In this document: piece by piece, positions 1 through 64,000 of the stretch
How the letters are laid out: each line of letters starts with the position of its first letter
Numbering within the stretch: position 1 is the first letter of the stretch
NCBI RefSeq assembly: GCF_014050225.1
Contig: NZ_JACFXV010000053.1
Location: 186,001-250,000 of the forward strand
DNA from: Stappia albiluteola
GTDB lineage: Bacteria > Pseudomonadota > Alphaproteobacteria > Rhizobiales > Stappiaceae
Direction: 5' to 3'
Length of the DNA stretch: 64,000 nucleotides
The notes under the pieces: generated by a model
Told to the model about the DNA's origin: nothing
Seen by the model: only the letters and a program-made list of their open reading frames with translations
The model's database searches: none
Translations under genes and position numbers: made by a program

Positions 1-33
1 GCCTGACCCGGGTTTTCCGGAACCGTTCTGGAG

Positions 34-62
34 AAAGGCGCCGGTTTCGGCGCCTTTTTTCC
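34..62 (+). terminator. Rho-independent terminator
   Basis: A 9-bp stem (AAAGGCGCC paired with GGCGCCTTT) with a 6-nt loop is followed by a T tract on the + strand. It probably ends a + strand gene lying left of the window. It sits just beyond the stop of the minus-strand channel gene and could serve that gene too, though the T run is much better on the + strand. Confidence 0.75.
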
Positions 63-64
63 TT

Positions 65-1435
65 TCAGGAAGACCCGTCCTTCCGCTCGTCCTCGACGAA
101 CAGCCCGGGCTCCTCCGTTTCCGCCACATCCGCCGCCTGTCCGGCGTCCTCCACCTCTTCGGCAGTCTGAACCTCTTCCTGCTCCAGTTCCTCCTCGGCG
201 ATATCGACATCGTCATAAGGGGTCAGCCGGGCGCGTTCCTCGGCTTCTTTCAGGATGCGGTCGGCAAGCTGGGGCTTGCGCATCATCAGATTGTGCAGAT
301 CGGAGGCTTCCAGCACCATCAGGCTCGTGCGCTGCTGCGCGGTAGTGGTCGCCGCCCGCTTGCGCCGGCCCAATATCGCCATCTCACCGAAGAAGGCGCC
401 CTCGCCCAGTTCCAGCTTCGAATGGCCGAGATCGACTTCCACCAGACCATCGGCGATGAAATACATGCTTTCGGCCTGTTCGCCCTGGCGCGTGATCACC
501 TCGCCCGCCGGCACGGATATCGCCCGCAGCAGCTTGGCAATCTCGGCGACTTCCGTCGCCTTCAGGTCCTCAAACAGCGGCACGCGGGCAACCATCGACC
601 AGGTGACGACGAATTCGCGCGAATGGATCTCGCGGGCGAAAGCGGTCGCGATGATGCCGATGGGAAGCGCGAACAGGCCATAGCCGGTCAGCATGACCAC
701 ACCGCCCAATACCTTGCCGGCCGGCGTGATCGGCACGACGTCGCCGTAGCCGACCGTCGTCAGCGTCGCCAGCGCCCACCACATCGCCTCGGGAATGGAG
801 CCGAATTTCTCCGGCTGGGCATGGCGCTCCACCAGATACATGCCGGTCGCCGCCACCAGCACCACACCGAAGATGATGACGAAGCTCGCCATCAGCGCGT
901 GGCGTTCCTGCACGATCGCATTGATGAGCGAGCGCAGCGCCGGCGAATAACGGGCGAGCTTCAGGAAACGCACCAGACGGATGATGACGATCGTCTTCAG
1001 CGCCGCATCCGGCAGGAAAACGGCGGCGATGAACGGCAATACGGCCAACAGATCAATCAGCGCGGCGGGTTGCAGCGCATAGTGCAGCCTCGCGCCGAAG
1101 GGCCCGAAACGGCGTAGCGGCGGATGCAGGTCGGCAACCCAGAGGCGGGCCGCATATTCCGCCAGGAACACGATGCCCGCGATCGCCTCGGCCATTCCGA
1201 ACAGGCGGTCATGGGCCTGCGCCAGCTCCGGCACCGTGTCGAGCAGCGCAACGACGACCGTCAGCAGAATGAAGACGACAAGGACGAGATTGACCCGCCG
1301 GCCGAGCGGATCTCCCGTTACCCCCTTCTCCAGAAGCCGGTAAGCGAATGCCTTGGCGCTGTCCTCTTTCAACGTGCTCGACTGCCCTTTCGCGTTCGAC
1401 ACGCCCATGGCCTGCCCGGGGTTCGAACGGCTCAT
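65..1435 (-). CDS. Cyclic-nucleotide-gated potassium channel (MlotiK1-like), acidic C-terminal tail
   Basis: Predicted inner-membrane six-helix K+ channel with a C-terminal cyclic nucleotide-binding domain. Counting from the chosen start (456 aa), hydrophobic S1-S4 segments lie at about 48-170, with S4 carrying spaced arginines (IIRLVRFLKLARYSP). S5, the pore helix and S6 follow, with the K+ selectivity filter TTVGYGD at about 226-232. The binding domain holds the phosphate-binding cassette pattern FGEMAILGRRKRAAT near 350, including the conserved arginine. The last 50 or so residues are strongly acidic, an extension beyond the roughly 355-aa MlotiK1 architecture. The frame is open further upstream, but that stretch is arginine-rich and uncharacteristic. 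I chose the ATG at 1435; an ATG at 1408 is the alternative, and neither has a strong ribosome-binding site. Ligand (cAMP or cGMP) and voltage dependence cannot be read from sequence. Confidence 0.88.
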   Translation of the reverse strand: MSRSNPGQAMGVSNAKGQSSTLKEDSAKAFAYRLLEKGVTGDPLGRRVNLVLVVFILLTVVVALLDTVPELAQAHDRLFGMAEAIAGIVFLAEYAARLWVADLHPPLRRFGPFGARLHYALQPAALIDLLAVLPFIAAVFLPDAALKTIVIIRLVRFLKLARYSPALRSLINAIVQERHALMASFVIIFGVVLVAATGMYLVERHAQPEKFGSIPEAMWWALATLTTVGYGDVVPITPAGKVLGGVVMLTGYGLFALPIGIIATAFAREIHSREFVVTWSMVARVPLFEDLKATEVAEIAKLLRAISVPAGEVITRQGEQAESMYFIADGLVEVDLGHSKLELGEGAFFGEMAILGRRKRAATTTAQQRTSLMVLEASDLHNLMMRKPQLADRILKEAEERARLTPYDDVDIAEEELEQEEVQTAEEVEDAGQAADVAETEEPGLFVEDERKDGSS

Positions 1436-1656
1436 GGTCGGGCGGCGCTGCGGATAAAGCAAGTGGGGTCTGACACGAAGGCGCCGGGTTCGGCCGCGGT
1501 CGGTCATCATATCGTGACACCGCCGGCGCACGCCCTGCACTGGCAATCAGCCGCGACTGCCTTAGCTAATCTAACAGACACGATGAGTTCGGCCGCAGAG
1601 GCAGTCCCGTGAAGCGGCCAGCCCTGCAGGCCCGTCTCCAACGAAAGGAAACAGCC

Positions 1657-1785
1657 ATGGCCGAAATCGACACCGACAAAGCCCGGGGAGGCACCACAAC
1701 GCCCCGGCACGTGGTGACGAAGATGCTCGCCATCTCCACCGCGCTCGCAGCGGTCGCCCTGTTCGTCGTCCTGGCCGTCAGCTGA
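1657..1785 (+). CDS. Small single-span membrane protein, 42 aa
   Basis: A short ORF starts ATG GCC GAA and ends TGA, preceded by AAAGGA about 7 nt upstream, a good ribosome-binding site. The product has a polar N-terminal half (MAEIDTDKARGG, then TTTPRHVVTK) and a C-terminal hydrophobic helix (MLAISTALAAVALFVVLAVS). This suggests a tail-anchored or single-pass membrane peptide. It lies between the divergent channel gene and alaS, on the opposite strand to both. No family is recognised. The combination of Shine-Dalgarno, start and a clean transmembrane segment makes it more likely real than chance. Confidence 0.55.
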   Translation: MAEIDTDKARGGTTTPRHVVTKMLAISTALAAVALFVVLAVS

Positions 1786-1806
1786 CGCCAACGCGCCTCA
1801 GGCAGG

Positions 1807-4467
1807 TCAGCCGGCGGCAATCGCCGCAGCAATCGCCTCGATCGCCGCTTCCGCTTGCCCGGCATCCGTACCGCCGGCCTGCGCCATGTCGGGCCGTCCA
1901 CCACCGCCCCGGCCGCCAAGCACCTCGGAGCCGGCTTTCACCAGGTCAACCGCGTTGAATCGAGCCGTCAGGTCTTCGGTGACGCCGACCACGATCGCCG
2001 CCTTGTTGTCTTCCGCACGGCTCACGAGCACCACAACGCCGGAGCCCAGGGCCTTCTTGCCATCATCGGCAATCCCCTTGAGGTCCTTCGGGTTGATGCC
2101 GTCGACGACGCGCGCCATCAGCTTCACGCCGCCGACCTCGCGCACGGCCTCGCCGCCTGCGGCAGCGCCGCCGCCCATGGCGAGCTTCTTCTTCGCCTCG
2201 GCCAGCTCGCGCTCGAGCTTGCGGCGTTCCTCGACCAGCACCGCAACGCGGGACGCCGCATCGGCCGGCGCGACCTTGAGGATGCCGGCGATTTCACGCA
2301 GCCGCGCGTCCTGGCCTTCCAGATATTCGCGCGCCGCAGCGCCCGTCAGCGCCTCCAGGCGCCGGACGCCGGCCGCAACCGCACCTTCGGAGACCAGCGT
2401 TACCAGGCCGATGTCGCCCGTGCGCCGCACATGGGTGCCGCCGCACAGTTCCAGCGAATAGGTCTTGCCTGCCTTTTCGCCCTGGGTCGCCGTTCCCATC
2501 GAAACGACGCGAACCTCATCGCCGTATTTTTCGCCGAAAAGCGCCATCGCGCCCTGCTCGATCGCCTCGTCGACGCCCATCAGCCGCGTCTCGACCGGCG
2601 CGTTCTGCAGCACGACCGAATTGGCGATCGCCTCGACCTCGCGAAGCTCTTCCGCCTCGATCGGCTTGGGATGGGAGAAGTCGAAGCGCAACCGCTCGGC
2701 GTTCACCAGCGAACCCTTCTGCGCCACATGAGTGCCGAGCACTTCGCGCAGCGCCTCGTGCAGCAGGTGGGTTGCCGAGTGGTTGGCGCGGATGGCGCCA
2801 CGCCGGCCATGATCGACGTCCATCTCGACCGCAAGGCCGTTTGTCAGGTTGCCCAGTTCCACGGTTACCGAATGGACGAAGAGACCGTCGGCCTTCTTCT
2901 GCGTATCGGTGACGACCGCCCGCATGCCCGGCGCAGTCATCACGCCGGTGTCGCCCACCTGACCGCCGGACTCACCGTAGAACGGCGTCTGGTTGACCAC
3001 GACGAAGCCACTCTGGCCCGCCTTCAGTTCCATCACCTCGCCGTTGTCGCGCACCATCGCTGTCACGACGCCCTCGGCCGATTCCGTCTCGTAGCCCAGG
3101 AACTCGGTCGCGCCGAGCCGTTCCTTCAGCCCGAACCAGATCGTGTCGGTCGCCGCTTCGCCGGAGCCCGCCCAGGCGGCGCGCGCCTCCGCCTTCTGGC
3201 GCTCCATGGCGCGGCCGAAAGCGTCCGTGTCAACGGAAATGCCGCGGGCGCGCAGCGCATCCTGCGTCAGGTCGAGCGGGAAGCCATATGTGTCGTAGAG
3301 GCGGAACGCCGTCTCGCCGTCGAGTTCCTGGCCCTCGGCCATATCGGCCGTGGCGTCGTCCAGCAGCGTCAGGCCGCGCTCCAGCGTCTTGCGGAAGCGC
3401 GTCTCCTCCAGCCGCAGCGTCTCGGTGATCAGCGCCTCGGCGCGCTGCAGTTCCGGATAGGCGCGGCCCATCTCCCGCATCAGGGCCGGCACCAGCTTCC
3501 ACATCAGGGGCTCGGCGGCGCCCAGCAGATGCGCATGGCGCATGGCGCGACGCATGATGCGGCGAAGCACATAGCCACGGCCCTCGTTGGAGGGAAGCAC
3601 GCCGTCGGCGATCAGGAAGCTCGTGGAGCGCAGGTGATCGGCGATCACCCTGTGGCTTGCCCGCGCCTTGCCTTCCGCGTCGACGCCGGTCGCATTCACG
3701 GAAGCCGAGATCAGCGCGCGGAACAGGTCGATATCGTAGTTGTCATGCACGCCCTGCATCACGGCCGCGATGCGTTCCAGCCCCATGCCGGTGTCGATCG
3801 AGGGGCGCGGCAGTGACACGCGTTCGCCCGGCAACTGCTCGTATTGCATGAACACGAGGTTCCAGATCTCGATGAACCGGTCGCCGTCCTCTTCGGCCGA
3901 GCCCGGAGGGCCGCCCCAGATATGGTCGCCGTGGTCGTAGAAGATTTCCGAGCAGGGGCCGCAGGGGCCCGTGTCGCCCATCGCCCAGAAATTGTCGGAC
4001 GTGGCGATGCGGATGATGCGGCTGTCTGAAAGGCCGGCGATCTTCTTCCACAGGTCGAAGGCCTCGTCGTCCTCGGCGAAGACTGTGACAAGCAGGCGGT
4101 CCTTCGGCAGGCCGAATTCCCTGGTGATCAGGTTCCAGGCCAGCTCGATCGCGCGATCCTTGAAATAGTCGCCGAAAGAGAAATTGCCCAGCATCTCGAA
4201 GAAGGTGTGATGGCGGGCGGTGTAGCCGACATTGTCGAGATCGTTGTGCTTGCCGCCGGCACGCACGCATTTCTGGGCGGTAGCGGCGCGCTGGTAATCC
4301 CGCTTCTCCAGGCCGGTGAAGACGTTCTTGAACTGCACCATGCCGGCATTGGTGAACATCAGCGTCGGATCGTTGCGCGGCACCAGCGGGCTCGAACTGA
4401 CGACCTCGTGGCCGTTGCCGGCAAAATAGTCGAGAAACGCCGACCGGATTTCGTTCACACCGCTCAT
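1807..4467 (-). CDS. alaS: Alanine--tRNA ligase
   Basis: Cytoplasmic class II aminoacyl-tRNA synthetase charging tRNA-Ala, 886 aa, the usual full length. The N-terminus ([15 protein letters not shown], then [20 protein letters not shown]) is the typical catalytic-domain start. The editing domain carries the zinc-ligand pair HSATHLLH and the CGGTH motif. A C-terminal glycine-rich DHHA1-like region ([13 protein letters not shown]) ends the protein. A purine-rich AAGAAGA lies just upstream of the ATG. It is downstream of recA on the same strand with a 259-bp gap, an arrangement common in rhizobia; the gap suggests its own promoter or read-through from recA. Confidence 0.98.
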
Positions 4468-4726
4468 GGGTCTTCTTTCACCTTCGCCTCGGGCGCGGGT
4501 GCCAGGCCTCGATACCTTTCACGAAAGGGCCGGGTGTCGTCCCGAAGCCGCCACGTCCCGGACGATGCCCGAACATGCCCTGAAAGCCGAAGTGCGCCCG
4601 CGCGGCGGCGCCGGCGTCAAGCCACCTCATGGGGCTCGCCCGGCGCGCCTGTTTTCACGCTCGACGCCTTATTATCCGCAGGCCGGAACACTGTCCAGCA
4701 CCGCGCTCGCCTTCACGGGAGAGGGC

Positions 4727-5806
<1,080 letters not shown>

Positions 5807-5861
5807 ATGCTGACCTGCTCCTTATTCCACGTTTGCACCGGACGTTTCAATTCAAGGTTTT

Positions 5862-5876
5862 GTACTCTATTTGTTC
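5862..5876 (-). promoter_or_regulatory. Putative LexA (SOS) box upstream of recA
   Basis: On the + strand the sequence is GTAC, 7 nt, GTTC; on the recA strand it reads GAAC-N7-GTAC. The alphaproteobacterial LexA operator is the direct repeat GTTC-N7-GTTC, so this has one substitution in one half-site with exact spacing. Position 56-70 bp upstream of the recA start suits promoter overlap. Confidence 0.65.
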
Positions 5877-6062
5877 CTGCTGGCCAAGCGCGAATATGTG
5901 CTTGAGAAGTTAAGGAATTATTTCAATGCGTTCGATGTATGTTCACCTGCGCGCAGCGATCAAGTTACGCTGCGGTAATTTGCTGCAGTGGCGGCTTGGC
6001 ATGCCTTCGACGCGGCAGATTCGCGCAAGGCGCTTTACGCCCGCGCGAGCCCCTGCTACCGA

Positions 6063-7025
6063 ATGGCCATGACGACAGTTGCACCCCGCCCCGGCGACTA
6101 CCCGGTCGCTCTTTTCGGCGCGATCCATATGGATACGATCGCCCATGCCAACGTCACGATCCTGCGCGAGACGTCGACACCCGCCCGTTTCGAAACGCGG
6201 CCGGGCGGCGTGGCGGCAAATGTGGCGCGGGCCCTCGCGCGCCTGGGCTCGACCCCGGCACTGGTCGGCGCCGTCGGCCGCGACAGCAATGGCGAGGCCC
6301 TGCTGATGCGCCTTGCCGCGGAAGGCGTGAGCATCGCCGCCGTCATCCGCTCTCCCCTTCCGACAGGCCGCTACATCGCCCTGCACGATCCGGATGGCGG
6401 CCTGGCCGCCGCCGCCGTCGATGCGGCGATCACCGACCGGCTGGAGGCGGATGCCTTCCTGCCGCTTCACCCCGCCACCCGCAATGCCTCCTGCTGGTTC
6501 ATCGAGGCGAACCTGCCGCCTCCCCTTCTGGAGAGCCTTCTGGACACCGCCGGCAGCCGGCGCGTCATCGCCGATGCCGTGTCACGCGCCAAGGCGGAAC
6601 GGCTGAAGCCGTTTCTGCGAAGAATTGGCCTCCTCTTCTGCAACCGGGCAGAGGCATCCGTGCTGACCGGGCTGAACGAAGCTTCACCCGTCGCGGAGCT
6701 CGGCGAGGGCCTCCTCGGTCTTGGAGTCGGCGCCTGCTGCGTGATGGACGGGGCCGAGCCGATCGCCTATGGCGACCGCTCCGGCATTCGGCTCTACAGG
6801 CCGCTTGCCGCCAATCTTGTCGACGTGACGGGCGCCGGCGATGCGCTGATCGCCGCCTTCATCGCCGCCTCGCTGCAGGGGAAATCGGCGGACGCCTGCC
6901 TGCGATCCGGTTTGGCCGCGGCCGCCATCACGCTGGAATCGCCCGGCAGCGTGCCGGACAGCCTGTCCGCCGCCGCCATCACGGCGCGGCTGGCACGAAG
7001 CGAAGAACCCTCTGTGAGTGCATGA
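6063..7025 (+). CDS. psuK: PfkB-family carbohydrate kinase, probable pseudouridine kinase
   Basis: Ribokinase-fold cytosolic kinase predicted to phosphorylate pseudouridine to pseudouridine 5'-phosphate. The N-terminal PfkB signature region reads RPGGVAANVARALARLG, and the C-terminal signature is DVTGAGDALIAAF with the catalytic Asp in GAGD. At 320 aa it is normal for the family. Assignment to pseudouridine rather than ribose or fructose rests on the next gene, psuG, which overlaps by 4 nt (ATGA), so the two are translationally coupled. The start at 6063 is the first ATG compatible with the family N-terminus; a second ATG is at 6069. The recA promoter region lies divergently upstream. Confidence 0.88.
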   Translation: MAMTTVAPRPGDYPVALFGAIHMDTIAHANVTILRETSTPARFETRPGGVAANVARALARLGSTPALVGAVGRDSNGEALLMRLAAEGVSIAAVIRSPLPTGRYIALHDPDGGLAAAAVDAAITDRLEADAFLPLHPATRNASCWFIEANLPPPLLESLLDTAGSRRVIADAVSRAKAERLKPFLRRIGLLFCNRAEASVLTGLNEASPVAELGEGLLGLGVGACCVMDGAEPIAYGDRSGIRLYRPLAANLVDVTGAGDALIAAFIAASLQGKSADACLRSGLAAAAITLESPGSVPDSLSAAAITARLARSEEPSVSA

Positions 7026-7945
7026 AGACGATGAGCGACCTCCTTACGATAGCACCGGAAGTCCGGGACGTTCTGGCCGCTGGCGGGCCGGTGGTCGCGC
7101 TGGAATCCACCATCGTCACCCATGGCATGCCCTGGCCGCGCAACGTGGAGACGGCACGCGAGGTGGAGGCGGATGTCCGCGCCGCCGGCGCAGTCCCGGC
7201 AACGATCGCCGTGCTGGACGGCGCGATCCGCATCGGTCTTTCCGGCCAGGAACTGGAGCGGCTGGCGCGCACCGACCACGTCATGAAATGCTCGCGCGCA
7301 GATCTCGCATTCGCGGTCGCTACCGGTCAGGCCGGCTCCACCACGGTCGCCGCCACCATGATGGCAGCCGAAGCGGCGGGCATCGCGGTTTTTGCAACCG
7401 GCGGCATCGGCGGTGTGCATCGCGGCGCCGAGCAGAGCTTCGACATCTCCGCCGATCTCGACGAACTGGCGCGCACGCCGGTCTGCGTGGTTTCAGCCGG
7501 CGCCAAGGCGCTGCTCGACCTGCCGAAAACGCTGGAAGTGCTGGAGACGCGCGGCGTTCCCGTCGTCGGCTATGGCACCGACGTCTTCCCCGCCTTCTGG
7601 TCGCGCGAGAGCGGCCTGCCGGCGCCCTACCGGCTCGACGATCCACAGGCGATTGCCCGGCTTCTCGCCACCCGACGGCTGATGGCCGGCCATGGCGGCG
7701 TGCTTGTCGCCAATCCGGTTCCGGCGGAGGCGGAGATTCCGGCCGCGGAAATGGAAGGCTACATCGCCGCCGCGCTGAAGGAAGCAGACCGCCGCGGCAT
7801 CCGCGCCAAGGATGTCACGCCCTTCGTATTGTCGCTGATCCATGACCTCACAAGAGGCGCAAGCCTCGCCACCAACATCGCCCTTGTGCGCAACAACGCA
7901 CGCCTTGCCGCGCAGATCGCGGTCGCCCTTGCGGAAAACGACTGA
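7022..7945 (+). CDS. psuG: Pseudouridine-5'-phosphate glycosidase
   Basis: Cleaves the C-C glycosidic bond of pseudouridine 5'-phosphate, releasing uracil and ribose 5-phosphate. The N-terminal block VALESTIVTHGMPWPRN is the hallmark of the family, followed by ATGGIGGVHRGAE and the C-terminal NPVPAEAEIP and LTRGASLATNIALVRNNARLAAQIA motifs. At 307 aa it matches the usual length. It overlaps psuK by 4 nt, and together they form a complete two-step pseudouridine degradation module. A second ATG at 7031 gives a 304-aa product. Confidence 0.96.
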   Translation: MKTMSDLLTIAPEVRDVLAAGGPVVALESTIVTHGMPWPRNVETAREVEADVRAAGAVPATIAVLDGAIRIGLSGQELERLARTDHVMKCSRADLAFAVATGQAGSTTVAATMMAAEAAGIAVFATGGIGGVHRGAEQSFDISADLDELARTPVCVVSAGAKALLDLPKTLEVLETRGVPVVGYGTDVFPAFWSRESGLPAPYRLDDPQAIARLLATRRLMAGHGGVLVANPVPAEAEIPAAEMEGYIAAALKEADRRGIRAKDVTPFVLSLIHDLTRGASLATNIALVRNNARLAAQIAVALAEND

Positions 7946-8082
7946 TCTTCCTTTCCCTTCGTCAGGATTACGTCGCACTTCCCCTGCAAACTCTTGTACC
8001 GAAACGCCGATCACCCATGTAACCTAGCGGTTGTTTGTGGTTAGATCGGTATCGGCGGCACCGCGCAAAGGGGAGACCGGTG

Positions 8083-9258
8083 ATGGATGAGACGAACCTT
8101 TCGCCCATGCAGTATCTCGACAAGGCCATGGGCCGGCTGCGGGAAATGGGGCTCTTGCCCGAGAAGGGAACGGCGGAGGCGCCGATCACCGCACTGCTGC
8201 AGCAGATCTCCGAACTATCTCCCGACAAGATCGCCGTGATCACCCGCACTCTTGGTCAGGCGTCCACCTTCAACGAGGTGGTGCGCAACGAGATCCAGGC
8301 GATGCAGATCGGCGAGCGCTACGAGGCGATCACCGAGGCCTTCAATTCCATTCGCGACGACGCCAAGTCGCTGGTCGACCAACTGGCCGACGGCAAGCTC
8401 TCCTTCCTGGAAAACCTCTCCAACACGTGGCGCGACATGACACGCGGCACGATCTCCGACCGGTTCGACAAGATCCGCGACACCTATACGGGCGTGGCGC
8501 ACGACACCAGGGACCAGATCGAGCGCGAGCAGCGCATCCTCGAGGCCTATCGCGATTTCCGCGGCGCGCTGAAGCAGGCGGAGGTGCTGGCGCTGGAAGT
8601 GCTGAATACGGCGACCGGGCGCCTCGATACCTCCAAGATGAAGCTTGAAGCGGCCAGCAAGGCTGTCGCGGCCGCGTCCGGCGGCGATGCGGCGGAAAAG
8701 GCACGGCTGGAGCTTGCCCGCGACGAGCGCATGCGCCAGATGCAGGACGAGGAGAAACGCTATCAGATTGCCAAGGACCTCGCCGACAACCTGACCATCG
8801 GCTACAACACGTCCGAAGTGATCATGGCGCGGCTGATGCAGTCGACCAATGCCAAGGAGCGGGTCTATGCGCAGGCGGTCAGCTTCTTCTCCACCAACGA
8901 ATCCGTGCTGACGGCGCTTAACGCCTCCTTTACGGGGCTGCAGGGCCTGCACGAATCCACCGAGACGCTGAACGCCATGAAGGAAGGCGTGTCGAAGAGC
9001 CTGGAGACCCTGTCGGAGATCGGCGACAAGGTTCAGGAGGCCGCGCTTCGGGCCGGATACGGGCCGACGGTCCAGGCAGCGGCGGTCAAGAAGCTTGTCG
9101 ATTCGGTTATCAATTTTCAGGTCCACTCACGTGAGATCATCGCGGAGATGCGCGAGCAGGCGACCCGCAATTCCGACGAGATCCGCCACGCGGTGGAAGA
9201 CGGCAAGCGCAGGCTGGCCAAGCTCGCGGCCGAAGGCAATGCACTTGGAGCGTCGTAG
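8083..9258 (+). CDS. Helical cytoplasmic protein of a conserved three-gene cassette (possibly TelA-like)
   Basis: 391 aa, almost wholly helical, without signal peptide or transmembrane segment. It is rich in charged heptad-like stretches (KARLELARDERMRQMQDEEK, then TLNAMKEGVSKSLETLSEIGDKVQ). I do not recognise a family with certainty. The overall layout, a long helical protein of about 390 aa with a C-terminal run of short amphipathic helices, recalls the TelA/toxic-anion-resistance family. That is a weak, by-eye resemblance. A strong GGGGAG ribosome-binding site precedes the ATG at 8083. It is the first gene of a same-strand cluster with the next two (gaps of 42 and 28 bp), so the three products probably act together at the membrane. 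Confidence 0.6.
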   Translation: MDETNLSPMQYLDKAMGRLREMGLLPEKGTAEAPITALLQQISELSPDKIAVITRTLGQASTFNEVVRNEIQAMQIGERYEAITEAFNSIRDDAKSLVDQLADGKLSFLENLSNTWRDMTRGTISDRFDKIRDTYTGVAHDTRDQIEREQRILEAYRDFRGALKQAEVLALEVLNTATGRLDTSKMKLEAASKAVAAASGGDAAEKARLELARDERMRQMQDEEKRYQIAKDLADNLTIGYNTSEVIMARLMQSTNAKERVYAQAVSFFSTNESVLTALNASFTGLQGLHESTETLNAMKEGVSKSLETLSEIGDKVQEAALRAGYGPTVQAAAVKKLVDSVINFQVHSREIIAEMREQATRNSDEIRHAVEDGKRRLAKLAAEGNALGAS

Positions 9259-9300
9259 GGCGGAATTGCACGAAGCCAGAGGAGGTCGTAACGCCCGATC

Positions 9301-10233
9301 ATGAGTGCCGAACCGCCCCGCCCGCCACTGGACGACCTGATGATGGCCATGGACGTGGTGGACACGCTGCGCCACGACGAGGCCATCGCCATCAAGGAAC
9401 TGGCCGGCGAGGAACGGGACAAGGCGCTGATCGAACGGCTGCGCGAGATCTACGTCAGCCAGGGCATCGAGGTGCCCGACCGCATCCTGCGCGAGGGCGT
9501 GGAGGGACTGAAGGAAAACCGCTTCCTCTACACGCCGCCGGCGGCGGGCTTTTCCCGCAGCCTCGCCCTCGTCTATGTGCGTCGGCACGTCTGGGGCAAG
9601 TGGGCCGCGGTCACCTTTGCCGGACTGGTTGCCGCGTTTATCGCCTGGCAGGTCCTCGTCGTCGCGCCGGCCGAACGGCGGGCCGAGGAGCTTCGCATCG
9701 AGTTGAGCGAGACCCTGCCCGCCGACCTTCAGGCGGCGCGCGAACGCATCGATGCGCTCGCGGTTGACGAAAAGGTGAGGCTCGACGCCCTGATCATCGC
9801 CGAGGACGGTGCGCGCGCGGCGGCAGCAGGCGATGCCGCAACAGCCCGCAAGGCGCTGGCCGACCTGAAGGCGCTGGAAGCCGAGCTTGCCGCGGTCTTC
9901 GAGGTCCGCATCGTATCGCGGCCCGACACGCCGACGGGCCTTACCCGCATTCCCGATGCCAATCCCGACACGGAAAATTTCTACCTCGTCGTCGAGGCAG
10001 TTGCTCCGGACGGCAGCGTTCTGCCGCGCCAGATCACCTCGGAGGAGGATGGCAGGGCGAGCATGGTTTCGATCTGGGGACAACGCGTCGCGCCGCAGAC
10101 CTTCGAGCGGGTGCGCCAGGACAAGCAGGACGACGGCATCGTGCAGGACAAGGTGCTCGGCCGCAAGGAGCGCGGCAGGCTGACGCCCGACTGGGCCATG
10201 CCGGTCCAGGACGGAGCGATCACCAAATGGTAG
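9301..10233 (+). CDS. DUF6384-like single-pass membrane protein of the cassette
   Basis: 310 aa. A conserved-looking cytoplasmic N-terminal segment of about 95 residues (PPLDDLMMAMDVVDTLRH, then EGVEGLKENRFLYTPPAAGFS) precedes one transmembrane helix at about 101-121 (WAAVTFAGLVAAFIAWQVLV). A coiled-coil stretch follows (about 125-200). The C-terminal domain (about 200-310) looks like a small beta-rich fold with EVRIVSRPDTPTG and NFYLVVEAVAP. I associate this architecture with the uncharacterised DUF6384 family from memory. Second gene of the cassette, probably the membrane anchor for its two helical partners. AGGAGG occurs upstream but at a rather long spacing (15 nt). Confidence 0.65.
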   Translation: MSAEPPRPPLDDLMMAMDVVDTLRHDEAIAIKELAGEERDKALIERLREIYVSQGIEVPDRILREGVEGLKENRFLYTPPAAGFSRSLALVYVRRHVWGKWAAVTFAGLVAAFIAWQVLVVAPAERRAEELRIELSETLPADLQAARERIDALAVDEKVRLDALIIAEDGARAAAAGDAATARKALADLKALEAELAAVFEVRIVSRPDTPTGLTRIPDANPDTENFYLVVEAVAPDGSVLPRQITSEEDGRASMVSIWGQRVAPQTFERVRQDKQDDGIVQDKVLGRKERGRLTPDWAMPVQDGAITKW

Positions 10234-10261
10234 CCGATCTCGAACGGACTGAGGGGCCGGC

Positions 10262-11719
10262 ATGCTGAGCGGGCGCGAGACACTCGGATCGATCGAAAAG
10301 GCGCTTGGCGAGCTGAAGCGCGAGGAAGCCGCCATCAACGCCCGGCTGGAGCGCTCCACCGCTCGCCTCGCCGAACTCGGCGAGGCATCGCTCGAGGCTT
10401 ATCGCGAGCTCGCCCGTTTCCGGCTGACGGAGGAACAGGGGGCTGCCCTTGCCGGCCGGCTCGACGAAGCGGACCGCGAGGCCAAGCGCTACCTCGATGC
10501 GCGCGCCGCCCGGCTCGACGGGCTGGCGCAGGACCGCGCCGAACATGAGGCTGCAGCCCAGCAGCTTATGTCCGAACGCACCCGCATGGTGGCCGAGCGT
10601 GAAACCGCCGCCGACAGGCTGGACGACGTAATGGAGCGCGTCGACGACCGGCTTGCCGCCGATTCCGATTACATCGCCCGGAAGAAGGCGGCCGATATTG
10701 TCCGTTCGCGTGCCGAGGCGGCGCGTGCCAAGGCCAACCAGTCGGAGGAAGATCGCGACCAGAAGGGCATGGCCTACGAGTCCGATCCCCTCTTCCTCTA
10801 TCTCTGGAACCGCGGCTTCGGCACGCCAGCCTATCGCTCCGGTGGCCTCATCCGCATGCTCGACCGCTGGGTGGCCGGCCTGATCCGCTTTCACGACGCG
10901 CGGCCCAACTACGCCATGCTGACGGAGATCCCGGTCCGCCTCGATGCCCATGCAACCGATCTGGAAAGGCAGGCGGAAGCCGAAATGCAGGCCCTTGCCG
11001 AACTGTCGCGCAAGGCCGCCAGTGAAATCGCCGGCGAGGACCTGGCGGGCCGGATAGCCAACCTCGACGCCGCCATTATGGAGATCACGGCGAAACTGGA
11101 GGCGACGGAAAGGGCGCTGTCAGGGCTTTCGGCGGATGAGCAAACGCTTCTCCAGGGCGAGGACGAGGATTTCCGGGAAGCCCAGGCCTCGCTTGCCCGT
11201 ACGCTCAGTGCCGAGGACCTGCAAAGCCTTTGGAGCGATGCGCTGGCAACGCCCTCGCGCGAAGACGAGAAGATCGTCGATCGTATCCGGGAGATCGAGC
11301 AGGAGCTGGAGCAAGCGAGGGGCGATATCGAGCACGACCGCAGCCTGTTGCGCGACATTGCCCGCCGCCGCGACGAACTGGCGGAGGTGGCGCGCGAATT
11401 TCGGCGCTCCGGCTATGACGACTGGAATTCGACCTTCACAGACGACAGCCTCACGACGGTCCTTCTCGGCGAGCTGGTGAAAGGCGTCATCACAGCCGCC
11501 GACTACTGGGCCCGGGCCGAACGCTCGCATCGCTCCCGTAGCCCGCGCGGACGCGGCATCGGCTTTCCCGACGGCTTCGGCCTGCCCGGCTCCATGGGCG
11601 GTTCGCGCGGACGGTCGGGCGGCTTTCCGGGCGGCTGGGGTGGAGGCTCGTCACGCGGGGGCTTCAAGACCGGCAGCCGCATGGGCGGCGGCGGTTTCAA
11701 GACCGGCCGGACGTTTTAG
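10262..11719 (+). CDS. Coiled-coil protein with glycine/arginine-rich GGGFKTG tail
   Basis: 485 aa, no signal peptide. Long coiled coils cover about 1-150 and 220-380, separated by a conserved-looking block near 175-215 (YESDPLFLYLWNRGFGTPAYRS) with aromatic residues. The last 60 residues are low complexity: Arg/Ser-rich, then Gly-rich, closing with two copies of GGFKTG and ending RTF. Repeated short C-terminal motifs of this kind often act as docking tags; here that is inference. Third gene of the cassette. Function unknown. A membrane-associated scaffold or stress-responsive complex with the two upstream genes is the most economical reading. Confidence 0.6.
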   Translation: MLSGRETLGSIEKALGELKREEAAINARLERSTARLAELGEASLEAYRELARFRLTEEQGAALAGRLDEADREAKRYLDARAARLDGLAQDRAEHEAAAQQLMSERTRMVAERETAADRLDDVMERVDDRLAADSDYIARKKAADIVRSRAEAARAKANQSEEDRDQKGMAYESDPLFLYLWNRGFGTPAYRSGGLIRMLDRWVAGLIRFHDARPNYAMLTEIPVRLDAHATDLERQAEAEMQALAELSRKAASEIAGEDLAGRIANLDAAIMEITAKLEATERALSGLSADEQTLLQGEDEDFREAQASLARTLSAEDLQSLWSDALATPSREDEKIVDRIREIEQELEQARGDIEHDRSLLRDIARRRDELAEVAREFRRSGYDDWNSTFTDDSLTTVLLGELVKGVITAADYWARAERSHRSRSPRGRGIGFPDGFGLPGSMGGSRGRSGGFPGGWGGGSSRGGFKTGSRMGGGGFKTGRTF

Positions 11720-11831
11720 CGCCTCGAAGGCGCTTTATCATATTTCAAGCGGCGGCCCGAGCTACCGCCTCGAGGTCGCCAAACCGACGGCGCGGAAACG
11801 ACCGTCGAATATCGAGAATGCCGCTGCCCGA

Positions 11832-11860
11832 CAAAAAAGCCGGCGCTGGTGCACCGGCTT
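11832..11860 (-). terminator. Rho-independent terminator of the ferredoxin gene
   Basis: AAGCCGG and CCGGCTT form a stem around a 9-nt loop. On the minus strand the stem is followed by a run of six T, and the site lies 31 bp beyond the ferredoxin stop. It sits between converging genes and may stop both. Confidence 0.75.
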
Positions 11861-11890
11861 CTTCGAACCCACAATCGGAAACGGCCGGGA

Positions 11891-12211
<321 letters not shown>

Positions 12212-12342
12212 TTACACGCAGTCTCGCGAATTGGCAGTGGAGAAATCTGCCCCCCGACATAGCCAATCGCGATCAAAGGTCAAGCGCGGAACGCCGGCCT
12301 TCCGCTTACCGGACAGAAAGTAACGCTGCGTTTACGCGCCAA

Positions 12343-12711
12343 TCAGTTTTCAAGCAGACCCGAGATAAAGCCGTTGGCCTCGCCGACCGCCGCCTTCAGC
12401 GCCATCAGGGAGCCCCGGCGGCCCGCGGCCGCCTCCATCTCGAGGCTTTCGGCCGCCATGGCGACCTTCCAGGCGCCGATACCGCGGGCGGAGCCCTTGA
12501 TCGTATGCGCCTGCTCGCCGAGCACTTTCGTCTGCTCGGCCGCTTCCATGCGCTTCAGCACCAGTTCGCTCTGGCGCAGGAAGAGCCGCAGCACCTCCTG
12601 CTCGAGCGCCCGGTTGCCGAGTGTATGGCGCGCAAGATGCACCAGATCGACAGGCGCCCGGCCGCTGTCCTTTTCCCCGCCATCGTGGTTCTGCAGTACA
12701 GCCTGAACCAT
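12343..12711 (-). CDS. Hpt domain-containing phosphotransfer protein
   Basis: 122-aa stand-alone histidine phosphotransfer domain, one four-helix bundle. The phosphoacceptor is His69 in HTIKGSARGIGA, matching the Hpt signature HxLKGxxxxxG. No histidine kinase or receiver is adjacent, so its relay is not defined; in alphaproteobacteria such orphans can serve hybrid kinases elsewhere. It is transcribed toward the ferredoxin gene on the same strand with a 131-bp gap. The roughly 260 bp upstream holds an AT-richer stretch with 7-bp arms GTTGGAT/ATCCAAC at 12828-12854, of unknown relevance. Confidence 0.85.
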   Translation of the reverse strand: MVQAVLQNHDGGEKDSGRAPVDLVHLARHTLGNRALEQEVLRLFLRQSELVLKRMEAAEQTKVLGEQAHTIKGSARGIGAWKVAMAAESLEMEAAAGRRGSLMALKAAVGEANGFISGLLEN

Positions 12712-12973
12712 CGCTTTGCCCTTTCGTTCGCAACTGACGCGCCTTCGAGGCCACAGGCCTGTCTGCGCAGCTGAAGAAAGGATCGACGGAAAGTGCGAAA
12801 GACGCGGTTAAGGCGGCAGTGGATTAAGTTGGATAACGTTACGTCCGATCCAACAAAGTGATTTTTTGGTTAACAGAATGATTCAAATTGCGACAACGAA
12901 CCTTCCCCATCTCATCCGCTCGCATCTGCGAAAGGGGCAGGATTTTCTTTGAATTTCGAGATAACCAACCGTT

Positions 12974-13297
12974 TCACCCATCGCGGGGCGAGGTCTGGCC
13001 GAGAACTTTCAGGCCCGCTTCCGTTAACCGACAAACGAGCCAGTCCGGCTTAATGGGGTTGGAAAACCAAGGTTCTGCCCAGCCTGCGGCGATGCAGGCG
13101 CGGATGGTCTGCGCGGAAATCTCCCGCCCTGCGGCATCGAACAAAGGCAGCTTGCCGCCCGCCTGGCCGAGGCCACGCCTTAGCCATTCGATCTGCGCCC
13201 GGGTCGGCTTTCGACGCGAGGGAGCGCGTCGGCCCGACACTTTTTTGCCTTGCGGAATCGGTTCAGCCAACCCGATTTTCGCCTTTTTTCCGACCAT
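12974..13297 (-). CDS. Conserved hypothetical protein, 107 aa
   Basis: Small basic N-terminus (RRAPSRRKPTRAQ) followed by a compact region with conserved-looking tryptophans (IEWLRRGLGQAGGKLPLF, AGWAEPWFSNPIKPDWL) and a C-terminal CRLTEAGLKVL. That C-terminal stretch resembles the wing/last helix of winged-helix proteins. I recall similar short proteins in rhizobial genomes, but no function. It lies divergently upstream of the giant GPR-like gene with 287 bp between the two starts. Confidence 0.55.
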   Translation of the reverse strand: MVGKKAKIGLAEPIPQGKKVSGRRAPSRRKPTRAQIEWLRRGLGQAGGKLPLFDAAGREISAQTIRACIAAGWAEPWFSNPIKPDWLVCRLTEAGLKVLGQTSPRDG

Positions 13298-13584
13298 TTG
13301 TGGCTCCCGCTTAAAGCCGCAAATCCTTGTTCGCCGGAATTGATTGTGTCATTAGCTAAAGGGATGCGGCAAGGTGGGGCGAAGACTTTCCCGATCCATG
13401 TTCCAAGGATCGAGCGAGTGCGGCACTTCCTCCCAGCCCCGGACTGTGGCCAAATGCGTATAGTAAATGCGCGATGGCCCCAGTCGGTGGGAGTTTAATC
13501 CTTGGCGCACCGTGGCACGCAGCACGACTCGGTCTAGGCTGCGCGACCGGTGAGTTGAGAGTACGGACGCGAGGCAAGGTCACT

Positions 13585-16500
13585 ATGGCAAATCCCCCGA
13601 AGGTGAAAGATCCGGCGGAAGCGGCTCTGTCTGCTGTCGAGGAAGCGCTGAAAATCGATTTCGGCGGTCCCGAGGAGACGGCGGGCGAAGCGCAGAAATC
13701 CGCGGATCAATCGGCTCCGCAAGCGCGCGCTCCAGGCGATGCCGCCGGCGCGCAGCGCGAGGCCGCACCGCCGCCGGAGGCAACCGGCGACGAGGGAGAA
13801 ACCGGACAGAGCGGCCGCAAGCGGCGGGGCCGTGGCGGCGGACGCCCGACCTCGGCGGCCAATGACGACCGACGCTCGATCGGCAATCTCATCTACGCCC
13901 TGCAGCGCAAGCCATCCTCGGCTCCCTTCTGGGGTGCTCTCGTCCTTTCGGTCGCCTGGGGCGGCATCGGCTCGATGCTCGCTTTCTCCGCTTTCGGCGC
14001 CGAGGCCGAGGGCATCGGCAGCCTCGCCGACCTGACCAATTCGCCGGGCCTGGTCCTGGCACTCATCGCCGTCGTCGTTCCGGTCATCTTCTTCTGGGTA
14101 ATGGCCATGATGATCTGGCGCGCCCAGGAAATGCGCATCGTCGCGCGCGGCATGACCGAGGTGGCGCTGCGGCTTGCCGAGCCGGAAGACGTCGCGAAGG
14201 AGTCGATCCTCTCCGTCGGCCAGGCGATCCGCCGCGAAGTCGCCGCCATGGGCGACGGTATCGAGCGTGCGATCGCGCGTGCGAGCGAACTCGAAGTGCT
14301 GGTGCACAATGAAGTCTCGTCGCTTGAGCGATCCTACAACGACAACGAGCTGAAGATCCGTTCGCTGATCGAGGAACTCGTTTCCCAGCGCGAAGCCGTG
14401 ATCACCAATGCCGACCGCGTGCGCGATGCCCTTGCCGGCGCGCATGAGGCGCTGGTGTCCCAGCTTACGGCCTCCACCGACAAGTTCTCCAATTCCGTCG
14501 ACAGCGCGACCGAGCGACTGACTGACGCGATCTCCGAGCGCGTCAGCGAACTGACCTCCAGCGTCGACGACCGTGTGGAGCATATCGCCTCGACCTTCAA
14601 CTCTGCCGGTGTCGAGCTGATCGACAGCCTGACCGACCGCAGCGCCGACTACGTGGAACGGCTGACCTCGACCGGCAGCGAGCTGGTGGAGACCATGAAC
14701 CGCACGGGTTCGGCCCTGACCGAAACCCTTGCCACCCGTGGCAACGACATCAACGAGCGCTTCAGCTCGACGGCGACGACCTTCATCGACGCCCTGTCGG
14801 AACGCGGCGACGACATCACCTCCACGCTCGCCTCCACCAGCAATCTCGTCATCGAGACACTGACGGCGCGCGGCCGCGAGATCACCTCCTCGCTCGCCGA
14901 AACGGGGAATTCGGTCGAGAGCGCCATTACCCAGCGCAGCGAAGAGATCACGGCGAACCTGTCTCTGACCAGCGGCCGCCTGATCGATACGATTTCCACG
15001 CGCACCGACGAACTGATCGCCACGGTCGACGACCGGGTGACGACGCTCGACCGCTCGCTCTCCTCCACCGGGGAGCAGGTGGTGGAAAGCATTTCCCGTC
15101 GCGGCCAGGAAGTCACCGACACCATCTCCATCAAGGGCACGGAAATCATCGACACCCTGTCGAGCCGGACCAACGAGGTGGCGGAAATCCTGCGCGGCAC
15201 CGGCGAATCCATCGTGGTCGACCTGTCGCTGCGCGGCGGCGAGATCGCCTCGAAGCTGGACGAGACCGCGGCAAGCCTCACCGAGACGATTTCGGTGCGC
15301 GGCGGCGAACTGGCCGACCGTCTGGACCATGTCGGCAACAAGATCCACGAGGCGATCGCCGTCAACGGCGAGGCGCTCGACGAGCGGCTCAACGCCCGCG
15401 GCAAGGAGATCGCGGCCCTCATCGAGGACCAGACCTCGACCTTCCGCCAGACCATGGAAGCGGCATCCGGCGAGATCACCGGAACGCTTGCCCAGCAGTC
15501 GGCCTCGCTCGGCCACAAGCTGGCGCAGACCGGCACCGACCTTGCCGAGCTCATCGGCTCGCGCGGGGCGAAGGTCTCCCAGGAAATCGTCAATGCCGGC
15601 AACAAGTTCGTGGAAACGCTGGAGTCGCGCGGCGATACCCTGCAGGCGGGCCTCAGCGTCCGCATCGAGCAGCTTGAAGCGATCGTCGGCGAACGCGGCG
15701 ACCAGTTGATCGTCTCCTTCGACGACCGCACCGCCCGTCTGGGCGAGACGCTCGACCGGCGGATCACCATGCTCGATACGCAGCTTGGTTCGCGCGCCGA
15801 GGCGATCGACGGAGCGATTTCCAACCGCACGGCGGCGCTCGAAGCGGCGCTTGAGACCCGCGCGGCCAACCTCGACGGCGCCCTTTCGGGCCATCTGGAA
15901 GCGCTCGGCTCGACGCTTGACCAGCGCATCGGCCATCTCGACGCCTCGCTCGACAGCCGCATTTCCAGCCTCGACAACACGCTCGACAGCCGGATCAGCA
16001 CGCTGGATACGACTTTCGAAAGCCGTATCTCCGGGCTCGACGAAACGCTGGAGAAGCGCACGTTCTCGCTCAACGACACGCTGTTCGGCCGGCTGGAGGC
16101 GCTGGACGCCACACTCGCCGAACGGGCGGGCTCGCTTGGCGAAACGCTCGACAACCGCATCGAGACGCTGGACCTGACGCTGTCGCAGCGCACGGCCACA
16201 TTCGAGGCGGCCTTGCAGTCGCGCACGTCCTTCCTTTCGGAGACGATCGAGACGCGCACCAACGCGCTTACCGAGGCGATCGAGACCCGCGCCGGCGCCC
16301 TGTCCGACGCAATCGAAAGCCGCACCGGCGCGCTGTCGCAGGCGCTGGAGACGCGCACCAACACCCTTTCGGAGACGATCGAAACCAGGGCAAGCGCCCT
16401 TTCCGACGCACTGGAAAGCAAGACGCTCACCCTCACCGACATCCTGGAAAACCGCACCAACGCGATCACCGCGCATCTCTCCGCCAAGGTGGACGAAGTT

Positions 16501-19500
16501 GGCGTGTCGCTCGGCAACCGCGCCGAGGAGATCGGCCGCAGCCTGACGGAGCGTTCGGGCGAGATCGGCGCGTCGATCCAGGCGCATCTGGTGGAATTCG
16601 AGAAATCCGTCGGCGACAAGGTGGAGAACGCCGCCATCGCACTGACGGAAAAGACCACGCACCTGGCCGAAACCATGTCGACCGGCGCGGAGAAGATCGA
16701 CAAGGCGCTCGATGCACGCGGCCGCCAGATCAGCGAGACGCTGATCACGCGGACCCGCGAAATCGCGTCTGCTTTCGTCGAGGGCCAGAACGAGATGGCC
16801 GCAGCCCTCGACAAGCGGCTTGAGGACGCCGGTTCAGTACTCGCCCGACAGAGCCAGGAACTGACTGACACGCTGGCCGACCGGGTGGCCGAAATCAACG
16901 TTTCGCTCGGCTCCAAGGTGTTCGAGGTCGCAGAAACCCTCGACAGCCGCGCCGGCGATCTGGAGCGCATGCTTTCCGAGCGTCTCGCGGCGATTTCCGG
17001 CACGCTTGCTGCCGAAAGCGAAAAGGCCCGCATGACCGTCGGCGACGTGATCGGCCAGGCCGGCGAAACGCTGGAGAAGATCACCGGGTCGCTGTCCGGC
17101 GAGGGTGAAAAGCTGCGCACAACGATCGAAACGACGCTTGCCGAGGCGGTCGAAAAGCTCGGCAGCGAAGGCGGGCGCCTGCGCCACATCGTGCTCGGCT
17201 CGGTCGGCGAAGCGCGCGGCGTCCTGCAGGGCGAAAGCGCGAAGGCCGCCGAAAGCATCACGCAGGCGATCACCCAGGCAACCAGCACGCTCTCCGGCGA
17301 GAGCCTGCAGGTGCGCGACCTGGTGCTGACCGCCGTCAACGAGGCGGCCCGTTCGCTGGCTGCCGAGAGCGAGAAGGCGCGCGCGCTTTATGTCGGCACT
17401 CTCGCCGAGATGGCGAGCACGCTGACGAACGAGACCGACCGCACCCGTACCGACCTGTCGCGCACGGTAGCGGAAATCTCCGGTACGCTTGCCGCCGAAA
17501 GCGAGCAGGCCCGCCACGTCCTGTCGCAGACGAGCGAGGAGATCCGCAACCTGATCTCCGGCCAGGCGGACAGCGTGAAGGCGCGGGTGGCCGATGCCGT
17601 CCGCGAAGCCGCCGACGCCCTTTCGGAGCGCGGCAATGCAGTGGCGAACAACCTGCTTGCCCAGGCGGACGAGCTCAACCGGACACTGGGAGAGCGCTCG
17701 GCGGAACTCGGCACCCTCATCGGCACGGACGGCAACACGCTGGTCCAGGCGATCGAGGACCGCGCCCGCGAACTCACCTCGCGCGTTTCGGAAGTCCACA
17801 ACGCGATCCTGGAGGCGATCACCGTCAAGGGCCGCGAGACCGCCGACAGCTTCGCCCGCAAGGGGCTGGAGACGACGCGGGCCATCGTCGAAGCCGGCGA
17901 CGGCATCATTTCCGCGCTCGAGGACCGCAGCCGCTCGGCCGCCGACATCCTCACCGTCACCAAGACGCAGCTTGAGGAAGACATCGCGTCGATCCTCGAC
18001 CGCCTGAACCAGGCCAACGGCATGCTCAGCGACGTGCTTGAGAAGGCCGGCGAGAATCTGGGCAATGTCGAGACGAGCCTGTCGCGCAGCGCCGGCGAGT
18101 TCCGCACCGCCGTGGACCGCGCGGTGCAGGAGACCGGCCGTTCGACGGATACAATCGGCAGCCAGGTCGAGGTACTGCGCGAGGTCTCCAACACCGTGCT
18201 GGCCGACATCACGTCGCTGGCCCGGCGCTTCGAGGACCAGAGCCGCCAGCTCAACGACGCGGCCAAGCATCTGGAAGAGACCAACACATCCGTTTCCTCA
18301 CGCATCTCCGAACGCCGCACGGCAATCGAGGACGTCGCCGACACACTGCTGGCGAAAACGGAAGCGGTCGACACGCTGATGCGCAGCTTCACCGAGCAGC
18401 TTGGCGAGACGCTGGAATCCGCTGACGTGAAGAGCCGCGAAGTGACCGGCATGCTGGCCGCAGCCGCGGAAGCCGCTACCAGGGCCGTTACCGAGCAGTT
18501 CGAGTCCATGCGCATGTCTGCCGGCCTGGAAGGCCAGAAGGCCCGCGAGGCGGTTCGCGCCGCCGAGGACGAGATCGTCAGCGAAATGTCCCGCATGCTC
18601 GGCGAGGCGTCCGACAAGTTCACCGAAGCGACGACCCGCATGCGCGACGTCGCCCGCGAGGTGCACCGCGAACTGGAGGCGACCCGTGCCGAACTGAAGC
18701 GCGGTGTGCTCGACCTGCCCGAAGAAGCGGAGGCTTCAACCGCCGCGCTCCGCAAGGTCATCAGCGAGCAGGTCCGGGCCCTTGGCGAGCTTTCCGAGAT
18801 CGTCGCCAAGCAATCGAACTCGCTCGACGTGTCGCGCGGTTCCGACCGGGTGCAGGCAAACTCCCTGGGGGCAGCGCGTGTCGCACCGCCGCCGCAGCCT
18901 GCCCCGCTGAAGGATCAGCCTGCCACGCCGCAGCTGACGCGGCAGTCGCCGACACCGGCGGCGGCACCGCAGCCTGCCCATCAGCCGATCCGGGGCGAGT
19001 TGCGTCGCACGACGCTCTCCGACTTCGAGCAGCCGAAGGCGGAAGCCGCTCAGGCACCGCAGGGCAAGGGCTGGGTCAGCGACCTGCTGCGCCGAGCTTC
19101 GCGCGCCGACGGCGGCGAGGAGCGGCCGCGGTCCGAAACGGCCAGCCGCACGCCACTGCATATGGTCGAATCGCTCAACAGCCTGTCCATGGACATCGCC
19201 CGGGCGATCGACCACGAGACCTTCCTCGACCTGTGGGAGCGCTACAAGCGGGGCGAGCGGCACGTCTTCACCCGCCGTCTCTATACACTGCAGGGTCAGC
19301 AGACCTTCGACGAAATCCGCCAGAAATACAGCCGCGACGCCGAATTCCGCGACGCCGTGGACCGCTATATCCGCGATTTCGAGCAACTGCTGAGCCAGGT
19401 GTCGCGCAACGACCGCGACAATATGCTGGGCCAGACGTATCTGACCTCCGATACCGGCAAGGTCTATACGATGCTTGCCCATGCAAGCGGCCGTCTCGAC

Positions 19501-19503
19501 TGA
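13585..19503 (+). CDS. gpr: GROWTH POLE RING (GPR)-like giant hendecad-repeat membrane protein, 1972 aa
   Basis: Probable homologue of the Agrobacterium GPR protein, which forms a ring at the growing pole and is needed for polar growth and rod shape. Layout: a low-complexity, Pro/Glu/Arg-rich N-terminus to about residue 100; two transmembrane helices at about 118-138 and 150-173 (region FWGALVLSVAWGG to VIFFWVMAMMIW). Then comes about 1500 residues of helix in 11-residue repeats with pattern [LI]xxRxxx[LI]xx[TA] (LDSRISSLDNT, IETRAGALSDA, LENRTNAITAH), turning into 22-residue units (LAAESEKAR..) toward residue 1150-1350. A Pro/Gln-rich linker follows, then a conserved-looking C-terminal domain of about 120 residues (MVESLNSLSMDIARAIDHET, then VFTRRLYTLQGQQTFDEIR). 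Such repeats explain an apolipoprotein-like domain hit. The ATG at 13585 has AAGGT upstream; the open frame before it is not credible. Confidence 0.85.
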   Translation: MANPPKVKDPAEAALSAVEEALKIDFGGPEETAGEAQKSADQSAPQARAPGDAAGAQREAAPPPEATGDEGETGQSGRKRRGRGGGRPTSAANDDRRSIGNLIYALQRKPSSAPFWGALVLSVAWGGIGSMLAFSAFGAEAEGIGSLADLTNSPGLVLALIAVVVPVIFFWVMAMMIWRAQEMRIVARGMTEVALRLAEPEDVAKESILSVGQAIRREVAAMGDGIERAIARASELEVLVHNEVSSLERSYNDNELKIRSLIEELVSQREAVITNADRVRDALAGAHEALVSQLTASTDKFSNSVDSATERLTDAISERVSELTSSVDDRVEHIASTFNSAGVELIDSLTDRSADYVERLTSTGSELVETMNRTGSALTETLATRGNDINERFSSTATTFIDALSERGDDITSTLASTSNLVIETLTARGREITSSLAETGNSVESAITQRSEEITANLSLTSGRLIDTISTRTDELIATVDDRVTTLDRSLSSTGEQVVESISRRGQEVTDTISIKGTEIIDTLSSRTNEVAEILRGTGESIVVDLSLRGGEIASKLDETAASLTETISVRGGELADRLDHVGNKIHEAIAVNGEALDERLNARGKEIAALIEDQTSTFRQTMEAASGEITGTLAQQSASLGHKLAQTGTDLAELIGSRGAKVSQEIVNAGNKFVETLESRGDTLQAGLSVRIEQLEAIVGERGDQLIVSFDDRTARLGETLDRRITMLDTQLGSRAEAIDGAISNRTAALEAALETRAANLDGALSGHLEALGSTLDQRIGHLDASLDSRISSLDNTLDSRISTLDTTFESRISGLDETLEKRTFSLNDTLFGRLEALDATLAERAGSLGETLDNRIETLDLTLSQRTATFEAALQSRTSFLSETIETRTNALTEAIETRAGALSDAIESRTGALSQALETRTNTLSETIETRASALSDALESKTLTLTDILENRTNAITAHLSAKVDEVGVSLGNRAEEIGRSLTERSGEIGASIQAHLVEFEKSVGDKVENAAIALTEKTTHLAETMSTGAEKIDKALDARGRQISETLITRTREIASAFVEGQNEMAAALDKRLEDAGSVLARQSQELTDTLADRVAEINVSLGSKVFEVAETLDSRAGDLERMLSERLAAISGTLAAESEKARMTVGDVIGQAGETLEKITGSLSGEGEKLRTTIETTLAEAVEKLGSEGGRLRHIVLGSVGEARGVLQGESAKAAESITQAITQATSTLSGESLQVRDLVLTAVNEAARSLAAESEKARALYVGTLAEMASTLTNETDRTRTDLSRTVAEISGTLAAESEQARHVLSQTSEEIRNLISGQADSVKARVADAVREAADALSERGNAVANNLLAQADELNRTLGERSAELGTLIGTDGNTLVQAIEDRARELTSRVSEVHNAILEAITVKGRETADSFARKGLETTRAIVEAGDGIISALEDRSRSAADILTVTKTQLEEDIASILDRLNQANGMLSDVLEKAGENLGNVETSLSRSAGEFRTAVDRAVQETGRSTDTIGSQVEVLREVSNTVLADITSLARRFEDQSRQLNDAAKHLEETNTSVSSRISERRTAIEDVADTLLAKTEAVDTLMRSFTEQLGETLESADVKSREVTGMLAAAAEAATRAVTEQFESMRMSAGLEGQKAREAVRAAEDEIVSEMSRMLGEASDKFTEATTRMRDVAREVHRELEATRAELKRGVLDLPEEAEASTAALRKVISEQVRALGELSEIVAKQSNSLDVSRGSDRVQANSLGAARVAPPPQPAPLKDQPATPQLTRQSPTPAAAPQPAHQPIRGELRRTTLSDFEQPKAEAAQAPQGKGWVSDLLRRASRADGGEERPRSETASRTPLHMVESLNSLSMDIARAIDHETFLDLWERYKRGERHVFTRRLYTLQGQQTFDEIRQKYSRDAEFRDAVDRYIRDFEQLLSQVSRNDRDNMLGQTYLTSDTGKVYTMLAHASGRLD

Positions 19504-19527
19504 GCAGCCGAAGGCAGAACCGATGAG

Positions 19528-19558
19528 AAAGGGCGCGTCACCCGACGCGCCCTTTTCC
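19528..19558 (+). terminator. Rho-independent terminator of the GPR-like gene
   Basis: A 12-bp perfect stem (AAAGGGCGCGTC with GACGCGCCCTTT) and a 4-nt loop, ending in TTTT, begins 25 bp after the stop codon. It isolates the giant gene from the downstream permease. Confidence 0.85.
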
Positions 19559-19712
19559 TATTAATGGGAGCCTGACCGCAGGCAGCATTTCGCGCCTCGC
19601 CCTCCCCGAGCCGACGTCCTTTCCCAACCTGAGCCTTTCCGTTTCCCTGCTGATCTTCACCGCGATCGCGATCCGGCAATGGCTGCCGCCTTCGCTGCGC
19701 ATCTGGCACATA

Positions 19713-20870
19713 ATGGTGGCAGGGGCGGCGATCCTGCTCCTCTTCGGCGGGATATCCCCCGGCGATGCCATTACCGCAATCGACTGGAACGTCATCGCAT
19801 ATCTTTTCGGCGTCTTCTCTATTGCCGCCTCGCTCTACGATACCGGTCTCTCCCATCTTCTGGGGAGGCGAATCGCGGCAAGCGGCGCGCCGCGCCTGGC
19901 ATTCGCGGCCTTCCTGGCGAGCGCCGCCCTGTGTTCGGCGGTGCTGACCAACGATGCAGCCGCCGTGATCTTCACGCCTATCGCCCTTATGCTGGCCCGG
20001 GAAAAGGGTATGGCGCCCGCATCGCTAGTCCTTGGTCTTTGCGCAGCCGTCACGGCGGGCAGCATGGCGAGCCCCGTTGGAAACCCGCAAAACATCCTGA
20101 TCGCCGTCCGAGGCGGTGTGGAGAGCCCTGTGCCGACCTTCGCGCTCTGGCTCGGCCCGCCGGCACTGCTGTCGCTCGCCTTCGTCCATATCCGGTTCGC
20201 GCGCCACCTCGCCGCCCCCGAGTTCCACGGCGGACAACGGTTCGACGGCAACCTGCCACCCTCCCTGTCGGACCGCCGCTGGCCGGCGCTTCTGGCCGTC
20301 CTTCTGCTTGTCTCGATGATCATGTTGGATGCGGCTTCGCGTATCGCAGGCGCGGAGTATGGTCTGCCCTTCGGCTTTGCGAGCCTTGTCGCCTGCATGC
20401 CGGTCTACCTGTTCGGCAAGCGCCGCCTCGCCGTCTTCAAGGGCGCGGACTGGCCGACGCTTGCCTTCTTCGTGGCGATGTTCGTCGTCACGGGTGCATT
20501 GTTGCGCTCAGGTGCCCTGCAGGCGCTGCTTGGATCGATGCAGCAGCGGCTCGCCGAGCCGGAGGTCACCGCGCTTGTCAGCTACCTGGCAAGCCAGCTC
20601 TTCTCCAACGTCCCGGTGGTGGACCTCTATCTGCAGCTCCTACCGGAAAAAAACACGCTCGGGCTGATGACGCTTGCCGGAATATCGACGCTTGCCGGCA
20701 ACCTCTTCATCATCAGCGCGGCGAGCAATGTCATCGTCGTCCAGCAGTCGGAGCGACTGGGCTTCCGCCCTTTCACCTTCTGGCAATTCACCGCCGCCGT
20801 GTTGCCGGTCGCAATCTTTTCGGTAGCAGTGACCTATGGCTGGCTGATGATGCTGGCGTCTTTCAGGTAG
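19713..20870 (+). CDS. SLC13/ArsB-NhaD-type anion permease
   Basis: Polytopic inner-membrane transporter of the ion-transporter superfamily. It has the paired family landmarks: TNDAAAVIFTPIALMLA and SPVGNPQN in the first half, and SNVPVVDLYLQL and IISAASNVIVVQQSE in the second, consistent with two inverted repeats. Substrate (arsenite, citrate, dicarboxylate or Na+/H+ exchange) is not decided by sequence. The listed ATG at 19713 would start just before a transmembrane helix, whereas the same frame stays open upstream to the GPR terminator. That upstream stretch encodes a further hydrophobic segment (LSLSVSLLIFTAIAIRQWL), so translation may start at a non-ATG codon, for example CTG at 19629. 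The gene converges on the lipoprotein gene with 1 bp between stops. Confidence 0.82.
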   Translation: MVAGAAILLLFGGISPGDAITAIDWNVIAYLFGVFSIAASLYDTGLSHLLGRRIAASGAPRLAFAAFLASAALCSAVLTNDAAAVIFTPIALMLAREKGMAPASLVLGLCAAVTAGSMASPVGNPQNILIAVRGGVESPVPTFALWLGPPALLSLAFVHIRFARHLAAPEFHGGQRFDGNLPPSLSDRRWPALLAVLLLVSMIMLDAASRIAGAEYGLPFGFASLVACMPVYLFGKRRLAVFKGADWPTLAFFVAMFVVTGALLRSGALQALLGSMQQRLAEPEVTALVSYLASQLFSNVPVVDLYLQLLPEKNTLGLMTLAGISTLAGNLFIISAASNVIVVQQSERLGFRPFTFWQFTAAVLPVAIFSVAVTYGWLMMLASFR

Positions 20871-20871
20871 A

Positions 20872-21516
20872 TCAAACGCTGCCGACAACCCAGGCAGCCA
20901 GTTCGGCAAGCACGCGGTCCGAGGCCGCGCCCATCGCCTGCACCGCCTGGGCGACGCCGGTGCCTGAGGCTGGAACCTCCGCCCTGAACACGCGGCTGGC
21001 TCGGGTCTGGCCGTTCCGGTCGTTGACCAGACGGGCCATGATCTCGACCACCGCCCTGTCCTGTCCGTCGATGCGAAGCTCGAAAGCACGCAGCTCCGTC
21101 TGCAGCTGATAGTCAATCAGCAGGCTCTCGCCCGGCCGGCCGACACCGCGCAGCCTGCCGGTATTCTCCAGTGTCTCGATCAGCTTGGCCTGCACCACCT
21201 TGGGCAGCGTGTCCGACCATGCGGCTTTTGGGAAATAGGTATAGACCGGGCCGGCGTCGACGACGGCGATGGAATTGGTGCCAAGGGCCTGCAACGCGCT
21301 CGGCTCGGGCACGAGGATCTGCCGGCCACCGGCGCGGCCGGAGGTCTCAAACCCGCGCGGAGCATTGAGACCGTAAAGCGCATCCGGGCCGGAACTGGCG
21401 CAGGCGCCGAGCGACAACAGCAGGCCGAATGCGGCAAGACGCGCAATTCCCGCGCTCCGAACCGCGAGACGTTTCCCCGCTGTTCGGCTCTTGCCCCTCA
21501 TTGCCCCCGAAATCAC
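20872..21516 (-). CDS. ABC-type transport auxiliary lipoprotein (PqiC/DUF330-like)
   Basis: 214 aa with a lipoprotein signal: basic N-terminus, hydrophobic core and lipobox LGAC before ASSGPDALYGL. The body (YFPKAAWSDTLPKVVQAKLIETLEN, quoted by its first 20 as a landmark near residue 100; RELRAFELRIDG-like segment) fits the auxiliary lipoproteins that accompany MCE transporters and dock at the outer membrane. The listed start is a GTG overlapping the MCE gene stop by 4 nt (GTGA); an in-frame ATG at 21501 is the alternative. Last gene of a four-gene operon with the permease, ATPase and MCE protein, so it is probably the outer-membrane side of the same lipid-transport apparatus. Confidence 0.85.
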   Translation of the reverse strand: MISGAMRGKSRTAGKRLAVRSAGIARLAAFGLLLSLGACASSGPDALYGLNAPRGFETSGRAGGRQILVPEPSALQALGTNSIAVVDAGPVYTYFPKAAWSDTLPKVVQAKLIETLENTGRLRGVGRPGESLLIDYQLQTELRAFELRIDGQDRAVVEIMARLVNDRNGQTRASRVFRAEVPASGTGVAQAVQAMGAASDRVLAELAAWVVGSV

Positions 21517-23162
21517 CGTCGCTTCGCCCCGTCATAGGTCGGCAAATCCGATCCGCCGAAGATCACCCGACTCGGATTTCGGTCGATATTAGCGACAGCG
21601 CGCTGAATTTCCACCAGCGTACGGTTTAACTGAGCCATTGCCGCTGAAAAATCAGCAGAACCCCGGCTGGTGAAGCGGTTCAGACCATCGGCAATCGGCC
21701 CGATATTCTTGTCCAGGCTGTCGGCGACCTTGCGAATCGATTCGGCCGTAGCGGTCAATTGCGCCACCAGCCCCCCGCCATCGCCTTCCACCATGCCGTC
21801 CACCTTGTCGATGACGGACGTCACGCGCACGCTTGCGGCATTCAGGTTCTGCGAAATCTCCGTCGCATTCTTGATAATCGTGTCCAGTTCCGGCCGCTTT
21901 CTGTCCAGGTCGTCCGTCAGGGCACGGAAACTTGCCGCTCCGGCGGAGACATCGTCGATCGCCTTGCCGACGGTGTCGGATTTTCCAAGGACGGTGGAGG
22001 TGAAGCCCTCGACATTCGCCATGATGTTACCGATCCGGTCGGGCTCAAGCGCCGCCACGACCTTGTTGGCACCGTCGAGGAACGTGTTGACCTTCTTGCT
22101 GGCGTCGACCGCCTCGGTCAGGAAGGTGGAAATCTCCTCTTCGCGGCTCTCGATCGTCTGTGTGATCGTCTGGATGTTGTTGATCACGTCGGTCGACTTG
22201 GTGACGATCTCGTTGAGGTCGCCGCTGCGATCCTGAAGCAGCTTGGCGAAGCTTGCCGCACCGTCGACCACCTGTTTCACCTTCTCCGGCTCGACGGCAG
22301 CGATGACCTGGTCGATGTCGTTGAGGTTCTTGTTCAGGCCCTCGGTGAAGGTCTTCAGATCGTCGGTCGCCGCTTTCGCCTCGTCGATCAGGCCCGCGAC
22401 CTGACCGGCAGCCCCCTCGAGGCTCTTGCCGATGGCAGCGGCGCTATTGATTGTCTCGGTGACTTTCTCCGGCGGCACCGCATCGACGATTCTCTCCGCC
22501 TTGACGACAAGACTTTCGAGCCGGCCCGACAGTTTGGTCAGCGCCTCGCCGGTCGTCGACATGCTCGACATGAAGGTCTGGACGCCGTCGGAATTGGCGG
22601 CCAGTGCATCGGAGAACACCTTGATATTCTTGATGGTCTGGTCGATCTCGTCGCGATTGCCGGCAATTACCTCCTCGATGGTCTTCAGCGTCTGATCGGC
22701 CTCGCCCAAAATATTTCGTGCGCCCTGAACGATATCCTCGAAGGCGGAACGGTCGGCGTAGATCACCGGCTCGGCGCCGTTCAACCCCTCAAACAGGGAA
22801 GCGGCCTGGTTAGTGCCGCCAAAAAGTTCCACATATGCGACGCCGGTAAGTCCCTGATAGCCGAGCGTCGCCTTGACGTCCTTGCGCAAAGGGGCGGTAG
22901 GATCGATGCGTACCGTCGCGACAACGACCTTCGGATCCTCCGGATCGAAATTCAGCGCGCCGACATCGCCGATCTTGATGCCGTTGAAGACCACCTGGCT
23001 TCCCTGCGACAGGCCGGTGACGGCACCGGGGAAAATGATCTTCACATTGACATTCTTGGTGCGGTCGGCCGTGCTGCCGAGCCAGAAAATGAACGTAAAG
23101 GCAGCAAAGATCACCACGAAGACGAAGGCGCCGATCGCTACGTAATTGGCACGGGTCTCCAT
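21513..23162 (-). CDS. MCE-domain periplasmic lipid-binding protein (MlaD-like)
   Basis: 549 aa. An N-terminal signal anchor (residues about 8-29, YVAIGAFVFVVIFAAFTFIFW) is followed by one MCE domain (about 38-120, VKIIFPGAVTGLSQGSQVVF, GIKIGDV, GYQGLTGVAYVELFGG). A long helical region of about 400 residues rich in coiled-coil pattern follows. MCE proteins form hexameric rings that bind phospholipid in the periplasm. The long helical tail resembles the needle-like PqiB/LetB or mycobacterial Mce C-termini more than short MlaD, and could form a tunnel toward the outer membrane. It lies between the ATPase gene (33-bp gap) and the auxiliary lipoprotein gene (4-nt overlap). Confidence 0.92.
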   Translation of the reverse strand: METRANYVAIGAFVFVVIFAAFTFIFWLGSTADRTKNVNVKIIFPGAVTGLSQGSQVVFNGIKIGDVGALNFDPEDPKVVVATVRIDPTAPLRKDVKATLGYQGLTGVAYVELFGGTNQAASLFEGLNGAEPVIYADRSAFEDIVQGARNILGEADQTLKTIEEVIAGNRDEIDQTIKNIKVFSDALAANSDGVQTFMSSMSTTGEALTKLSGRLESLVVKAERIVDAVPPEKVTETINSAAAIGKSLEGAAGQVAGLIDEAKAATDDLKTFTEGLNKNLNDIDQVIAAVEPEKVKQVVDGAASFAKLLQDRSGDLNEIVTKSTDVINNIQTITQTIESREEEISTFLTEAVDASKKVNTFLDGANKVVAALEPDRIGNIMANVEGFTSTVLGKSDTVGKAIDDVSAGAASFRALTDDLDRKRPELDTIIKNATEISQNLNAASVRVTSVIDKVDGMVEGDGGGLVAQLTATAESIRKVADSLDKNIGPIADGLNRFTSRGSADFSAAMAQLNRTLVEIQRAVANIDRNPSRVIFGGSDLPTYDGAKRR

Positions 23163-23195
23163 TCCAGCCTCGCTCCCAAATGGCCCTGCTCGTCT

Positions 23196-24002
23196 TTAAT
23201 CGACGCGGCGCAAGGCCCGCTCGCCCTTGAAATAGGACTGAACCCAAGGATGATCGAACTGCATTATCTCATCCAGGGACCCGTTAATCAGTACGCGCCT
23301 TTCCCCTAATACCGCGATGCGGTCGCAAATGGAATGCAGGCTGTCGAGGTCGTGGGTAACCATGTAGACGGTAAGGCCGAGCGTATCGCGCAGGCTTTCG
23401 ATCAGGCGGTCGAAGGCGGCTGCACCGATCGGATCGAGGCCGGAAGTCGGTTCGTCGAGGAAGACGAGATCGGGGTCGAGTGCCAGCGCGCGCGCCAGGC
23501 TCGCCCGCTTGATCATACCGCCAGACAGTTCTGACGGCATCTTGTCCGCCGCGTCCCGCGGCAAGCCGACCATTTCCAGTTTCAAGAGGGCCAGTTCATC
23601 CATCAGTTGCTCAGACATACGCATATGCTCGCGCATGGGCATCTTGATGTTCTGCTTCACGTTCAACGAGGAAAACAGCGCGCCCTGCTGGAACAACACG
23701 CCCCATCGACGCTCGACCTCCAGCCGTTCCTCGCCGCTTGCCGTATCGAGATTGCAACCGAAAACCTCCACCGTGCCGGCGCGGCGCGGCGTCAGACCGA
23801 GGATGGCGCGCATGAGAACCGACTTGCCGGTGCCCGATCCGCCGACGAAGCCCAGGATCTCGCGGCGATAGACCTCAAGGTCGAGGTTTTCCAGCACCAG
23901 CTTGTCGCCGAAGCCGACGGTGACGCCCTTGACGCCGAGTATGACATCACCGAACTCCGGATGCCCGCCCGGTTCGTGCTCCCACGCCGCCGTTTCTGCC
24001 AT
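23196..24002 (-). CDS. ABC transporter ATP-binding protein, MlaF-like
   Basis: 268-aa cytoplasmic ATPase energising the MCE system. All ABC motifs are intact: Walker A GGSGTGKS, Q-loop FQQGALF, signature LSGGM, Walker B LVFLDEPTSGLD and H-loop THD. The LSGGMIKRASLARALALDP stretch is typical for the MlaF/Mkl group. It starts 3 bp after the permease stop and is clearly co-transcribed with it. Confidence 0.95.
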   Translation of the reverse strand: MAETAAWEHEPGGHPEFGDVILGVKGVTVGFGDKLVLENLDLEVYRREILGFVGGSGTGKSVLMRAILGLTPRRAGTVEVFGCNLDTASGEERLEVERRWGVLFQQGALFSSLNVKQNIKMPMREHMRMSEQLMDELALLKLEMVGLPRDAADKMPSELSGGMIKRASLARALALDPDLVFLDEPTSGLDPIGAAAFDRLIESLRDTLGLTVYMVTHDLDSLHSICDRIAVLGERRVLINGSLDEIMQFDHPWVQSYFKGERALRRVD

Positions 24003-24005
24003 GGC

Positions 24006-25160
24006 TCAGATCCCCACCGAGGCAAAGAAGATGGCAAACAGGCCATCGACGACGATGACCATGAAGATTGCCTTCACGACGGATAGCGTGGTGTGGCGGC
24101 CGAGCGATTCCGACGAACCGCCCACCTTCAGTCCCTCCACGCAGGCGACGAGGCCGATGATGAGCGCCATGAACGGCGCCTTGATCAACCCGACATTGAC
24201 GGTCTCCATCGTCACGGCCTCCTGCAGGCGCTGCAGGAAGGTCTGCGGTACGATGTCGAGATAGAGCCAGGTGACGAGGCCGGCGCCGAAAAGCGCGGCA
24301 AGGTCGGCGAGAAAGGCCAGGACAGGAAGGGCGAGCATCAAGGCGAGAATGCGCGGCAGGATAAGCACTTCCGTCACCTTCAGCCCGATCACATGCAGGG
24401 CGTCGATTTCCTCGCGCATCTTCATGGAGCCGAGTTCGGCGGTGAAGGCGGAGCCGGAACGGCCTGCGACCATGATCGCCGTCAGCAGCACGCCGATTTC
24501 GCGCAGCACCAGCACGCCGGCCAGATCGACGGCGAAGAGATCGGCGCCGAACTGGCGCAGATAGAAGCCGCCCTGCTGGGCGATGATGCCGCCGATGAGG
24601 AAACTCATCAGAAGAACGATCGGCACCGCCCCGATACAGGAACGGTCGAACTGTACCGCGACAGAGACGGCACGCAGCCGGCGCGGATTGAAGAGGATGC
24701 CGGACAGGACTGCCGCCAGCGAGCCGACGATGTGACAGACCGCGACCGCGTCGTTGGCGACCTCGGTCATCTGGCGGCCGGTCTTTTCCAGCAGGCTCAC
24801 GACCGAAAAGCGCGAGCGATAGGGCTTCCAGGGCGTGGGGTGATGGGCTTCGATCTCGGAAAAAAGCGCGGCATAGGTGTCGCTGACGCCGACCCGATCG
24901 ACCCGCGCCCCACGATATTCCAGGTCGCCCTGCAGGCGGTGGAGCAGCCACGCGCCAGCGGTATCGAGAGAATCGATCCGCGAAAGGTCGACAACCGCAT
25001 AGACGGGCTCGCCGCAGCGAAGCCCGGCAATCAGGCTCTCCAACTGCTCGGCATCATGGATCGTCCAGCAGCCGCCCGGGCAAAGCCGAAGGATGTTGCC
25101 TTCGCCATGGGCATCGAGCGTCGGTGCGATCCGGGCCGCCACGCCAAGGTCAGCCGGCAT
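24006..25160 (-). CDS. STAS-fused MlaE-type ABC permease
   Basis: 384-aa inner-membrane permease with an N-terminal STAS-like domain (about 15-110, containing VDLSRIDSLDTAGAWLLHRL). The MlaE domain follows with its hallmark VLREIGVLLTAIMVAGRSGSA and AELGSMKMREEIDALHVIG around 225-265. In Mla systems a separate STAS protein (MlaB) regulates the ATPase; here it is fused to the permease, so no mlaB gene is needed. First gene of the operon, transcribed away from dgcN, with 175 bp between the starts. Confidence 0.93.
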   Translation of the reverse strand: MPADLGVAARIAPTLDAHGEGNILRLCPGGCWTIHDAEQLESLIAGLRCGEPVYAVVDLSRIDSLDTAGAWLLHRLQGDLEYRGARVDRVGVSDTYAALFSEIEAHHPTPWKPYRSRFSVVSLLEKTGRQMTEVANDAVAVCHIVGSLAAVLSGILFNPRRLRAVSVAVQFDRSCIGAVPIVLLMSFLIGGIIAQQGGFYLRQFGADLFAVDLAGVLVLREIGVLLTAIMVAGRSGSAFTAELGSMKMREEIDALHVIGLKVTEVLILPRILALMLALPVLAFLADLAALFGAGLVTWLYLDIVPQTFLQRLQEAVTMETVNVGLIKAPFMALIIGLVACVEGLKVGGSSESLGRHTTLSVVKAIFMVIVVDGLFAIFFASVGI

Positions 25161-25335
25161 CGTTCACCGCCAGAGCGCCCCTCGGCGAAGGACTGCTGTT
25201 CGGGACGTGGATGGTCATTGCCGCCTCTTGCCGGACTTCCCTGTCGCCCCGTATACCTGAGTGGCGCCGCCAGCGTCCAGAGCGCCACCTCGCGGCTTCA
25301 AGCATTTCGGCTGCCTGTTGCAGGAGAATTCCATC

Positions 25336-26349
25336 ATGCAGATCGCCCATCCGTACCTTCTGTTTCTTGGGGATGTGCCCGACGCGCTGGCCGCCAAGAC
25401 AGCGCTCGGCATCGTGGACTGGCGCCCCGAATGGTGCATCGGCCAGTATCGCCTCGACGGCTGCAAGGCGGATGCGGGACTGGCCGATATGACTCCTGCG
25501 GAAGCAGCCGATGCCGGCGCGCGGACGATGATCGTGGGCGCCGTCAATGCCGGCGGCGTGCTGCCCGACCATTGGGTGGCCTCGATCGTGGCCGCACTCG
25601 ATGCCGGCATGGACGTGGCAAGCGGGCTGCACATGCGCCTTGCCGACGTACCCGAAATCCGGGAGGCAGCGCAGCGCAGCGGCGGCAAGCTCTTCGATGT
25701 GCGCCATTCGAGCGAGCGCTTTGCCACCGGCAAGGGAACGAAGCGGCGCGGCAAGCGGCTGCTGACCGTCGGCACCGACTGTTCGGTCGGCAAGAAATAC
25801 ACCGCCCTTGCACTGGAAAAGGAAATGCGCGAGCGCGGGCTCGACGCGGATTTCCGGGCGACGGGGCAGACCGGCGTCTTCATTTCCGGCCGGGGTGCCG
25901 CAATCGACGCGGTGATTGCCGACTTCATCTCCGGTGCGGCCGAATGGATCTCGCCGGAAGCGGCCGACGGCCACTGGGACGTCGTGGAGGGCCAGGGCTC
26001 GCTGTTTCACCCCTCCTTCGCCGGCGTGACGCTGGGCCTGCTGCACGGCTCGCAGCCCGACGCCTTCGTCGTCTGTCATGAACCGACCCGCACCAACATG
26101 CGCGGCGTGAAAACGCCGCTGCCGTCGATCGACGACGTGATCGACATGACGATCCGCTGCGGGCGGCTGACCAATCCGGATATCCGCTGCGTCGGCATCG
26201 CCGTGAACACGGCGGCGCTCGACGAGGACGCGGCAATGAAGCTGCTGGCCGACCTTTCCCGGCAATACGGGCTTCCCGCCTCGGATCCGGTGCGTTTCGG
26301 CGTCGCCGCCATCGTCGACCGGCTAATCGCGGACTACGGCCTCGCATGA
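25336..26349 (+). CDS. dgcN: D-glutamate N-acetyltransferase DgcN (DUF1611 family)
   Basis: 337 aa. Contains a P-loop-like GTDCSVGKKYTALAL near 150 and the conserved FRATGQTGVFISGRGAAID block and VVEGQGSLFHPS. DUF1611 members paired with an enolase-superfamily epimerase have been described as DgcN-DgcA. In that pathway D-glutamate is N-acetylated, then racemised to N-acetyl-L-glutamate. The start at 25336 has an AGGAG site 9 nt upstream. It overlaps dgcA by 4 nt (ATGA), so the pair is coupled. It could supply carbon and nitrogen from peptidoglycan-derived D-Glu. Confidence 0.88.
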   Translation: MQIAHPYLLFLGDVPDALAAKTALGIVDWRPEWCIGQYRLDGCKADAGLADMTPAEAADAGARTMIVGAVNAGGVLPDHWVASIVAALDAGMDVASGLHMRLADVPEIREAAQRSGGKLFDVRHSSERFATGKGTKRRGKRLLTVGTDCSVGKKYTALALEKEMRERGLDADFRATGQTGVFISGRGAAIDAVIADFISGAAEWISPEAADGHWDVVEGQGSLFHPSFAGVTLGLLHGSQPDAFVVCHEPTRTNMRGVKTPLPSIDDVIDMTIRCGRLTNPDIRCVGIAVNTAALDEDAAMKLLADLSRQYGLPASDPVRFGVAAIVDRLIADYGLA

Positions 26350-27329
26350 CCATCAAGCTGGCGGCGATCACCGAGAGCTGGCCCATCGAGGGCGGCTTCA
26401 CCATTTCCCGCGGCAGCCGCACCCACGCCAATGTGGTGGTGGCCACCGCGACCGAAGACGGGTTTTCCGGCCGCGGCGAATGCGTGCCCTATGCGCGGTA
26501 CAACGAGACGGTGGACGGCGTGATCGCCGATATCGAGCGGCTCGCCGCCAACCTTCCCCACGGCTTCGACATCAAGGCGCTGCAGCAGGCCATGCCGCCG
26601 GGCGCGGCGCGCAACGCAGTCGACTGCGCCTTGTGGGATCTCGCCGCCAAGAAGGCGGGCAAAAGCGTTTCGGCCCTGCTCGGCCGCGCGGAGCCGCAGC
26701 CGCAGGTGACGGCATTCACGATCAGTGTCGGCAGCCCGCAGAAGATGGCGGAGGATACGGCGAAGGCGAGCGAACGGCCGTTGCTGAAGGTGAAGCTTGC
26801 GGGCGAAGGCGATGTGGAGCGGATCGCCGCCGTCCGCCGCGCGGCTCCGCTGGCCCGGCTGATTGTCGATGCGAACGAGGCGTGGACGGCGGAGATCTTC
26901 GAAGCGAATATGGCGGCCTGCCTTGCCGCCGGCGTGGAACTGATCGAGCAGCCCCTGCCACAGGGCAAGGACGAGATGCTTTCGAAATTCGAGCATCCGG
27001 TGCCCGTCTGCGCCGACGAAAGCGCGCATACCGCCGATCATCTGCACGAGTTGAAGGGGCTCTACGACGCGGTCAACATCAAGCTTGACAAGACGGGTGG
27101 GCTGACCGGCGCCTTGCTGCTGGCCGATGCCGCGCGGGCGGAGGGCTACAAGATCATGGTCGGCTGCATGCTGGGTACCTCGCTCGCCATGGCGCCGGCG
27201 GTGATCGTTGCGCAAGGGGCCGACTATGTCGATCTCGACGCGCCGCTGCTGCTGTCCCGCGACCGCAACCCGGGCCTGGAATTCGACGGCAGCACGTTGC
27301 TGCCTCCCTCCCCTGCGCTCTGGGGTTAG
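26346..27329 (+). CDS. dgcA: N-acetyl-D-glutamate racemase DgcA (enolase superfamily)
   Basis: 327 aa, muconate-lactonizing/dipeptide-epimerase branch of the enolase superfamily. The N-terminal capping domain (GRGECVPYARYNETVDGV) and barrel motifs are visible: KVKLAGEG with the catalytic Lys pair, metal ligands in LIVDANEAW, ELIEQPLP and VCADES, and the last catalytic Lys in NIKLDKTGG. Family resemblance alone suggests L-Ala-D/L-Glu epimerase. The overlap with dgcN shifts the call to the D-glutamate pathway. The gene converges on the MFS gene with 17 bp between stops. Confidence 0.87.
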   Translation: MTIKLAAITESWPIEGGFTISRGSRTHANVVVATATEDGFSGRGECVPYARYNETVDGVIADIERLAANLPHGFDIKALQQAMPPGAARNAVDCALWDLAAKKAGKSVSALLGRAEPQPQVTAFTISVGSPQKMAEDTAKASERPLLKVKLAGEGDVERIAAVRRAAPLARLIVDANEAWTAEIFEANMAACLAAGVELIEQPLPQGKDEMLSKFEHPVPVCADESAHTADHLHELKGLYDAVNIKLDKTGGLTGALLLADAARAEGYKIMVGCMLGTSLAMAPAVIVAQGADYVDLDAPLLLSRDRNPGLEFDGSTLLPPSPALWG

Positions 27330-27346
27330 GTCCGGACCCAGGTCTC

Positions 27347-28492
27347 TCAGGCCATCAACGCGCTCAGGCGGCGGCGAAGGACGAGGAGCACCAGCAGGCC
27401 CAGCGCCGACAGGCCCGCCATCAGGAAGAAGACGAAGGCGGGATCGGCCTCATAGAGCCGCCCGCCGATGGCCGTCGATACGGCGGTCAACGCGCCGACG
27501 GCGGTGGAGGCCATCGCCTGGCCAGTGCCGGCCCAGCGCCGCGGCACCACGGCTGCAATCAGCGCCACCGCGCCCAGATGGGTGGCGCCGAAAGTAAGCC
27601 CGTGCAGTCCCTGCAGGACGACGATGGCCCAAAGGGCGGTGACTTCCGGAAACAGCATCCAGCGCAGGATGGCGGCCACCGCACCGGCAACCAGGAAGCC
27701 GAAGGGGCCGATGCGGCCGCGCAGCTTGCCCGCCTGATAGAAGAGCGCGACTTCCGTTACGACGCCGAGCGTCCACAGCACGCCGACGGCCGATTCCGGT
27801 ATGCCTTCCGTTTTCCAGTAGAGCGAGCCGAAGGCATAATAGCCGGCATGGCTTGCCTGGATCAGGCCGAAGGCGAGCAGGAAGGCGAGGAAGACGGGAG
27901 CCTTCAGGATTTTCCCACCCCGGCCATTGCCATCAGCCGCACCGTCTTCCTCAACCTCCGGCTTTGGCATGGTGAGCGCGAGGGCGAAGATCGCGGCAAG
28001 GCCGACGAGGATGCCGCCGATCAGATAGGAGGCATGGAAGTATTGGAGCAGCACGCCACCGATAAGATTGGCGACGACGAAGCCGATGGAGCCCCACAGC
28101 CGCAGCCTGCCGTAATCCGCTTTGCCCTTGCGCACCTCGTTCAGGGCCAGCGCATCGCTCAGCGGTACGATGGGCGACCAGAAGACGGCAACCAGCGCCA
28201 ACAGCGCGAATGTCGGCCAGAAGCCGGCCGGACGGATGAGCAACGCAAAGAAAACGAAGGCGGCGGCGGAAAAGAGCACGAGCGACTGGCGGGCCGCGTT
28301 GCGCCGGTCGGAAATGCCGGACATGACCGGATTGGCGACGAGGCGAACCAGGATCGGCACGGCGAGCAGAGTGCCGATCTCAGCCGAGGTGAAGCCGTTT
28401 TGCGCCAGAACCAGCGGAAAGAAGGGCAGAAACAGGCCCGTTCCAAAGAAAAAGGCGGCGAAAATCGCCGCGATCCGAAAGTTCAGGCCCAT
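27347..28492 (-). CDS. MFS transporter, phenylpropionate-permease (HcaT)-like
   Basis: 381-aa, 12-helix inner-membrane permease. N-terminal FFFGTGLFLPFFPLVL and the short loop-2 motif SGISDRRNAARQ fit the small MFS group that includes HcaT and LacY-like proteins. A charged central loop (PKPEVEEDGAADGNGRGGK) separates the two halves. The start at 28492 follows GGAG at suitable spacing and begins immediately before the first helix; the longer upstream frame is arginine-rich. The substrate is unknown. Being convergent to dgcNA does not make it part of that operon. Confidence 0.82.
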   Translation of the reverse strand: MGLNFRIAAIFAAFFFGTGLFLPFFPLVLAQNGFTSAEIGTLLAVPILVRLVANPVMSGISDRRNAARQSLVLFSAAAFVFFALLIRPAGFWPTFALLALVAVFWSPIVPLSDALALNEVRKGKADYGRLRLWGSIGFVVANLIGGVLLQYFHASYLIGGILVGLAAIFALALTMPKPEVEEDGAADGNGRGGKILKAPVFLAFLLAFGLIQASHAGYYAFGSLYWKTEGIPESAVGVLWTLGVVTEVALFYQAGKLRGRIGPFGFLVAGAVAAILRWMLFPEVTALWAIVVLQGLHGLTFGATHLGAVALIAAVVPRRWAGTGQAMASTAVGALTAVSTAIGGRLYEADPAFVFFLMAGLSALGLLVLLVLRRRLSALMA

Positions 28493-28755
28493 ATCGAAGC
28501 TCCGGAGAGAGCGCGTTGACCGCACTCGCGAAAATGCCCGGATTTGAGGTTCCGGGCGAGCCATCTAAACCGATTCTAAGGATTTGCGACTTAACCATCG
28601 AAGATGAATCAGCCCGACGCGCTTCGCCGCAACCAGACAGGCAGGAGTGCTGGCCGGGGATGAGATTTAACGCAACGCATGCCGGCGCGAAACCGATTCG
28701 GGTATTTCCAGGTCCGCGAAGGCCCGGCCGCATGAAGGAATGAAGGGAGACCGTC

Positions 28756-29886
28756 ATGGCAGCAAAAGGCCCGCCGAGCCCCCTTCGGGATGCGGATTTC
28801 GAAGCGATCCTCGACACGCTGGCAGGCTCCGCGCAGGGCCGCTGGTTCCTGGACGAATATCTGCGCCGCAACCAGAAGCCGGACACACAGGTCGTGCTTG
28901 CGGCGATCGAGCGGCTGGAAAAGGCGATGATCCGCGACCGCACGGTGCCGGACATCAACCGCATCCGCCTGAACATCGCCGACATGCAGGAAGCGATCGA
29001 TCGCACCAAGCGCGAGATCGGCAACATCAAGCATGAGTCGGAATACGGCAACCGGTTCCAGGAAGCCTCCGACGAGCTCGACGCCATCGTCTCCCAGACC
29101 GAAGGCGCGACGCAGGAGATCCTGGCGGCATCAGAAGCCATCCAGGAGATCGCCTGGCAACTGCGCGAGGAAGGCGCGAACCAGACCGCCTGCGACGAGA
29201 TCGATGCGCGGGCGACCGAAATCTTCATGGCCTGCTCGTTCCAGGACCTGACCGGCCAGCGCACGCAGAAGATCGTACAGGTGCTGCAGTATCTGGAATC
29301 GCGCATCAACCTGATGATCAACATCTGGGGCATGGAGGACGCCACGGCCGAGGAACCGGAGATCCGGATGGACACGCGCCCCGACGCCCACCTGCTGAAC
29401 GGCCCGCAACTCGAAGGCCGCGGTACCAGCCAGGACGCGGTGGATGCGCTGTTTGGAAACAGCCACGATGATAAAATTGAAGCCGACGCGGAGGATATTT
29501 CCTTCGACGCGATTGCCGTGGACGAGGCGGAAGGAGAAACTGCCGATGTCTTCGCGCCGGTGAAGGCCGAGGTAACGGCGGCGACACCGACAGTGGAAGT
29601 GGACCTCGACGACGAGGATGACGGCATTGCCGACGTCTTTGAGAAGCCTGCGGCGCCCAGGCCCGAGCCGCAGCGGCCGACGGCCGGGGCAAACCGGGAC
29701 GACGACGAAGCCGATGGCGATTTCGATATCGATCTGAGCTTCGAGGAGCGCCGCACGGCGCAGGAAAATGAAACGGAAGCCGATATCGACTGGGAAGCCG
29801 AGCTTGCCGTGATCGAGGCCGAGGAAGACGGCGAGGACGAACTCAAGCGCCTCACCGCCGGCGAGCGGCAATCCCTGTTCAGCTAG
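28756..29886 (+). CDS. cheZ: CheZ-like protein phosphatase with long acidic C-terminal tail
   Basis: 376 aa. The N-terminal 195 residues are helical and end in the CheZ catalytic signature CSFQDLTGQRTQKIVQVLQY. Asp164 and Gln168 correspond to the essential D143/Q147 pair of enterobacterial CheZ. The remaining 180 residues are acidic and Ala-rich, unlike the short linker plus C-terminal CheY-binding helix of classical CheZ; the extreme C-terminus (DELKRLTAGERQSLFS) may play that tethering role. A strong GGGAG site precedes the ATG. No chemotaxis genes are nearby. Expected role: dephosphorylation of a CheY-type receiver. Confidence 0.8.
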   Translation: MAAKGPPSPLRDADFEAILDTLAGSAQGRWFLDEYLRRNQKPDTQVVLAAIERLEKAMIRDRTVPDINRIRLNIADMQEAIDRTKREIGNIKHESEYGNRFQEASDELDAIVSQTEGATQEILAASEAIQEIAWQLREEGANQTACDEIDARATEIFMACSFQDLTGQRTQKIVQVLQYLESRINLMINIWGMEDATAEEPEIRMDTRPDAHLLNGPQLEGRGTSQDAVDALFGNSHDDKIEADAEDISFDAIAVDEAEGETADVFAPVKAEVTAATPTVEVDLDDEDDGIADVFEKPAAPRPEPQRPTAGANRDDDEADGDFDIDLSFEERRTAQENETEADIDWEAELAVIEAEEDGEDELKRLTAGERQSLFS

Positions 29887-29898
29887 AGCACTTGGCTA

Positions 29899-30897
29899 TC
29901 ACGGAACGCCGCGACCGGCGAGAGCCTGCATCATCATCTCTGGCTCTATGTTGCCGCCGGACAGGATGATCGCGACGCATTTCCCTCTTGCGTCGAGCTT
30001 GCCCGACAACAGCGCGGCCAGTGCCACCGCGCCGCCCGGCTCCACCACCAGCTTCAGCTCGTTGTAAGCGAAAGCAACAGCAGCAAGTGCTTCCGCGTCG
30101 CTGACGACAAGACCGCGTTCTGCACGACGCGACGTTATGGCAAAGCCGACATCGCCTGGCGTCTCCGTCAGAATCGCATCGCATATCGAGCCGACTGCCG
30201 ACGGGTTCGCGACACGGCTGCCGGCGTCGAGCGAACGGGCGTAGTCATCGAACCCTTCCGGCTCGACCGGATAGATTGCGCAGGCTGGCATGGCTTGCTC
30301 GAGCGCGAGGGCTATGCCGGCGGTCAAGCCGCCGCCACCGGTGCAGGTGAGCATCGCTTCCGGCGCAAGGCCAAGCTCCTTTGCCTGTTCCGCGATTTCC
30401 AGCCCCGCGGTGCCCTGCCCCGCGATCACGCCCGGATCGTTGTAAGGATGGATAAAGGTCGCTCCCGTCTCGGCGACGATCTTCGCGGCGACCTCGTCTC
30501 GGTTTTCAACGCCGCGCGTGTAGTTCACGACCATCGCGCCCGAACGCTCGGTGCGCGCCTTCTTCAGGGCCGGTGCGTCGAACGGCATGACGATCGTCGC
30601 CGGTATGCCAAGCAGCCGCGCGGCCTCCGCCACGCCTTGTGCGTGATTGCCGGAAGAGCAGGCGACGACACCCTTCGCCCGGTCCTGCACAGGGATCATC
30701 GACAGACGGTTGAAGGCGCCGCGAAACTTGAAGGAACCGGTGCGCTGCAACACCTCCGGCTTGATCAGGATGGTGCCAGCTGTCACCTCGTCGAGAAATG
30801 CCGAACGCAGCAACGGCGTCCTTGCGGCCTCGCCCGAAATGCGCTCGCGCGCAGCGAGGATATCGTCGAAGACCGGAATATCGGTTGGCTTTGTCAT
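29899..30897 (-). CDS. Threonine/serine dehydratase-like PLP enzyme
   Basis: 332-aa fold-type II PLP enzyme. The Schiff-base Lys57 lies in TGSFKFRGAFNRL, the substrate loop is ACSSGNHAQGVA, the phosphate-binding glycine loop is TGGGGLTAG, and the C-terminal Ser in LSGGN contacts the pyridine. It lacks the C-terminal ACT regulatory domain, so it is the catabolic/short type: threonine ammonia-lyase, serine dehydratase or 3-hydroxyaspartate dehydratase. These cannot be separated by eye. It converges on the cheZ-like gene. Confidence 0.88.
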   Translation of the reverse strand: MTKPTDIPVFDDILAARERISGEAARTPLLRSAFLDEVTAGTILIKPEVLQRTGSFKFRGAFNRLSMIPVQDRAKGVVACSSGNHAQGVAEAARLLGIPATIVMPFDAPALKKARTERSGAMVVNYTRGVENRDEVAAKIVAETGATFIHPYNDPGVIAGQGTAGLEIAEQAKELGLAPEAMLTCTGGGGLTAGIALALEQAMPACAIYPVEPEGFDDYARSLDAGSRVANPSAVGSICDAILTETPGDVGFAITSRRAERGLVVSDAEALAAVAFAYNELKLVVEPGGAVALAALLSGKLDARGKCVAIILSGGNIEPEMMMQALAGRGVP

Positions 30898-30994
30898 GCG
30901 AAATCTCCTGACTGTTCAAATATCAGGAGTTCGCCCCTGCCGGGACCGGAATATTGCACCGGTGACAAGTTTTGGTTCCGGATCCCGGAGTGCC

Positions 30995-32029
30995 TCAGGC
31001 CGCCTCTCGCGCCGCCGAATTTTCATACGCCGCCACGCAGTTGTCGAGAAACTGGCGGGCACTTTCCGCCCAGGTATAGTTCATCGCCAGTTCGCGCGCC
31101 TTTTCGCGCGGCAGGGAAAGCGCCTGAAGGCAGGCGGCGCGCAAGTCCTCGTCGAGCGCGCCGGCACCCGTGCCGCCGACTATATCGAGCGGGCCCATGA
31201 CCGGGAACGCGGCGACGGGCAGGCCGCAAGCCAGCGCCTCCAGCAGCACGTTGCCGAACGTGTCGGTCAGGCTGGGAAAGACGAAGACATCCGCCGAGGC
31301 ATAGTGGCGGGCGAGATCCTCACCGACCTTCGCGCCTGTGAAAAGCACTTCCGGATAGTCGGCCGTCAGCCTTTCCAGCTGCGGGCCGCCGCCGACGACG
31401 ACTTTCGTGCCCGGCAGGTCGAGCTTCAGGAAGGCCTCGATGTTCTTTTCGACCGCGACGCGGCCGACATTCATGAAGACCGGTCGGGCGATATCCGCCG
31501 GCAGCACCGAGCCTTCGTATGGGCGGAAGAGTTCGTGGTCGACGCCGCGCGACCAGCGCATCAGGTTGCTGAAGCCGCGCTCGCGCAGGTCCTGCTCAAG
31601 CGAGGATGTCGCGACCATGCAGCCCTGGCCGGAATTGTGGAAGCGGCGCAGCCACGCATAGGACCAGGACAGGGGCACCGGCAGGCGCGCGGAGAGATAT
31701 TCCGGGAACCGGGTATGGTAGCTGGTGGTGAAGACGCGACCCGCCCGGCGCGCAATGCGGGCCGCCCTGAGGCCCAGTGGCCCCTCCGTGGCAATGTGCA
31801 GATGATCGCAGGCCCGCGCCTCGATTTCCCGGCGGACGCGGCGGCTGCCGACCAGCGACAGGCGGATCTCCGGGTAGGTTGGACAGGGAAGCGTCGCGAA
31901 AGGCTGCGGCGAGAGGATCTCGACACGCACGCCCATCTTGCGCAATTCCTCCGCCGTACGCTCGATGGAGCGGACGACGCCGTTAATCTGCGGGTGCCAG
32001 GCGTCGGTGACGATCAGCACCGATGTCAT
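30995..32029 (-). CDS. agt: GT4-family glycosyltransferase, probable Agt (glycosyl-diacylglycerol synthase)
   Basis: 344 aa, GT-B fold. The N-terminus MTSVLIVTDAWHPQINGVVRS carries the acceptor-side glycine loop. The C-terminal half has GRVAVEKNIEAFL, VVVGGGPQLE and the E-x7-E type motif in DVFVFPSLTDTFGNVLLEALACG. The start overlaps the stop of the upstream phosphoesterase gene by 4 nt, so the two are coupled. The plcP-agt pair is known from Agrobacterium and marine alphaproteobacteria: Agt transfers glucose or glucuronate to the diacylglycerol released by PlcP, making phosphorus-free lipids during phosphate starvation. Assignment rests on this pairing plus the Pho box upstream of plcP. Confidence 0.8.
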   Translation of the reverse strand: MTSVLIVTDAWHPQINGVVRSIERTAEELRKMGVRVEILSPQPFATLPCPTYPEIRLSLVGSRRVRREIEARACDHLHIATEGPLGLRAARIARRAGRVFTTSYHTRFPEYLSARLPVPLSWSYAWLRRFHNSGQGCMVATSSLEQDLRERGFSNLMRWSRGVDHELFRPYEGSVLPADIARPVFMNVGRVAVEKNIEAFLKLDLPGTKVVVGGGPQLERLTADYPEVLFTGAKVGEDLARHYASADVFVFPSLTDTFGNVLLEALACGLPVAAFPVMGPLDIVGGTGAGALDEDLRAACLQALSLPREKARELAMNYTWAESARQFLDNCVAAYENSAAREAA

Positions 32030-32829
32030 GCGGCGGCCCGCGCCCGGCCGATCCTCGCCGGCGCCTCCGCCGCGCTCCTGTCGTCGATCCATCTTATGAC
32101 CTCGAAGGTTCCGTCATGATGCTCGACGACGGCCGTGCAGCTTTCCACCCAGTCGCCGGTATTGATGTAGTGAATGCCCCAGTCGCTGTGGTCCGCGGCG
32201 TGATGGATATGGCCGCAGATGACACCGTCGACCTTGCGCCGGCGCGCTTCCGCCGACAGCGTTTCCTCGAACCTGCCGATGAAGTTGACGGCGTTCTTGA
32301 CCTTCAGCTTCGCCCAGGACGAAAGCGACCAGTAGGTCAGACCCAGCCTGCGGCGCACGATGTTGACGAGCGTGTTGAGATTGAGCGCGCTCACATAGGC
32401 CCAGTCGCCGAAATAGGCCAGCCATCTGGCATGACGCACCACGACGTCGAACTGGTCGCCGTGGATGATCAGGAATTCGCGGCCGTCGGCGGTGGTGTGG
32501 ACGGCGTCAGCCTGCACCTCGACGCCACCGAAATGGGTGCCGAGGAAGTCGCGCAGGAATTCGTCGTGGTTGCCGGGCGTATAGACGATGCGGGCGCCCT
32601 TGCGTGCCTTGCGCAGGAGCTTCTGCACCACGTCGTTATGCGCCTGCGGCCAGTACCAGGACCGGCGCATGCGCCAGCCGTCAACGATATCGCCGACAAG
32701 GTAGATCGTCTCGGCGTCATTGTATTTCAGGAAATCGAGAAGCAGATCCGCCTGGCATCCCCTCGTTCCAAGGTGGATGTCCGACAGAAACAACGCCCGG
32801 TAATGTTTGGGTTCCGGCGTCGCAGACAT
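32026..32829 (-). CDS. plcP: Phospholipase C-type metallophosphoesterase PlcP (LpxH-like fold)
   Basis: 267 aa, calcineurin-like dinuclear metallophosphoesterase. All five metal-binding blocks are present: LSDIHLG (D17, H19), GDIVDGW, GNHDE, IIHGDQFD and GHIHHA. The same motifs occur in UDP-2,3-diacylglucosamine hydrolase LpxH, a common automatic name. The coupled agt gene and the Pho box upstream instead point to rhizobial PlcP, which degrades phosphatidylcholine to diacylglycerol and phosphocholine when phosphate is short. The start at 32829 has GGAGA 7 nt upstream; an in-frame ATG at 32844 would add five residues. Confidence 0.82.
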   Translation of the reverse strand: MSATPEPKHYRALFLSDIHLGTRGCQADLLLDFLKYNDAETIYLVGDIVDGWRMRRSWYWPQAHNDVVQKLLRKARKGARIVYTPGNHDEFLRDFLGTHFGGVEVQADAVHTTADGREFLIIHGDQFDVVVRHARWLAYFGDWAYVSALNLNTLVNIVRRRLGLTYWSLSSWAKLKVKNAVNFIGRFEETLSAEARRRKVDGVICGHIHHAADHSDWGIHYINTGDWVESCTAVVEHHDGTFEVIRWIDDRSAAEAPARIGRARAAA

Positions 32830-32874
32830 GAACGGTCTCCGCATTGACGGTTTCCGCCCTTAAACGCGATTCCG

Positions 32875-32892
32875 ATCTCAGGATTATGACAG
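32875..32892 (-). promoter_or_regulatory. Pho box (PhoB-binding site) upstream of plcP-agt
   Basis: Read on the plcP strand, the sequence is CTGTCAT, AATC, CTGAGAT. The first 7-mer is a perfect PhoB half-site, the 4-nt spacing is canonical, and the second half-site matches 5 of 7. It ends 46 bp upstream of the plcP start at 32829, where it could replace the -35 element. Confidence 0.7.
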
Positions 32893-33042
32893 TCCAAGTC
32901 CCTCGCATCCGTTCGCTTTTTCTCAAGTCATGAGCGGTGATGCGGACGACCGCTCCCTTTCCGGCGTGCACCGACGCCGTGACAGGGAGGGATCGAGGCA
33001 CTAGTTTCCAAGCACGGAGTTCCGAGAATGGACGGAGGATCA

Positions 33043-33822
33043 ATGGATCTGGGAATTGCGGGCCGCAAGGCCATCGTCTGCGCCTCGAGCCGGGGGCTGG
33101 GGCGCGGCACCGCCGAGGCGCTGGCAGGGGCCGGCTGCGAGGTCGTCATCAACGGACTGGATGCGGCAAGGCTCGACAAGACGGCGGCAGAGATCCACAG
33201 CCGCTACGGCGTGACCGTGACCGCGGTGGCTGCCGACGTGTCGACGCCGGAAGGACAGGCCGCGATCCTGGCGGCCTGTCCGGAGCCGGATATCCTGATC
33301 AACAACAATGGCGGGCCGCCGCGCAAGGATTTCCGCGAGCTCGACCGCGAGGCGATGCTTCAGGGCGTCATCCAGAACATGGTGACCCCGATCGAACTGA
33401 TCCAGCAGGTGGCGGACGGCATGGCCGAACGCGGCTTCGGCCGCATCGTCAACATCACTTCGCTGTCGGTACGCATGCCGATTGCCGGCCTCGACCTTTC
33501 CAGCGGCGCGCGGGCCGGCCTGACGGCCTTTCTGGCCGGCGTCTGCCGGCAATTCGCCGCGAAAAACGTGACGATCAACAACGTGCTGCCGGGCAAGATG
33601 GACACCGACCGGCTGCGCGGCGGCTTCGAACGGGCCGCCAGCCAGACGGGCGCGGCTATCGCCGAAATCCGAGCGGCGCAGGCGGCCGAGATCCCGGCGG
33701 CACGTTTCGGCAGCGCGGAGGAATTCGGGCAGATCTGCGCCTTCTTCTGTTCGGCCCATGCAGGTTATGTCACGGGCCAGAATATCCTCGTGGATGGCGG
33801 GCTCTATCCGGCGGCGTTCTGA
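33043..33822 (+). CDS. Divergent SDR-family protein lacking catalytic Tyr and Lys
   Basis: 259 aa, Rossmann-fold short-chain dehydrogenase/reductase. The nucleotide loop CASSRGLGRG and the NNNGG motif are present, as are the catalytic Ser140 (NITSLS) and the C-terminal GYVTGQNILVDGG. At the positions of the catalytic YxxxK, exactly 13 residues after the Ser, the protein has Ser153 and Arg157 (LSSGARAGL). A subgroup of SDRs with such substitutions exists; they bind nucleotide, but their reaction is unclear. The start at 33043 has GGAGG 4-5 nt upstream; an ATG at 33028 gives five extra residues. Confidence 0.85.
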   Translation: MDLGIAGRKAIVCASSRGLGRGTAEALAGAGCEVVINGLDAARLDKTAAEIHSRYGVTVTAVAADVSTPEGQAAILAACPEPDILINNNGGPPRKDFRELDREAMLQGVIQNMVTPIELIQQVADGMAERGFGRIVNITSLSVRMPIAGLDLSSGARAGLTAFLAGVCRQFAAKNVTINNVLPGKMDTDRLRGGFERAASQTGAAIAEIRAAQAAEIPAARFGSAEEFGQICAFFCSAHAGYVTGQNILVDGGLYPAAF

Positions 33823-34258
33823 GGGAGGTATGAGGCGGCTGAGCCCGGGGCAAACGCTGGCCGGACACACAGGCGTCTTCCCGTGAAAACGGGGAACCAT
33901 CTGTTTCAGCCGCTAAACCTCTGGCGCCGGCGAATACTGGATGCCCACCTGCGTGGGCATGACAGAGTTTGTGGCTACCCCGGTATCCGGCTCGTCTTAT
34001 GCGGGCATGATCCGCGTATGCACGCGTAGCCTTCGCCTTTTCCACCGCCTGATGGATCGCCGGGGCATTTCGCGGTACTGGGCCCGGCGAAGACGAGTGG
34101 AGAGGCTGTGCCATTTTCCTCGGGCCGTAGGTCGCTTGATGCCCGCGTTCTCGAGCATGACAGAGCGTGCGGCTGCCTTTCTGCCGTAACCCCTCGCTTC
34201 GTCATACGCGGGCTCGACCGGCGTATCCATGCGGCACTCAGAGCTCAACGATTTTAGC
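33823..34258. repeat. Intergenic region with degenerate palindromic repeats
   Basis: No credible gene in these 436 bp. It contains three related palindromic units: ATGCCCAC/GTGGGCAT with a 4-nt loop at 33941-33960; a split copy at 34052-34097 (ATGGATCGCCGGG, then CCCGGCGAAGACGAG); and a unit at 34198-34230 reading, on the minus strand, ATGGATACGCCGGTCGAGCC and onward to TATGACGAA. The last two closely match two adjacent units at 41401-41434 and 41461-41493. They are probably copies of a dispersed intergenic repeat. Confidence 0.6.
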
Positions 34259-34263
34259 CAAAC

Positions 34264-34291
34264 AAAAAAGGCCGGGGATTTCCCGGCCTTT
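34264..34291 (-). terminator. Rho-independent terminator of the FadL-like gene
   Basis: AAAGGCCGGG and CCCGGCCTTT form a 10-bp stem with a 5-nt loop. On the minus strand a T run follows, 26 bp beyond the stop of the porin gene. Confidence 0.85.
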
Positions 34292-34316
34292 CTCATTTCC
34301 ACCTGTCGGCGAAAAA

Positions 34317-35660
34317 TCAGTACTTGGTCGTGATCGGCTCGTCCGCGTGCGTCGGGCCACCCCAACGATAGCGCACCGACGCCGAGATGATGTCGACGCT
34401 GGATTCGGCCTGCCCCGTGAAAGAACCAATACCCGAGTTGTAGTCCTGATGACCCTGGACAATAGCGATATCGCCGTCCTCGGCGAAGATATGCGTGTAA
34501 CCAAGATCGAAGGAGAGATCATGGTTGAAGTTGTAAGTCAGGCCACCAGACACCCAGATGCGATCGCTGTCCGGCAGCCGAGTAGAGCGGATATCGTCGT
34601 CGATCGGCGAAATCTCGTAAGCGAGACCCGCACGGAGGGTCAGTTGCTCGTTGTAATCATACTCGCCGCCGAGGGCGAAGAACCAACCGTCATCGTAGTT
34701 GAACGGCAACGTCTGAATAGTCGCACCATTCGCATCCGCCACCACCTTTGGCTCCGTAAGGCGACTCCAATTCGTCCACTCCACCGTACCAAGAACGCGG
34801 AAGCTCTCATTTACGCGCTGCTTGAACGAGAAATTCACTTGATCGGGGGTGATCAGCTTTGCAGAGATCGGCGTTACTGACCCTGGCGTGGGCGCCGGAA
34901 AGACAACTGCCGGAACAGTCAGATCGCCCTCAAGCTTATGTGAGACAGCAGAACGATAACCTAGCCCGAACTCGGTTCCTTCGAATGGCTTGTATGTAAT
35001 GCCTGCCGTAGCGCCGAACCCAACATCGTCGCCGTCCAGGATTCCCGTTCCCAAAGTCAGAGACGTCGGCACTCCACGCTTTAGCGAGACATCAAGATAT
35101 TGCACTTGCAGACCAGCTGCGATGGATACCTGATCGTTGATCCGATAGCCTGCAATCGGATTGACGTTGATCGAAAAAGCGCTGGAGGAGCGGGAATAAA
35201 ACTGACCTGCCCAATTGTTCTCCGGCTTGGTTCCGAGCCCGAAGGGAGCATTTATCGCTAGGCCAACGAAGATATCTTCATTTACTTTGTAGGCTGCGTA
35301 AGTTGACGGAACAAAAGCATCATTGCCGATATCGCCAGAATTGACGTTGCTATCAAACACTCCGAGGCCGGCAAGTGCCGGATTGGCAGTGTAGTCGCTC
35401 TGCTTGATCTCCGAGTCCGGGATGATAACCGTGTTATGGCTCTCGAAGGTCAAACCGTCGCCCGCGCCGGTGATCGTCGCGGGGTTCCAGAAGACCGAGG
35501 AGATGGACGGGCCGGTGGTGCCGTAGCCCGCGAAGGACAATCCCTGATAGTAGGCGCTCTGCTCGCGGATCGCGAAAGCGCCAGCGAATGCCTCACTGCT
35601 CGTCGCAACAAGGGCCAAAGCCGCAACCGACAGCTTCGCCCACTTCATCGTCTCTTTCAT
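34317..35660 (-). CDS. OmpP1/FadL-family outer-membrane hydrocarbon/fatty-acid porin
   Basis: 447 aa. An N-terminal signal peptide (WAKLSVAALALVATSSEAFAG, cleavage after AFA) is followed by the FadL hatch-like start GAFAIREQSAYYQGLSFAG and SSVFWNPATIT. The rest is a long beta-barrel with alternating aromatic/hydrophobic strands and a terminal strand ending SVRYRWGG. FadL proteins carry long-chain fatty acids and other hydrophobic compounds across the outer membrane. GGAGG and AAGGG lie upstream of the ATG at 35660; a second ATG is at 35648. Codon composition is slightly less GC-rich than its neighbours, as is common for outer-membrane porins. A palindrome is present 145-157 bp upstream. Confidence 0.92.
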   Translation of the reverse strand: MKETMKWAKLSVAALALVATSSEAFAGAFAIREQSAYYQGLSFAGYGTTGPSISSVFWNPATITGAGDGLTFESHNTVIIPDSEIKQSDYTANPALAGLGVFDSNVNSGDIGNDAFVPSTYAAYKVNEDIFVGLAINAPFGLGTKPENNWAGQFYSRSSSAFSINVNPIAGYRINDQVSIAAGLQVQYLDVSLKRGVPTSLTLGTGILDGDDVGFGATAGITYKPFEGTEFGLGYRSAVSHKLEGDLTVPAVVFPAPTPGSVTPISAKLITPDQVNFSFKQRVNESFRVLGTVEWTNWSRLTEPKVVADANGATIQTLPFNYDDGWFFALGGEYDYNEQLTLRAGLAYEISPIDDDIRSTRLPDSDRIWVSGGLTYNFNHDLSFDLGYTHIFAEDGDIAIVQGHQDYNSGIGSFTGQAESSVDIISASVRYRWGGPTHADEPITTKY

Positions 35661-35804
35661 TTGCCCTTTTTCCTCCCGCGGAACCCGTAACGCACAGGAC
35701 CTCTCTTCTCAGCCGGAACATGCAGAAAGCGCTTCCCGAAGGCAATTTACCTTTCCGCGAGCGTCATTCGCCGAGAGGCAGGCGGCGAATCGCAATGATT
35801 ATAT

Positions 35805-35817
35805 TGACGTTACGTCA
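35805..35817. promoter_or_regulatory. Palindrome upstream of the FadL-like gene (candidate operator)
   Basis: TGACGT-T-ACGTCA is a 13-bp palindrome with perfect 6-bp arms in an AT-rich patch of the 397-bp gap between the porin and RND genes. It may bind a regulator; no known operator is matched with certainty. The rest of that gap shows no gene. Confidence 0.35.
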
Positions 35818-36057
35818 TATCCTCGACGCTAATTCATCGCGCCGTCATTTTCACCCACGGAATCCTTCAAAAGCAGCGGCGTATGGTCGGGAAAAACGCT
35901 AATTGCCCATTTTTTAGGCAACTTGGACTTCAGGATAGCGATCCGAATATTCGCGCGATGGTGTCACAGAAATGCAACAAAAACCGCCCCCGGCGGAATG
36001 CCGGAGACGGTGATATCCGATGCTTCGAATCGTCTTTTCTACCGGAAGAGGCGGAAA

Positions 36058-39000
36058 TCACTCCGCAGCCTGCGCGAGCGTGACGGGTTGCGCCTTGCGC
36101 TCGGGCAGACCGATGACTTCGGCCGACGTCTCAACCTGTCGCTTGTCCAGCCGTTTGCGGAACCACAGTGCGTAGAGCGCCGGCATGAAGCAGAGCGTGA
36201 GCACGGTGGCAACACTCAGGCCGCCGATCATCGAGATCGCCATCGGCCCCCAGAAAACGTTGGTCGTCAGCGGAATGAAGGCAAGCACCGCCGCCAGAGC
36301 GGTCAAAATCACCGGCCGGGCACGGCGGACGGTCGATTCCACGATCGCCTCGCGCATGGTGGCCCCGGCGTTTAGGTCATGCTCGATCTGGTCTGCCAGG
36401 ATCAGCGTATTGCGCATCACCATGCCGCCCAGCGCGATGACGCCAAGGATCGCGACGAAGCCGAACGGCGCGTCGAAGAGCAGCAGGGCCGCCACCGCTC
36501 CCACAAGCCCGAGCGGGAAGGTGAGGAACACCAGCACCATCTTCGAGATCGACTGCATCTGCAGCATGATGAGGATCATCATCACCACGAACATCACCGG
36601 AAAGACCTTTGCGAGCGCCGCATTGGCCTTGCCAGATTCCTCCGCCGCGCCGCCGGCGTCGATGCGGTAGCCGGGGGCAAGCGTCGCCTGCAATTCCTCC
36701 ATCTTCGGCAGCAGGGCCCCGGTGACGTCCGGCGCCTGGACGCCATCCACCACGTCGGAGCGGACCGTCAGCACGGTCTCCCGGTTGCGCCGCCACAGGA
36801 TCGGCTCTTCCGCAGAATAGGCGACGCGTGCCACCTGCGAGACGGGGATCGGCACCCCATCCTTCACGGCGACGACCATGTCGCCGAGGTCGCCGAGATC
36901 CGCCCTTTCTCCTTCAGCCGCCCTGACAACGACGCCGATCTGGTGGCGGCCTTCGCGCAGCGCGGTCACTTCCCGGCCCGTGAGCAGGCTCTGCAGGGTC
37001 AGGCCGATATCGGACGTGGACAGGCCAAGCGCCCTTGCCCGCTCCTGATCGACCTCGAGACGCACGGACTTGACCTTCTCGCCCCATTGCAGTTCGACGT
37101 CCCGGGTGCGCGGTTCGGCGCGCATGATGTCCCGCACCTCGCCAGCGATACGTCGAACTTCCTCGCGATCCGCGCCGACGACCCGAAACTGGACCGGATG
37201 ACCGACGGGCGGACCGAGTTCCAGCCGCCGGGCCCGGCCACGCACAGGCCCTTCCTCAGCGGCAAAACGCGCGCGAAGTTCGCCGAGCAGCCGCTCGGTA
37301 TGTTCCCCGCCCTTGGACTGGATGAGGATCATCGCGTAGTTCGGATTGGGCAGGGCCGGATTGTAGGCAAGGAAGAAACGCGGCGCACCGGCGCCGACAT
37401 ATGTCGTGAAATAGTCGAGGTCCCCGCTGTCCTTCAACCAGGCCTCCAGCTTCTGCGCCTCGGCATTGGTCGCCTCGAAGGACGACCCCTCGGGACCGCG
37501 CAGCTCGACGATGATCTCGGGCCGCGAGGAATTGGGGAAGAACTGCTTCTGCACGAAGCCCATGCCGTAGCCGGCGGTGACCAGCAGGCCGACTGTCAGC
37601 AGCACGACCGCAAGGCGGAAGCGCACGCAGAAGGCGATGAACGCCCTGAGCCCGCGATAGGAGCGCGTCTGGTAGATGGCGTTCTCGTCTTCGCCCGTAT
37701 GGGCCGCCGCGCGACGCTCCAGCGACTTCGGCAGCAGCTTCAGCCCAAGATAGGGCGTGAATACCACCGCAACGACCCAGGAGATCAGCAGCGCGATCGT
37801 CACCACCCAGAAAATGCCGCCGGCATATTCGCCCGCCGACGACTGCGCGAAACCGACTGGAAGAAAGCCCGCCGCCGTCACCAGCGTGCCCGTAAGCATC
37901 GGGAAGGCGGTGGACTGCCAGGCATGAGTGGCCGCGCGGAAACGGTCCCAGCCCTGCTCGATCTTCACCACCATCATCTCGATAGCGATGATCGCATCAT
38001 CCACCAGCAAGCCGAGCGACAGGATCAACGCGCCGAGCGAGATGCGCTCCAGGTCAATGCCGATCATCAGCATCACCAGGAATGTGCCGGCAAGGGTGAG
38101 TGGCACGGACAGCGCCACGATGATGCCAGTCCGGAAGCCGAGCGAGACGAAGGAGACAAGCAGCACGATGGAAATGGCAACGAGGAACTTGAAGACGAAC
38201 TCGCCGATCGCCTCGTCCACCACTTCCGGCTGGTCGGAGACCTGATGCAGCTCCGTACCGAGTGGCAGCAGCCGCTTAATCTCGACGGACTTCGCCTTCA
38301 GTGCCTCGCCGAGATCCAGAACGTTGCCGCCATCGGCCATGGCAATGCCGATCATGATCGCCCTCTCGCCGTCATAGCGGGCGGAAAAGGTCTGTGGATC
38401 CTCCACCCCACGCGAGACCTTTGCGATATCGCCGAGACGGAAGGTGCGGCCATTGACCTCCACCGGCACGGACGCGACCTCCTCAACGCCAGACAGTTGG
38501 CCGGAAACGCGCACCTGCACCCGCTCCGTCGGCGTTTCGACGGCACCGGACGGCACGACGGCGTTCTGGCGGTTCAGCGCATCGAAGATGGCGCTCGCCG
38601 GAATGCCGAGCGTGGCGAGCTTGGCATAGGAGATATCGACGAAGATCTTCTGGTCCTGCTCGCCGAAAAGCTGGACCTTCACCACATCGGGAACCGAAAG
38701 GAAGCCTTGCCGCACGGTTTCGGCCAGATCGGACAGCTCCGTCCAGCTTGCCTCCGGCGCGGTCAGGGCGAAGATCTCGACATAGACGTCGGAATATTCG
38801 TCGTTGAAGAAGGGACCGACGACGCCTTGCGGCAGTTCGGCGCGAATATCGCCCACCTTCTTGCGGACCTGGTACCAGAGTTCCGGCACCTCGGCAGGCG
38901 GTGTGTCGTCGCGCAAGAAAACCTGCGTAGCGGCGAAGCCGGGTCGCGTATAGGTCTCGACCCGGTAGAGATAGGGCAACGTCTGCAGCCGGGTCTCGAT

Positions 39001-39207
39001 GCGTTCGGCGACCTGGGTCTGCATTTCCTCGGCCGTCGCGCCCGGCCAGGCTGCCGTCACCACCATCACCTTGACGGTGAAGGCGGGATCCTCGTTGCGG
39101 CCGAGCTTCAGATAGGACCAGGTGCCGGCCGCGGCCAGCACGAGGATGAAGAACAGCACCAGCGACTGATGCCGCAGCGCCCAGGCGGAGAGATTGAAGG
39201 ATTTCAT
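36058..39207 (-). CDS. RND-type efflux permease (AcrB/HAE-like)
   Basis: 1049-aa inner-membrane proton-driven pump subunit. The order is the usual TM1, large periplasmic loop, TM2-6, second loop, TM7-12. The proton-relay aspartates are in LILSLGLLVDDAIIAIEMM in TM4, and the family landmarks GRNEDPAFTVK near the start and PGATAEEMQTQVAERIE are present. It belongs to the group of RND pumps paired with lipoprotein-type adaptor proteins. Its start overlaps the adaptor stop by 4 nt. No outer-membrane channel gene lies nearby, so a TolC-like protein elsewhere would be needed. Substrates unknown. Confidence 0.95.
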   Translation of the reverse strand: MKSFNLSAWALRHQSLVLFFILVLAAAGTWSYLKLGRNEDPAFTVKVMVVTAAWPGATAEEMQTQVAERIETRLQTLPYLYRVETYTRPGFAATQVFLRDDTPPAEVPELWYQVRKKVGDIRAELPQGVVGPFFNDEYSDVYVEIFALTAPEASWTELSDLAETVRQGFLSVPDVVKVQLFGEQDQKIFVDISYAKLATLGIPASAIFDALNRQNAVVPSGAVETPTERVQVRVSGQLSGVEEVASVPVEVNGRTFRLGDIAKVSRGVEDPQTFSARYDGERAIMIGIAMADGGNVLDLGEALKAKSVEIKRLLPLGTELHQVSDQPEVVDEAIGEFVFKFLVAISIVLLVSFVSLGFRTGIIVALSVPLTLAGTFLVMLMIGIDLERISLGALILSLGLLVDDAIIAIEMMVVKIEQGWDRFRAATHAWQSTAFPMLTGTLVTAAGFLPVGFAQSSAGEYAGGIFWVVTIALLISWVVAVVFTPYLGLKLLPKSLERRAAAHTGEDENAIYQTRSYRGLRAFIAFCVRFRLAVVLLTVGLLVTAGYGMGFVQKQFFPNSSRPEIIVELRGPEGSSFEATNAEAQKLEAWLKDSGDLDYFTTYVGAGAPRFFLAYNPALPNPNYAMILIQSKGGEHTERLLGELRARFAAEEGPVRGRARRLELGPPVGHPVQFRVVGADREEVRRIAGEVRDIMRAEPRTRDVELQWGEKVKSVRLEVDQERARALGLSTSDIGLTLQSLLTGREVTALREGRHQIGVVVRAAEGERADLGDLGDMVVAVKDGVPIPVSQVARVAYSAEEPILWRRNRETVLTVRSDVVDGVQAPDVTGALLPKMEELQATLAPGYRIDAGGAAEESGKANAALAKVFPVMFVVMMILIMLQMQSISKMVLVFLTFPLGLVGAVAALLLFDAPFGFVAILGVIALGGMVMRNTLILADQIEHDLNAGATMREAIVESTVRRARPVILTALAAVLAFIPLTTNVFWGPMAISMIGGLSVATVLTLCFMPALYALWFRKRLDKRQVETSAEVIGLPERKAQPVTLAQAAE

Positions 39208-40337
39208 CTGACCACTCCCACGCGCAGGCCGGTGGTCTCCGCCGCCCTCTCCTCGATCTGGACGGCGAGCTTCTCGTCCAGTCTGTGGGCCCCCATGCTG
39301 ACGACAAGGTCACCGGGCCGAAGAGCGCCCTCGACCAGCGCATAGGTCTCTTCCATGCGCTGCAAGGTCACGGGTACCGCCTCCACGCCGTCGCGAGACG
39401 CATTGGCGCGCCAGACATTGGCGGCCTCGCCCCGGTACCAGACAGCAGACAGCGGCACCACGACGGCGGAATTCACGGCCTCGCGGGACAGGTGCACGGT
39501 CGCGGTCATGCCGAGCTTTGCGAGCTTCTTCGGGTCGTCGATGCGGAAACGGGCGCGGAAGGTACGCGCGGCGGGATCGGCTCCTGGCGCGAGCTCGCGC
39601 AGGCTCGCGTCGAATTCCTCACCCGGAAGCGCCCAGAGAGTGACATGGGCCTTCGCGCCCTTCAGCCCCGCAAGCCTGCTTTCGGGGATGGCGATCTCCG
39701 CCTCGCGGTCGCCGTCACGCGCAAGGGCGACAATCGATTGGCCGGCGGCGACCACCTGGCCAGGTTCGGCGGAAACCGCAGTCACCACTCCGTCGGCATC
39801 AGCCTTGAGTTCGGCATAGGCAAGCTCGTTTTCGGCAAGCGCCCGCCGTTCGCGCGCTGCCTCGAGCGCTTCGCTCGCGGCGGACGCCGCCGCCTTGGCG
39901 GCCTCGAAACCGGCCTGGCTGGCATGCCCTTTTTCCCGAAGCTCCGAGGCGCGTTCAAGATCGGCCGCAGTGCGTTCGGCCTCAGCCTCGGCCGCGCGCA
40001 TCTCAGCAGCGGCGGCGCGGAGGGCGTGGCTGTAATCGTTCGCATCGAGGCGGGCGACAACGTCGCCGCGCGACACCCTGTCGCCAACATCCACCAGGCG
40101 TTCCGCCAGCTTGCCGCCTACGCGAAAGGCGAGCGGCTGGTCGATGCGCGCTTCGATGGTGCCGGTGAAGCTCGACAGGTCGAGGCCTTGCGAGGATTTC
40201 ACCTGCTCCGCCCAGACGATACGCGGCGCTGGAAGGGAACCTTGCGCGCCCTCCTCCGCGTTTTCGGCGGCATTGGGCTGGCAGGCCGCGAGGAGGAGAG
40301 CTGCCGCCAGCGAAGCGAATGAGGGCAAACGGGGCAT
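39204..40337 (-). CDS. RND periplasmic adaptor lipoprotein (HlyD/AcrA-like)
   Basis: 377 aa. Lipoprotein signal MPRLPSFASLAAALLLAAC with the lipidated Cys at 19. The lipoyl-like half-motif (GTIEARIDQPLAFRVGGKLAE) and helical hairpin (about 95-165, rich in Ala/Glu) follow, then a barrel segment VTAVSAEPGQVVAAGQSIVAL. It links the RND pump to an outer-membrane channel. First gene of the pump operon, divergent from the TetR regulator. Confidence 0.93.
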   Translation of the reverse strand: MPRLPSFASLAAALLLAACQPNAAENAEEGAQGSLPAPRIVWAEQVKSSQGLDLSSFTGTIEARIDQPLAFRVGGKLAERLVDVGDRVSRGDVVARLDANDYSHALRAAAAEMRAAEAEAERTAADLERASELREKGHASQAGFEAAKAAASAASEALEAARERRALAENELAYAELKADADGVVTAVSAEPGQVVAAGQSIVALARDGDREAEIAIPESRLAGLKGAKAHVTLWALPGEEFDASLRELAPGADPAARTFRARFRIDDPKKLAKLGMTATVHLSREAVNSAVVVPLSAVWYRGEAANVWRANASRDGVEAVPVTLQRMEETYALVEGALRPGDLVVSMGAHRLDEKLAVQIEERAAETTGLRVGVVR

Positions 40338-40470
40338 GATACCGTCCTGAAAAGGTGCGTTGGCGCCTGTCGGAATGTTGTGAGGACCGGCCCGGGAGAT
40401 GGATAGCGGGCGAATGGCCGCACCCGACCCCGGTTCAGTCCCATTAACGTTTGCATCATATTGTCTGAGA

Positions 40471-40496
40471 ACTGACGATTGTCAATAATCATCAGT
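40471..40496. promoter_or_regulatory. Palindromic operator in the RND/TetR divergent promoter
   Basis: ACTGACGATT and AATCATCAGT are 10-bp arms with a single mismatch around a 6-nt centre, the usual size of a TetR-family operator. It overlaps a good sigma70 promoter for the + strand regulator (see separate entry) and a TTGACA on the minus strand facing the pump operon, so one bound regulator could repress both. Confidence 0.6.
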
Positions 40497-40507
40497 CAAT
40501 ATATATT
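40479..40507 (+). promoter_or_regulatory. Sigma70-like promoter of the TetR gene
   Basis: TTGTCA at 40479-40484, a 17-nt spacer, then TATATT at 40502-40507. Each hexamer differs from consensus by one base. It lies about 130 bp before the regulator start and overlaps the palindromic operator. Confidence 0.5.
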
Positions 40508-40634
40508 AATCATCAGCACCGCAGACGGATTCAGACCCTGCTGCGGCTCAGGCTGGCAAAAACGCCGGCAAGGCTGCACAATCGGCGTGCAGATCGATTC
40601 AAAAAACGCAGAAAGGCAACGCGCGACACGCACG

Positions 40635-41318
40635 ATGGTTAAGGAACTGGAAAAGCAGATGGCTGACGACGCCTTCCTGCGCGACGGCACATGGTCGCCG
40701 GCGGCGCTGGAAATGCGGCAGAAGATCGTGGACACGGCGAACCGGTTGTTTCACGTCTACGGCTACCAGAAGACGACCGTAGCCGATATTGCGCGCGAAC
40801 TTGGCATGTCGCCGGCAAATGTCTACCGCTTCTTCGCTTCCAAGACTGCGCTGACCAAGGCGGTGACAAAACTCGTCACGGACGAATTCCAGCGCAATAT
40901 AGAGGACGTCGCTGCGCGGCGCGATATCGCTCCTCCCGAACGACTGCGCCTGATCGCCCGCTCCCATTTCGAACTGATGCGCGAGCGCTACGCCGTCAAC
41001 CGCAAGATCCACGACCTGATCGAAGCGGCCATGGACGAGGCGTGGGACGAAATCGAGATGCACAAGGCGGATATGCGCCGGGTAATGGCGCAGGTGATCG
41101 AGGAAGGCATCAGCAATGGCGATTTTCCCGAGCAGGATGTCGCGACCGCCGCCATGCTGATGCAATACAGCCTGATCGTGTTCTTCCACCCGGTGCTCGT
41201 CTCACAGGCCCAGCGCTGCATGACCGACGAGCAACAGGAAGCGATGTTCGATCCGATGGTCGACTTCGCCCTCGCCGCACTGAGGAACGGCAGCTATCGC
41301 AGCATGCCGGAGGCGTGA
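40635..41318 (+). CDS. TetR/AcrR-family transcriptional regulator of the adjacent RND pump
   Basis: 227 aa. The N-terminal TetR HTH is clear: ALEMRQKIVDTANRLFHVYG, QKTTVADIARELGMSPANVYRFFASKTAL. The helical ligand-binding domain follows. Gene position, divergent from the adaptor-pump operon across a promoter with a palindromic operator, indicates local repression relieved by a pump substrate. The listed start is the ATG at 40635; an ATG at 40659 has a better-looking AAGGA upstream. The longer open frame is not credible because it runs through the promoter. Confidence 0.88.
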   Translation: MVKELEKQMADDAFLRDGTWSPAALEMRQKIVDTANRLFHVYGYQKTTVADIARELGMSPANVYRFFASKTALTKAVTKLVTDEFQRNIEDVAARRDIAPPERLRLIARSHFELMRERYAVNRKIHDLIEAAMDEAWDEIEMHKADMRRVMAQVIEEGISNGDFPEQDVATAAMLMQYSLIVFFHPVLVSQAQRCMTDEQQEAMFDPMVDFALAALRNGSYRSMPEA

Positions 41319-41400
41319 GCGGCGGGAAGCGGCTGACGATGGAGTGCTGGGCTGCCCCGAGCGACACTTTCGGCCATCAGCGCGGTGGGCCGCCTTTCCG

Positions 41401-41493
41401 CTCGTCTTCGCCGGGCTTGACCCGGCGATCCATGGAAGCTGCGGCAAGTGGAAGCGCCGCGTGGATACGCGGGTCAAGCCCGCGTATGACGAA
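41401..41493. repeat. Palindromic repeat pair, second copy
   Basis: Two palindromic units. The first, at 41401-41434, begins CTCGTCTTCGCCGGG and ends CCCGGCGATCCATG. The second, at 41461-41493, has perfect arms TACGCGGG/CCCGCGTA. Both have diverged relatives in the 33.9-34.2 kb intergenic region. They lie between the TetR gene and the binding-protein gene, where no ORF is credible. Confidence 0.6.
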
Positions 41494-41586
41494 CCGAGAG
41501 GCCGAGGACCAATCGACGCCCGGGTTTCGGGTGAAACTACCCCAAGGACGAGAAATCGTTCCAGAACCGACGCTTAGGGTCAGGAC

Positions 41587-42696
41587 TCACTGATCGCGGG
41601 CGTCAAGATAGAGACGCGTGGAAAGCCTGCTCCAGGGTGCGAGCCGCGCGCGGGCCTGCTGGAAGCTTTCGACCACCCTGGCGCTCAGGGGATCCAGCTG
41701 CGCGACGGAGGCAACCACGTCCTCCGAAGTGGAGCGCAGCGCATCCAGCACATCCTTCGGGAAGATGCGGATCTGGACGCCGTGATCCTGCTGGAGCGCG
41801 GCGAGTTGGCCTGCGTTCATCCATTCGCTTTCGGCCAGCGAGCGGGCGTTCTCCGCCCGGCACACATCGCGCACGATGGCCTTGAGATCGTCGGGCAGAC
41901 CTTCGAAGGCAACGGTGTTGAAGAGCGCCTCACCCGTCCCGTTCGGTTCGTGGAAACCCGGCGCATAGTAAAACTTCGCGACCTTATGGAACCCCATGGC
42001 GGTGTCGCTCCAGGGGCCGAGAAACTCGGTCGCGTCGATGAGACCGGATTGCAGCGCGCCGAAAAGTTCGCCCGGCGGCAGGGAAACGGGCGTGGCGCCG
42101 AGCCGGCGCATCACCTCGCCGCCGAGGCCCGGCATGCGGATCTTCAGCCCCTTAAGGTCGTCGAGGCCGGTCAGTTCCTTCTTGAACCAGCCGCCCATCT
42201 GCACGCCGGTATTGCCGGCCATCAGCGGACGGACGCCAAAGGGCGCGTAAAGCTCGTCCCATAGCGCCTGGCCGCCCCCCTGCTCCACCCAGGTGATGTG
42301 CTCCAACGGGAGGAGGCCGAAGGGAACCGCGGTGAAGAACACCGAGGCCGGTATCTTGCCCTGCCAGAAGAAGGACGCCGAGTGGCCCATCTGCGCGGTG
42401 CCGGACGACACCGCGTCGAAGACTTCGAGCGGCGGCACCAGCTCTCCGGCCGCGAAAAGGCGGATGCGAAGGCGGCCGCTGCTCATCAGCGCGATCTGGT
42501 CAGCAATACGCTGCGCGGTAATACCCGGCCCCGGCAGATCCTTCGGCCAGGAAGTCACCATCTTCCATTCGATGGTCGGCTGCGTCGATTGGGCGACGGC
42601 CGGCGCGGCAAGGCCGGCACCCGCGCCGGCGGCCGAAAGCGCAAGCATGCGGCGCCTCGTCACGGCACCCTGCCCCGAAGTCTTCTTGTTGGTCAT
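41587..42696 (-). CDS. TRAP-type (DctP-family) periplasmic substrate-binding protein
   Basis: 369 aa. A Tat-type signal with twin arginines (TRRRMLALSAAGAGAGLAAP, AVAQ cleavage) exports it to the periplasm. The mature part has DctP-family landmarks: EWKMVTSWPKDLPGP, RIRLFAAGELVPPLEVFDAV, DLKGLKIRMPGLGGEVMRRLGA and GLIDATEFLGPW. These resemble 2-oxoacid/mannitol-type TRAP binding proteins that form dimers. The small and large membrane subunits (DctQ, DctM) are not in this window. The start at 42696 clears the thiD stop; the longer frame would overlap thiD. It is on the thiMD strand 14 bp downstream and may be co-transcribed. Confidence 0.88.
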   Translation of the reverse strand: MTNKKTSGQGAVTRRRMLALSAAGAGAGLAAPAVAQSTQPTIEWKMVTSWPKDLPGPGITAQRIADQIALMSSGRLRIRLFAAGELVPPLEVFDAVSSGTAQMGHSASFFWQGKIPASVFFTAVPFGLLPLEHITWVEQGGGQALWDELYAPFGVRPLMAGNTGVQMGGWFKKELTGLDDLKGLKIRMPGLGGEVMRRLGATPVSLPPGELFGALQSGLIDATEFLGPWSDTAMGFHKVAKFYYAPGFHEPNGTGEALFNTVAFEGLPDDLKAIVRDVCRAENARSLAESEWMNAGQLAALQQDHGVQIRIFPKDVLDALRSTSEDVVASVAQLDPLSARVVESFQQARARLAPWSRLSTRLYLDARDQ

Positions 42697-42710
42697 TGCG
42701 CTTTTTCCGT

Positions 42711-43520
42711 TCACTGTCGCGTGGGCCATAGCCGGTGGAAATGATGCACCGGGCCGTGGCCGGCACCGATCTCAAGCTCGTCCGCCGCCTTGATCGCAGC
42801 GGTGATATAGGTTTTCGCGTCGGCCACAGCCTCGGTCAAGCTTCGGCCCTTGGCAAGTCCGGCGGCAATCGCCGAGGACAACGTGCAGCCCGTGCCATGC
42901 GTGTTGCGGGTTTCATGGCGGGCAGCCCGGAACCAGGTTTCGCCATCGGGTACGGCAAGGACATCGGCACTTTCCCGCCCCTCGCCATGCCCCCCTTTCA
43001 AGAGCACGGCTCTGGCCCCGAGCGCAAGCAATCCACGGGCCTGCCCGACCATTTCCGCAGCGTTTCGCGCAGGCGTGGCGCCAAGCAGCCTTGCCGCCTC
43101 CGGCAGGTTCGGCGTGACGAGGCTCGCCACGGGCAAGAGCCTTTCGATCAGGACGCTGACCGCCTCGGGCGCGACCAGCGGGTCTCCGGACGCAGCCACC
43201 ATGACCGGATCGAGCACGATCCTCGAAATCTCGTGTCGGACAAGGCCGTCGCCGACGGCCTCGATCACGGCCGGCTGCGACAGCATACCGATCTTCACCG
43301 CATCGACCTTCAAGTCGGAAAAGACAGCATCAATCTGCGCAGCGACGAAATCCGCCGGTACATCGTGGATCGCCGAAACGCCGAGCGTATTTTGCGCCGT
43401 CAGTGCGGTAATCACGCTCGCGCCATAGACGCCAAGAGCGGAGAAGGTCTTCAGGTCCGCCTGGATACCGGCGCCTCCGCCCGAATCCGAGCCCGCTATG
43501 GTGACCGCGATAGCTGTCAT
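42711..43520 (-). CDS. thiD: Hydroxymethylpyrimidine/phosphomethylpyrimidine kinase
   Basis: 269 aa, ribokinase fold. Phosphorylates HMP and HMP-P for thiamine synthesis and salvage. The N-terminal [24 protein letters not shown], with its GSDSGGGAG signature, the central [11 protein letters not shown] and the anion-hole motif [17 protein letters not shown] are diagnostic. It overlaps thiM by 4 nt (ATGA) and falls under the same TPP riboswitch. Confidence 0.97.
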
Positions 43521-44263
43521 GCCGTTTCCTCCGCCGCCCAAAGCCGGCCGGCGTCCAGAGAATAAAGCGTATCGAGAAAAGCGGGCACAAAGCTGCCCGG
43601 GCCACGTGACGCCTGGGCTGCTTCCTCGCCCGCGACACCCATGACAGTAAGCGCTGCTGCCCCGGCAATAGCCGGATCTTTCTCCACCGCAAGGAATGCC
43701 GCCGCGACGGCCGAGGCGGCGCAGCCCATCGCCGTGATCCGCGCCATCAGCGAATGGCCATGCCGCACCTCATAGGCCGACGTTCCGTTGACGACGAGAT
43801 CGACCGGACCGGTCAGCGCCAGCGTGGTATTGGCAGCTACCGCGAATTCGCGCGGACCGAGCCCCCCGGAGAGAGCCGCGGCTTCCTCCGCATTGGCGCG
43901 CACAATCGCGGGGCCCATTGCCAGGCACTCCAGTGCGAGATCGAGCCTGGCCCTGGAGCGGTTGGCAAGAACGGGATCGAGAACCACGCCTAATCCGGCA
44001 TCGCCTGCCGCCTGGAAGGCGAGCGGAATGGAAGCGCGCCGTTCGTCGTCCACGGTCCCCAGGTTGACGAGGAGACCTTGTGCGCTTTTGACGAAGCCCG
44101 GCACCTCCTGCGGCGCAACGGTCATCGATGGCACAGCACCCAGCGCCAACAGCACGTTCGCCGTGAAATTCTGGGCAACGGTATTGGTGATGCAGTGGAT
44201 ACGCGGCGCGCGGGCACGCAGGCCTTCGAGCGCAGCCGCAGTCCTTCCGACAATCGATTCCAT
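43517..44263 (-). CDS. thiM: Hydroxyethylthiazole kinase
   Basis: 248 aa. Phosphorylates 4-methyl-5-(2-hydroxyethyl)thiazole for thiamine salvage. Landmarks: [53 protein letters not shown] and the catalytic-loop [16 protein letters not shown]. The ATG at 44263 has GGAGGG as ribosome-binding site, which lies inside the 3' end of the TPP riboswitch. thiE, which would join the two products, is not present here. Confidence 0.96.
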
Positions 44264-44269
44264 CCCAAT

Positions 44270-44353
44270 TCCCTCCGCCGGCACGATCCGGATCAGGTTC
44301 CAGGAGTTGGCGAATGCCTCTCAGCCCGGCGTGCAAACACTCGGGCACCCCCT
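44270..44353 (-). ncRNA. TPP riboswitch (THI element) controlling thiM-thiD
   Basis: On the minus strand the conserved core is complete: GGGGGTGCCC, the GCTGAGAGGC block, then AACCTGATCCGGATCGTGCC and the closing GGCGGAGGGA. The 3' closing strand contains the thiM Shine-Dalgarno GGAGGG, so TPP binding should hide it and block translation initiation. Confidence 0.95.
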
Positions 44354-44485
44354 TGAGACAGCGAAGAGCTAGCAATGACGGCGCTGAAATTCAAGCAGCA
44401 GGCACAATTTAAGGGAAAGGCTTGCCCGCGCGCATGGCTTCCTGTTCACTGCGGCCGAGTTGAATACCTAGGGTCGGAGCGCGCG

Positions 44486-44722
44486 ATGATACCGTTCTTC
44501 ATGATGATCAAATGCCACCTCGGCAAGGCCTATCAGGTCGCCAACGCCATCGCCGACGCGGAGATCGCCTCGGAGATCTATTCGACGGCCGGCGACTACG
44601 ACCTGCTGGTGAAGTTCTATGTCGAGGACGAAACGGATATCGGTCACTTCGTGAACGAAAAGGTGCACCCTTTCGAGGGTATTCTCGACACCAAGACGAT
44701 CATTACATTCAAGGCGTTTTGA
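44486..44722 (+). CDS. Stand-alone Lrp/AsnC ligand-binding (RAM) domain protein, 78 aa
   Basis: Consists of only the alpha-beta RAM/SAM domain of Lrp-type regulators: FFMMIKCHLGKAYQVANAIA, IYSTAGDYDLLVKFYVED, then GILDTKTIITFKAF. There is no DNA-binding helix-turn-helix. Such domains bind amino acids and form octamers or modulate full-length Lrp proteins. The ATG at 44486 has GGAG 6 nt upstream; the longer upstream frame overlaps the riboswitch leader. The last codons form part of the first unit of the tandem array that follows. Confidence 0.85.
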   Translation: MIPFFMMIKCHLGKAYQVANAIADAEIASEIYSTAGDYDLLVKFYVEDETDIGHFVNEKVHPFEGILDTKTIITFKAF

Positions 44723-44834
44723 TCGGAGCGATACGCTCCGATCGGGCAAGGCGTTTTGATCGGAGCAATACGCTCCGATCAGGCAAGGCGTTCTGATCGG
44801 AGCAATATGCTCCGATCGGGCAAGGCGTTCCGAT
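44710..44834 (+). repeat. 37-bp tandem hairpin array at the 3' end of the Lrp-like gene
   Basis: Three full 37-bp units start at 44710, 44747 and 44784, and a truncated fourth (CAAGGCGTTCCGATC) starts at 44821. Each holds CAAGGCGTT, then a hairpin with GATCGGAGC and GCTCCGATC around a 5-nt loop (GATAC, AATAC, AATAT). The first unit contains the last codons and stop of the Lrp-like gene plus its hairpin. The array fills the whole gap up to the converging DMT gene stop. Confidence 0.85.
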
Positions 44835-45817
44835 CACGCGCGCGACGGCGAGGAGGCTTTTTGCGCCTTCGAGCGGTCAAGGCCGAGCCGGCGCTCGCGG
44901 AAAATGACGAAGATCCCAGCGGATATCACGATCGCCGCGCCCAGCAGCACCTCGACCGTCGGCACTTCCTCGAAAAGCAGCCAGCCGACCAGAAGCGCCC
45001 AGAGCATGGTCGTGTATTCGAAGGGAGCGATGGTGGAGGCCTCCGCATAGCGGTAGCTCTGCGTCAGCAGGATCTGGCCGATGCCGCCGAGAAGACCGAT
45101 CATCACCAGAACCAGCGCATCGCCTGCATCCGGCACGACCCAGCCGAAGGGCAAGGTCAGCAGCGAGAACAGCGACGTCAGCGCCGAGAACCACAGAACG
45201 ATGGTCGCCGTGCGTTCCGTCGATGTCAGGTTGCGGACGAAGACCGATGCGAGTGACATGAAACAGGCGGCCGCAAAGGCGAAGATCGCCCCGCTCGCCG
45301 CCTGGTCGCCGAAATCGCTGCCGGAGAGATGGGGCGAAAGAATCACCATGATCCCGCAAAAGCCGATGAAGACCGCCGACCAGCGATAGATGCGGACCGC
45401 CTCGCCGAGAAGCAGCCAGGCAAGGAAGACCGTCATCAGAGGCGCGGAAAAGCTGATCGCGGTGGCATCCGGCAGGGGAATGCGGGCAAGGGCGGAGAAC
45501 CACAGGGCCATTGCCGAAGCGCCGACGATGGCGCGTCCGACATGCCCGAGCGGCCGGCGGGTGGCGAATGCCGCGCCCAACTCGCCGCGAAAGGCGATCA
45601 TCACCAGCACCGGGATCATGCCGAAGAAATTGCGGGCGAACAGGATTTCGCCGATCGGGATCCGCTCGGAAGCAATTTTGACCAACGCGATCATACCGGT
45701 GAAGATCAGCGCCGAGGTGACCTTGAGCAGGATGCCGACGAGCGGGCTCGTCCGGTTGAGGTCGCTCGCCGAGGTGACGGGAGCATTTTTGGTTCGAGCC
45801 AGGCTGGCAGGCGGCAT
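44834..45817 (-). CDS. DMT-superfamily transporter (two EamA domains)
   Basis: 327-aa inner-membrane protein with ten predicted helices in two EamA repeats: first about 25-165 (with SAPLMTVFLAWLLLGEAVR), second about 175-310 (with IAPFEYTTMLWALLVGWLLFEEVP). These conserved E-x-hydrophobic ends of helices 4 and 9 are typical. Members export metabolites or drugs; the substrate is not predictable. Its stop codon lies at the last unit of the tandem hairpin array, and the final residues (SSPSRA) abut that repeat. Confidence 0.9.
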   Translation of the reverse strand: MPPASLARTKNAPVTSASDLNRTSPLVGILLKVTSALIFTGMIALVKIASERIPIGEILFARNFFGMIPVLVMIAFRGELGAAFATRRPLGHVGRAIVGASAMALWFSALARIPLPDATAISFSAPLMTVFLAWLLLGEAVRIYRWSAVFIGFCGIMVILSPHLSGSDFGDQAASGAIFAFAAACFMSLASVFVRNLTSTERTATIVLWFSALTSLFSLLTLPFGWVVPDAGDALVLVMIGLLGGIGQILLTQSYRYAEASTIAPFEYTTMLWALLVGWLLFEEVPTVEVLLGAAIVISAGIFVIFRERRLGLDRSKAQKASSPSRA

Positions 45818-46001
45818 GGACAGAGCACTTCACAGGTTGGAGGCCGCGCGCGAGCACGCGACAAAGGGCAGAAAGCCAGCATCCAGCTCCGCCTGATCAT
45901 CGGTCATTCATAGGACAAATGGCTGCAGGCGAGAAGCGCGATGAGCGCACGTCTCGCCTGCGGAGAGATCATGGCGGGCGTCAGGCCTGGGATCAGGACT
46001 T

Positions 46002-46112
46002 AGAGCGGGATGGCGAAAAATGTGAGCGGTTTTCGCCATCCCGCTCTGTATATATGGAACCGATCACGTTTTATGAGGTGAGGCCGACTCGGTCCAATCT
46101 CACCATGATCTA
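46002..46112. repeat. RIME1-like double-palindrome intergenic element
   Basis: About 110 bp. The first palindrome has perfect 18-bp arms (AGAGCGGGATGGCGAAAA at 46002-46019, its complement at 46030-46047) and a 10-nt loop. A second, imperfect palindrome lies between GATCACG (about 46064) and CATGATC (about 46105). Size and two-palindrome layout match my memory of the rhizobial RIME1 family. It lies between the convergent/tandem DMT and CoxL-like genes, ending at the stop of the latter. Confidence 0.6.
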
Positions 46113-48404
46113 GGACTGAATCGCCTGCCAGACCCGATGCGGCGTCGCCGGCATGTCTATATGGGCGACGCCCGCATGACGGCGCAAAGCATCGCCGACC
46201 GCATTCATGACAGCCGCAGCCCCGCCGATGGTGCCGGCCTCGCCCGCGCCTTTGATGCCGAGCGCGTTGGTGGTGGACGGCACGTTGCGCGTTTCGAAAT
46301 GGAAATCAGGCAGGTCCTCGGCACGCGGCATCTGATAGTCGAGGAAGGTCGCCGTCAGCAGTTGGCCGTCCTCGTCGAAAACCGTGCGCTCCATCAGCGC
46401 CTGGCCGATGGCCTGGGCCGCGCCGCCATGAACCTGGCCTGCCAGAAGCAACGGGTTCACCGTGACGCCGAAATCGTCGACGATTACATAGTTGACGATG
46501 TCGGTGTCGCCCGTCTCCGGATCGATCTCCACCTCGCAAATATGCGTGCCGTTCGGATAGGTTGCCTCGGCCTGCTTTACCGCGTCGCGCGCGGAGAGTG
46601 GTTCAGGCGCCTGCGCGGCGATTTCGGCGAGTGTCACGGCGCGGTCGGTGCCGACCACGCGGACCTCGCCGCCGGCAAGCTCGAGATCCTCGGCGCCGGC
46701 CTCCAGCTTGTCGGCCGCCAGTTCCTTGATCTTCGCGACGAGGCTTTTCGACGCGTTGAGCACCGAAGGCAGGCCGATCGGGATCGAGCGGGAACCGCCC
46801 GTGCCGCCGCCCTTGCGCACCCTTGCCGTATCGCCCTGGATGACATTGATGCGATCGAGATCGATGCCGAACTGCTCGGCGATCACCTGGCCGTAGGCGG
46901 TCGCATGGCCCTGACCGTTGGTCTGGGTACCGATCAGGAGCGTCACCGTGCCATCGAGTCCGAGCTCGACCGTCGCTTCCTCGGAACCGGGGAAGGCGCA
47001 GGCCTCGACATAAGTGCACATGCCGATGCCGCGATAGCGGCCTCGGGCCGCGGCCTCCGCATCGCGCACGGCAAAACCGGCCCAGCCGGCGACATCCATC
47101 GCCTTCTCCATGTGGCCCGCGAACTCGCCGGTATCGTAGAAACGGCCGGTCTGGGTCGTATAGGGCATCTTCGCCGGCGGAATGAAATTGCGACGGCGAA
47201 TTTCGTCCGAACTGAGGCCCATGTCACGCGCGGCGACCTCGACCAGCCGCTCGATCAGGTAGGCGGCTTCCGGACGGCCCGCGCCGCGATAGGCGTCCGT
47301 CGGCACCGTATTGGTGAAGACGCCGGTGACGGTCACATGCAGCGCCTCGATATCGTAGACGCCGGTCGACATGGAGGTGCCGACCCAGGGAATGAACGGC
47401 CCGTACTGGTGCAGGTAGGCGCCCATATTGGCCGTGAGATCGACGCGCAGGCCAAGGAAACGGCCGTTCTCGTCCATGGCCATCTCGGCGACGGTGACGT
47501 TGTCGCGGCCATGGGCGTCGGTGACGAAATGCTCGCCGCGCTCGCATATCCACTTGACCGGACGCCCGAGGCGCTCCGACGCCACAAGGCAGAGCGGATA
47601 TTCGCGGTAGACGAAGATCTTGGTGCCGAAGCCGCCGCCGACATCCGGCGTCACCACCCGCAGGCAAGCCGGATCGATGGCAAGGATATCCTCGGCGATC
47701 ACGTCGCGCACGGCGTGGCCGCCCTGTGTGCCGACGGTCAGGGTGTAATCGCCGCTCGCCTTGTCGAATTCGGCGACGCAGCCGCGCGTCTCCATGTAAT
47801 TGGCGACGAGGCGGTTGTTGACGATCTCGATGCGGCTGACCTTCGCGGCGCGGGCGAAGGCCGCATCGCACTTGGCCTTGTCGCCGTGACCGAGCGTGAA
47901 GGCGCGGTTGGTGCCCGTTTCCGGCCAGACGAGCGGCGCGTCATCGGACATCGCGCTTGCCGTCTCCACGATGACGGGAAGCGGCTCGAAATCGATCTCA
48001 ATCAGTTCCGCCGCCGATTTCGCCGCGTCGACCGTGTCCGCGACAATGAAGGCGATCGCGTCGCCGACATGACGGACAGTATCCGTGCAAAGAACCGGAC
48101 GGTTGGGCACCGCATGCTTGGTACCGTCGACCTGCGCCATGACCGCCTTGGTCGGCATCGGCTTCAGGTCGGTTATGTCGGCGGCAGTGAGAACCATGTG
48201 CACGCCCTCGGCCTCGCGGGCGGGCGAAAGATCGCCGAGAGTGAACGTCGCGTGCGCCATCGGTGAGCGCAAAACGTACGCATGAAGTATCCCTTCCGGT
48301 CGATAATCGTCCACATAGTGGCCGTGCCCGGTGATGAGGGCTGCGTCTTCCTTGCGCCGCACGGGGGCGCCAATGCCGAATTTCTTCTGCACGATCTCGT
48401 TCAT
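46110..48404 (-). CDS. Xanthine-dehydrogenase/CoxL-family molybdopterin-binding subunit
   Basis: 764-aa large subunit of a molybdenum hydroxylase. Typical landmarks: [19 protein letters not shown] start, [10 protein letters not shown], form-II CoxL-type [13 protein letters not shown] (not the AYRCSFR of true CO dehydrogenase), [10 protein letters not shown], and the C-terminal [12 protein letters not shown] with the catalytic Glu. It should oxidise an aromatic or small carbonyl substrate with molybdopterin cytosine dinucleotide. The FAD-binding and [2Fe-2S] subunits normally encoded beside it are missing here. The upstream region to 48647 (243 bp) shows no gene. Confidence 0.92.
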
Positions 48405-48647
48405 GAACGACTGCCTCTAGTCAGGAATGTCCTGTTCGATCCGGGAAGGAGGATGTCCCGGCATTTGTCTTCGCGCCTGTCGGACCGATGGATGCCCGAT
48501 CAAAGGATCGGAAAAATCCACAATGCAAACGGCTTGCGTGGTTGCGATGAACTTAGACCAAGAACGGGCACGATGTGAACTGTTCAGATGCCGATGGCCG
48601 TCGCGTAGATAGGCGATCCGCGTCCGGCGTCCAGGCGCGACAGGGCG

Positions 48648-49541
48648 TTATCCGCCGTTGAAGCGCGGCTCGCCCAGCGCCTCGATCCGGTAACCGCCGA
48701 AGCGGCGCGCCATTTCGGCGAACTCTTCCCTGCGGCAGAAGGCCAGCAGTTTTTGGAACGGCGGCTCGAACCAGTCGCGGCGGGAAACGAGAAGATCGAA
48801 GCGCTCCTCGCACCAGGGAATGAAATCAAGCTTGAACTGGCGGGCGGAGGCGGCAAGTCCGAAGGCAACGTCGGCTTCGCCACCCAGCACCGCCAGGGCC
48901 GCCTCGCGCTCGTCGCGGGCGAGCCCGCCATGGCCGACGGCGCAGGCAAGGTCGGGCTCCGCGCCGAGCAACCGCTCAAGCAGCAACTGGCTGCCGGCCT
49001 TCGGCTGCCGGCGCACCAGTCGCAGGCCCGCAAGATCGCGCAGCATGCCGATCCTGCCCGCCTGTCCGGGCTGGACGATGAAGCCGCGCTGGCGCCAGGC
49101 CCATTCCACAAGCACCACCGGGCGATAGCGATAGCGGTTCGCGATCGTCACCGCGTTCCAGCCAAGGCCGTCTCCGTCTTGCCGGTCTTCGGGGACATGC
49201 AGGCCGGCCGCAATCCCTTCATTCGCATCGAACCGGTCGAGCCCGTCGAGACTGCCGTCGAAGAAGACGGCAAGGCCGGAACCCGACTCGCGCACCGCCC
49301 ATTCAAGCAGCGGATCATGGCTGCCGAGAATGACGAGGGGCCGCGCCGGCTCCATGCCGGGGCTGTCGCTTGCCTGGTCGATCCAGGCGAGAATCAGATC
49401 GCGGGGAAAAAGAAGCTTGCCGGTCGCGCGGCTGTGCGGAATTTCGCCGGCAGCGGCCAGGTCGTAGATCTTGCGCTCCTTGACCCTGAGCAGATCCGCC
49501 ATCTCATGGGTAGTGAGATAAAGAGGTAGCTGGTTCTCCAT
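48648..49541 (-). CDS. HTH (excisionase-type) regulator with periplasmic-binding-protein-like domain
   Basis: 297 aa. Residues 1-55 form a MerR/excisionase-type HTH (LYLTTHEMADLLRVKERKIY, then AGEIPHSRATGKLLFPRDLI). The rest is a type-II periplasmic-binding-protein-like domain (LVILGSHDPLLEWAVRESG to FGGYRIEAL), containing a helix-rich VRRQPKAGSQLLLERLL motif. This combination resembles one-component regulators tied to molybdate or tungstate uptake and MoCo enzymes. That fits the adjacent molybdoenzyme gene on the same strand. GGAAGG lies just upstream of the ATG at 49541. Confidence 0.8.
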   Translation of the reverse strand: MENQLPLYLTTHEMADLLRVKERKIYDLAAAGEIPHSRATGKLLFPRDLILAWIDQASDSPGMEPARPLVILGSHDPLLEWAVRESGSGLAVFFDGSLDGLDRFDANEGIAAGLHVPEDRQDGDGLGWNAVTIANRYRYRPVVLVEWAWRQRGFIVQPGQAGRIGMLRDLAGLRLVRRQPKAGSQLLLERLLGAEPDLACAVGHGGLARDEREAALAVLGGEADVAFGLAASARQFKLDFIPWCEERFDLLVSRRDWFEPPFQKLLAFCRREEFAEMARRFGGYRIEALGEPRFNGG

Positions 49542-49631
49542 GCGCCTTCCGCATCCGACGGTAACTGCCAACATCCATGCCCGGGCATGCCCTCGCCGCA
49601 GGAAGGATCAGACTGACATATGCGATGGAGC

Positions 49632-49670
49632 AAAAAAAGAAGCTGGGCGGACAGATAGCCCTGTCCGCCC
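49632..49670 (-). terminator. Rho-independent terminator of the acyl-CoA ligase gene
   Basis: GGGCGGACAG and CTGTCCGCCC form a 10-bp stem with a 6-nt loop. On the minus strand a T-rich tail (TTCTTTTTTTG) follows. It lies 34 bp past the ligase stop. Confidence 0.85.
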
Positions 49671-49703
49671 CGATATTTTCATACGAATGCACATTTCCAA
49701 GCG

Positions 49704-51365
49704 TCAGGCGGCGGTCGAGGCTGCCTGTTTGGCGTTTTCTTCCTCCACCAGTTCCTTCTTGGAGAGCTTGCCGACCATCGTCTTCGGCAGCGTATCGCGG
49801 AACTCGATCTCGCGCGGCATCTCGATGCTCGACAGATGAGACTTGAGGAAGGCCTTGAGCTCGTCCTGAGAGACTTCCGCTCCCGCCTTCAGCTTGACGA
49901 ACGCCTTCGGCGCCTGTCCGCGATAAGTGTCGGAAACGGCGATCACGATCGCCTCCTCCACCGCCTCATGCTGGTAAAGGGCTTCCTCGATCACGCGCGG
50001 ATAGACGTTGTAGCCGGAGCAGATGATGAGGTCCTTGATCCGGTCCACCAGGTGGATGAAGCCGTCCTCGTCCATGTAGCCGACATCGCCGGTATGGAGA
50101 GCGCCGTTTTCCACCGTCTTTGCCGTTTCGTCCGGACGGTTCCAGTAGCCCTTCATGACCTGCGGGCCGATGACGACCAGTTCGCCCTTCTCGCCCATCG
50201 GCACGGATTTCGACAGATCGGCAAGATCGCGGAAATCGACCCGGGTCCCCGGCATCGGCAGGCCGATCGACCCGGCACGGCGACGGTCGTCCAGCGGATT
50301 GGCGGCCACCACGGGCGAGGCCTCCGAAAGCCCGTAGCCTTCGACGAGGATGCAGCCGGTCAGCTCCTCGAACCTGGTCTTGACCTCGACGGGAAGCGGC
50401 GCGCCGCCCGACATGCAGAACTTGATCGAGGTCAGGTCGTAACTGGCCGTCTCCTTGGCGTTGTTGATCGCCGTGTAGATCGTCGGTACGCCGGGGAAGA
50501 GGGTCACCTTCTTGCGCTTGATGGAGTCCAGCAGCATCTTCAGCTCGAAGCGCGGCATCAGCACCATTTCCGCGCCCAGCGCCACCGACTTGTTCTGGGC
50601 GACCGTCATCGCGAAAACGTGGAAGAAAGGCAGCACGCAAAGCATGCGCTCGCGTCCAGGCTCGGCGGCGGCGAAAACCGTGCGCATCTGTTCGATGTTG
50701 GCCGACAGGTTCTCGTGCGTCAGCATCGCCCCCTTGGGAACGCCGGTCGTGCCACCGGTATATTGCAGCACGGCGACGTCTTCCCTCGGATCTATCGCGA
50801 CCGGCGTCGGCTTGCCGCCCCTGGCGACAAGGTCGTCATAGGCGACATGGCTGCGGTCATAGGTGATCGCCGCCCGGTCCTTGCCCTTGAACAGCGTGAA
50901 GAGAAGCTTCTTCGGCTGCGGCAGGATATCGGCCATCCTGCAAACGATGATCGTGTCGAAGGCGCCTTCGCGCCGCACTTCCTCGACCTTGTCGTAGATG
51001 ACCTTGAGATCGAGCGTCACCATGATGCGGACATCCGCATCCCGCGCCTGGAAGGCGATTTCCCGCGCCACGTAGAGCGGGTTGAAGTTGACGATGATGC
51101 CGCCGATCTTCAGGATCGCGAAATAGAAGGCCGTGTAATATGGCGTGTTGGGCAGGCAGATGCCGACCTTGGTGCCCTTGGTCACCCCCATCGCCTGAAG
51201 GCCGGCGGCGGTGCGCTCCACCATCTCGCCGAGTTCGCCGTAGCTCCACCCCTTGCCCAGGAAATCGATCGCCGGCCGATCGCCGTGGCGGGTTACCGCT
51301 TCATCAAGATATTTGTGGATGGGCCGTGGTTTGAAAGTGTCGAGCCACGCCTGAACGTCATCCAT
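49704..51365 (-). CDS. Long-chain fatty-acid--CoA ligase (FadD-like)
   Basis: 553-aa adenylate-forming enzyme activating fatty acids to acyl-CoA. AMP-binding motifs: P-loop-like YTGGTTGVPKGAML, the GYGLSEASP motif, TGDVGYMDEDGF, the hinge DRIKDLIICSGYNVYP, and C-terminal Lys in PKTMVGKLSKKEL. Length and N-terminal layout (PIHKYLDEAVTRHGDRPAI) match FadD. The FadL-like porin 14 kb away could supply substrate, but no local operon links them. A leading 237-bp gap to the adenine deaminase gene shows no feature. Confidence 0.93.
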   Translation of the reverse strand: MDDVQAWLDTFKPRPIHKYLDEAVTRHGDRPAIDFLGKGWSYGELGEMVERTAAGLQAMGVTKGTKVGICLPNTPYYTAFYFAILKIGGIIVNFNPLYVAREIAFQARDADVRIMVTLDLKVIYDKVEEVRREGAFDTIIVCRMADILPQPKKLLFTLFKGKDRAAITYDRSHVAYDDLVARGGKPTPVAIDPREDVAVLQYTGGTTGVPKGAMLTHENLSANIEQMRTVFAAAEPGRERMLCVLPFFHVFAMTVAQNKSVALGAEMVLMPRFELKMLLDSIKRKKVTLFPGVPTIYTAINNAKETASYDLTSIKFCMSGGAPLPVEVKTRFEELTGCILVEGYGLSEASPVVAANPLDDRRRAGSIGLPMPGTRVDFRDLADLSKSVPMGEKGELVVIGPQVMKGYWNRPDETAKTVENGALHTGDVGYMDEDGFIHLVDRIKDLIICSGYNVYPRVIEEALYQHEAVEEAIVIAVSDTYRGQAPKAFVKLKAGAEVSQDELKAFLKSHLSSIEMPREIEFRDTLPKTMVGKLSKKELVEEENAKQAASTAA

Positions 51366-51602
51366 ATTGCCTGTCCTCCCGTACAGCCCGGTCTTCGCCG
51401 CCTCACAATTCTTATCCCACGACCAGCGGACATGCGTCCATCCGGATCGCGGAGAAACGAGGCCCCTCTCCCGGCCCCGCTCCGGCGCAGACCATGCAGA
51501 TACCTTCCGTTTACGTCAACTGCGAACGTTGCAAAAACCGATCATTTTCCGATCACGTTTCGAGGGTCAGGGCCAGGGGCCCATCCCTGCGATGCGGCTC
51601 GT

Positions 51603-53303
51603 TCAATCCAGAAGCGCGAAACGGTCGACGTCGAAAAGCCCGCGATCCGTAATCTTCAGATGCGGAATGACGGGCAAAGGCAGGAAGGCGACCTGGAGGA
51701 AGGGCTCCGGCAGGGTGCACCCCAGCTCCCGAGCCGCATCGCGCAGCCTTTCCAGGGCTTCGCGAACCACCTCGAACGGTTCCAGGCTCATCAGGCCGCC
51801 GACGGGCAAGGCAAGTTCCGCCAGCACGCGGTCTCCCTCGGTGACGACAAAGCCGCCCTTGATGCGCGCCAGGTGATTGACGGCGGTCGCCATAGAGCGA
51901 TCGTCGGCACCGATGACACAGATATTGTGGCTGTCATGGCCGACGGAAGAGGCAATGGCACCCCGTTTCAGGCCGAATCCGGAGACGAATCCCCGTCCGA
52001 TATTGCCCGTCCTGCCATGCCGTTCTACGACGGCGACCTTGACCGCATCCTGCTCGATATCAGCGGCAAGCGCGCCGTCGGCAACCGGCAGGGTCCGCCT
52101 CAGATGCTGCGTGATGATCTTGCCCGCATCGACGCCGATGACGGACGTCTCGTTCCGACCGGAAGCCTCGATGCGGAAATCCTGCGCCGTGATCTTTCGG
52201 ACATGGACGCTGTCGAGCGCCACCGCCGGGATTTCCTCGCGTGCCGCGAAAGCCTCGTCGCTGACGACGCGTCCGCCGGCGATTACCTGATGAACGCGGC
52301 AATCCTCAAGATCGTCCAGCAGGACGATGTCGGCGCGCCAGCCTGGCGCGACCAGCCCGCGGTCGCGCAGGCCGAACGCGTTGGCCGCCGACCAGCTCGC
52401 CGCCCGGTAGGCATCCTGCGGGCGCGCGCCGCCGGCGATCAGGCGACGGATCATGCAGTCGAGATGCCCTTCCTCGGCAATGTCGAGCGGATTGCGGTCG
52501 TCGGTACACAGGCAACAGAAGGACGCAGTGTCGGGGGTAAGGATCTCCATCAGCGCGTCGAGATCCTTGGAGACCGAGCCTTCGCGGATGAGGATCGTCA
52601 TGCCCTTGGCAAGCTTTTCGCGGGCTTCGGCCGCCGTGGTCGCCTCGTGGTCGGTGCGGATGCGCGCCGCGAGATAGCCGTTCAGCGCCATGCCCCCGAG
52701 GAGCGGCGCGTGACCATCGATGTGACCGTCCTGAAAAGCCGCCAGTTTGGCGATGACGCCGGGATCGCGGGCAAGCACGCCGGGGAAATTCATGAATTCG
52801 GCAAGGCCGATGACCTTCGGATGATCGCGCAGGGCCAGAAGATCGCCGACCTCCAGCCGCGCGCCCGCCGTCTCGAAATCCGTCGCCGGCACGCAGGAGG
52901 AGAGGTTCACGCGAATGTCCATCAGCGTGCGGGTCGAGGCTTCCAGAAAATACCGGATACCCTCCGCACCGCAGACATTGGCGATCTCGTGCGGATCGCA
53001 GATCGCCGTCGTCACGCCATGCGGCAGCACCAGCCGGTCGAACTCGAAGGGCGTGACGAGCGAGGATTCGATATGAAGATGGGTATCGATGAAGCCCGGC
53101 GCGACGATCCGGCCGCCGGCATCGAGGGTTTCCGCCCCCTCGTAACGGCCATGCGTGCCGACGATACGGTCGCCAACGATGGCGATATCGGTTTCCGTTA
53201 CCGAACCGTCGATGACGCTGAAAAGCCTGGCGTTGCGAATGACGAGGTCGGCCGGCGTCTCGCCGGCTCCGGCGGCTATCGCCCGTTCGAGAAATTCCTT
53301 CAT
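51603..53303 (-). CDS. ade: Adenine deaminase
   Basis: 566-aa amidohydrolase converting adenine to hypoxanthine. It begins with the beta-sandwich and [16 protein letters not shown], the metal-binding [14 protein letters not shown] motif, then [37 protein letters not shown] and [10 protein letters not shown], all typical of the AdeC family. The C-terminal segment ([20 protein letters not shown]) is the adenine-deaminase-specific domain. It lies divergently from the glycine-zipper lipoprotein genes, with 286 bp between starts. Confidence 0.97.
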
Positions 53304-53448
53304 TGGTCTCCGTCACCGGTCAATTGAGGTCTCCTGGCCGCTTCGGCGCCGTCAGCCGCGGCCCCTCGACCACAAAAAGCTGTGCATGACGCCATCATTG
53401 CCTTTTTCGTGTGATGCGGGTCACAATTTCCGTCAAAAGCGTCGATAA

Positions 53449-53463
53449 ATGATAGGCTATCAT
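53449..53463. promoter_or_regulatory. 15-bp palindrome between ade and the lipoprotein pair
   Basis: ATGATAG-G-CTATCAT has perfect 7-bp arms around one base. It lies in the divergent gap, about 145 bp from the ade start and 125 bp from the first lipoprotein start. Operator-like, with no assigned regulator. Confidence 0.4.
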
Positions 53464-53589
53464 CAATTCGTTTTGTCTGGTGACATATCGGGTCCATCGG
53501 TTCATTGTCGTTAGGGCAGGTCTTAAAGTTCCAATCGCTCGGTTGGACTCACTTTCCCGGCACCGAGCTAGCAGCGCGGAGGAAAAGCG

Positions 53590-53883
53590 ATGCACATCAA
53601 GTCAGTAAAGGGTAAGGCGATCGCACTCACAGCGGCGGCGTCGGCATTGGTCCTGGCCGGCTGCCAGTCCGACAGCCAGCGCGATCGCGCGCTGGTCGGC
53701 GGCGGCCTGGGTGCCGCCACGGGCGCGGCGATCGGCGCGGCCGCGACGGGCGATGTCGGCGGCGCATTGGTGGGCGGTGTGATCGGCGGCGCGAGCGGCG
53801 CCATCATCGGCTCTGCGACGACGCCGAAAAACTGCATCGCGACGGATCGCTACGGTCGTCGTTACTACGTGGCCTGCCCGTAA
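53590..53883 (+). CDS. Glycine-zipper lipoprotein (first of a tandem pair)
   Basis: 97 aa. Lipoprotein signal with lipobox LAGC (AIALTAAASALVLAGC), then a QSDSQRDRALVGGG linker and a YMGG-like glycine zipper (LGAATGAAIGAAATGDVGGA, GGVIGGASGAIIG), ending TPKNC with DRYGRRYYVACP. Glycine-zipper segments insert into or span membranes. GGAGG precedes the ATG. The paralogue lies 43 bp downstream. Confidence 0.85.
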   Translation: MHIKSVKGKAIALTAAASALVLAGCQSDSQRDRALVGGGLGAATGAAIGAAATGDVGGALVGGVIGGASGAIIGSATTPKNCIATDRYGRRYYVACP

Positions 53884-53926
53884 CATCTCAGGTGATTGCG
53901 GCTGAAACGAAATGGATGGAATGGGG

Positions 53927-54196
53927 ATGAAAGCCGTCTTTGCACTCAGCGCGTTTGCGCTTCTCCTGGCCGGCTGCCAGTCCGACAGCCAGCGTGATCG
54001 CGCGCTGGTCGGCGGCGGTCTGGGCGCGGCCACAGGTGCCGTCATCGGCGCCGCAACGGGCCACGGCGCCGGCGCAGCCGTGGCGGGAGCCGCCATCGGC
54101 GCGGTCGCCGGCGGTGTCGTCGGCGCGGCAACGACTCCCAAGAACTGCGTGGCGCGGGATCGCTACGGGCGCCGCTATTACGTGGCCTGCCCATAA
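53927..54196 (+). CDS. Glycine-zipper lipoprotein (second of a tandem pair)
   Basis: 89 aa, a clear paralogue of the preceding gene: signal MKAVFALSAFALLLAGC, identical QSDSQRDRALVGGGLGAATG, a second glycine zipper, and an almost identical C-terminus (TTPKNCVARDRYGRRYYVAC). The match extends to the DNA around the lipobox, so the duplication is recent or under conversion. I chose the ATG at 53927, since a start at 53912 would precede the signal with MDGMG. Two conserved Cys in the C-terminal tail of both copies may form a disulfide. Confidence 0.83.
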   Translation: MKAVFALSAFALLLAGCQSDSQRDRALVGGGLGAATGAVIGAATGHGAGAAVAGAAIGAVAGGVVGAATTPKNCVARDRYGRRYYVACP

Positions 54197-54219
54197 ACGG
54201 GAAACGACTTCCATCAACG

Positions 54220-54251
54220 AAAAAGCCGGCAGCATCCGCTGCCGGCTTTTT
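54220..54251. terminator. Bidirectional terminator between lipoprotein genes and ald
   Basis: AAAAGCCGGCAG and CTGCCGGCTTTT form a 12-bp stem with a 6-nt loop, with A and T runs on either side. It lies between converging genes and can act on both strands. Confidence 0.88.
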
Positions 54252-54271
54252 CGTTTCGAATGCAGTCCCGG

Positions 54272-55405
54272 TCAGGCCGCCGCGGCCATGCCGGCTAGCG
54301 CGACCTGCGGTGCGACGAAGTCGTAGCCGAGCGCATTGGCAACCGCCTCGCAGGTCACCTGGCCCTTGTAGACATTGAGGCCCGGCAGGAAATTCGGGTT
54401 AGCAAGCAGCGCCTTCCGGTAGCCCTGGTTGGCGAGCGCCAGCACGAAGGGCAGCGTCACATTGTTCAGCGCATGGGTCGAGGTACGCGGCACGCCGCCC
54501 GGCATGTTGGCGACGCAGTAGTGAACGACGTCGTCGACCACATAGGTCGGCTCGGCATGGGTGGTGGGACGCGAGGTCTCGAAGCAGCCGCCCTGATCGA
54601 TGGCGACGTCGACAAGCACGGAGCCCGCCTTCATGCGCCGCACCATATCCGCCGAGACCAGCTTCGGCGCAGCCGCACCGGCAACCAGAACGGCGCCGAT
54701 CACGAGGTCGGCGTCCAGCACATATTCCTCAAGTGCGGCCGCCGTGGAATAGACCGTGCGCAGCGCAGCGCCGAAACGGTGCGAGAGGTTCGCCAGCACA
54801 TCGACATTGCGGTCGAACACGGTGACATCCGCGCCGAGGCCGAGCGCCATGGTGATCGAATGCGCGCCGACCACGCCGCCGCCGATCACGACGACCTTGG
54901 CGGGCGCCACGCCCGGAACGCCGCCGAGCAGGACGCCGGCGCCGCCATGGGCCTTTTCCAGCGCCGAGGCACCGGCCTGAACGGCGAGACGGCCGGCAAC
55001 CTGCGACATCGGCGCAAGCAGCGGCAGCCCGCCGCGGCCGTCGGTCACGGTCTCATAGGCGATGCAGGTGGCGCCGGACTTGACCAGGTCGGCGGTCTGC
55101 GGCGCATCGGGGGCCAGATGCAGATAGGTGAAGAGGATGTGGTCCGGGCGCAGCATGGCGCGCTCGACGGCCTGCGGCTCCTTCACCTTGACGATCATGT
55201 TGGCCGCGGCGAAGACGTCTGCCGCGCTCTTCAGCACCTCGGCGCCGGCGGCTTCATAGGCAGCGTCATCCGCGCCGATGCCGACACCGGCTCCGGTCTC
55301 GACCACCACCTCATGACCGTTGGCCACGACCTCGCGCACGCTGCCGGGGGTGAGGCCAACCCGGTATTCGTGGTTCTTGATTTCCTTCGGCACACCAATG
55401 CGCAT
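54272..55405 (-). CDS. ald: Alanine dehydrogenase
   Basis: 377-aa NAD-dependent enzyme interconverting L-alanine and pyruvate plus ammonia. Start [20 protein letters not shown] contains the conserved substrate-binding Arg and is preceded by GGGAGG. The catalytic His region FTYLHLAPD and the Rossmann glycine loop [13 protein letters not shown] follow, then [18 protein letters not shown], a strong family marker. The divergent Lrp-type regulator 175 bp away is the expected controller. Confidence 0.97.
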
Positions 55406-55580
55406 GACATCCTCCCGAATTCGTTGTCGCCGCCCCTTGACCGGAGCCTCGAGCGATATCGGAAAAGTATATAGCGGAGCGCCTCGCAGTTTCTTGCGAA
55501 CTTGCACTTCAAAATGCCATATGCGCAATATCCTTCGATAAATTGGTATCTATTTCGAATTATCTGCGGAGTTGACGCGA

Positions 55581-56051
55581 ATGAAGCTCGATCGGCTCGA
55601 CCGCCGGATCCTCGCGGTGCTGCAGGAGGACGGCCGGATCGCCAATGCGGACCTGGCCGACAAGGTGGGCCTTTCCCCCTCCGCCTGCCTGCGCCGGGTA
55701 CGCATGCTGGAGGAGGCCGGCGTCATCGACCGCTATGTGGCGCTGCTCGACCAGCACAAGATCCAGCGGCGGATGGACATCTTCGTGGAAATCTCGCTGA
55801 CGTCGCAGGCAAGCGAGGTACTGGAGGCGTTCGAACGTGCGGTCGCAAGGTCCTCGGAGATCATGGAATGCTATCTGATGGCCGGCGACGCGGACTATAT
55901 CCTGCGGATCGCTGCCGCCGATCCGGGCGATTTCGAGCGTATCCACCGCGACCACCTGTCCCGCCTGCCCGGCGTGACGCGGATGCGCTCGTCCTTCGCG
56001 ATCAGGACGGTCACGCGCAAGACGGCGTTCGTGCTGGATGTCGAAGACTGA
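55581..56051 (+). CDS. Lrp/AsnC-family regulator, probably AldR-type
   Basis: 156 aa. N-terminal HTH MKLDRLDRRILAVLQEDGRI to LSPSACLRRVRMLEEAGVI, then the RAM ligand-binding domain. Divergent orientation to ald indicates control of alanine dehydrogenase, as known for AldR-type proteins responding to alanine. The ATG at 55581 has GGAG 8 nt upstream; a TTG at 55572 is possible. No sharp palindrome stands out in the AT-rich spacer. Confidence 0.9.
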   Translation: MKLDRLDRRILAVLQEDGRIANADLADKVGLSPSACLRRVRMLEEAGVIDRYVALLDQHKIQRRMDIFVEISLTSQASEVLEAFERAVARSSEIMECYLMAGDADYILRIAAADPGDFERIHRDHLSRLPGVTRMRSSFAIRTVTRKTAFVLDVED

Positions 56052-56067
56052 CTATTCGATCCAGACT

Positions 56068-56838
56068 TCAGAGATCGCGCGGCAGGATGGCCATTGCCTC
56101 TTCCGGCGCGCCCTTGCCCCAGGTCGGTCGCAGGTCGTGATCGACGGCAATGCGGTCGTCGAAGACGAAGCAGGTGCCCTGCCAGAGGCTTTGCTCCTGC
56201 GGCACCTTTTCCAGGTAGTTCAGGATGCCGCCCTTGAGGTGATAGACCTCGGGCAAGCCGAGTTCGAGAAGCAGCGATGTCGCCTTTTCGCAGCGGATGC
56301 CGCCGGTGCAGAACATCGCGACCTTCGGCTTTTCGGCAAGGGTAACCGCCTCCCTCGCCCAGTCGGCGAAGGCACGGAAGGACCGGGTCTTCGGATCGAC
56401 CGCGCCCCGGAACGTGCCGAAGGCGACCTCATAGGCGTTGCGCGTATCAACGAGAACCACATCCGGGTCGCTGATCAGCGCGTTCCAGTCCTCCGGCTCG
56501 ACATAGGCACCGACCGCCTTGAGGGGATCGGCCTCCGCAACGCCGAGGCTGACGATTTCCCGCTTCAGCCGCACCTTCATCCGGCCGAAGGGCAGGCGTT
56601 CGGCCCGCGAGAACTTGACGTCGAACCCATTGATCCGGGGATCGGCGCGAAGATGCGCCAGCACCGCCTCGATGCCGGCATCCCGTCCGGCGATGGTGCC
56701 GTTGATGCCTTCCCCGGCCAGCAGCACGCTGCCCTTCACGCCGTTGTCGCGGCAAACCGCCAGCAGCGGCTCGCGAAGCTCGCGGTAATCCGCCAGTTCG
56801 GCAAACCTGTAGAGCGCTGCGACAAGAAAATCGGACAT
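56068..56838 (-). CDS. trhO: tRNA uridine-34 hydroxylase TrhO (rhodanese-like)
   Basis: 256 aa. An N-terminal domain ([39 protein letters not shown]) is followed by a rhodanese domain with the catalytic loop [11 protein letters not shown] (Cys177; Cys183 also conserved). This is the YceA/TrhO family, which adds the oxygen-dependent 5-hydroxyl to wobble uridine 34. It converges tail-to-tail with the Lrp regulator, 16 bp apart. The ATG at 56838 begins the usual family N-terminus; a longer frame with ATG at 56880 exists. Confidence 0.92.
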
Positions 56839-56934
56839 CAAGAGCGGATCCAGTCTGCTGCCGGCATCTCCCGGCGTCATTCGCCGGCAGCTATAGCCGA
56901 TCGCAAATGGCCTTGAGAAGAGGCGGCGGGCCAT

Positions 56935-56967
56935 AAAAAGCCGGGGCTCCGCGCGGGGGCCCCGGCT
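56935..56967 (-). terminator. Rho-independent terminator of the TlpA-like gene
   Basis: AGCCGGGGC and GCCCCGGCT pair around an 11-nt loop. The minus strand continues with TTTTTAT. It lies 21 bp past the thioredoxin-like gene stop. Confidence 0.8.
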
Positions 56968-56987
56968 GAAATCGGCGAACCGGCGGT

Positions 56988-57518
56988 TCAAAGGCCCTTC
57001 TGGCCCTCGTCGATCACGCCCTGCAGGAAGGAAATCATCTTGGGGTCGTCCCACTCGGCCGGGCCGATGAGACGGCCGATCTCCTGACCGTCCGCATTGA
57101 CGAGGAAGGTCGAAGGCAGGCCGAAGATCTTGAAGGCGCGGGCCGAGAAATTGGCCTGGTCGACCATGACCGGCAGCGACTTGACGTCGATCTCCTTGTA
57201 GAAGGAATTCACCGTATCGGCGCCGCCGCGATCGAGCGACAGCGGCAGGACGGTGAACTTGTCGCCGCCCAGTTCCGCCTGCAGGCGGTCGAGCTGCGGC
57301 ATCTCGGTCCGGCAGGGAACGCACCAGGTCGCCCAGAGATTGACCAGGACGACCTTGCCCTTGAAGTCCTGCAGCGAGCGGGCATTGCCTTCCGCATCGG
57401 CGAATACGAAGGCATCCACGTCGCGCGGCTGGTCGAGCAGCGGGATCTGCGTCGGCCCCTCGGCATGAGCGGCAGTGACGCCGAGCATCAGGAACAGTGC
57501 CAGAAAAACGTGCTTCAT
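56988..57518 (-). CDS. TlpA-family periplasmic thiol:disulfide oxidoreductase
   Basis: 176 aa. Signal peptide [19 protein letters not shown] exports a thioredoxin-fold protein with redox site WCVPC (Cys66, Cys69) after VVLVNLWAT, and the cis-proline region FGLPSTFLV. TlpA/ResA proteins reduce cysteines for cytochrome c or copper-site assembly. No maturation genes are adjacent, although cytochrome c and quinoprotein genes lie 3 kb away. The start at 57518 places the signal at the N-terminus; the 229 bp upstream show no feature. Confidence 0.92.
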
Positions 57519-57747
57519 CACTTCAATGTCTCCCGTCCGCGCCTGCGGCATGCGGACTTTTCTTTCGGTCGCGCGGCCCGGATCGGACAGGCCGGCATCA
57601 AGGCGGAGTGTCGGTTGAAGATCGAACGCCGGTCATGCCAGACGGCATGCGGCCGGCAAGGAAGGATCACCCGCTGGCGCGCATGATCCTTCGTTTGACC
57701 GATGACAGACGAATGAGAAATGCGTGATTGCGGCCCTGTCGGAAATT

Positions 57748-58881
57748 TCAGATCAGTCCGCGCGCGGCGAGATTGCGCATCAAGGCCGCCGGACCGAAGG
57801 TCCAGGGCGGGCATTCCGTCGAAAGCCGCACCGTATTGGCGAGCGTGCCCAGCGACGGATTGGAGATCGCGACCCGGTCGCCGATCTTGTGCGTGAAGCC
57901 CTGACCCGGCGCATCGCGATCCTCGACCGGCGCAAACAGCGTGCCCAGGAACAGCATGAAGCCGTCGGGATACTGATGATGCCGGCCGATGGTCTGGTCG
58001 ACGAGATCGAGGGGATCGCGGCTGATCTCCTTCATCGAGCTGTGACCGTCGAGGACGAAACCGTCCTCGCCCTCGACCCTCAAAACAAGTTCGGCGGAGC
58101 GAACGTCGTCGATCGTGTAACTCTCGTCGAAAAGGCGGATGAAGGGGCCGATGGCGCAGGAGGCGTTATTGTCCTTCGCCTTGCCCAGCAGCAGCGCCGA
58201 GCGGCCCTCGACATCCCGCAGGTTCACGTCGTTGCCGAGAGCGGCGCCCTTCACCTCCCCTTTCGAGTTGACGGCAAGAACGATCTCGGGCTCGGGATTG
58301 TTCCACTTCGATACCGGATGCAGGCCAACCTCGGCGCCGTGGCCAACCGGCGACATGGGCTGCCCCTTGGTGAAGACTTCGGCGTCCGGACCGATACCGA
58401 CTTCCAGATACTGCGACCAGATGCCTTCCTCGACGAGGGCTGTCTTGACTTTGGCGGCTTCCGCGGACCCCGGCACGAGATTGCGCAGGCTGTCGCCGAT
58501 GATCGCGCCGACACGGGCGCGGATCGCGTCGGCCTTGGACGGATCGCCGGCCGCCCGCTCCTCGATCACGCGTTCGATCATCGAACGGGCGAAGGTGACG
58601 CCGCAGGCCTTGACCGCCTGCAGGTCGCAAGGCGCGAGAAGACGGTACTTGCCGGACCCGACGACATCCGACAACGACCCGAGATCCTCGCCGGCCGCGG
58701 CATCGACAACGGACACAACATCCTCGCGCTCGAGCAGGTCGCGCATGGTCGGCGCTTCGCGGGACGTGATGTCGAAAACACGGCCCGCGCGCACCGCGAC
58801 CAGAGCCGGCCCATCGCTATCCGTCCGCCAGACGCGCCCGACGAAACGGCCCTCCTCCGGCAAAAGTGATAGCTGGCTCAT
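57748..58881 (-). CDS. Fumarylacetoacetate hydrolase-family enzyme
   Basis: 377 aa. The FAH domain fills the C-terminal two thirds: a metal-site region around EVGIGPDAEVFTKGQPMSPV, then NPEPEIVLAVNSKGEVKGAALGNDVNLRDVEG and a KDNNASCAIGPF block. An N-terminal extension of about 100 residues (FVGRVWRTDSDGPALVAVRA) is like that of 2-keto-3-deoxy-sugar-acid dehydratases. The family covers C-C hydrolases and dehydratases of keto acids, so a sugar-acid role is only a guess, helped by the divergent sugar dehydrogenase. GGGAGAG precedes the ATG. Confidence 0.85.
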   Translation of the reverse strand: MSQLSLLPEEGRFVGRVWRTDSDGPALVAVRAGRVFDITSREAPTMRDLLEREDVVSVVDAAAGEDLGSLSDVVGSGKYRLLAPCDLQAVKACGVTFARSMIERVIEERAAGDPSKADAIRARVGAIIGDSLRNLVPGSAEAAKVKTALVEEGIWSQYLEVGIGPDAEVFTKGQPMSPVGHGAEVGLHPVSKWNNPEPEIVLAVNSKGEVKGAALGNDVNLRDVEGRSALLLGKAKDNNASCAIGPFIRLFDESYTIDDVRSAELVLRVEGEDGFVLDGHSSMKEISRDPLDLVDQTIGRHHQYPDGFMLFLGTLFAPVEDRDAPGQGFTHKIGDRVAISNPSLGTLANTVRLSTECPPWTFGPAALMRNLAARGLI

Positions 58882-59056
58882 GTTTTCTCTCCCATCCGAC
58901 GACATTAGCATTCACCATTCCATGCGGCTTGCCGCGCGTTCAATTCACTATATCGGCCCGGCTCGTCTGGAAAGTCCGCATTTGCAATATATAATACAAA
59001 ACGCACGCCCGAAATTACGGGAAAATGCGGCATAAATCATTGGGAGGAAAAGAGAA

Positions 59057-60310
59057 ATGAGAAAAGCTTTGTTGGCGACGGCCTCGCTGCTCCTCGCCCT
59101 TGGGACGGCGCAAGCCCAGGCACCAGCTCCTGACAATCTCGAAAAACTGTCGAATTTCCAGACCACGGGCACATCCGAATTCACCTATGTCGCGCAGTCC
59201 GGCGACTATGCCGACGGCATCAAGAAGAACCTGGAGCGCATCAAGCTGCCGGAAGGCTTCAAGATCGGCCTGTACGCCGTCGTGCCCGATGCCCGCCATA
59301 TCGCAGTCGGCCCGCAAGGAGTTGTCACTTTCGTCGGAACCCGAAAGGACAAGGTCTGGTCGGTGACCGACCGCAACAAGGACCGGGTGGCCGACGAGGT
59401 GAAGGATTTTGCCCCTTCGCTCAAGTTCGCCATCCCGAACGGCGTCTGCTTCTCCAGGGACGGCTTCCTCTACATCGCCGAGCAGAACCGCGTGCTCGTC
59501 TATCCGGCGGCGGAATATTTCTACGAGAGCCCCGATGTCGCGGCCTTCAACGTGGTGAAACAGGGTGACCTGATCCCGGCGTCGGAAGAAAGCTACAACC
59601 ATACGGCGCGCGTCTGCCGCGTCGGACCGGACGGCAAGCTCTATATCTCGCTCGGCCAGCCCTTCAACGTGGCACCGCCCGAAAAGCTCGACCTCTACAG
59701 GAAGGTCGGCATCGGCGGCATGATCCGCCTGAATACCGACGGCACGGGCCGCGAGGTCTATACCTACGGCATTCGCAATTCGGTCGGGCACGACTTCCAT
59801 CCCGTTACCGGCGAATTGTGGTTCACCGACAACCAGGTCGACGGGATGGGCGACGACATTCCCCCCGGCGAGATCAACCGCCAGACGGCGCCGGGTCAGC
59901 ATTTCGGCCATCCGTGGTACGGGGGCGGCAGCATCCGCACCAACGAATATGCCGAACAGGAAGTGCCGGTCGACGTCGTCATGCCGGCGGTCGAGACCAT
60001 CGCCCACGCGGCCGACCTGGGCATGACGTTCTACACCGGCAACCAGTTCCCGGCGAAGTACAAGAACGCCATCTTCTCGGCCCAGCACGGCTCGTGGAAC
60101 CGCACGACGCCGGTCGGCGCCCGCGTAATGGTCACCTTCGTCGATGACGAGGGCAAGGCGACGGCCGAACCCTTCGCGGAGGGCTGGATCGACGAGAACG
60201 GCGAATATCTCGGCCGCCCGGTCGATGTCGCCCAGCTTCGCGACGGCTCGATCCTCGTCTCCGACGATCTGGCCGGTGCGATCTATCGCATCTGGTACGA
60301 GGGCAACTGA
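59057..60310 (+). CDS. PQQ-dependent sorbosone-dehydrogenase-like quinoprotein
   Basis: 417 aa. Signal peptide MRKALLATASLLLALGTAQA directs it to the periplasm. The mature part is a six-blade beta-propeller of the glucose/sorbosone dehydrogenase family: ARHIAVGPQGVVTFVGTRKD, YIAEQNRVLVY, SYNHTARVCRVGPDGKLYIS, YGIRNSVGHDFHPVTGELWF and HGSWNRTTPVGARV, with the conserved His and Arg residues. It would oxidise a sugar or aldehyde and pass electrons to a cytochrome c. The next gene encodes one, overlapping by 1 nt (TGATG). Confidence 0.93.
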   Translation: MRKALLATASLLLALGTAQAQAPAPDNLEKLSNFQTTGTSEFTYVAQSGDYADGIKKNLERIKLPEGFKIGLYAVVPDARHIAVGPQGVVTFVGTRKDKVWSVTDRNKDRVADEVKDFAPSLKFAIPNGVCFSRDGFLYIAEQNRVLVYPAAEYFYESPDVAAFNVVKQGDLIPASEESYNHTARVCRVGPDGKLYISLGQPFNVAPPEKLDLYRKVGIGGMIRLNTDGTGREVYTYGIRNSVGHDFHPVTGELWFTDNQVDGMGDDIPPGEINRQTAPGQHFGHPWYGGGSIRTNEYAEQEVPVDVVMPAVETIAHAADLGMTFYTGNQFPAKYKNAIFSAQHGSWNRTTPVGARVMVTFVDDEGKATAEPFAEGWIDENGEYLGRPVDVAQLRDGSILVSDDLAGAIYRIWYEGN

Positions 60311-60909
60311 TGCTTCGTGCCGTCATTCTCGGTCTGGGCGGGGTTTTCCTCGCCCAGGCTGTCCTCGTTCAGGCCGCACTTGCCGACGATCCGGCCGGCG
60401 ACCCGGATGCGGGACGCAAGAAGGCCGGAATGTGCCGCACCTGCCACGGCATCGAGGGTTTCGCGAAAATCCCGATCGCGCCGCATATCGGCGGCGAACC
60501 GGCCTCCTATATCGCCAAGCAGCTCAAGGCCTTCCGGCAGGGCACGCGCACGCACGAGATGATGACCGTCGTGGCGAAGAACCTCGACGACCAGTCGATC
60601 GCCGATCTCGCCGCCTGGTATTCCTCGCATGGCGCAACGGCGGCCCTCCCCGCAGGCAAGACAGCAGAGAGCGCGCCGGAGGTCTGCTCCGCCTGCCATG
60701 GCGCGGACGGTATCGGCCTGATCGAGAACGTGCCGAATCTTGCCGGTGAAAGTCCGCTCTATATCGACACCCAACTCAAGGCCTTCCGGCTCGGAAAGCG
60801 GACGGACGAGGTCATGTCGGCAATCGCCGCCGACCTGACCGACGAAGAAATCCGCAATTTCGCCGACTGGTATGCATCGGTAAAATTGACAATCGAGGCG
60901 GTAAAGTAG
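60310..60909 (+). CDS. Diheme class I cytochrome c (c4-like)
   Basis: 199 aa. A signal peptide (to about residue 25, AALADDPAG) is followed by two cytochrome c domains of similar sequence with heme sites CRTCHG (42-47) and CSACHG (126-131). Distal Met ligands are likely in THEMMTVVA and TDEVMSAIA. The duplicated layout matches cytochrome c4. Translational coupling to the quinoprotein suggests it is that enzyme's electron acceptor. Confidence 0.94.
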   Translation: MLRAVILGLGGVFLAQAVLVQAALADDPAGDPDAGRKKAGMCRTCHGIEGFAKIPIAPHIGGEPASYIAKQLKAFRQGTRTHEMMTVVAKNLDDQSIADLAAWYSSHGATAALPAGKTAESAPEVCSACHGADGIGLIENVPNLAGESPLYIDTQLKAFRLGKRTDEVMSAIAADLTDEEIRNFADWYASVKLTIEAVK

Positions 60910-60978
60910 GTATAAAGGCCTGCCCGGAGTGCACGCGCGCCCCCCTGACGCGTGCCTGCCGCCTCGATGAGCCCGTGA

Positions 60979-61818
60979 ATGTCCGCTTCGGAATACAAGA
61001 TCGTCTGCCGGAACCTGTGGAAGGTCTTCGGCATCGGCGTGAGACAATTCATGGCGGATCGGGCTGGCAAGCCATCCGACGAATCTCTCAGGCAGGCGGG
61101 CCTTCTTGCGGCGGTCAAAGGTGTCGATCTGGAGGTACGCGCAGGCCAAACCCTCGCCATCATGGGCATGCCGGGCTCCGGCAAATCGACCCTGATACGC
61201 TGCCTCTCCCGCCTGGTGGAGATATCGGCCGGCCAGATCCTGCTTGACGGGGAAGATCTGGCTTCGGCGGACGAACTGCAAATGAACGAGTTCCGGCGCC
61301 GGCGAATGGGCATGTTGTCGCAGGGATTTACGCTGCCGCGTCATCTCAGCGTCCTGCGCAACGTCTCCTTTCCTCTTGAAATCCTCGGCGTCGAAGGTGG
61401 CCAGCGCCTGGCACGCGCGAAAGCGCTGATCGAACTGGTCGGCCTGTCGGGCAAGGAAGATTTCCTGCCCGGGCAACTTGCCGACGCCGAGCGGCAACGT
61501 GTGGGAATTGCCCGCTCGCTCGCGGTGGAGCCGGAACTCTGGTTCCTCGACCAGCCCTTCTCGCGCCTCGACCGGTCGACGCGCCTCCAGATGCAGGAGG
61601 AATTCCTGCGGCTGAAGGACGCCGTCGATACCACGATCATCCTCGCCACGGATGATATCGAGGAAGCGATACGCCTCGCCGATCAGCTTGCCATCATGAA
61701 GGACGGGGCAGTCATCCAGGTCGATACTCCGGAGAGGATTCTGTCGCGACCGGCAAATGGCGACATCGCCGCGCTGCTGCGCCAATCGCCGGGCACCCGG
61801 AAAGCCGAAGTCGCCTGA
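60979..61818 (+). CDS. Degenerate ProV/OpuAA-like ABC ATPase
   Basis: 279 aa, aligned by eye with glycine betaine/proline ABC ATPases (start KIVCRNLWKVFG; ALIELVGL). Walker A GMPGSGKST (63-71) and the Q-loop Gln115 are intact. The rest of the catalytic machinery is altered: the signature LSGGM is LADAE (167-171), the catalytic Glu after Walker B is Gln192 (FLDQP), and the H-loop His is Asp225 (ATDDIEEA). It should bind ATP but hydrolyse it poorly if at all. No permease or binding protein lies nearby. The frame is intact, so this is retained function or early decay rather than a broken gene. No clear ribosome-binding site was found. Confidence 0.85.
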   Translation: MSASEYKIVCRNLWKVFGIGVRQFMADRAGKPSDESLRQAGLLAAVKGVDLEVRAGQTLAIMGMPGSGKSTLIRCLSRLVEISAGQILLDGEDLASADELQMNEFRRRRMGMLSQGFTLPRHLSVLRNVSFPLEILGVEGGQRLARAKALIELVGLSGKEDFLPGQLADAERQRVGIARSLAVEPELWFLDQPFSRLDRSTRLQMQEEFLRLKDAVDTTIILATDDIEEAIRLADQLAIMKDGAVIQVDTPERILSRPANGDIAALLRQSPGTRKAEVA

Positions 61819-61952
61819 TCGGGAAGACGCCGGAACGAAACAGTCGCGTCACGAAATTTCGGCACCGAGCCGACAAATGCCGGCTGTGCGGATACAGGAC
61901 CGGGCGCTCTCGGGCGAGCGCTCATCTCATCGCATTTTTCAGGAGAAAGAAG

Positions 61953-62028
<76 letters not shown>

Positions 62029-62361
62029 ACGATGCCGATACCGGCCACAGGCGGTCAATCGCGTCAGCGCCGCAACGCCACCTTGTGGAGGGGGTATATA
62101 TCGACCCTTTTTCCGGCATGCAAGAGGCGTGAGGCGCTTTTTGCAGGCTGGGGATAAAGTCGCCGGACGCTTCCGGCACAATTTCGACCTTCCGCAACTT
62201 TCGGCAAGCACAAGGGCCGCAAGGCGAAATTTCATGACATTTGCGCTTGACCGCCCCGCAGGCCGCGTCTAGTTTGCAGCGCACCTGAATTGAAGAGCAT
62301 TTCGCTGTTCTTTTCGGCCAGTTGGAATTGGTTTCAAGCGGGAAACTGGAGCGAAAGAGCC

Positions 62362-62424
62362 GTGGCGCAAATTTCAGCCAAGGTTATTCTCGTAGTAGGA
62401 AGGCGCGCTGCCTGGACGGGGTGA
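62362..62424 (+). CDS. Candidate branched-chain amino acid leader peptide (IlvL-like), 20 aa
   Basis: A 20-codon ORF beginning GTG (62362) with GAAAGAG just upstream. It encodes a Val-Ile-Leu-Val-Val run (codons at 62383-62397) in a peptide of otherwise mixed composition, ending TGA at 62422. Five of 20 residues being consecutive branched-chain residues, placed before a terminator-like hairpin and the ilvB gene, is the signature of ribosome-stalling attenuation. Confidence 0.6.
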   Translation: MAQISAKVILVVGRRAAWTG

Positions 62425-62476
62425 TATCCGTCCGGAAGGGTTAGCGCGCGAATGGGCCTCCTCGGGGGCCTTTTTT
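62403..62476 (+). promoter_or_regulatory. Attenuator region upstream of ilvB
   Basis: A stem GCGCGCT (62403-62409)/AGCGCGC (62443-62449) encloses a second stem GGACGG/CCGTCC (62414-62433). It is followed by a G-C-rich hairpin (from about 62454) and a six-T tract at 62471-62476. The last part resembles an intrinsic terminator; the first stem overlaps the end of the leader ORF, so ribosome position could change the fold. Confidence 0.6.
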
Positions 62477-62572
62477 ATTACCCGGACCCTTCCGACACCA
62501 GACACCGGAGCCGATGTTGCCAAGCACGGCCCCATTCGGACATGAAGGCCGAACAAGCCGAGGAAAGACGAG

Positions 62573-64000
62573 ATGAAACGGGAGATGACGGGCGCCGAAA
62601 TGGTGCTCCAGGCCTTGAAGGATCACGGGGTTCAGCATGTTTTCGGCTATCCCGGGGGCGCGGTGCTACCGATCTATGACGAGATCATCCAGCAGGACGA
62701 CATCACCCATATTCTCGTACGCCACGAACAGGGCGCGGGCCATGCCGCCGAAGGCTATGCACGCTCCACCGGCAAGCCGGGCGTCGTCCTGGTCACCTCC
62801 GGTCCGGGCGCGACCAACATGGTCACCGCGCTGACGGATGCCATGCTGGATTCCATCCCGCTCGTCTGCATCACCGGCCAGGTTCCCACCCATCTCATCG
62901 GCAACGACGCCTTCCAGGAATGCGACACTGTCGGCATCACCCGCCCCTGCACCAAGCACAACTGGCTGGTGAGGCGGATCGAGGACCTGCCGCGCGTCCT
63001 GCACGAGGCCTTCTATGTCGCGACCAGCGGCCGTCCGGGCCCGGTCGTCGTCGACATCCCGAAGGATATCCAGTTCGCGACCGGGGAATACGAGGGTCCG
63101 AACAACATTGCCCACAAAACCTATCGCCCGCGCCTGAAAGGCGACATGAGCGCCATCCGCCAGGCGGTGGAGCTGATCGCCAGCGCCAGGCGCCCGGTGC
63201 TCTATACGGGCGGCGGCGTCATCAACTCCGGCCCCGCGGCGAGCCAACTGCTGCGCGAATTCGTCGAACTGACGGGCATTCCGATCACGTCGACCCTCAT
63301 GGGCCTGGGCGCCTATCCGGCATCGGGCAAGAGCTGGCTCGGCATGCTCGGCATGCACGGCACCTACGAAGCCAACATGGCGATGCACGATTGCGACGTC
63401 ATGATCGCCATCGGCGCGCGTTTCGACGACCGCATCACCGGACGTCTGGACGCATTCTCGCCCGGCTCGCGACGCATCCACATCGATATCGACCCCTCCT
63501 CGATCAACAAGACCGTGCCGGTCGACCTGCCGATCATCGGCGACGTCGCGCATGTGCTTGAAGACATGGTCCGCATCTGGCGTTCTTCCTCCTTGAAGAT
63601 CGACCAGTCCGCCATGAAGGCCTGGACCGGCCAGATCGACACCTGGCGGGCACGCAATTCGCTCGCCTATCGGCCGTCCGAAGACTTCATCATGCCGCAA
63701 TACGCGATCCAACGGCTTTACGAGCACACCAAGAGCCGCAACACGATCATCACGACGGAAGTCGGCCAGCACCAGATGTGGGCGGCGCAATTCTACGGCT
63801 TCGAGGCCCCGAACCGCTGGCTCACTTCGGGCGGTCTCGGCACCATGGGCTACGGCATGCCGGCGGCGATCGGCGCGCAGGTCGCCAATCCGGACGCGCT
63901 GGTCATCGATATCGCGGGCGACGCCTCGATCCTGATGAACATCCAGGAAATGTCGACCGCCACCCAGTACGGCCTGCCCGTGAAGGTGTTCATCCTGAAC
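62573..64000 (+). CDS. ilvB: Acetolactate synthase large subunit (runs off window)
   Basis: Thiamine-diphosphate enzyme of valine, leucine and isoleucine synthesis; the first 476 codons are present and the gene continues beyond the window. Landmarks: [31 protein letters not shown], the catalytic Glu in [72 protein letters not shown] and the TPP-binding start [18 protein letters not shown] lies upstream of the ATG. It is preceded by the leader peptide and attenuator region, consistent with control by branched-chain amino acid supply. ilvH (small subunit) would be expected next. Confidence 0.97.

Follow-up and report, generated by a model that had tools for sequence, protein, structure and literature searches.

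The closest described systems are GPR of A. tumefaciens (growth pole ring protein, Atu1348), which is described as a ring at the growing pole in the available sections of PMC8262873, and RgsE of S. meliloti (SMc00190), placed at the pole in the accessible text of PMC7327166. That paper also reports an rgsE mutant of S. meliloti 2011 which was free of the complementing plasmid. By published description, GPR carries two N-terminal membrane helices, a giant continuous helical cytoplasmic part that matches the Pfam family PF01442 and an important C-terminus, and the same sections of PMC8262873 propose that the helix binds lipids or lies on the membrane. The words hendecad, repeat, heptad, 11-mer and 11-residue are absent from the main text of that paper. 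A similarity of TipN of Caulobacter crescentus to GPR is stated in the available part of PMC8546619, and an analogy between the two is drawn in that of PMC13170164. GPR itself is already known; of a phase-locked 11/3 lattice we found no report in the literature, a 2023 hendecad survey aside.

Gene layout, neighbourhood and spread

The window analysed here is a stretch of 64,000 nucleotides from Stappia albiluteola, of the family Stappiaceae, and positions are counted from its first letter. The giant gene at 13585-19503 is the orthologue of GPR/RgsE, a membrane-anchored scaffold of polar growth. The longest open reading frame (13474-19503) would encode 2009 aa; the start at 13585, giving 1972 aa, is preferred because it aligns with the RgsE start (MA..., followed by the ALKIDF motif). 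Residue numbers refer to the 1972-aa protein unless the 2009-aa frame is named.

11891..12211, minus strand: 2Fe-2S ferredoxin, conserved neighbour
12343..12711, minus strand: Hpt-domain protein, divergent conserved neighbour
13585..19503, plus strand: GPR/RgsE orthologue, 1972 aa
13585..13899, plus strand: low-complexity N-terminal region preceding the hairpin, aa 1-105
13921..14124, plus strand: predicted membrane hairpin; its two helices, both hydrophobic, span aa 113-142 and about 157-180 (hydropathy, AlphaFold2 helices)
14128..14418, plus strand: membrane-proximal conserved segment, aa 182-278, the N anchor (gap-free alignment in 31 family members)
14431..17037, plus strand: 79 consecutive hendecads, aa 283-1151
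16233..16386, plus strand: 33/66-bp tandem repeat within the hendecad block, 69% matches
17038..18012, plus strand: second zone of hendecads, aa 1152-1476, in which the register shifts (periodogram)
18013..18804, plus strand: distal helical zone with a period of about 3.6, aa 1477-1740 (periodogram, residues 1480-1750 of the 2009-aa frame)
18805..19134, plus strand: Pro-rich linker, aa 1741-1850, length drifting by small steps
19162..19500, plus strand: C-terminal domain, predicted all-helical, aa 1860-1972, family signature
20872..25160, minus strand: ABC operon for lipid transport (auxiliary lipoprotein, MlaD, MlaF, MlaE), frequently retained downstream

The identification as GPR in the earlier note is borne out. 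Two transmembrane helices are predicted before the giant helical cytoplasmic part, as in GPR and RgsE, the C-terminal domain is 74.1% identical to that of S. meliloti RgsE, and the Hpt and 2Fe-2S ferredoxin genes lie upstream in divergent orientation, as at the RgsE locus. Hydropathy and AlphaFold2 both predict the pair of N-terminal membrane helices that the note had expected, and its compact C-terminal domain is found as a predicted helical and highly conserved unit. The AlphaFold2 model of the N-terminal part consists of the membrane hairpin and a near-continuous helix at low confidence (pTM 0.28), with low-confidence breaks at model residues 109-111 and 263-268. For the C-terminal domain a model of moderate confidence was obtained (pLDDT 73.7, pTM 0.62; the other four models, 50.6-63.3), and since its best PDB match had an E value of 1.2, we name no fold. 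A short motif, LSAVEEALKIDF, is located at aa 15-26 of the N-terminal region; its pattern recurs in 21/31 proteins of the family, 21/60 of the order and 0/40 from outside the order.

Of 290 genomes from the class, 118 encode relatives of the C-terminal domain, and five of these 118 belong to the order. Long pure hendecad rods were seen only inside the order, the outside sample being 40 proteins from the 118 C-domain-positive class genomes. At 25-26 of the 30 loci from the family, 23 of the 60 from the order and 7-8 of the 40 from the class, the MlaEFD genes follow downstream. No match to MreB over the cut-off was found in the S. albiluteola genome, which agrees with a role in polar growth. MreB loss and the hendecad rod split clearly between the order and the rest, a comparison uncorrected for kinship. 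As the cause of the rod, MreB loss was rejected and is kept solely as an association, because runs of 40, 42 and 57 are already present in 3/6 MreB-bearing order members, while 11/54 MreB-less members have runs below 20.

The hendecad lattice and its length changes

Hydrophobic residues recur along the rod with a period of 3.667 (11/3), with a power of 125.6 over residues 230-1700 of the 2009-aa frame compared to a maximum of 6.54 in 1000 shuffles. At period 3.5 the power is only 0.49; a heptad coil was rejected, in line with the earlier claim of hendecads rather than heptads. Self-identity amounts to 0.223 at lag 11 and 0.263 at lag 22 (expected, 0.087). From residue 283 to 1151 the protein consists of 79 hendecads (869 aa) with zero residues inserted or lost. 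Position a is hydrophobic in 79/79 of them and h in 76/79, d is Arg or Lys in 67% and k is Thr, Ser or Ala in 74%, which matches the previously described pattern [LI]xxRxxx[LI]xx[TA]. Position e holds a small residue (G/S/T/A) in 74%, in agreement with the need of hendecad cores for small residues that is reported in the accessible text of PMC9858780. Pro, Cys and Trp do not occur within the 79 hendecads, and a single proline is present in aa 283-1740 (1458 residues). When isolated misses are tolerated, the longest run comprises 81 hendecads; 50 shuffles of the same protein gave at most 7.

The array had been placed at about residues 400 to 1100, with 22-residue units only later. It is indeed continuous, but its onset is earlier (about 261-283) and it keeps one register until about residue 1151. 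Beyond this point the 11/3 period persists, with register shifts, up to about 1440-1470 (power of 44.8 at 3.667 for residues 1100-1480 of the 2009-aa frame). The late onset of the 22-residue units was not confirmed: lag 22 exceeds lag 11 over residues 331-1330 of the 2009-aa frame, and the super-period spans the whole tested stretch. It is echoed in the DNA by the 66-bp repeat at 16233-16386.

Among the 31 family members, hendecad runs range from 62 to 146 (median 76). When the longest runs were pooled from 25 family proteins, proline was absent from all 2105 hendecads and position a was hydrophobic in 99% of them; in runs of at least 20 hendecads from 60 order proteins, proline amounts to 0.25 per 1000 residues. 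Charge pairing was rejected as proof of a parallel orientation, as it is weak after column-preserving shuffles (lag 5, z 2.4; lag 4, an intrahelical spacing, z 3.9).

Anchor-to-anchor distances range from 591 to 2082 residues among the listed proteins; Roseibium polysiphoniae has 1101 and Pseudovibrio stylochi 2039. The 31 family orthologues, a count that leaves out the copies or fragments L001 and L032-L041, show 23 distinct lengths, and in 23/23 the hydrophobic seam is off by no more than 33 degrees (P about 2e-11, assuming independence). All belong to classes 8, 1 and 4 modulo 11, that is, phase errors of 0, +33 and -33 degrees; the off-class lengths deviate by +4 and +7, close to one turn and two turns of the helix. 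Mapped on the tree, 23 length changes stand against 4 register changes (null mean 18.2, minimum 13 of 2000). A blast alignment of aa 1441-1740 is gap-free across the 31 members. Order members outside the family comply less, with 22/33 distinct lengths in the three classes (34/60 order proteins passed the anchor filter). The RgsE distance of 1259 falls in class 5, with a C-anchor margin of only 7.5 bits. A wider set of 54/131 proteins with gap-free anchors and a C-anchor more than 15 bits above the next match contains 45 distinct lengths, 39 of them in the three classes.

In alignments of 118/465 pairs (identity 0.62-0.999; the pairs are not independent), 224/256 rod gaps are multiples of 11, mostly even ones (22, 44), and 32/256 are not, compared to 4/356 multiples for linker gaps. 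No rod gap (0/256) is shorter than 11, whereas in those pairs the linker has many gaps of 1-10. Alignment A1 is without L132, L136 and most family loci. That length changes in close relatives mostly by whole repeats suggests a long, straight rod with a phase that must not be broken. At the DNA level, the extra sequence in 3/7 close pairs copies the adjoining stretch at 98, 87 or 84%; some gaps in the seven alignments break up into segments whose sizes are not divisible by 33, and L020/L029 shows two opposite 24-base gaps. Tandem duplication accounts for part of the length quantisation.

Readings of the rod

Our data suggest that GPR/RgsE is probably a growth pole scaffold with a near-straight, parallel coiled-coil rod whose phase is kept by selection. 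Along the 11/3 stripe, several copies would associate in parallel into a nearly straight coiled coil. With a rise of 0.15 nm per residue, the unbroken block would measure about 130 nm and residues 283-1740 about 219 nm. The N-termini of the rod would be anchored at the membrane and its C-terminal domains presented far from the anchor, and a polar ring of such rods may organise envelope synthesis. Tandem duplication of 33/66-bp units would alter the rod length, with selection purging phase-breaking indels. The earlier note had offered a right-handed or straight coiled coil alongside a membrane-lying apolipoprotein- or perilipin-like helix. Neither is proven, but the sequence leans to the coiled coil because of the narrow seam (two large hydrophobics per 11, e mostly small), the acidic helix (net -7.2 per 100 aa), the lack of Pro and Trp and an apolipoprotein score that survives a shuffle confined to hendecad columns.

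An apolipoprotein-like helix that lies on the membrane or binds lipids, functionally linked to the neighbouring Mla transporter, seems unlikely to us, even though several observations favour it. PF01442 scores 266.1 bits (cut-off 90), a search of PDB sequences with residues 283-1740 matches apoA-IV alone at E 0.01 (1.4e-7, 7.2e-6), the hydrophobic moment is near that of apoA-IV (0.36 and 0.40), MlaEFD genes lie downstream in many loci, and deletion phenotypes in the available sections of PMC8262873 fit. However, in controls of one sequence each, the native score of 218.4 bits fell only to 204.6 after a shuffle within hendecad columns and to 186 on reversal, and a full shuffle gave no match. 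The published similarity is thus mostly periodicity, homology as the main cause of the score was rejected, and no similarity beyond the hendecad period was found. Eight C-domain relatives outside the order stay under the cut-off, three at 32-44.5 bits and five with no match at E 0.001. Apolipoproteins of PF01442 are built of proline-punctuated 22-mers; the rod, with its narrow seam and net negative charge, has 0 Pro in 869 aa compared to 3.29 per 100 in apoA-IV. A HeliQuest-type lipid discriminant passes 2% of rod 18-mers and 16% in apoA-IV, a weak test since moment and hydrophobic fraction are nearly equal, charge alone differs and apoA-IV itself mostly fails.

Neutral repeat dynamics could also produce multiples of 11 solely by unequal recombination between 33/66-bp repeats, leaving the register without further structural meaning. 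The near copies of adjacent DNA, the 66-bp array in the window's gene and the predominance of 22 and 44 would then be expected. As repeat slippage alone yields many multiples of 11, the claim of selection rests on the absent short indels and the few +4/+7 changes. These helical-turn-sized steps, the contrast with the linker and a hydrophobic position a in 99% of hendecads, although repeats 11/22 apart share only 22-26% identity, make a purely neutral origin improbable. A chain folded back on itself as an antiparallel hendecad bundle, similar to spectrin or the apoA-IV bundle and compact enough for a 50-nm focus, appears very unlikely. Foci of GPR are 50 nm wide, from which the authors infer back-folding, and SWISS-MODEL gave three-helix bundles (both in the available sections of PMC8262873). 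The deletion constructs described there carried GFP at the N-terminus, so that foci mark the anchors and not the rod. Seventy-nine hendecads without Pro or register break also argue against folding. An alpha helix rises by 0.15 nm per residue, giving about 255 nm for 1700 residues. The quoted extended length of 600 nm (PMC8262873, same sections) corresponds to about 0.35 nm per residue, which is not an alpha-helical rise.

If true, a phase-locked, nearly straight rod would have definite lengths and an orientation, and it would make a sharp prediction for mutants. Published thinking on the 200-nm ring of GPR has been steered by an apolipoprotein label that, on present evidence, mostly reports 11-residue periodicity. 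The natural series of lengths in the family makes it possible to ask if the length of the rod determines how large the growth zone is. More tentatively, GPR might be a molecular ruler, a phase-locked hendecad rod that changes by 22-residue quanta (3.3 nm) and dictates, through its length, the geometry of the zone of polar growth. The ancestor of the pure 11/3 rod would then have been a shorter, 25/7-like coiled coil from a broader polarity family of Alphaproteobacteria, perhaps with TipN among its members; the change would have taken place inside the order, and the view of the rod as an apolipoprotein would be an artefact of periodicity. We regard this whole scenario as conceivable but doubtful.

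Comparison with known systems

The apolipoprotein A1/A4/E family (PF01442) shares the 11/22-residue amphipathic periodicity and the high Pfam score, which stems largely from that periodicity; the GPR rod differs in its missing proline punctuation, greater acidity and narrow seam. ZorA (Zorya, NCBIfam NF033914) gives 39 bits in Stappia GPR and 69.8 in RgsE (cut-off 190); these weak matches cover the second half of the profile, presumably its long tail. ZorA, SMC, SpiroCoCo and mycoplasma two-TM NCBIfam matches were all rejected as under cut-off. Scy and FilP of Streptomyces are actinobacterial and carry a DivIVA-like N-terminal motif, for which Stappia GPR gave no match (Pfam scan, E 0.1); to our knowledge, they have no membrane hairpin. 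In the accessible text of PMC9858780 they are division/pole proteins forming rods with extended hendecad stretches, Scy being 'almost entirely of hendecads'. TipN, judged by description, fits the short relatives outside the order in general shape. For S. meliloti RgsE, a 2089-aa protein annotated 'kinesin' (L142) has the length published in the available part of PMC7327166. It shares the C-terminal domain, the Hpt/ferredoxin neighbours and a period of 3.655 with the Stappia protein, but its longest unbroken hendecad run is 52, compared to 81 in Stappia and up to 146 in the family.

Gene identity and neighbourhood

The open reading frame at 13474-19503 encodes a chain of 2009 residues. A start at 13585, which aligns with that of RgsE, the Sinorhizobium meliloti counterpart of the Agrobacterium tumefaciens growth pole ring protein GPR, yields 1972 residues, and this numbering is used unless the 2009-residue chain is named. 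The protein is of an already known kind (GPR/RgsE), and the S. albiluteola genome carries one gpr copy. Among named relatives, those of Stappia sediminis and Hongsoonwoonella zoysiae are nearest, reaching 69% in their best segment; NCBI taxonomy places both genera in the Stappiaceae (Hyphomicrobiales, Alphaproteobacteria). Further Stappia come next, along with Roseibium, Pannonibacter and Pseudovibrio (30 loci). Searches with the C-terminal 113 residues found relatives in 41/41 family genomes, 146/149 order genomes and 118/290 class genomes, five of the 118 being order members, including S. albiluteola.

The S. meliloti protein has the published RgsE length of 2089 residues and, like the window, divergent Hpt and ferredoxin genes. 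It is annotated 'kinesin' (9073-15342 of locus L142) in CP090106.1, whose 3.7 Mb carry the label plasmid pSymB, and by eye a long internal segment of the protein, ARTSEATASL to SIAGAI, is present twice. A 774-residue Sphingomonas relative (L143, 6018-8342) combines the C-terminal domain with a 3.565-residue period and an Hpt gene in divergent orientation; it represents a short version of the GPR family from outside the order.

Neighbours were counted in flanks reaching at most 10 kb for family loci and roughly 5 kb for all others; contig ends truncated some of them. The following features lie near gpr in the window:

9301-10233, + strand: DUF6384 protein, upstream of gpr, beside another gene
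13585-19503, + strand: gpr
20872-25160, - strand: Mla-type lipid transport operon, kept in most family loci

Upstream on the opposite strand, ferredoxin is found in 30/30 family, 52/60 order and 1/40 class loci, and Hpt in 26/30, 40/60 and 5/40, respectively. The downstream lipoprotein, MlaD, MlaF and MlaE genes, also on the opposite strand, occur in 25-26/30 family, 21-23/60 order and 7-8/40 class loci. The gene adjoining DUF6384 is presumably TelA-like; relatives of neither were observed near gpr in the 130 other loci. The ferredoxin, Hpt and Mla arrangement is conserved synteny, which does not prove a common pathway.

Hendecad lattice and its distribution

The earlier note described a near-continuous array of 11-residue repeats, and periodicity analysis confirmed an 11-residue rather than a 7-residue signal. 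In residues 230-1700 of the 2009-residue chain, hydrophobic-residue power was 125.6 at a period of 11/3 (1000 shuffles gave no more than 6.54), versus 0.49 at 7/2 and 0.05 at 18/5. Continuity also held: residues 283-1151 form 79 hendecads, none with a gained or lost residue. Column a is hydrophobic in 79/79 and column h in 76/79, Arg or Lys fills column d in 67%, Gly, Ser, Thr or Ala fills column e in 74%, and polar, frequently acidic residues occupy columns b, c, f, g and j. The block contains 149 acidic and 86 basic residues and lacks Pro, Cys and Trp. The lattice of this protein is real and extreme. Opposite the array, long open antisense frames run on the minus strand at 13534-16662 (1042 residues) and 14649-17339 (896 residues); they probably arise incidentally from its codon pattern.

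With isolated misses allowed, the longest run is 81 hendecads in the window protein, 62-146 (median 76) in 31 family proteins, 5-127 (median 49.5) in 60 order proteins and 4-19 (median 6) in 40 class proteins outside the order, where no long runs were found; shuffled sequences reached a maximum of 9 (50 shuffles each of 14 proteins). When the longest run was taken from each of 25 family proteins (six near-duplicates dropped), none of the 2105 hendecads contained proline. The dominant period was 3.64-3.69 in 78/131 proteins and 3.47-3.53 in none of them; the 40 proteins outside the order gave 3.56-3.625 (median 3.575), near 25/7.

MreB scored above the cut-off in 6/72 family and order genomes and in 40/40 class genomes. 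S. albiluteola has only weaker matches, which occur in all genomes and are interpreted as other proteins of the actin fold. Within the order (54 genomes without and 6 with MreB, kinship ignored), median protein length was 1872 without versus 1200.5 with MreB (P 0.0017), the period was slightly higher without (P 0.012), and run length differed weakly (P 0.058). Long runs occur in three of the six MreB-bearing members.

Quantised rod length

Rod length was measured from an anchor that follows the second membrane helix and has at most 97 residues to a 300-residue anchor near the rod end, both aligning without gaps across the family. Distances range from 1013 to 2039 residues, and all 31 family proteins, with 23 distinct lengths, fall into classes 8, 1 and 4 modulo 11. 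These correspond to 0, +4 and +7 extra residues, which on an 11/3 helix put the phase off by 0, +33 and -33 degrees. For 23 independent lengths, landing in any three classes has P ~2e-11. Because the lengths share descent, changes were also counted on a tree: 23 length changes involved 4 class changes (9 with classes modulo 22), compared to a mean of 18.2, and never fewer than 13, in 2000 trials with random classes. In the rest of the order, 22/33 distinct lengths fall into the three classes (binomial P 3e-6; 34/60 proteins passed the anchor filter). RgsE, at 1259, is in class 5, outside the three, although its C-anchor leads by no more than 7.5 bits.

Among 118 family pairs, which overlap so that gaps are not independent events, 224/256 rod gaps were multiples of 11, chiefly 22 and 44, and none was shorter than 11. 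With identical pairs and aligner, linker gaps were mostly 1-3 residues (multiples of 11 in 4/356); because opening a gap is costly, long gaps are favoured in rod and linker alike. In three of seven close pairs, the additional 99 or 132 bases match the adjoining stretch at 98, 87 and 84% identity, which makes tandem duplication or loss a mutational route. For the remaining four, gaps were broken up by the DNA aligner (18+48, 59, 62 bases) or the added piece showed less similarity; one pair shows two opposite 24-base gaps. Duplication explains the multiples of 11. The lack of short indels and the off-class shifts of one or two turns suggest that phase is under selection. The quantised length is a new point of this analysis.

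Apolipoprotein label and proposed rod geometry

A lipid- or membrane-bound helix of the apolipoprotein type is the main rival to a coiled-coil rod. Apolipoprotein similarity is a basis of the GPR work in PMC8262873, and PMC7327166 lists apolipoprotein domains and an SMC-like coiled coil for RgsE and calls it repeat-containing. The apolipoprotein family PF01442 indeed scores 266.1 bits on the 2009-residue chain and 257.8 bits on RgsE. On the 79-hendecad block (one sequence each), the native order gave 218.4 bits, shuffling within the 11 columns 204.6 and reversal 186, and the fully shuffled block had no match. None of eight relatives outside the order reached the 90-bit cut-off (three at 32-44.5 bits, five unmatched at E 0.001). 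The apolipoprotein score originates largely in the periodicity, a further new point. A HeliQuest-type discriminant passed 2% of 18-mers in 283-1151, 5% in 1152-1740 and 16% in apoA-IV, a weak test because rod and apoA-IV hardly differ in moment or hydrophobic fraction.

The words hendecad, 11-mer, 11-residue, 22-mer, repeat and heptad are absent from the main text of PMC8262873, and the accessible text of PMC7327166 does not use 'hendecad' or '11-residue'. Literature searches on hendecads in bacteria, in polar growth (where they led to work on DivIVA and Scy) and in protein families listed no paper on GPR, though a 2023 survey of hendecads may include it. The hendecad literature searched showed no description of the lattice; GPR itself is known.

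For the coiled-coil rod, we infer the oligomer state and parallel orientation. PMC9858780 puts the hendecad repeat only 0.03 residues per turn from a free helix, so that hendecad bundles barely supercoil. AlphaFold2 modelled residues 89-512 as a membrane hairpin and near-continuous helix (pLDDT 76.1, pTM 0.28) and the C-terminal domain as all-helical (pLDDT 73.7, pTM 0.62), the latter with no convincing PDB match (best E 1.2). An alpha helix rises 0.15 nm per residue, which would give residues 283-1740 a length of about 219 nm. In PMC8262873, the GPR ring measures 200 nm with six 50-nm foci, and the chain is argued to fold, a length of 600 nm being expected for an extended helix. At the rise used here, 1700 helical residues span about 255 nm versus the 600 nm quoted, a figure that does not fit an alpha helix. 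As GFP is at the N-terminus of the GPR constructs described there, and given a helix of about 255 nm, the foci may represent anchors gathered in bundles, from which the rods would reach across or inward.
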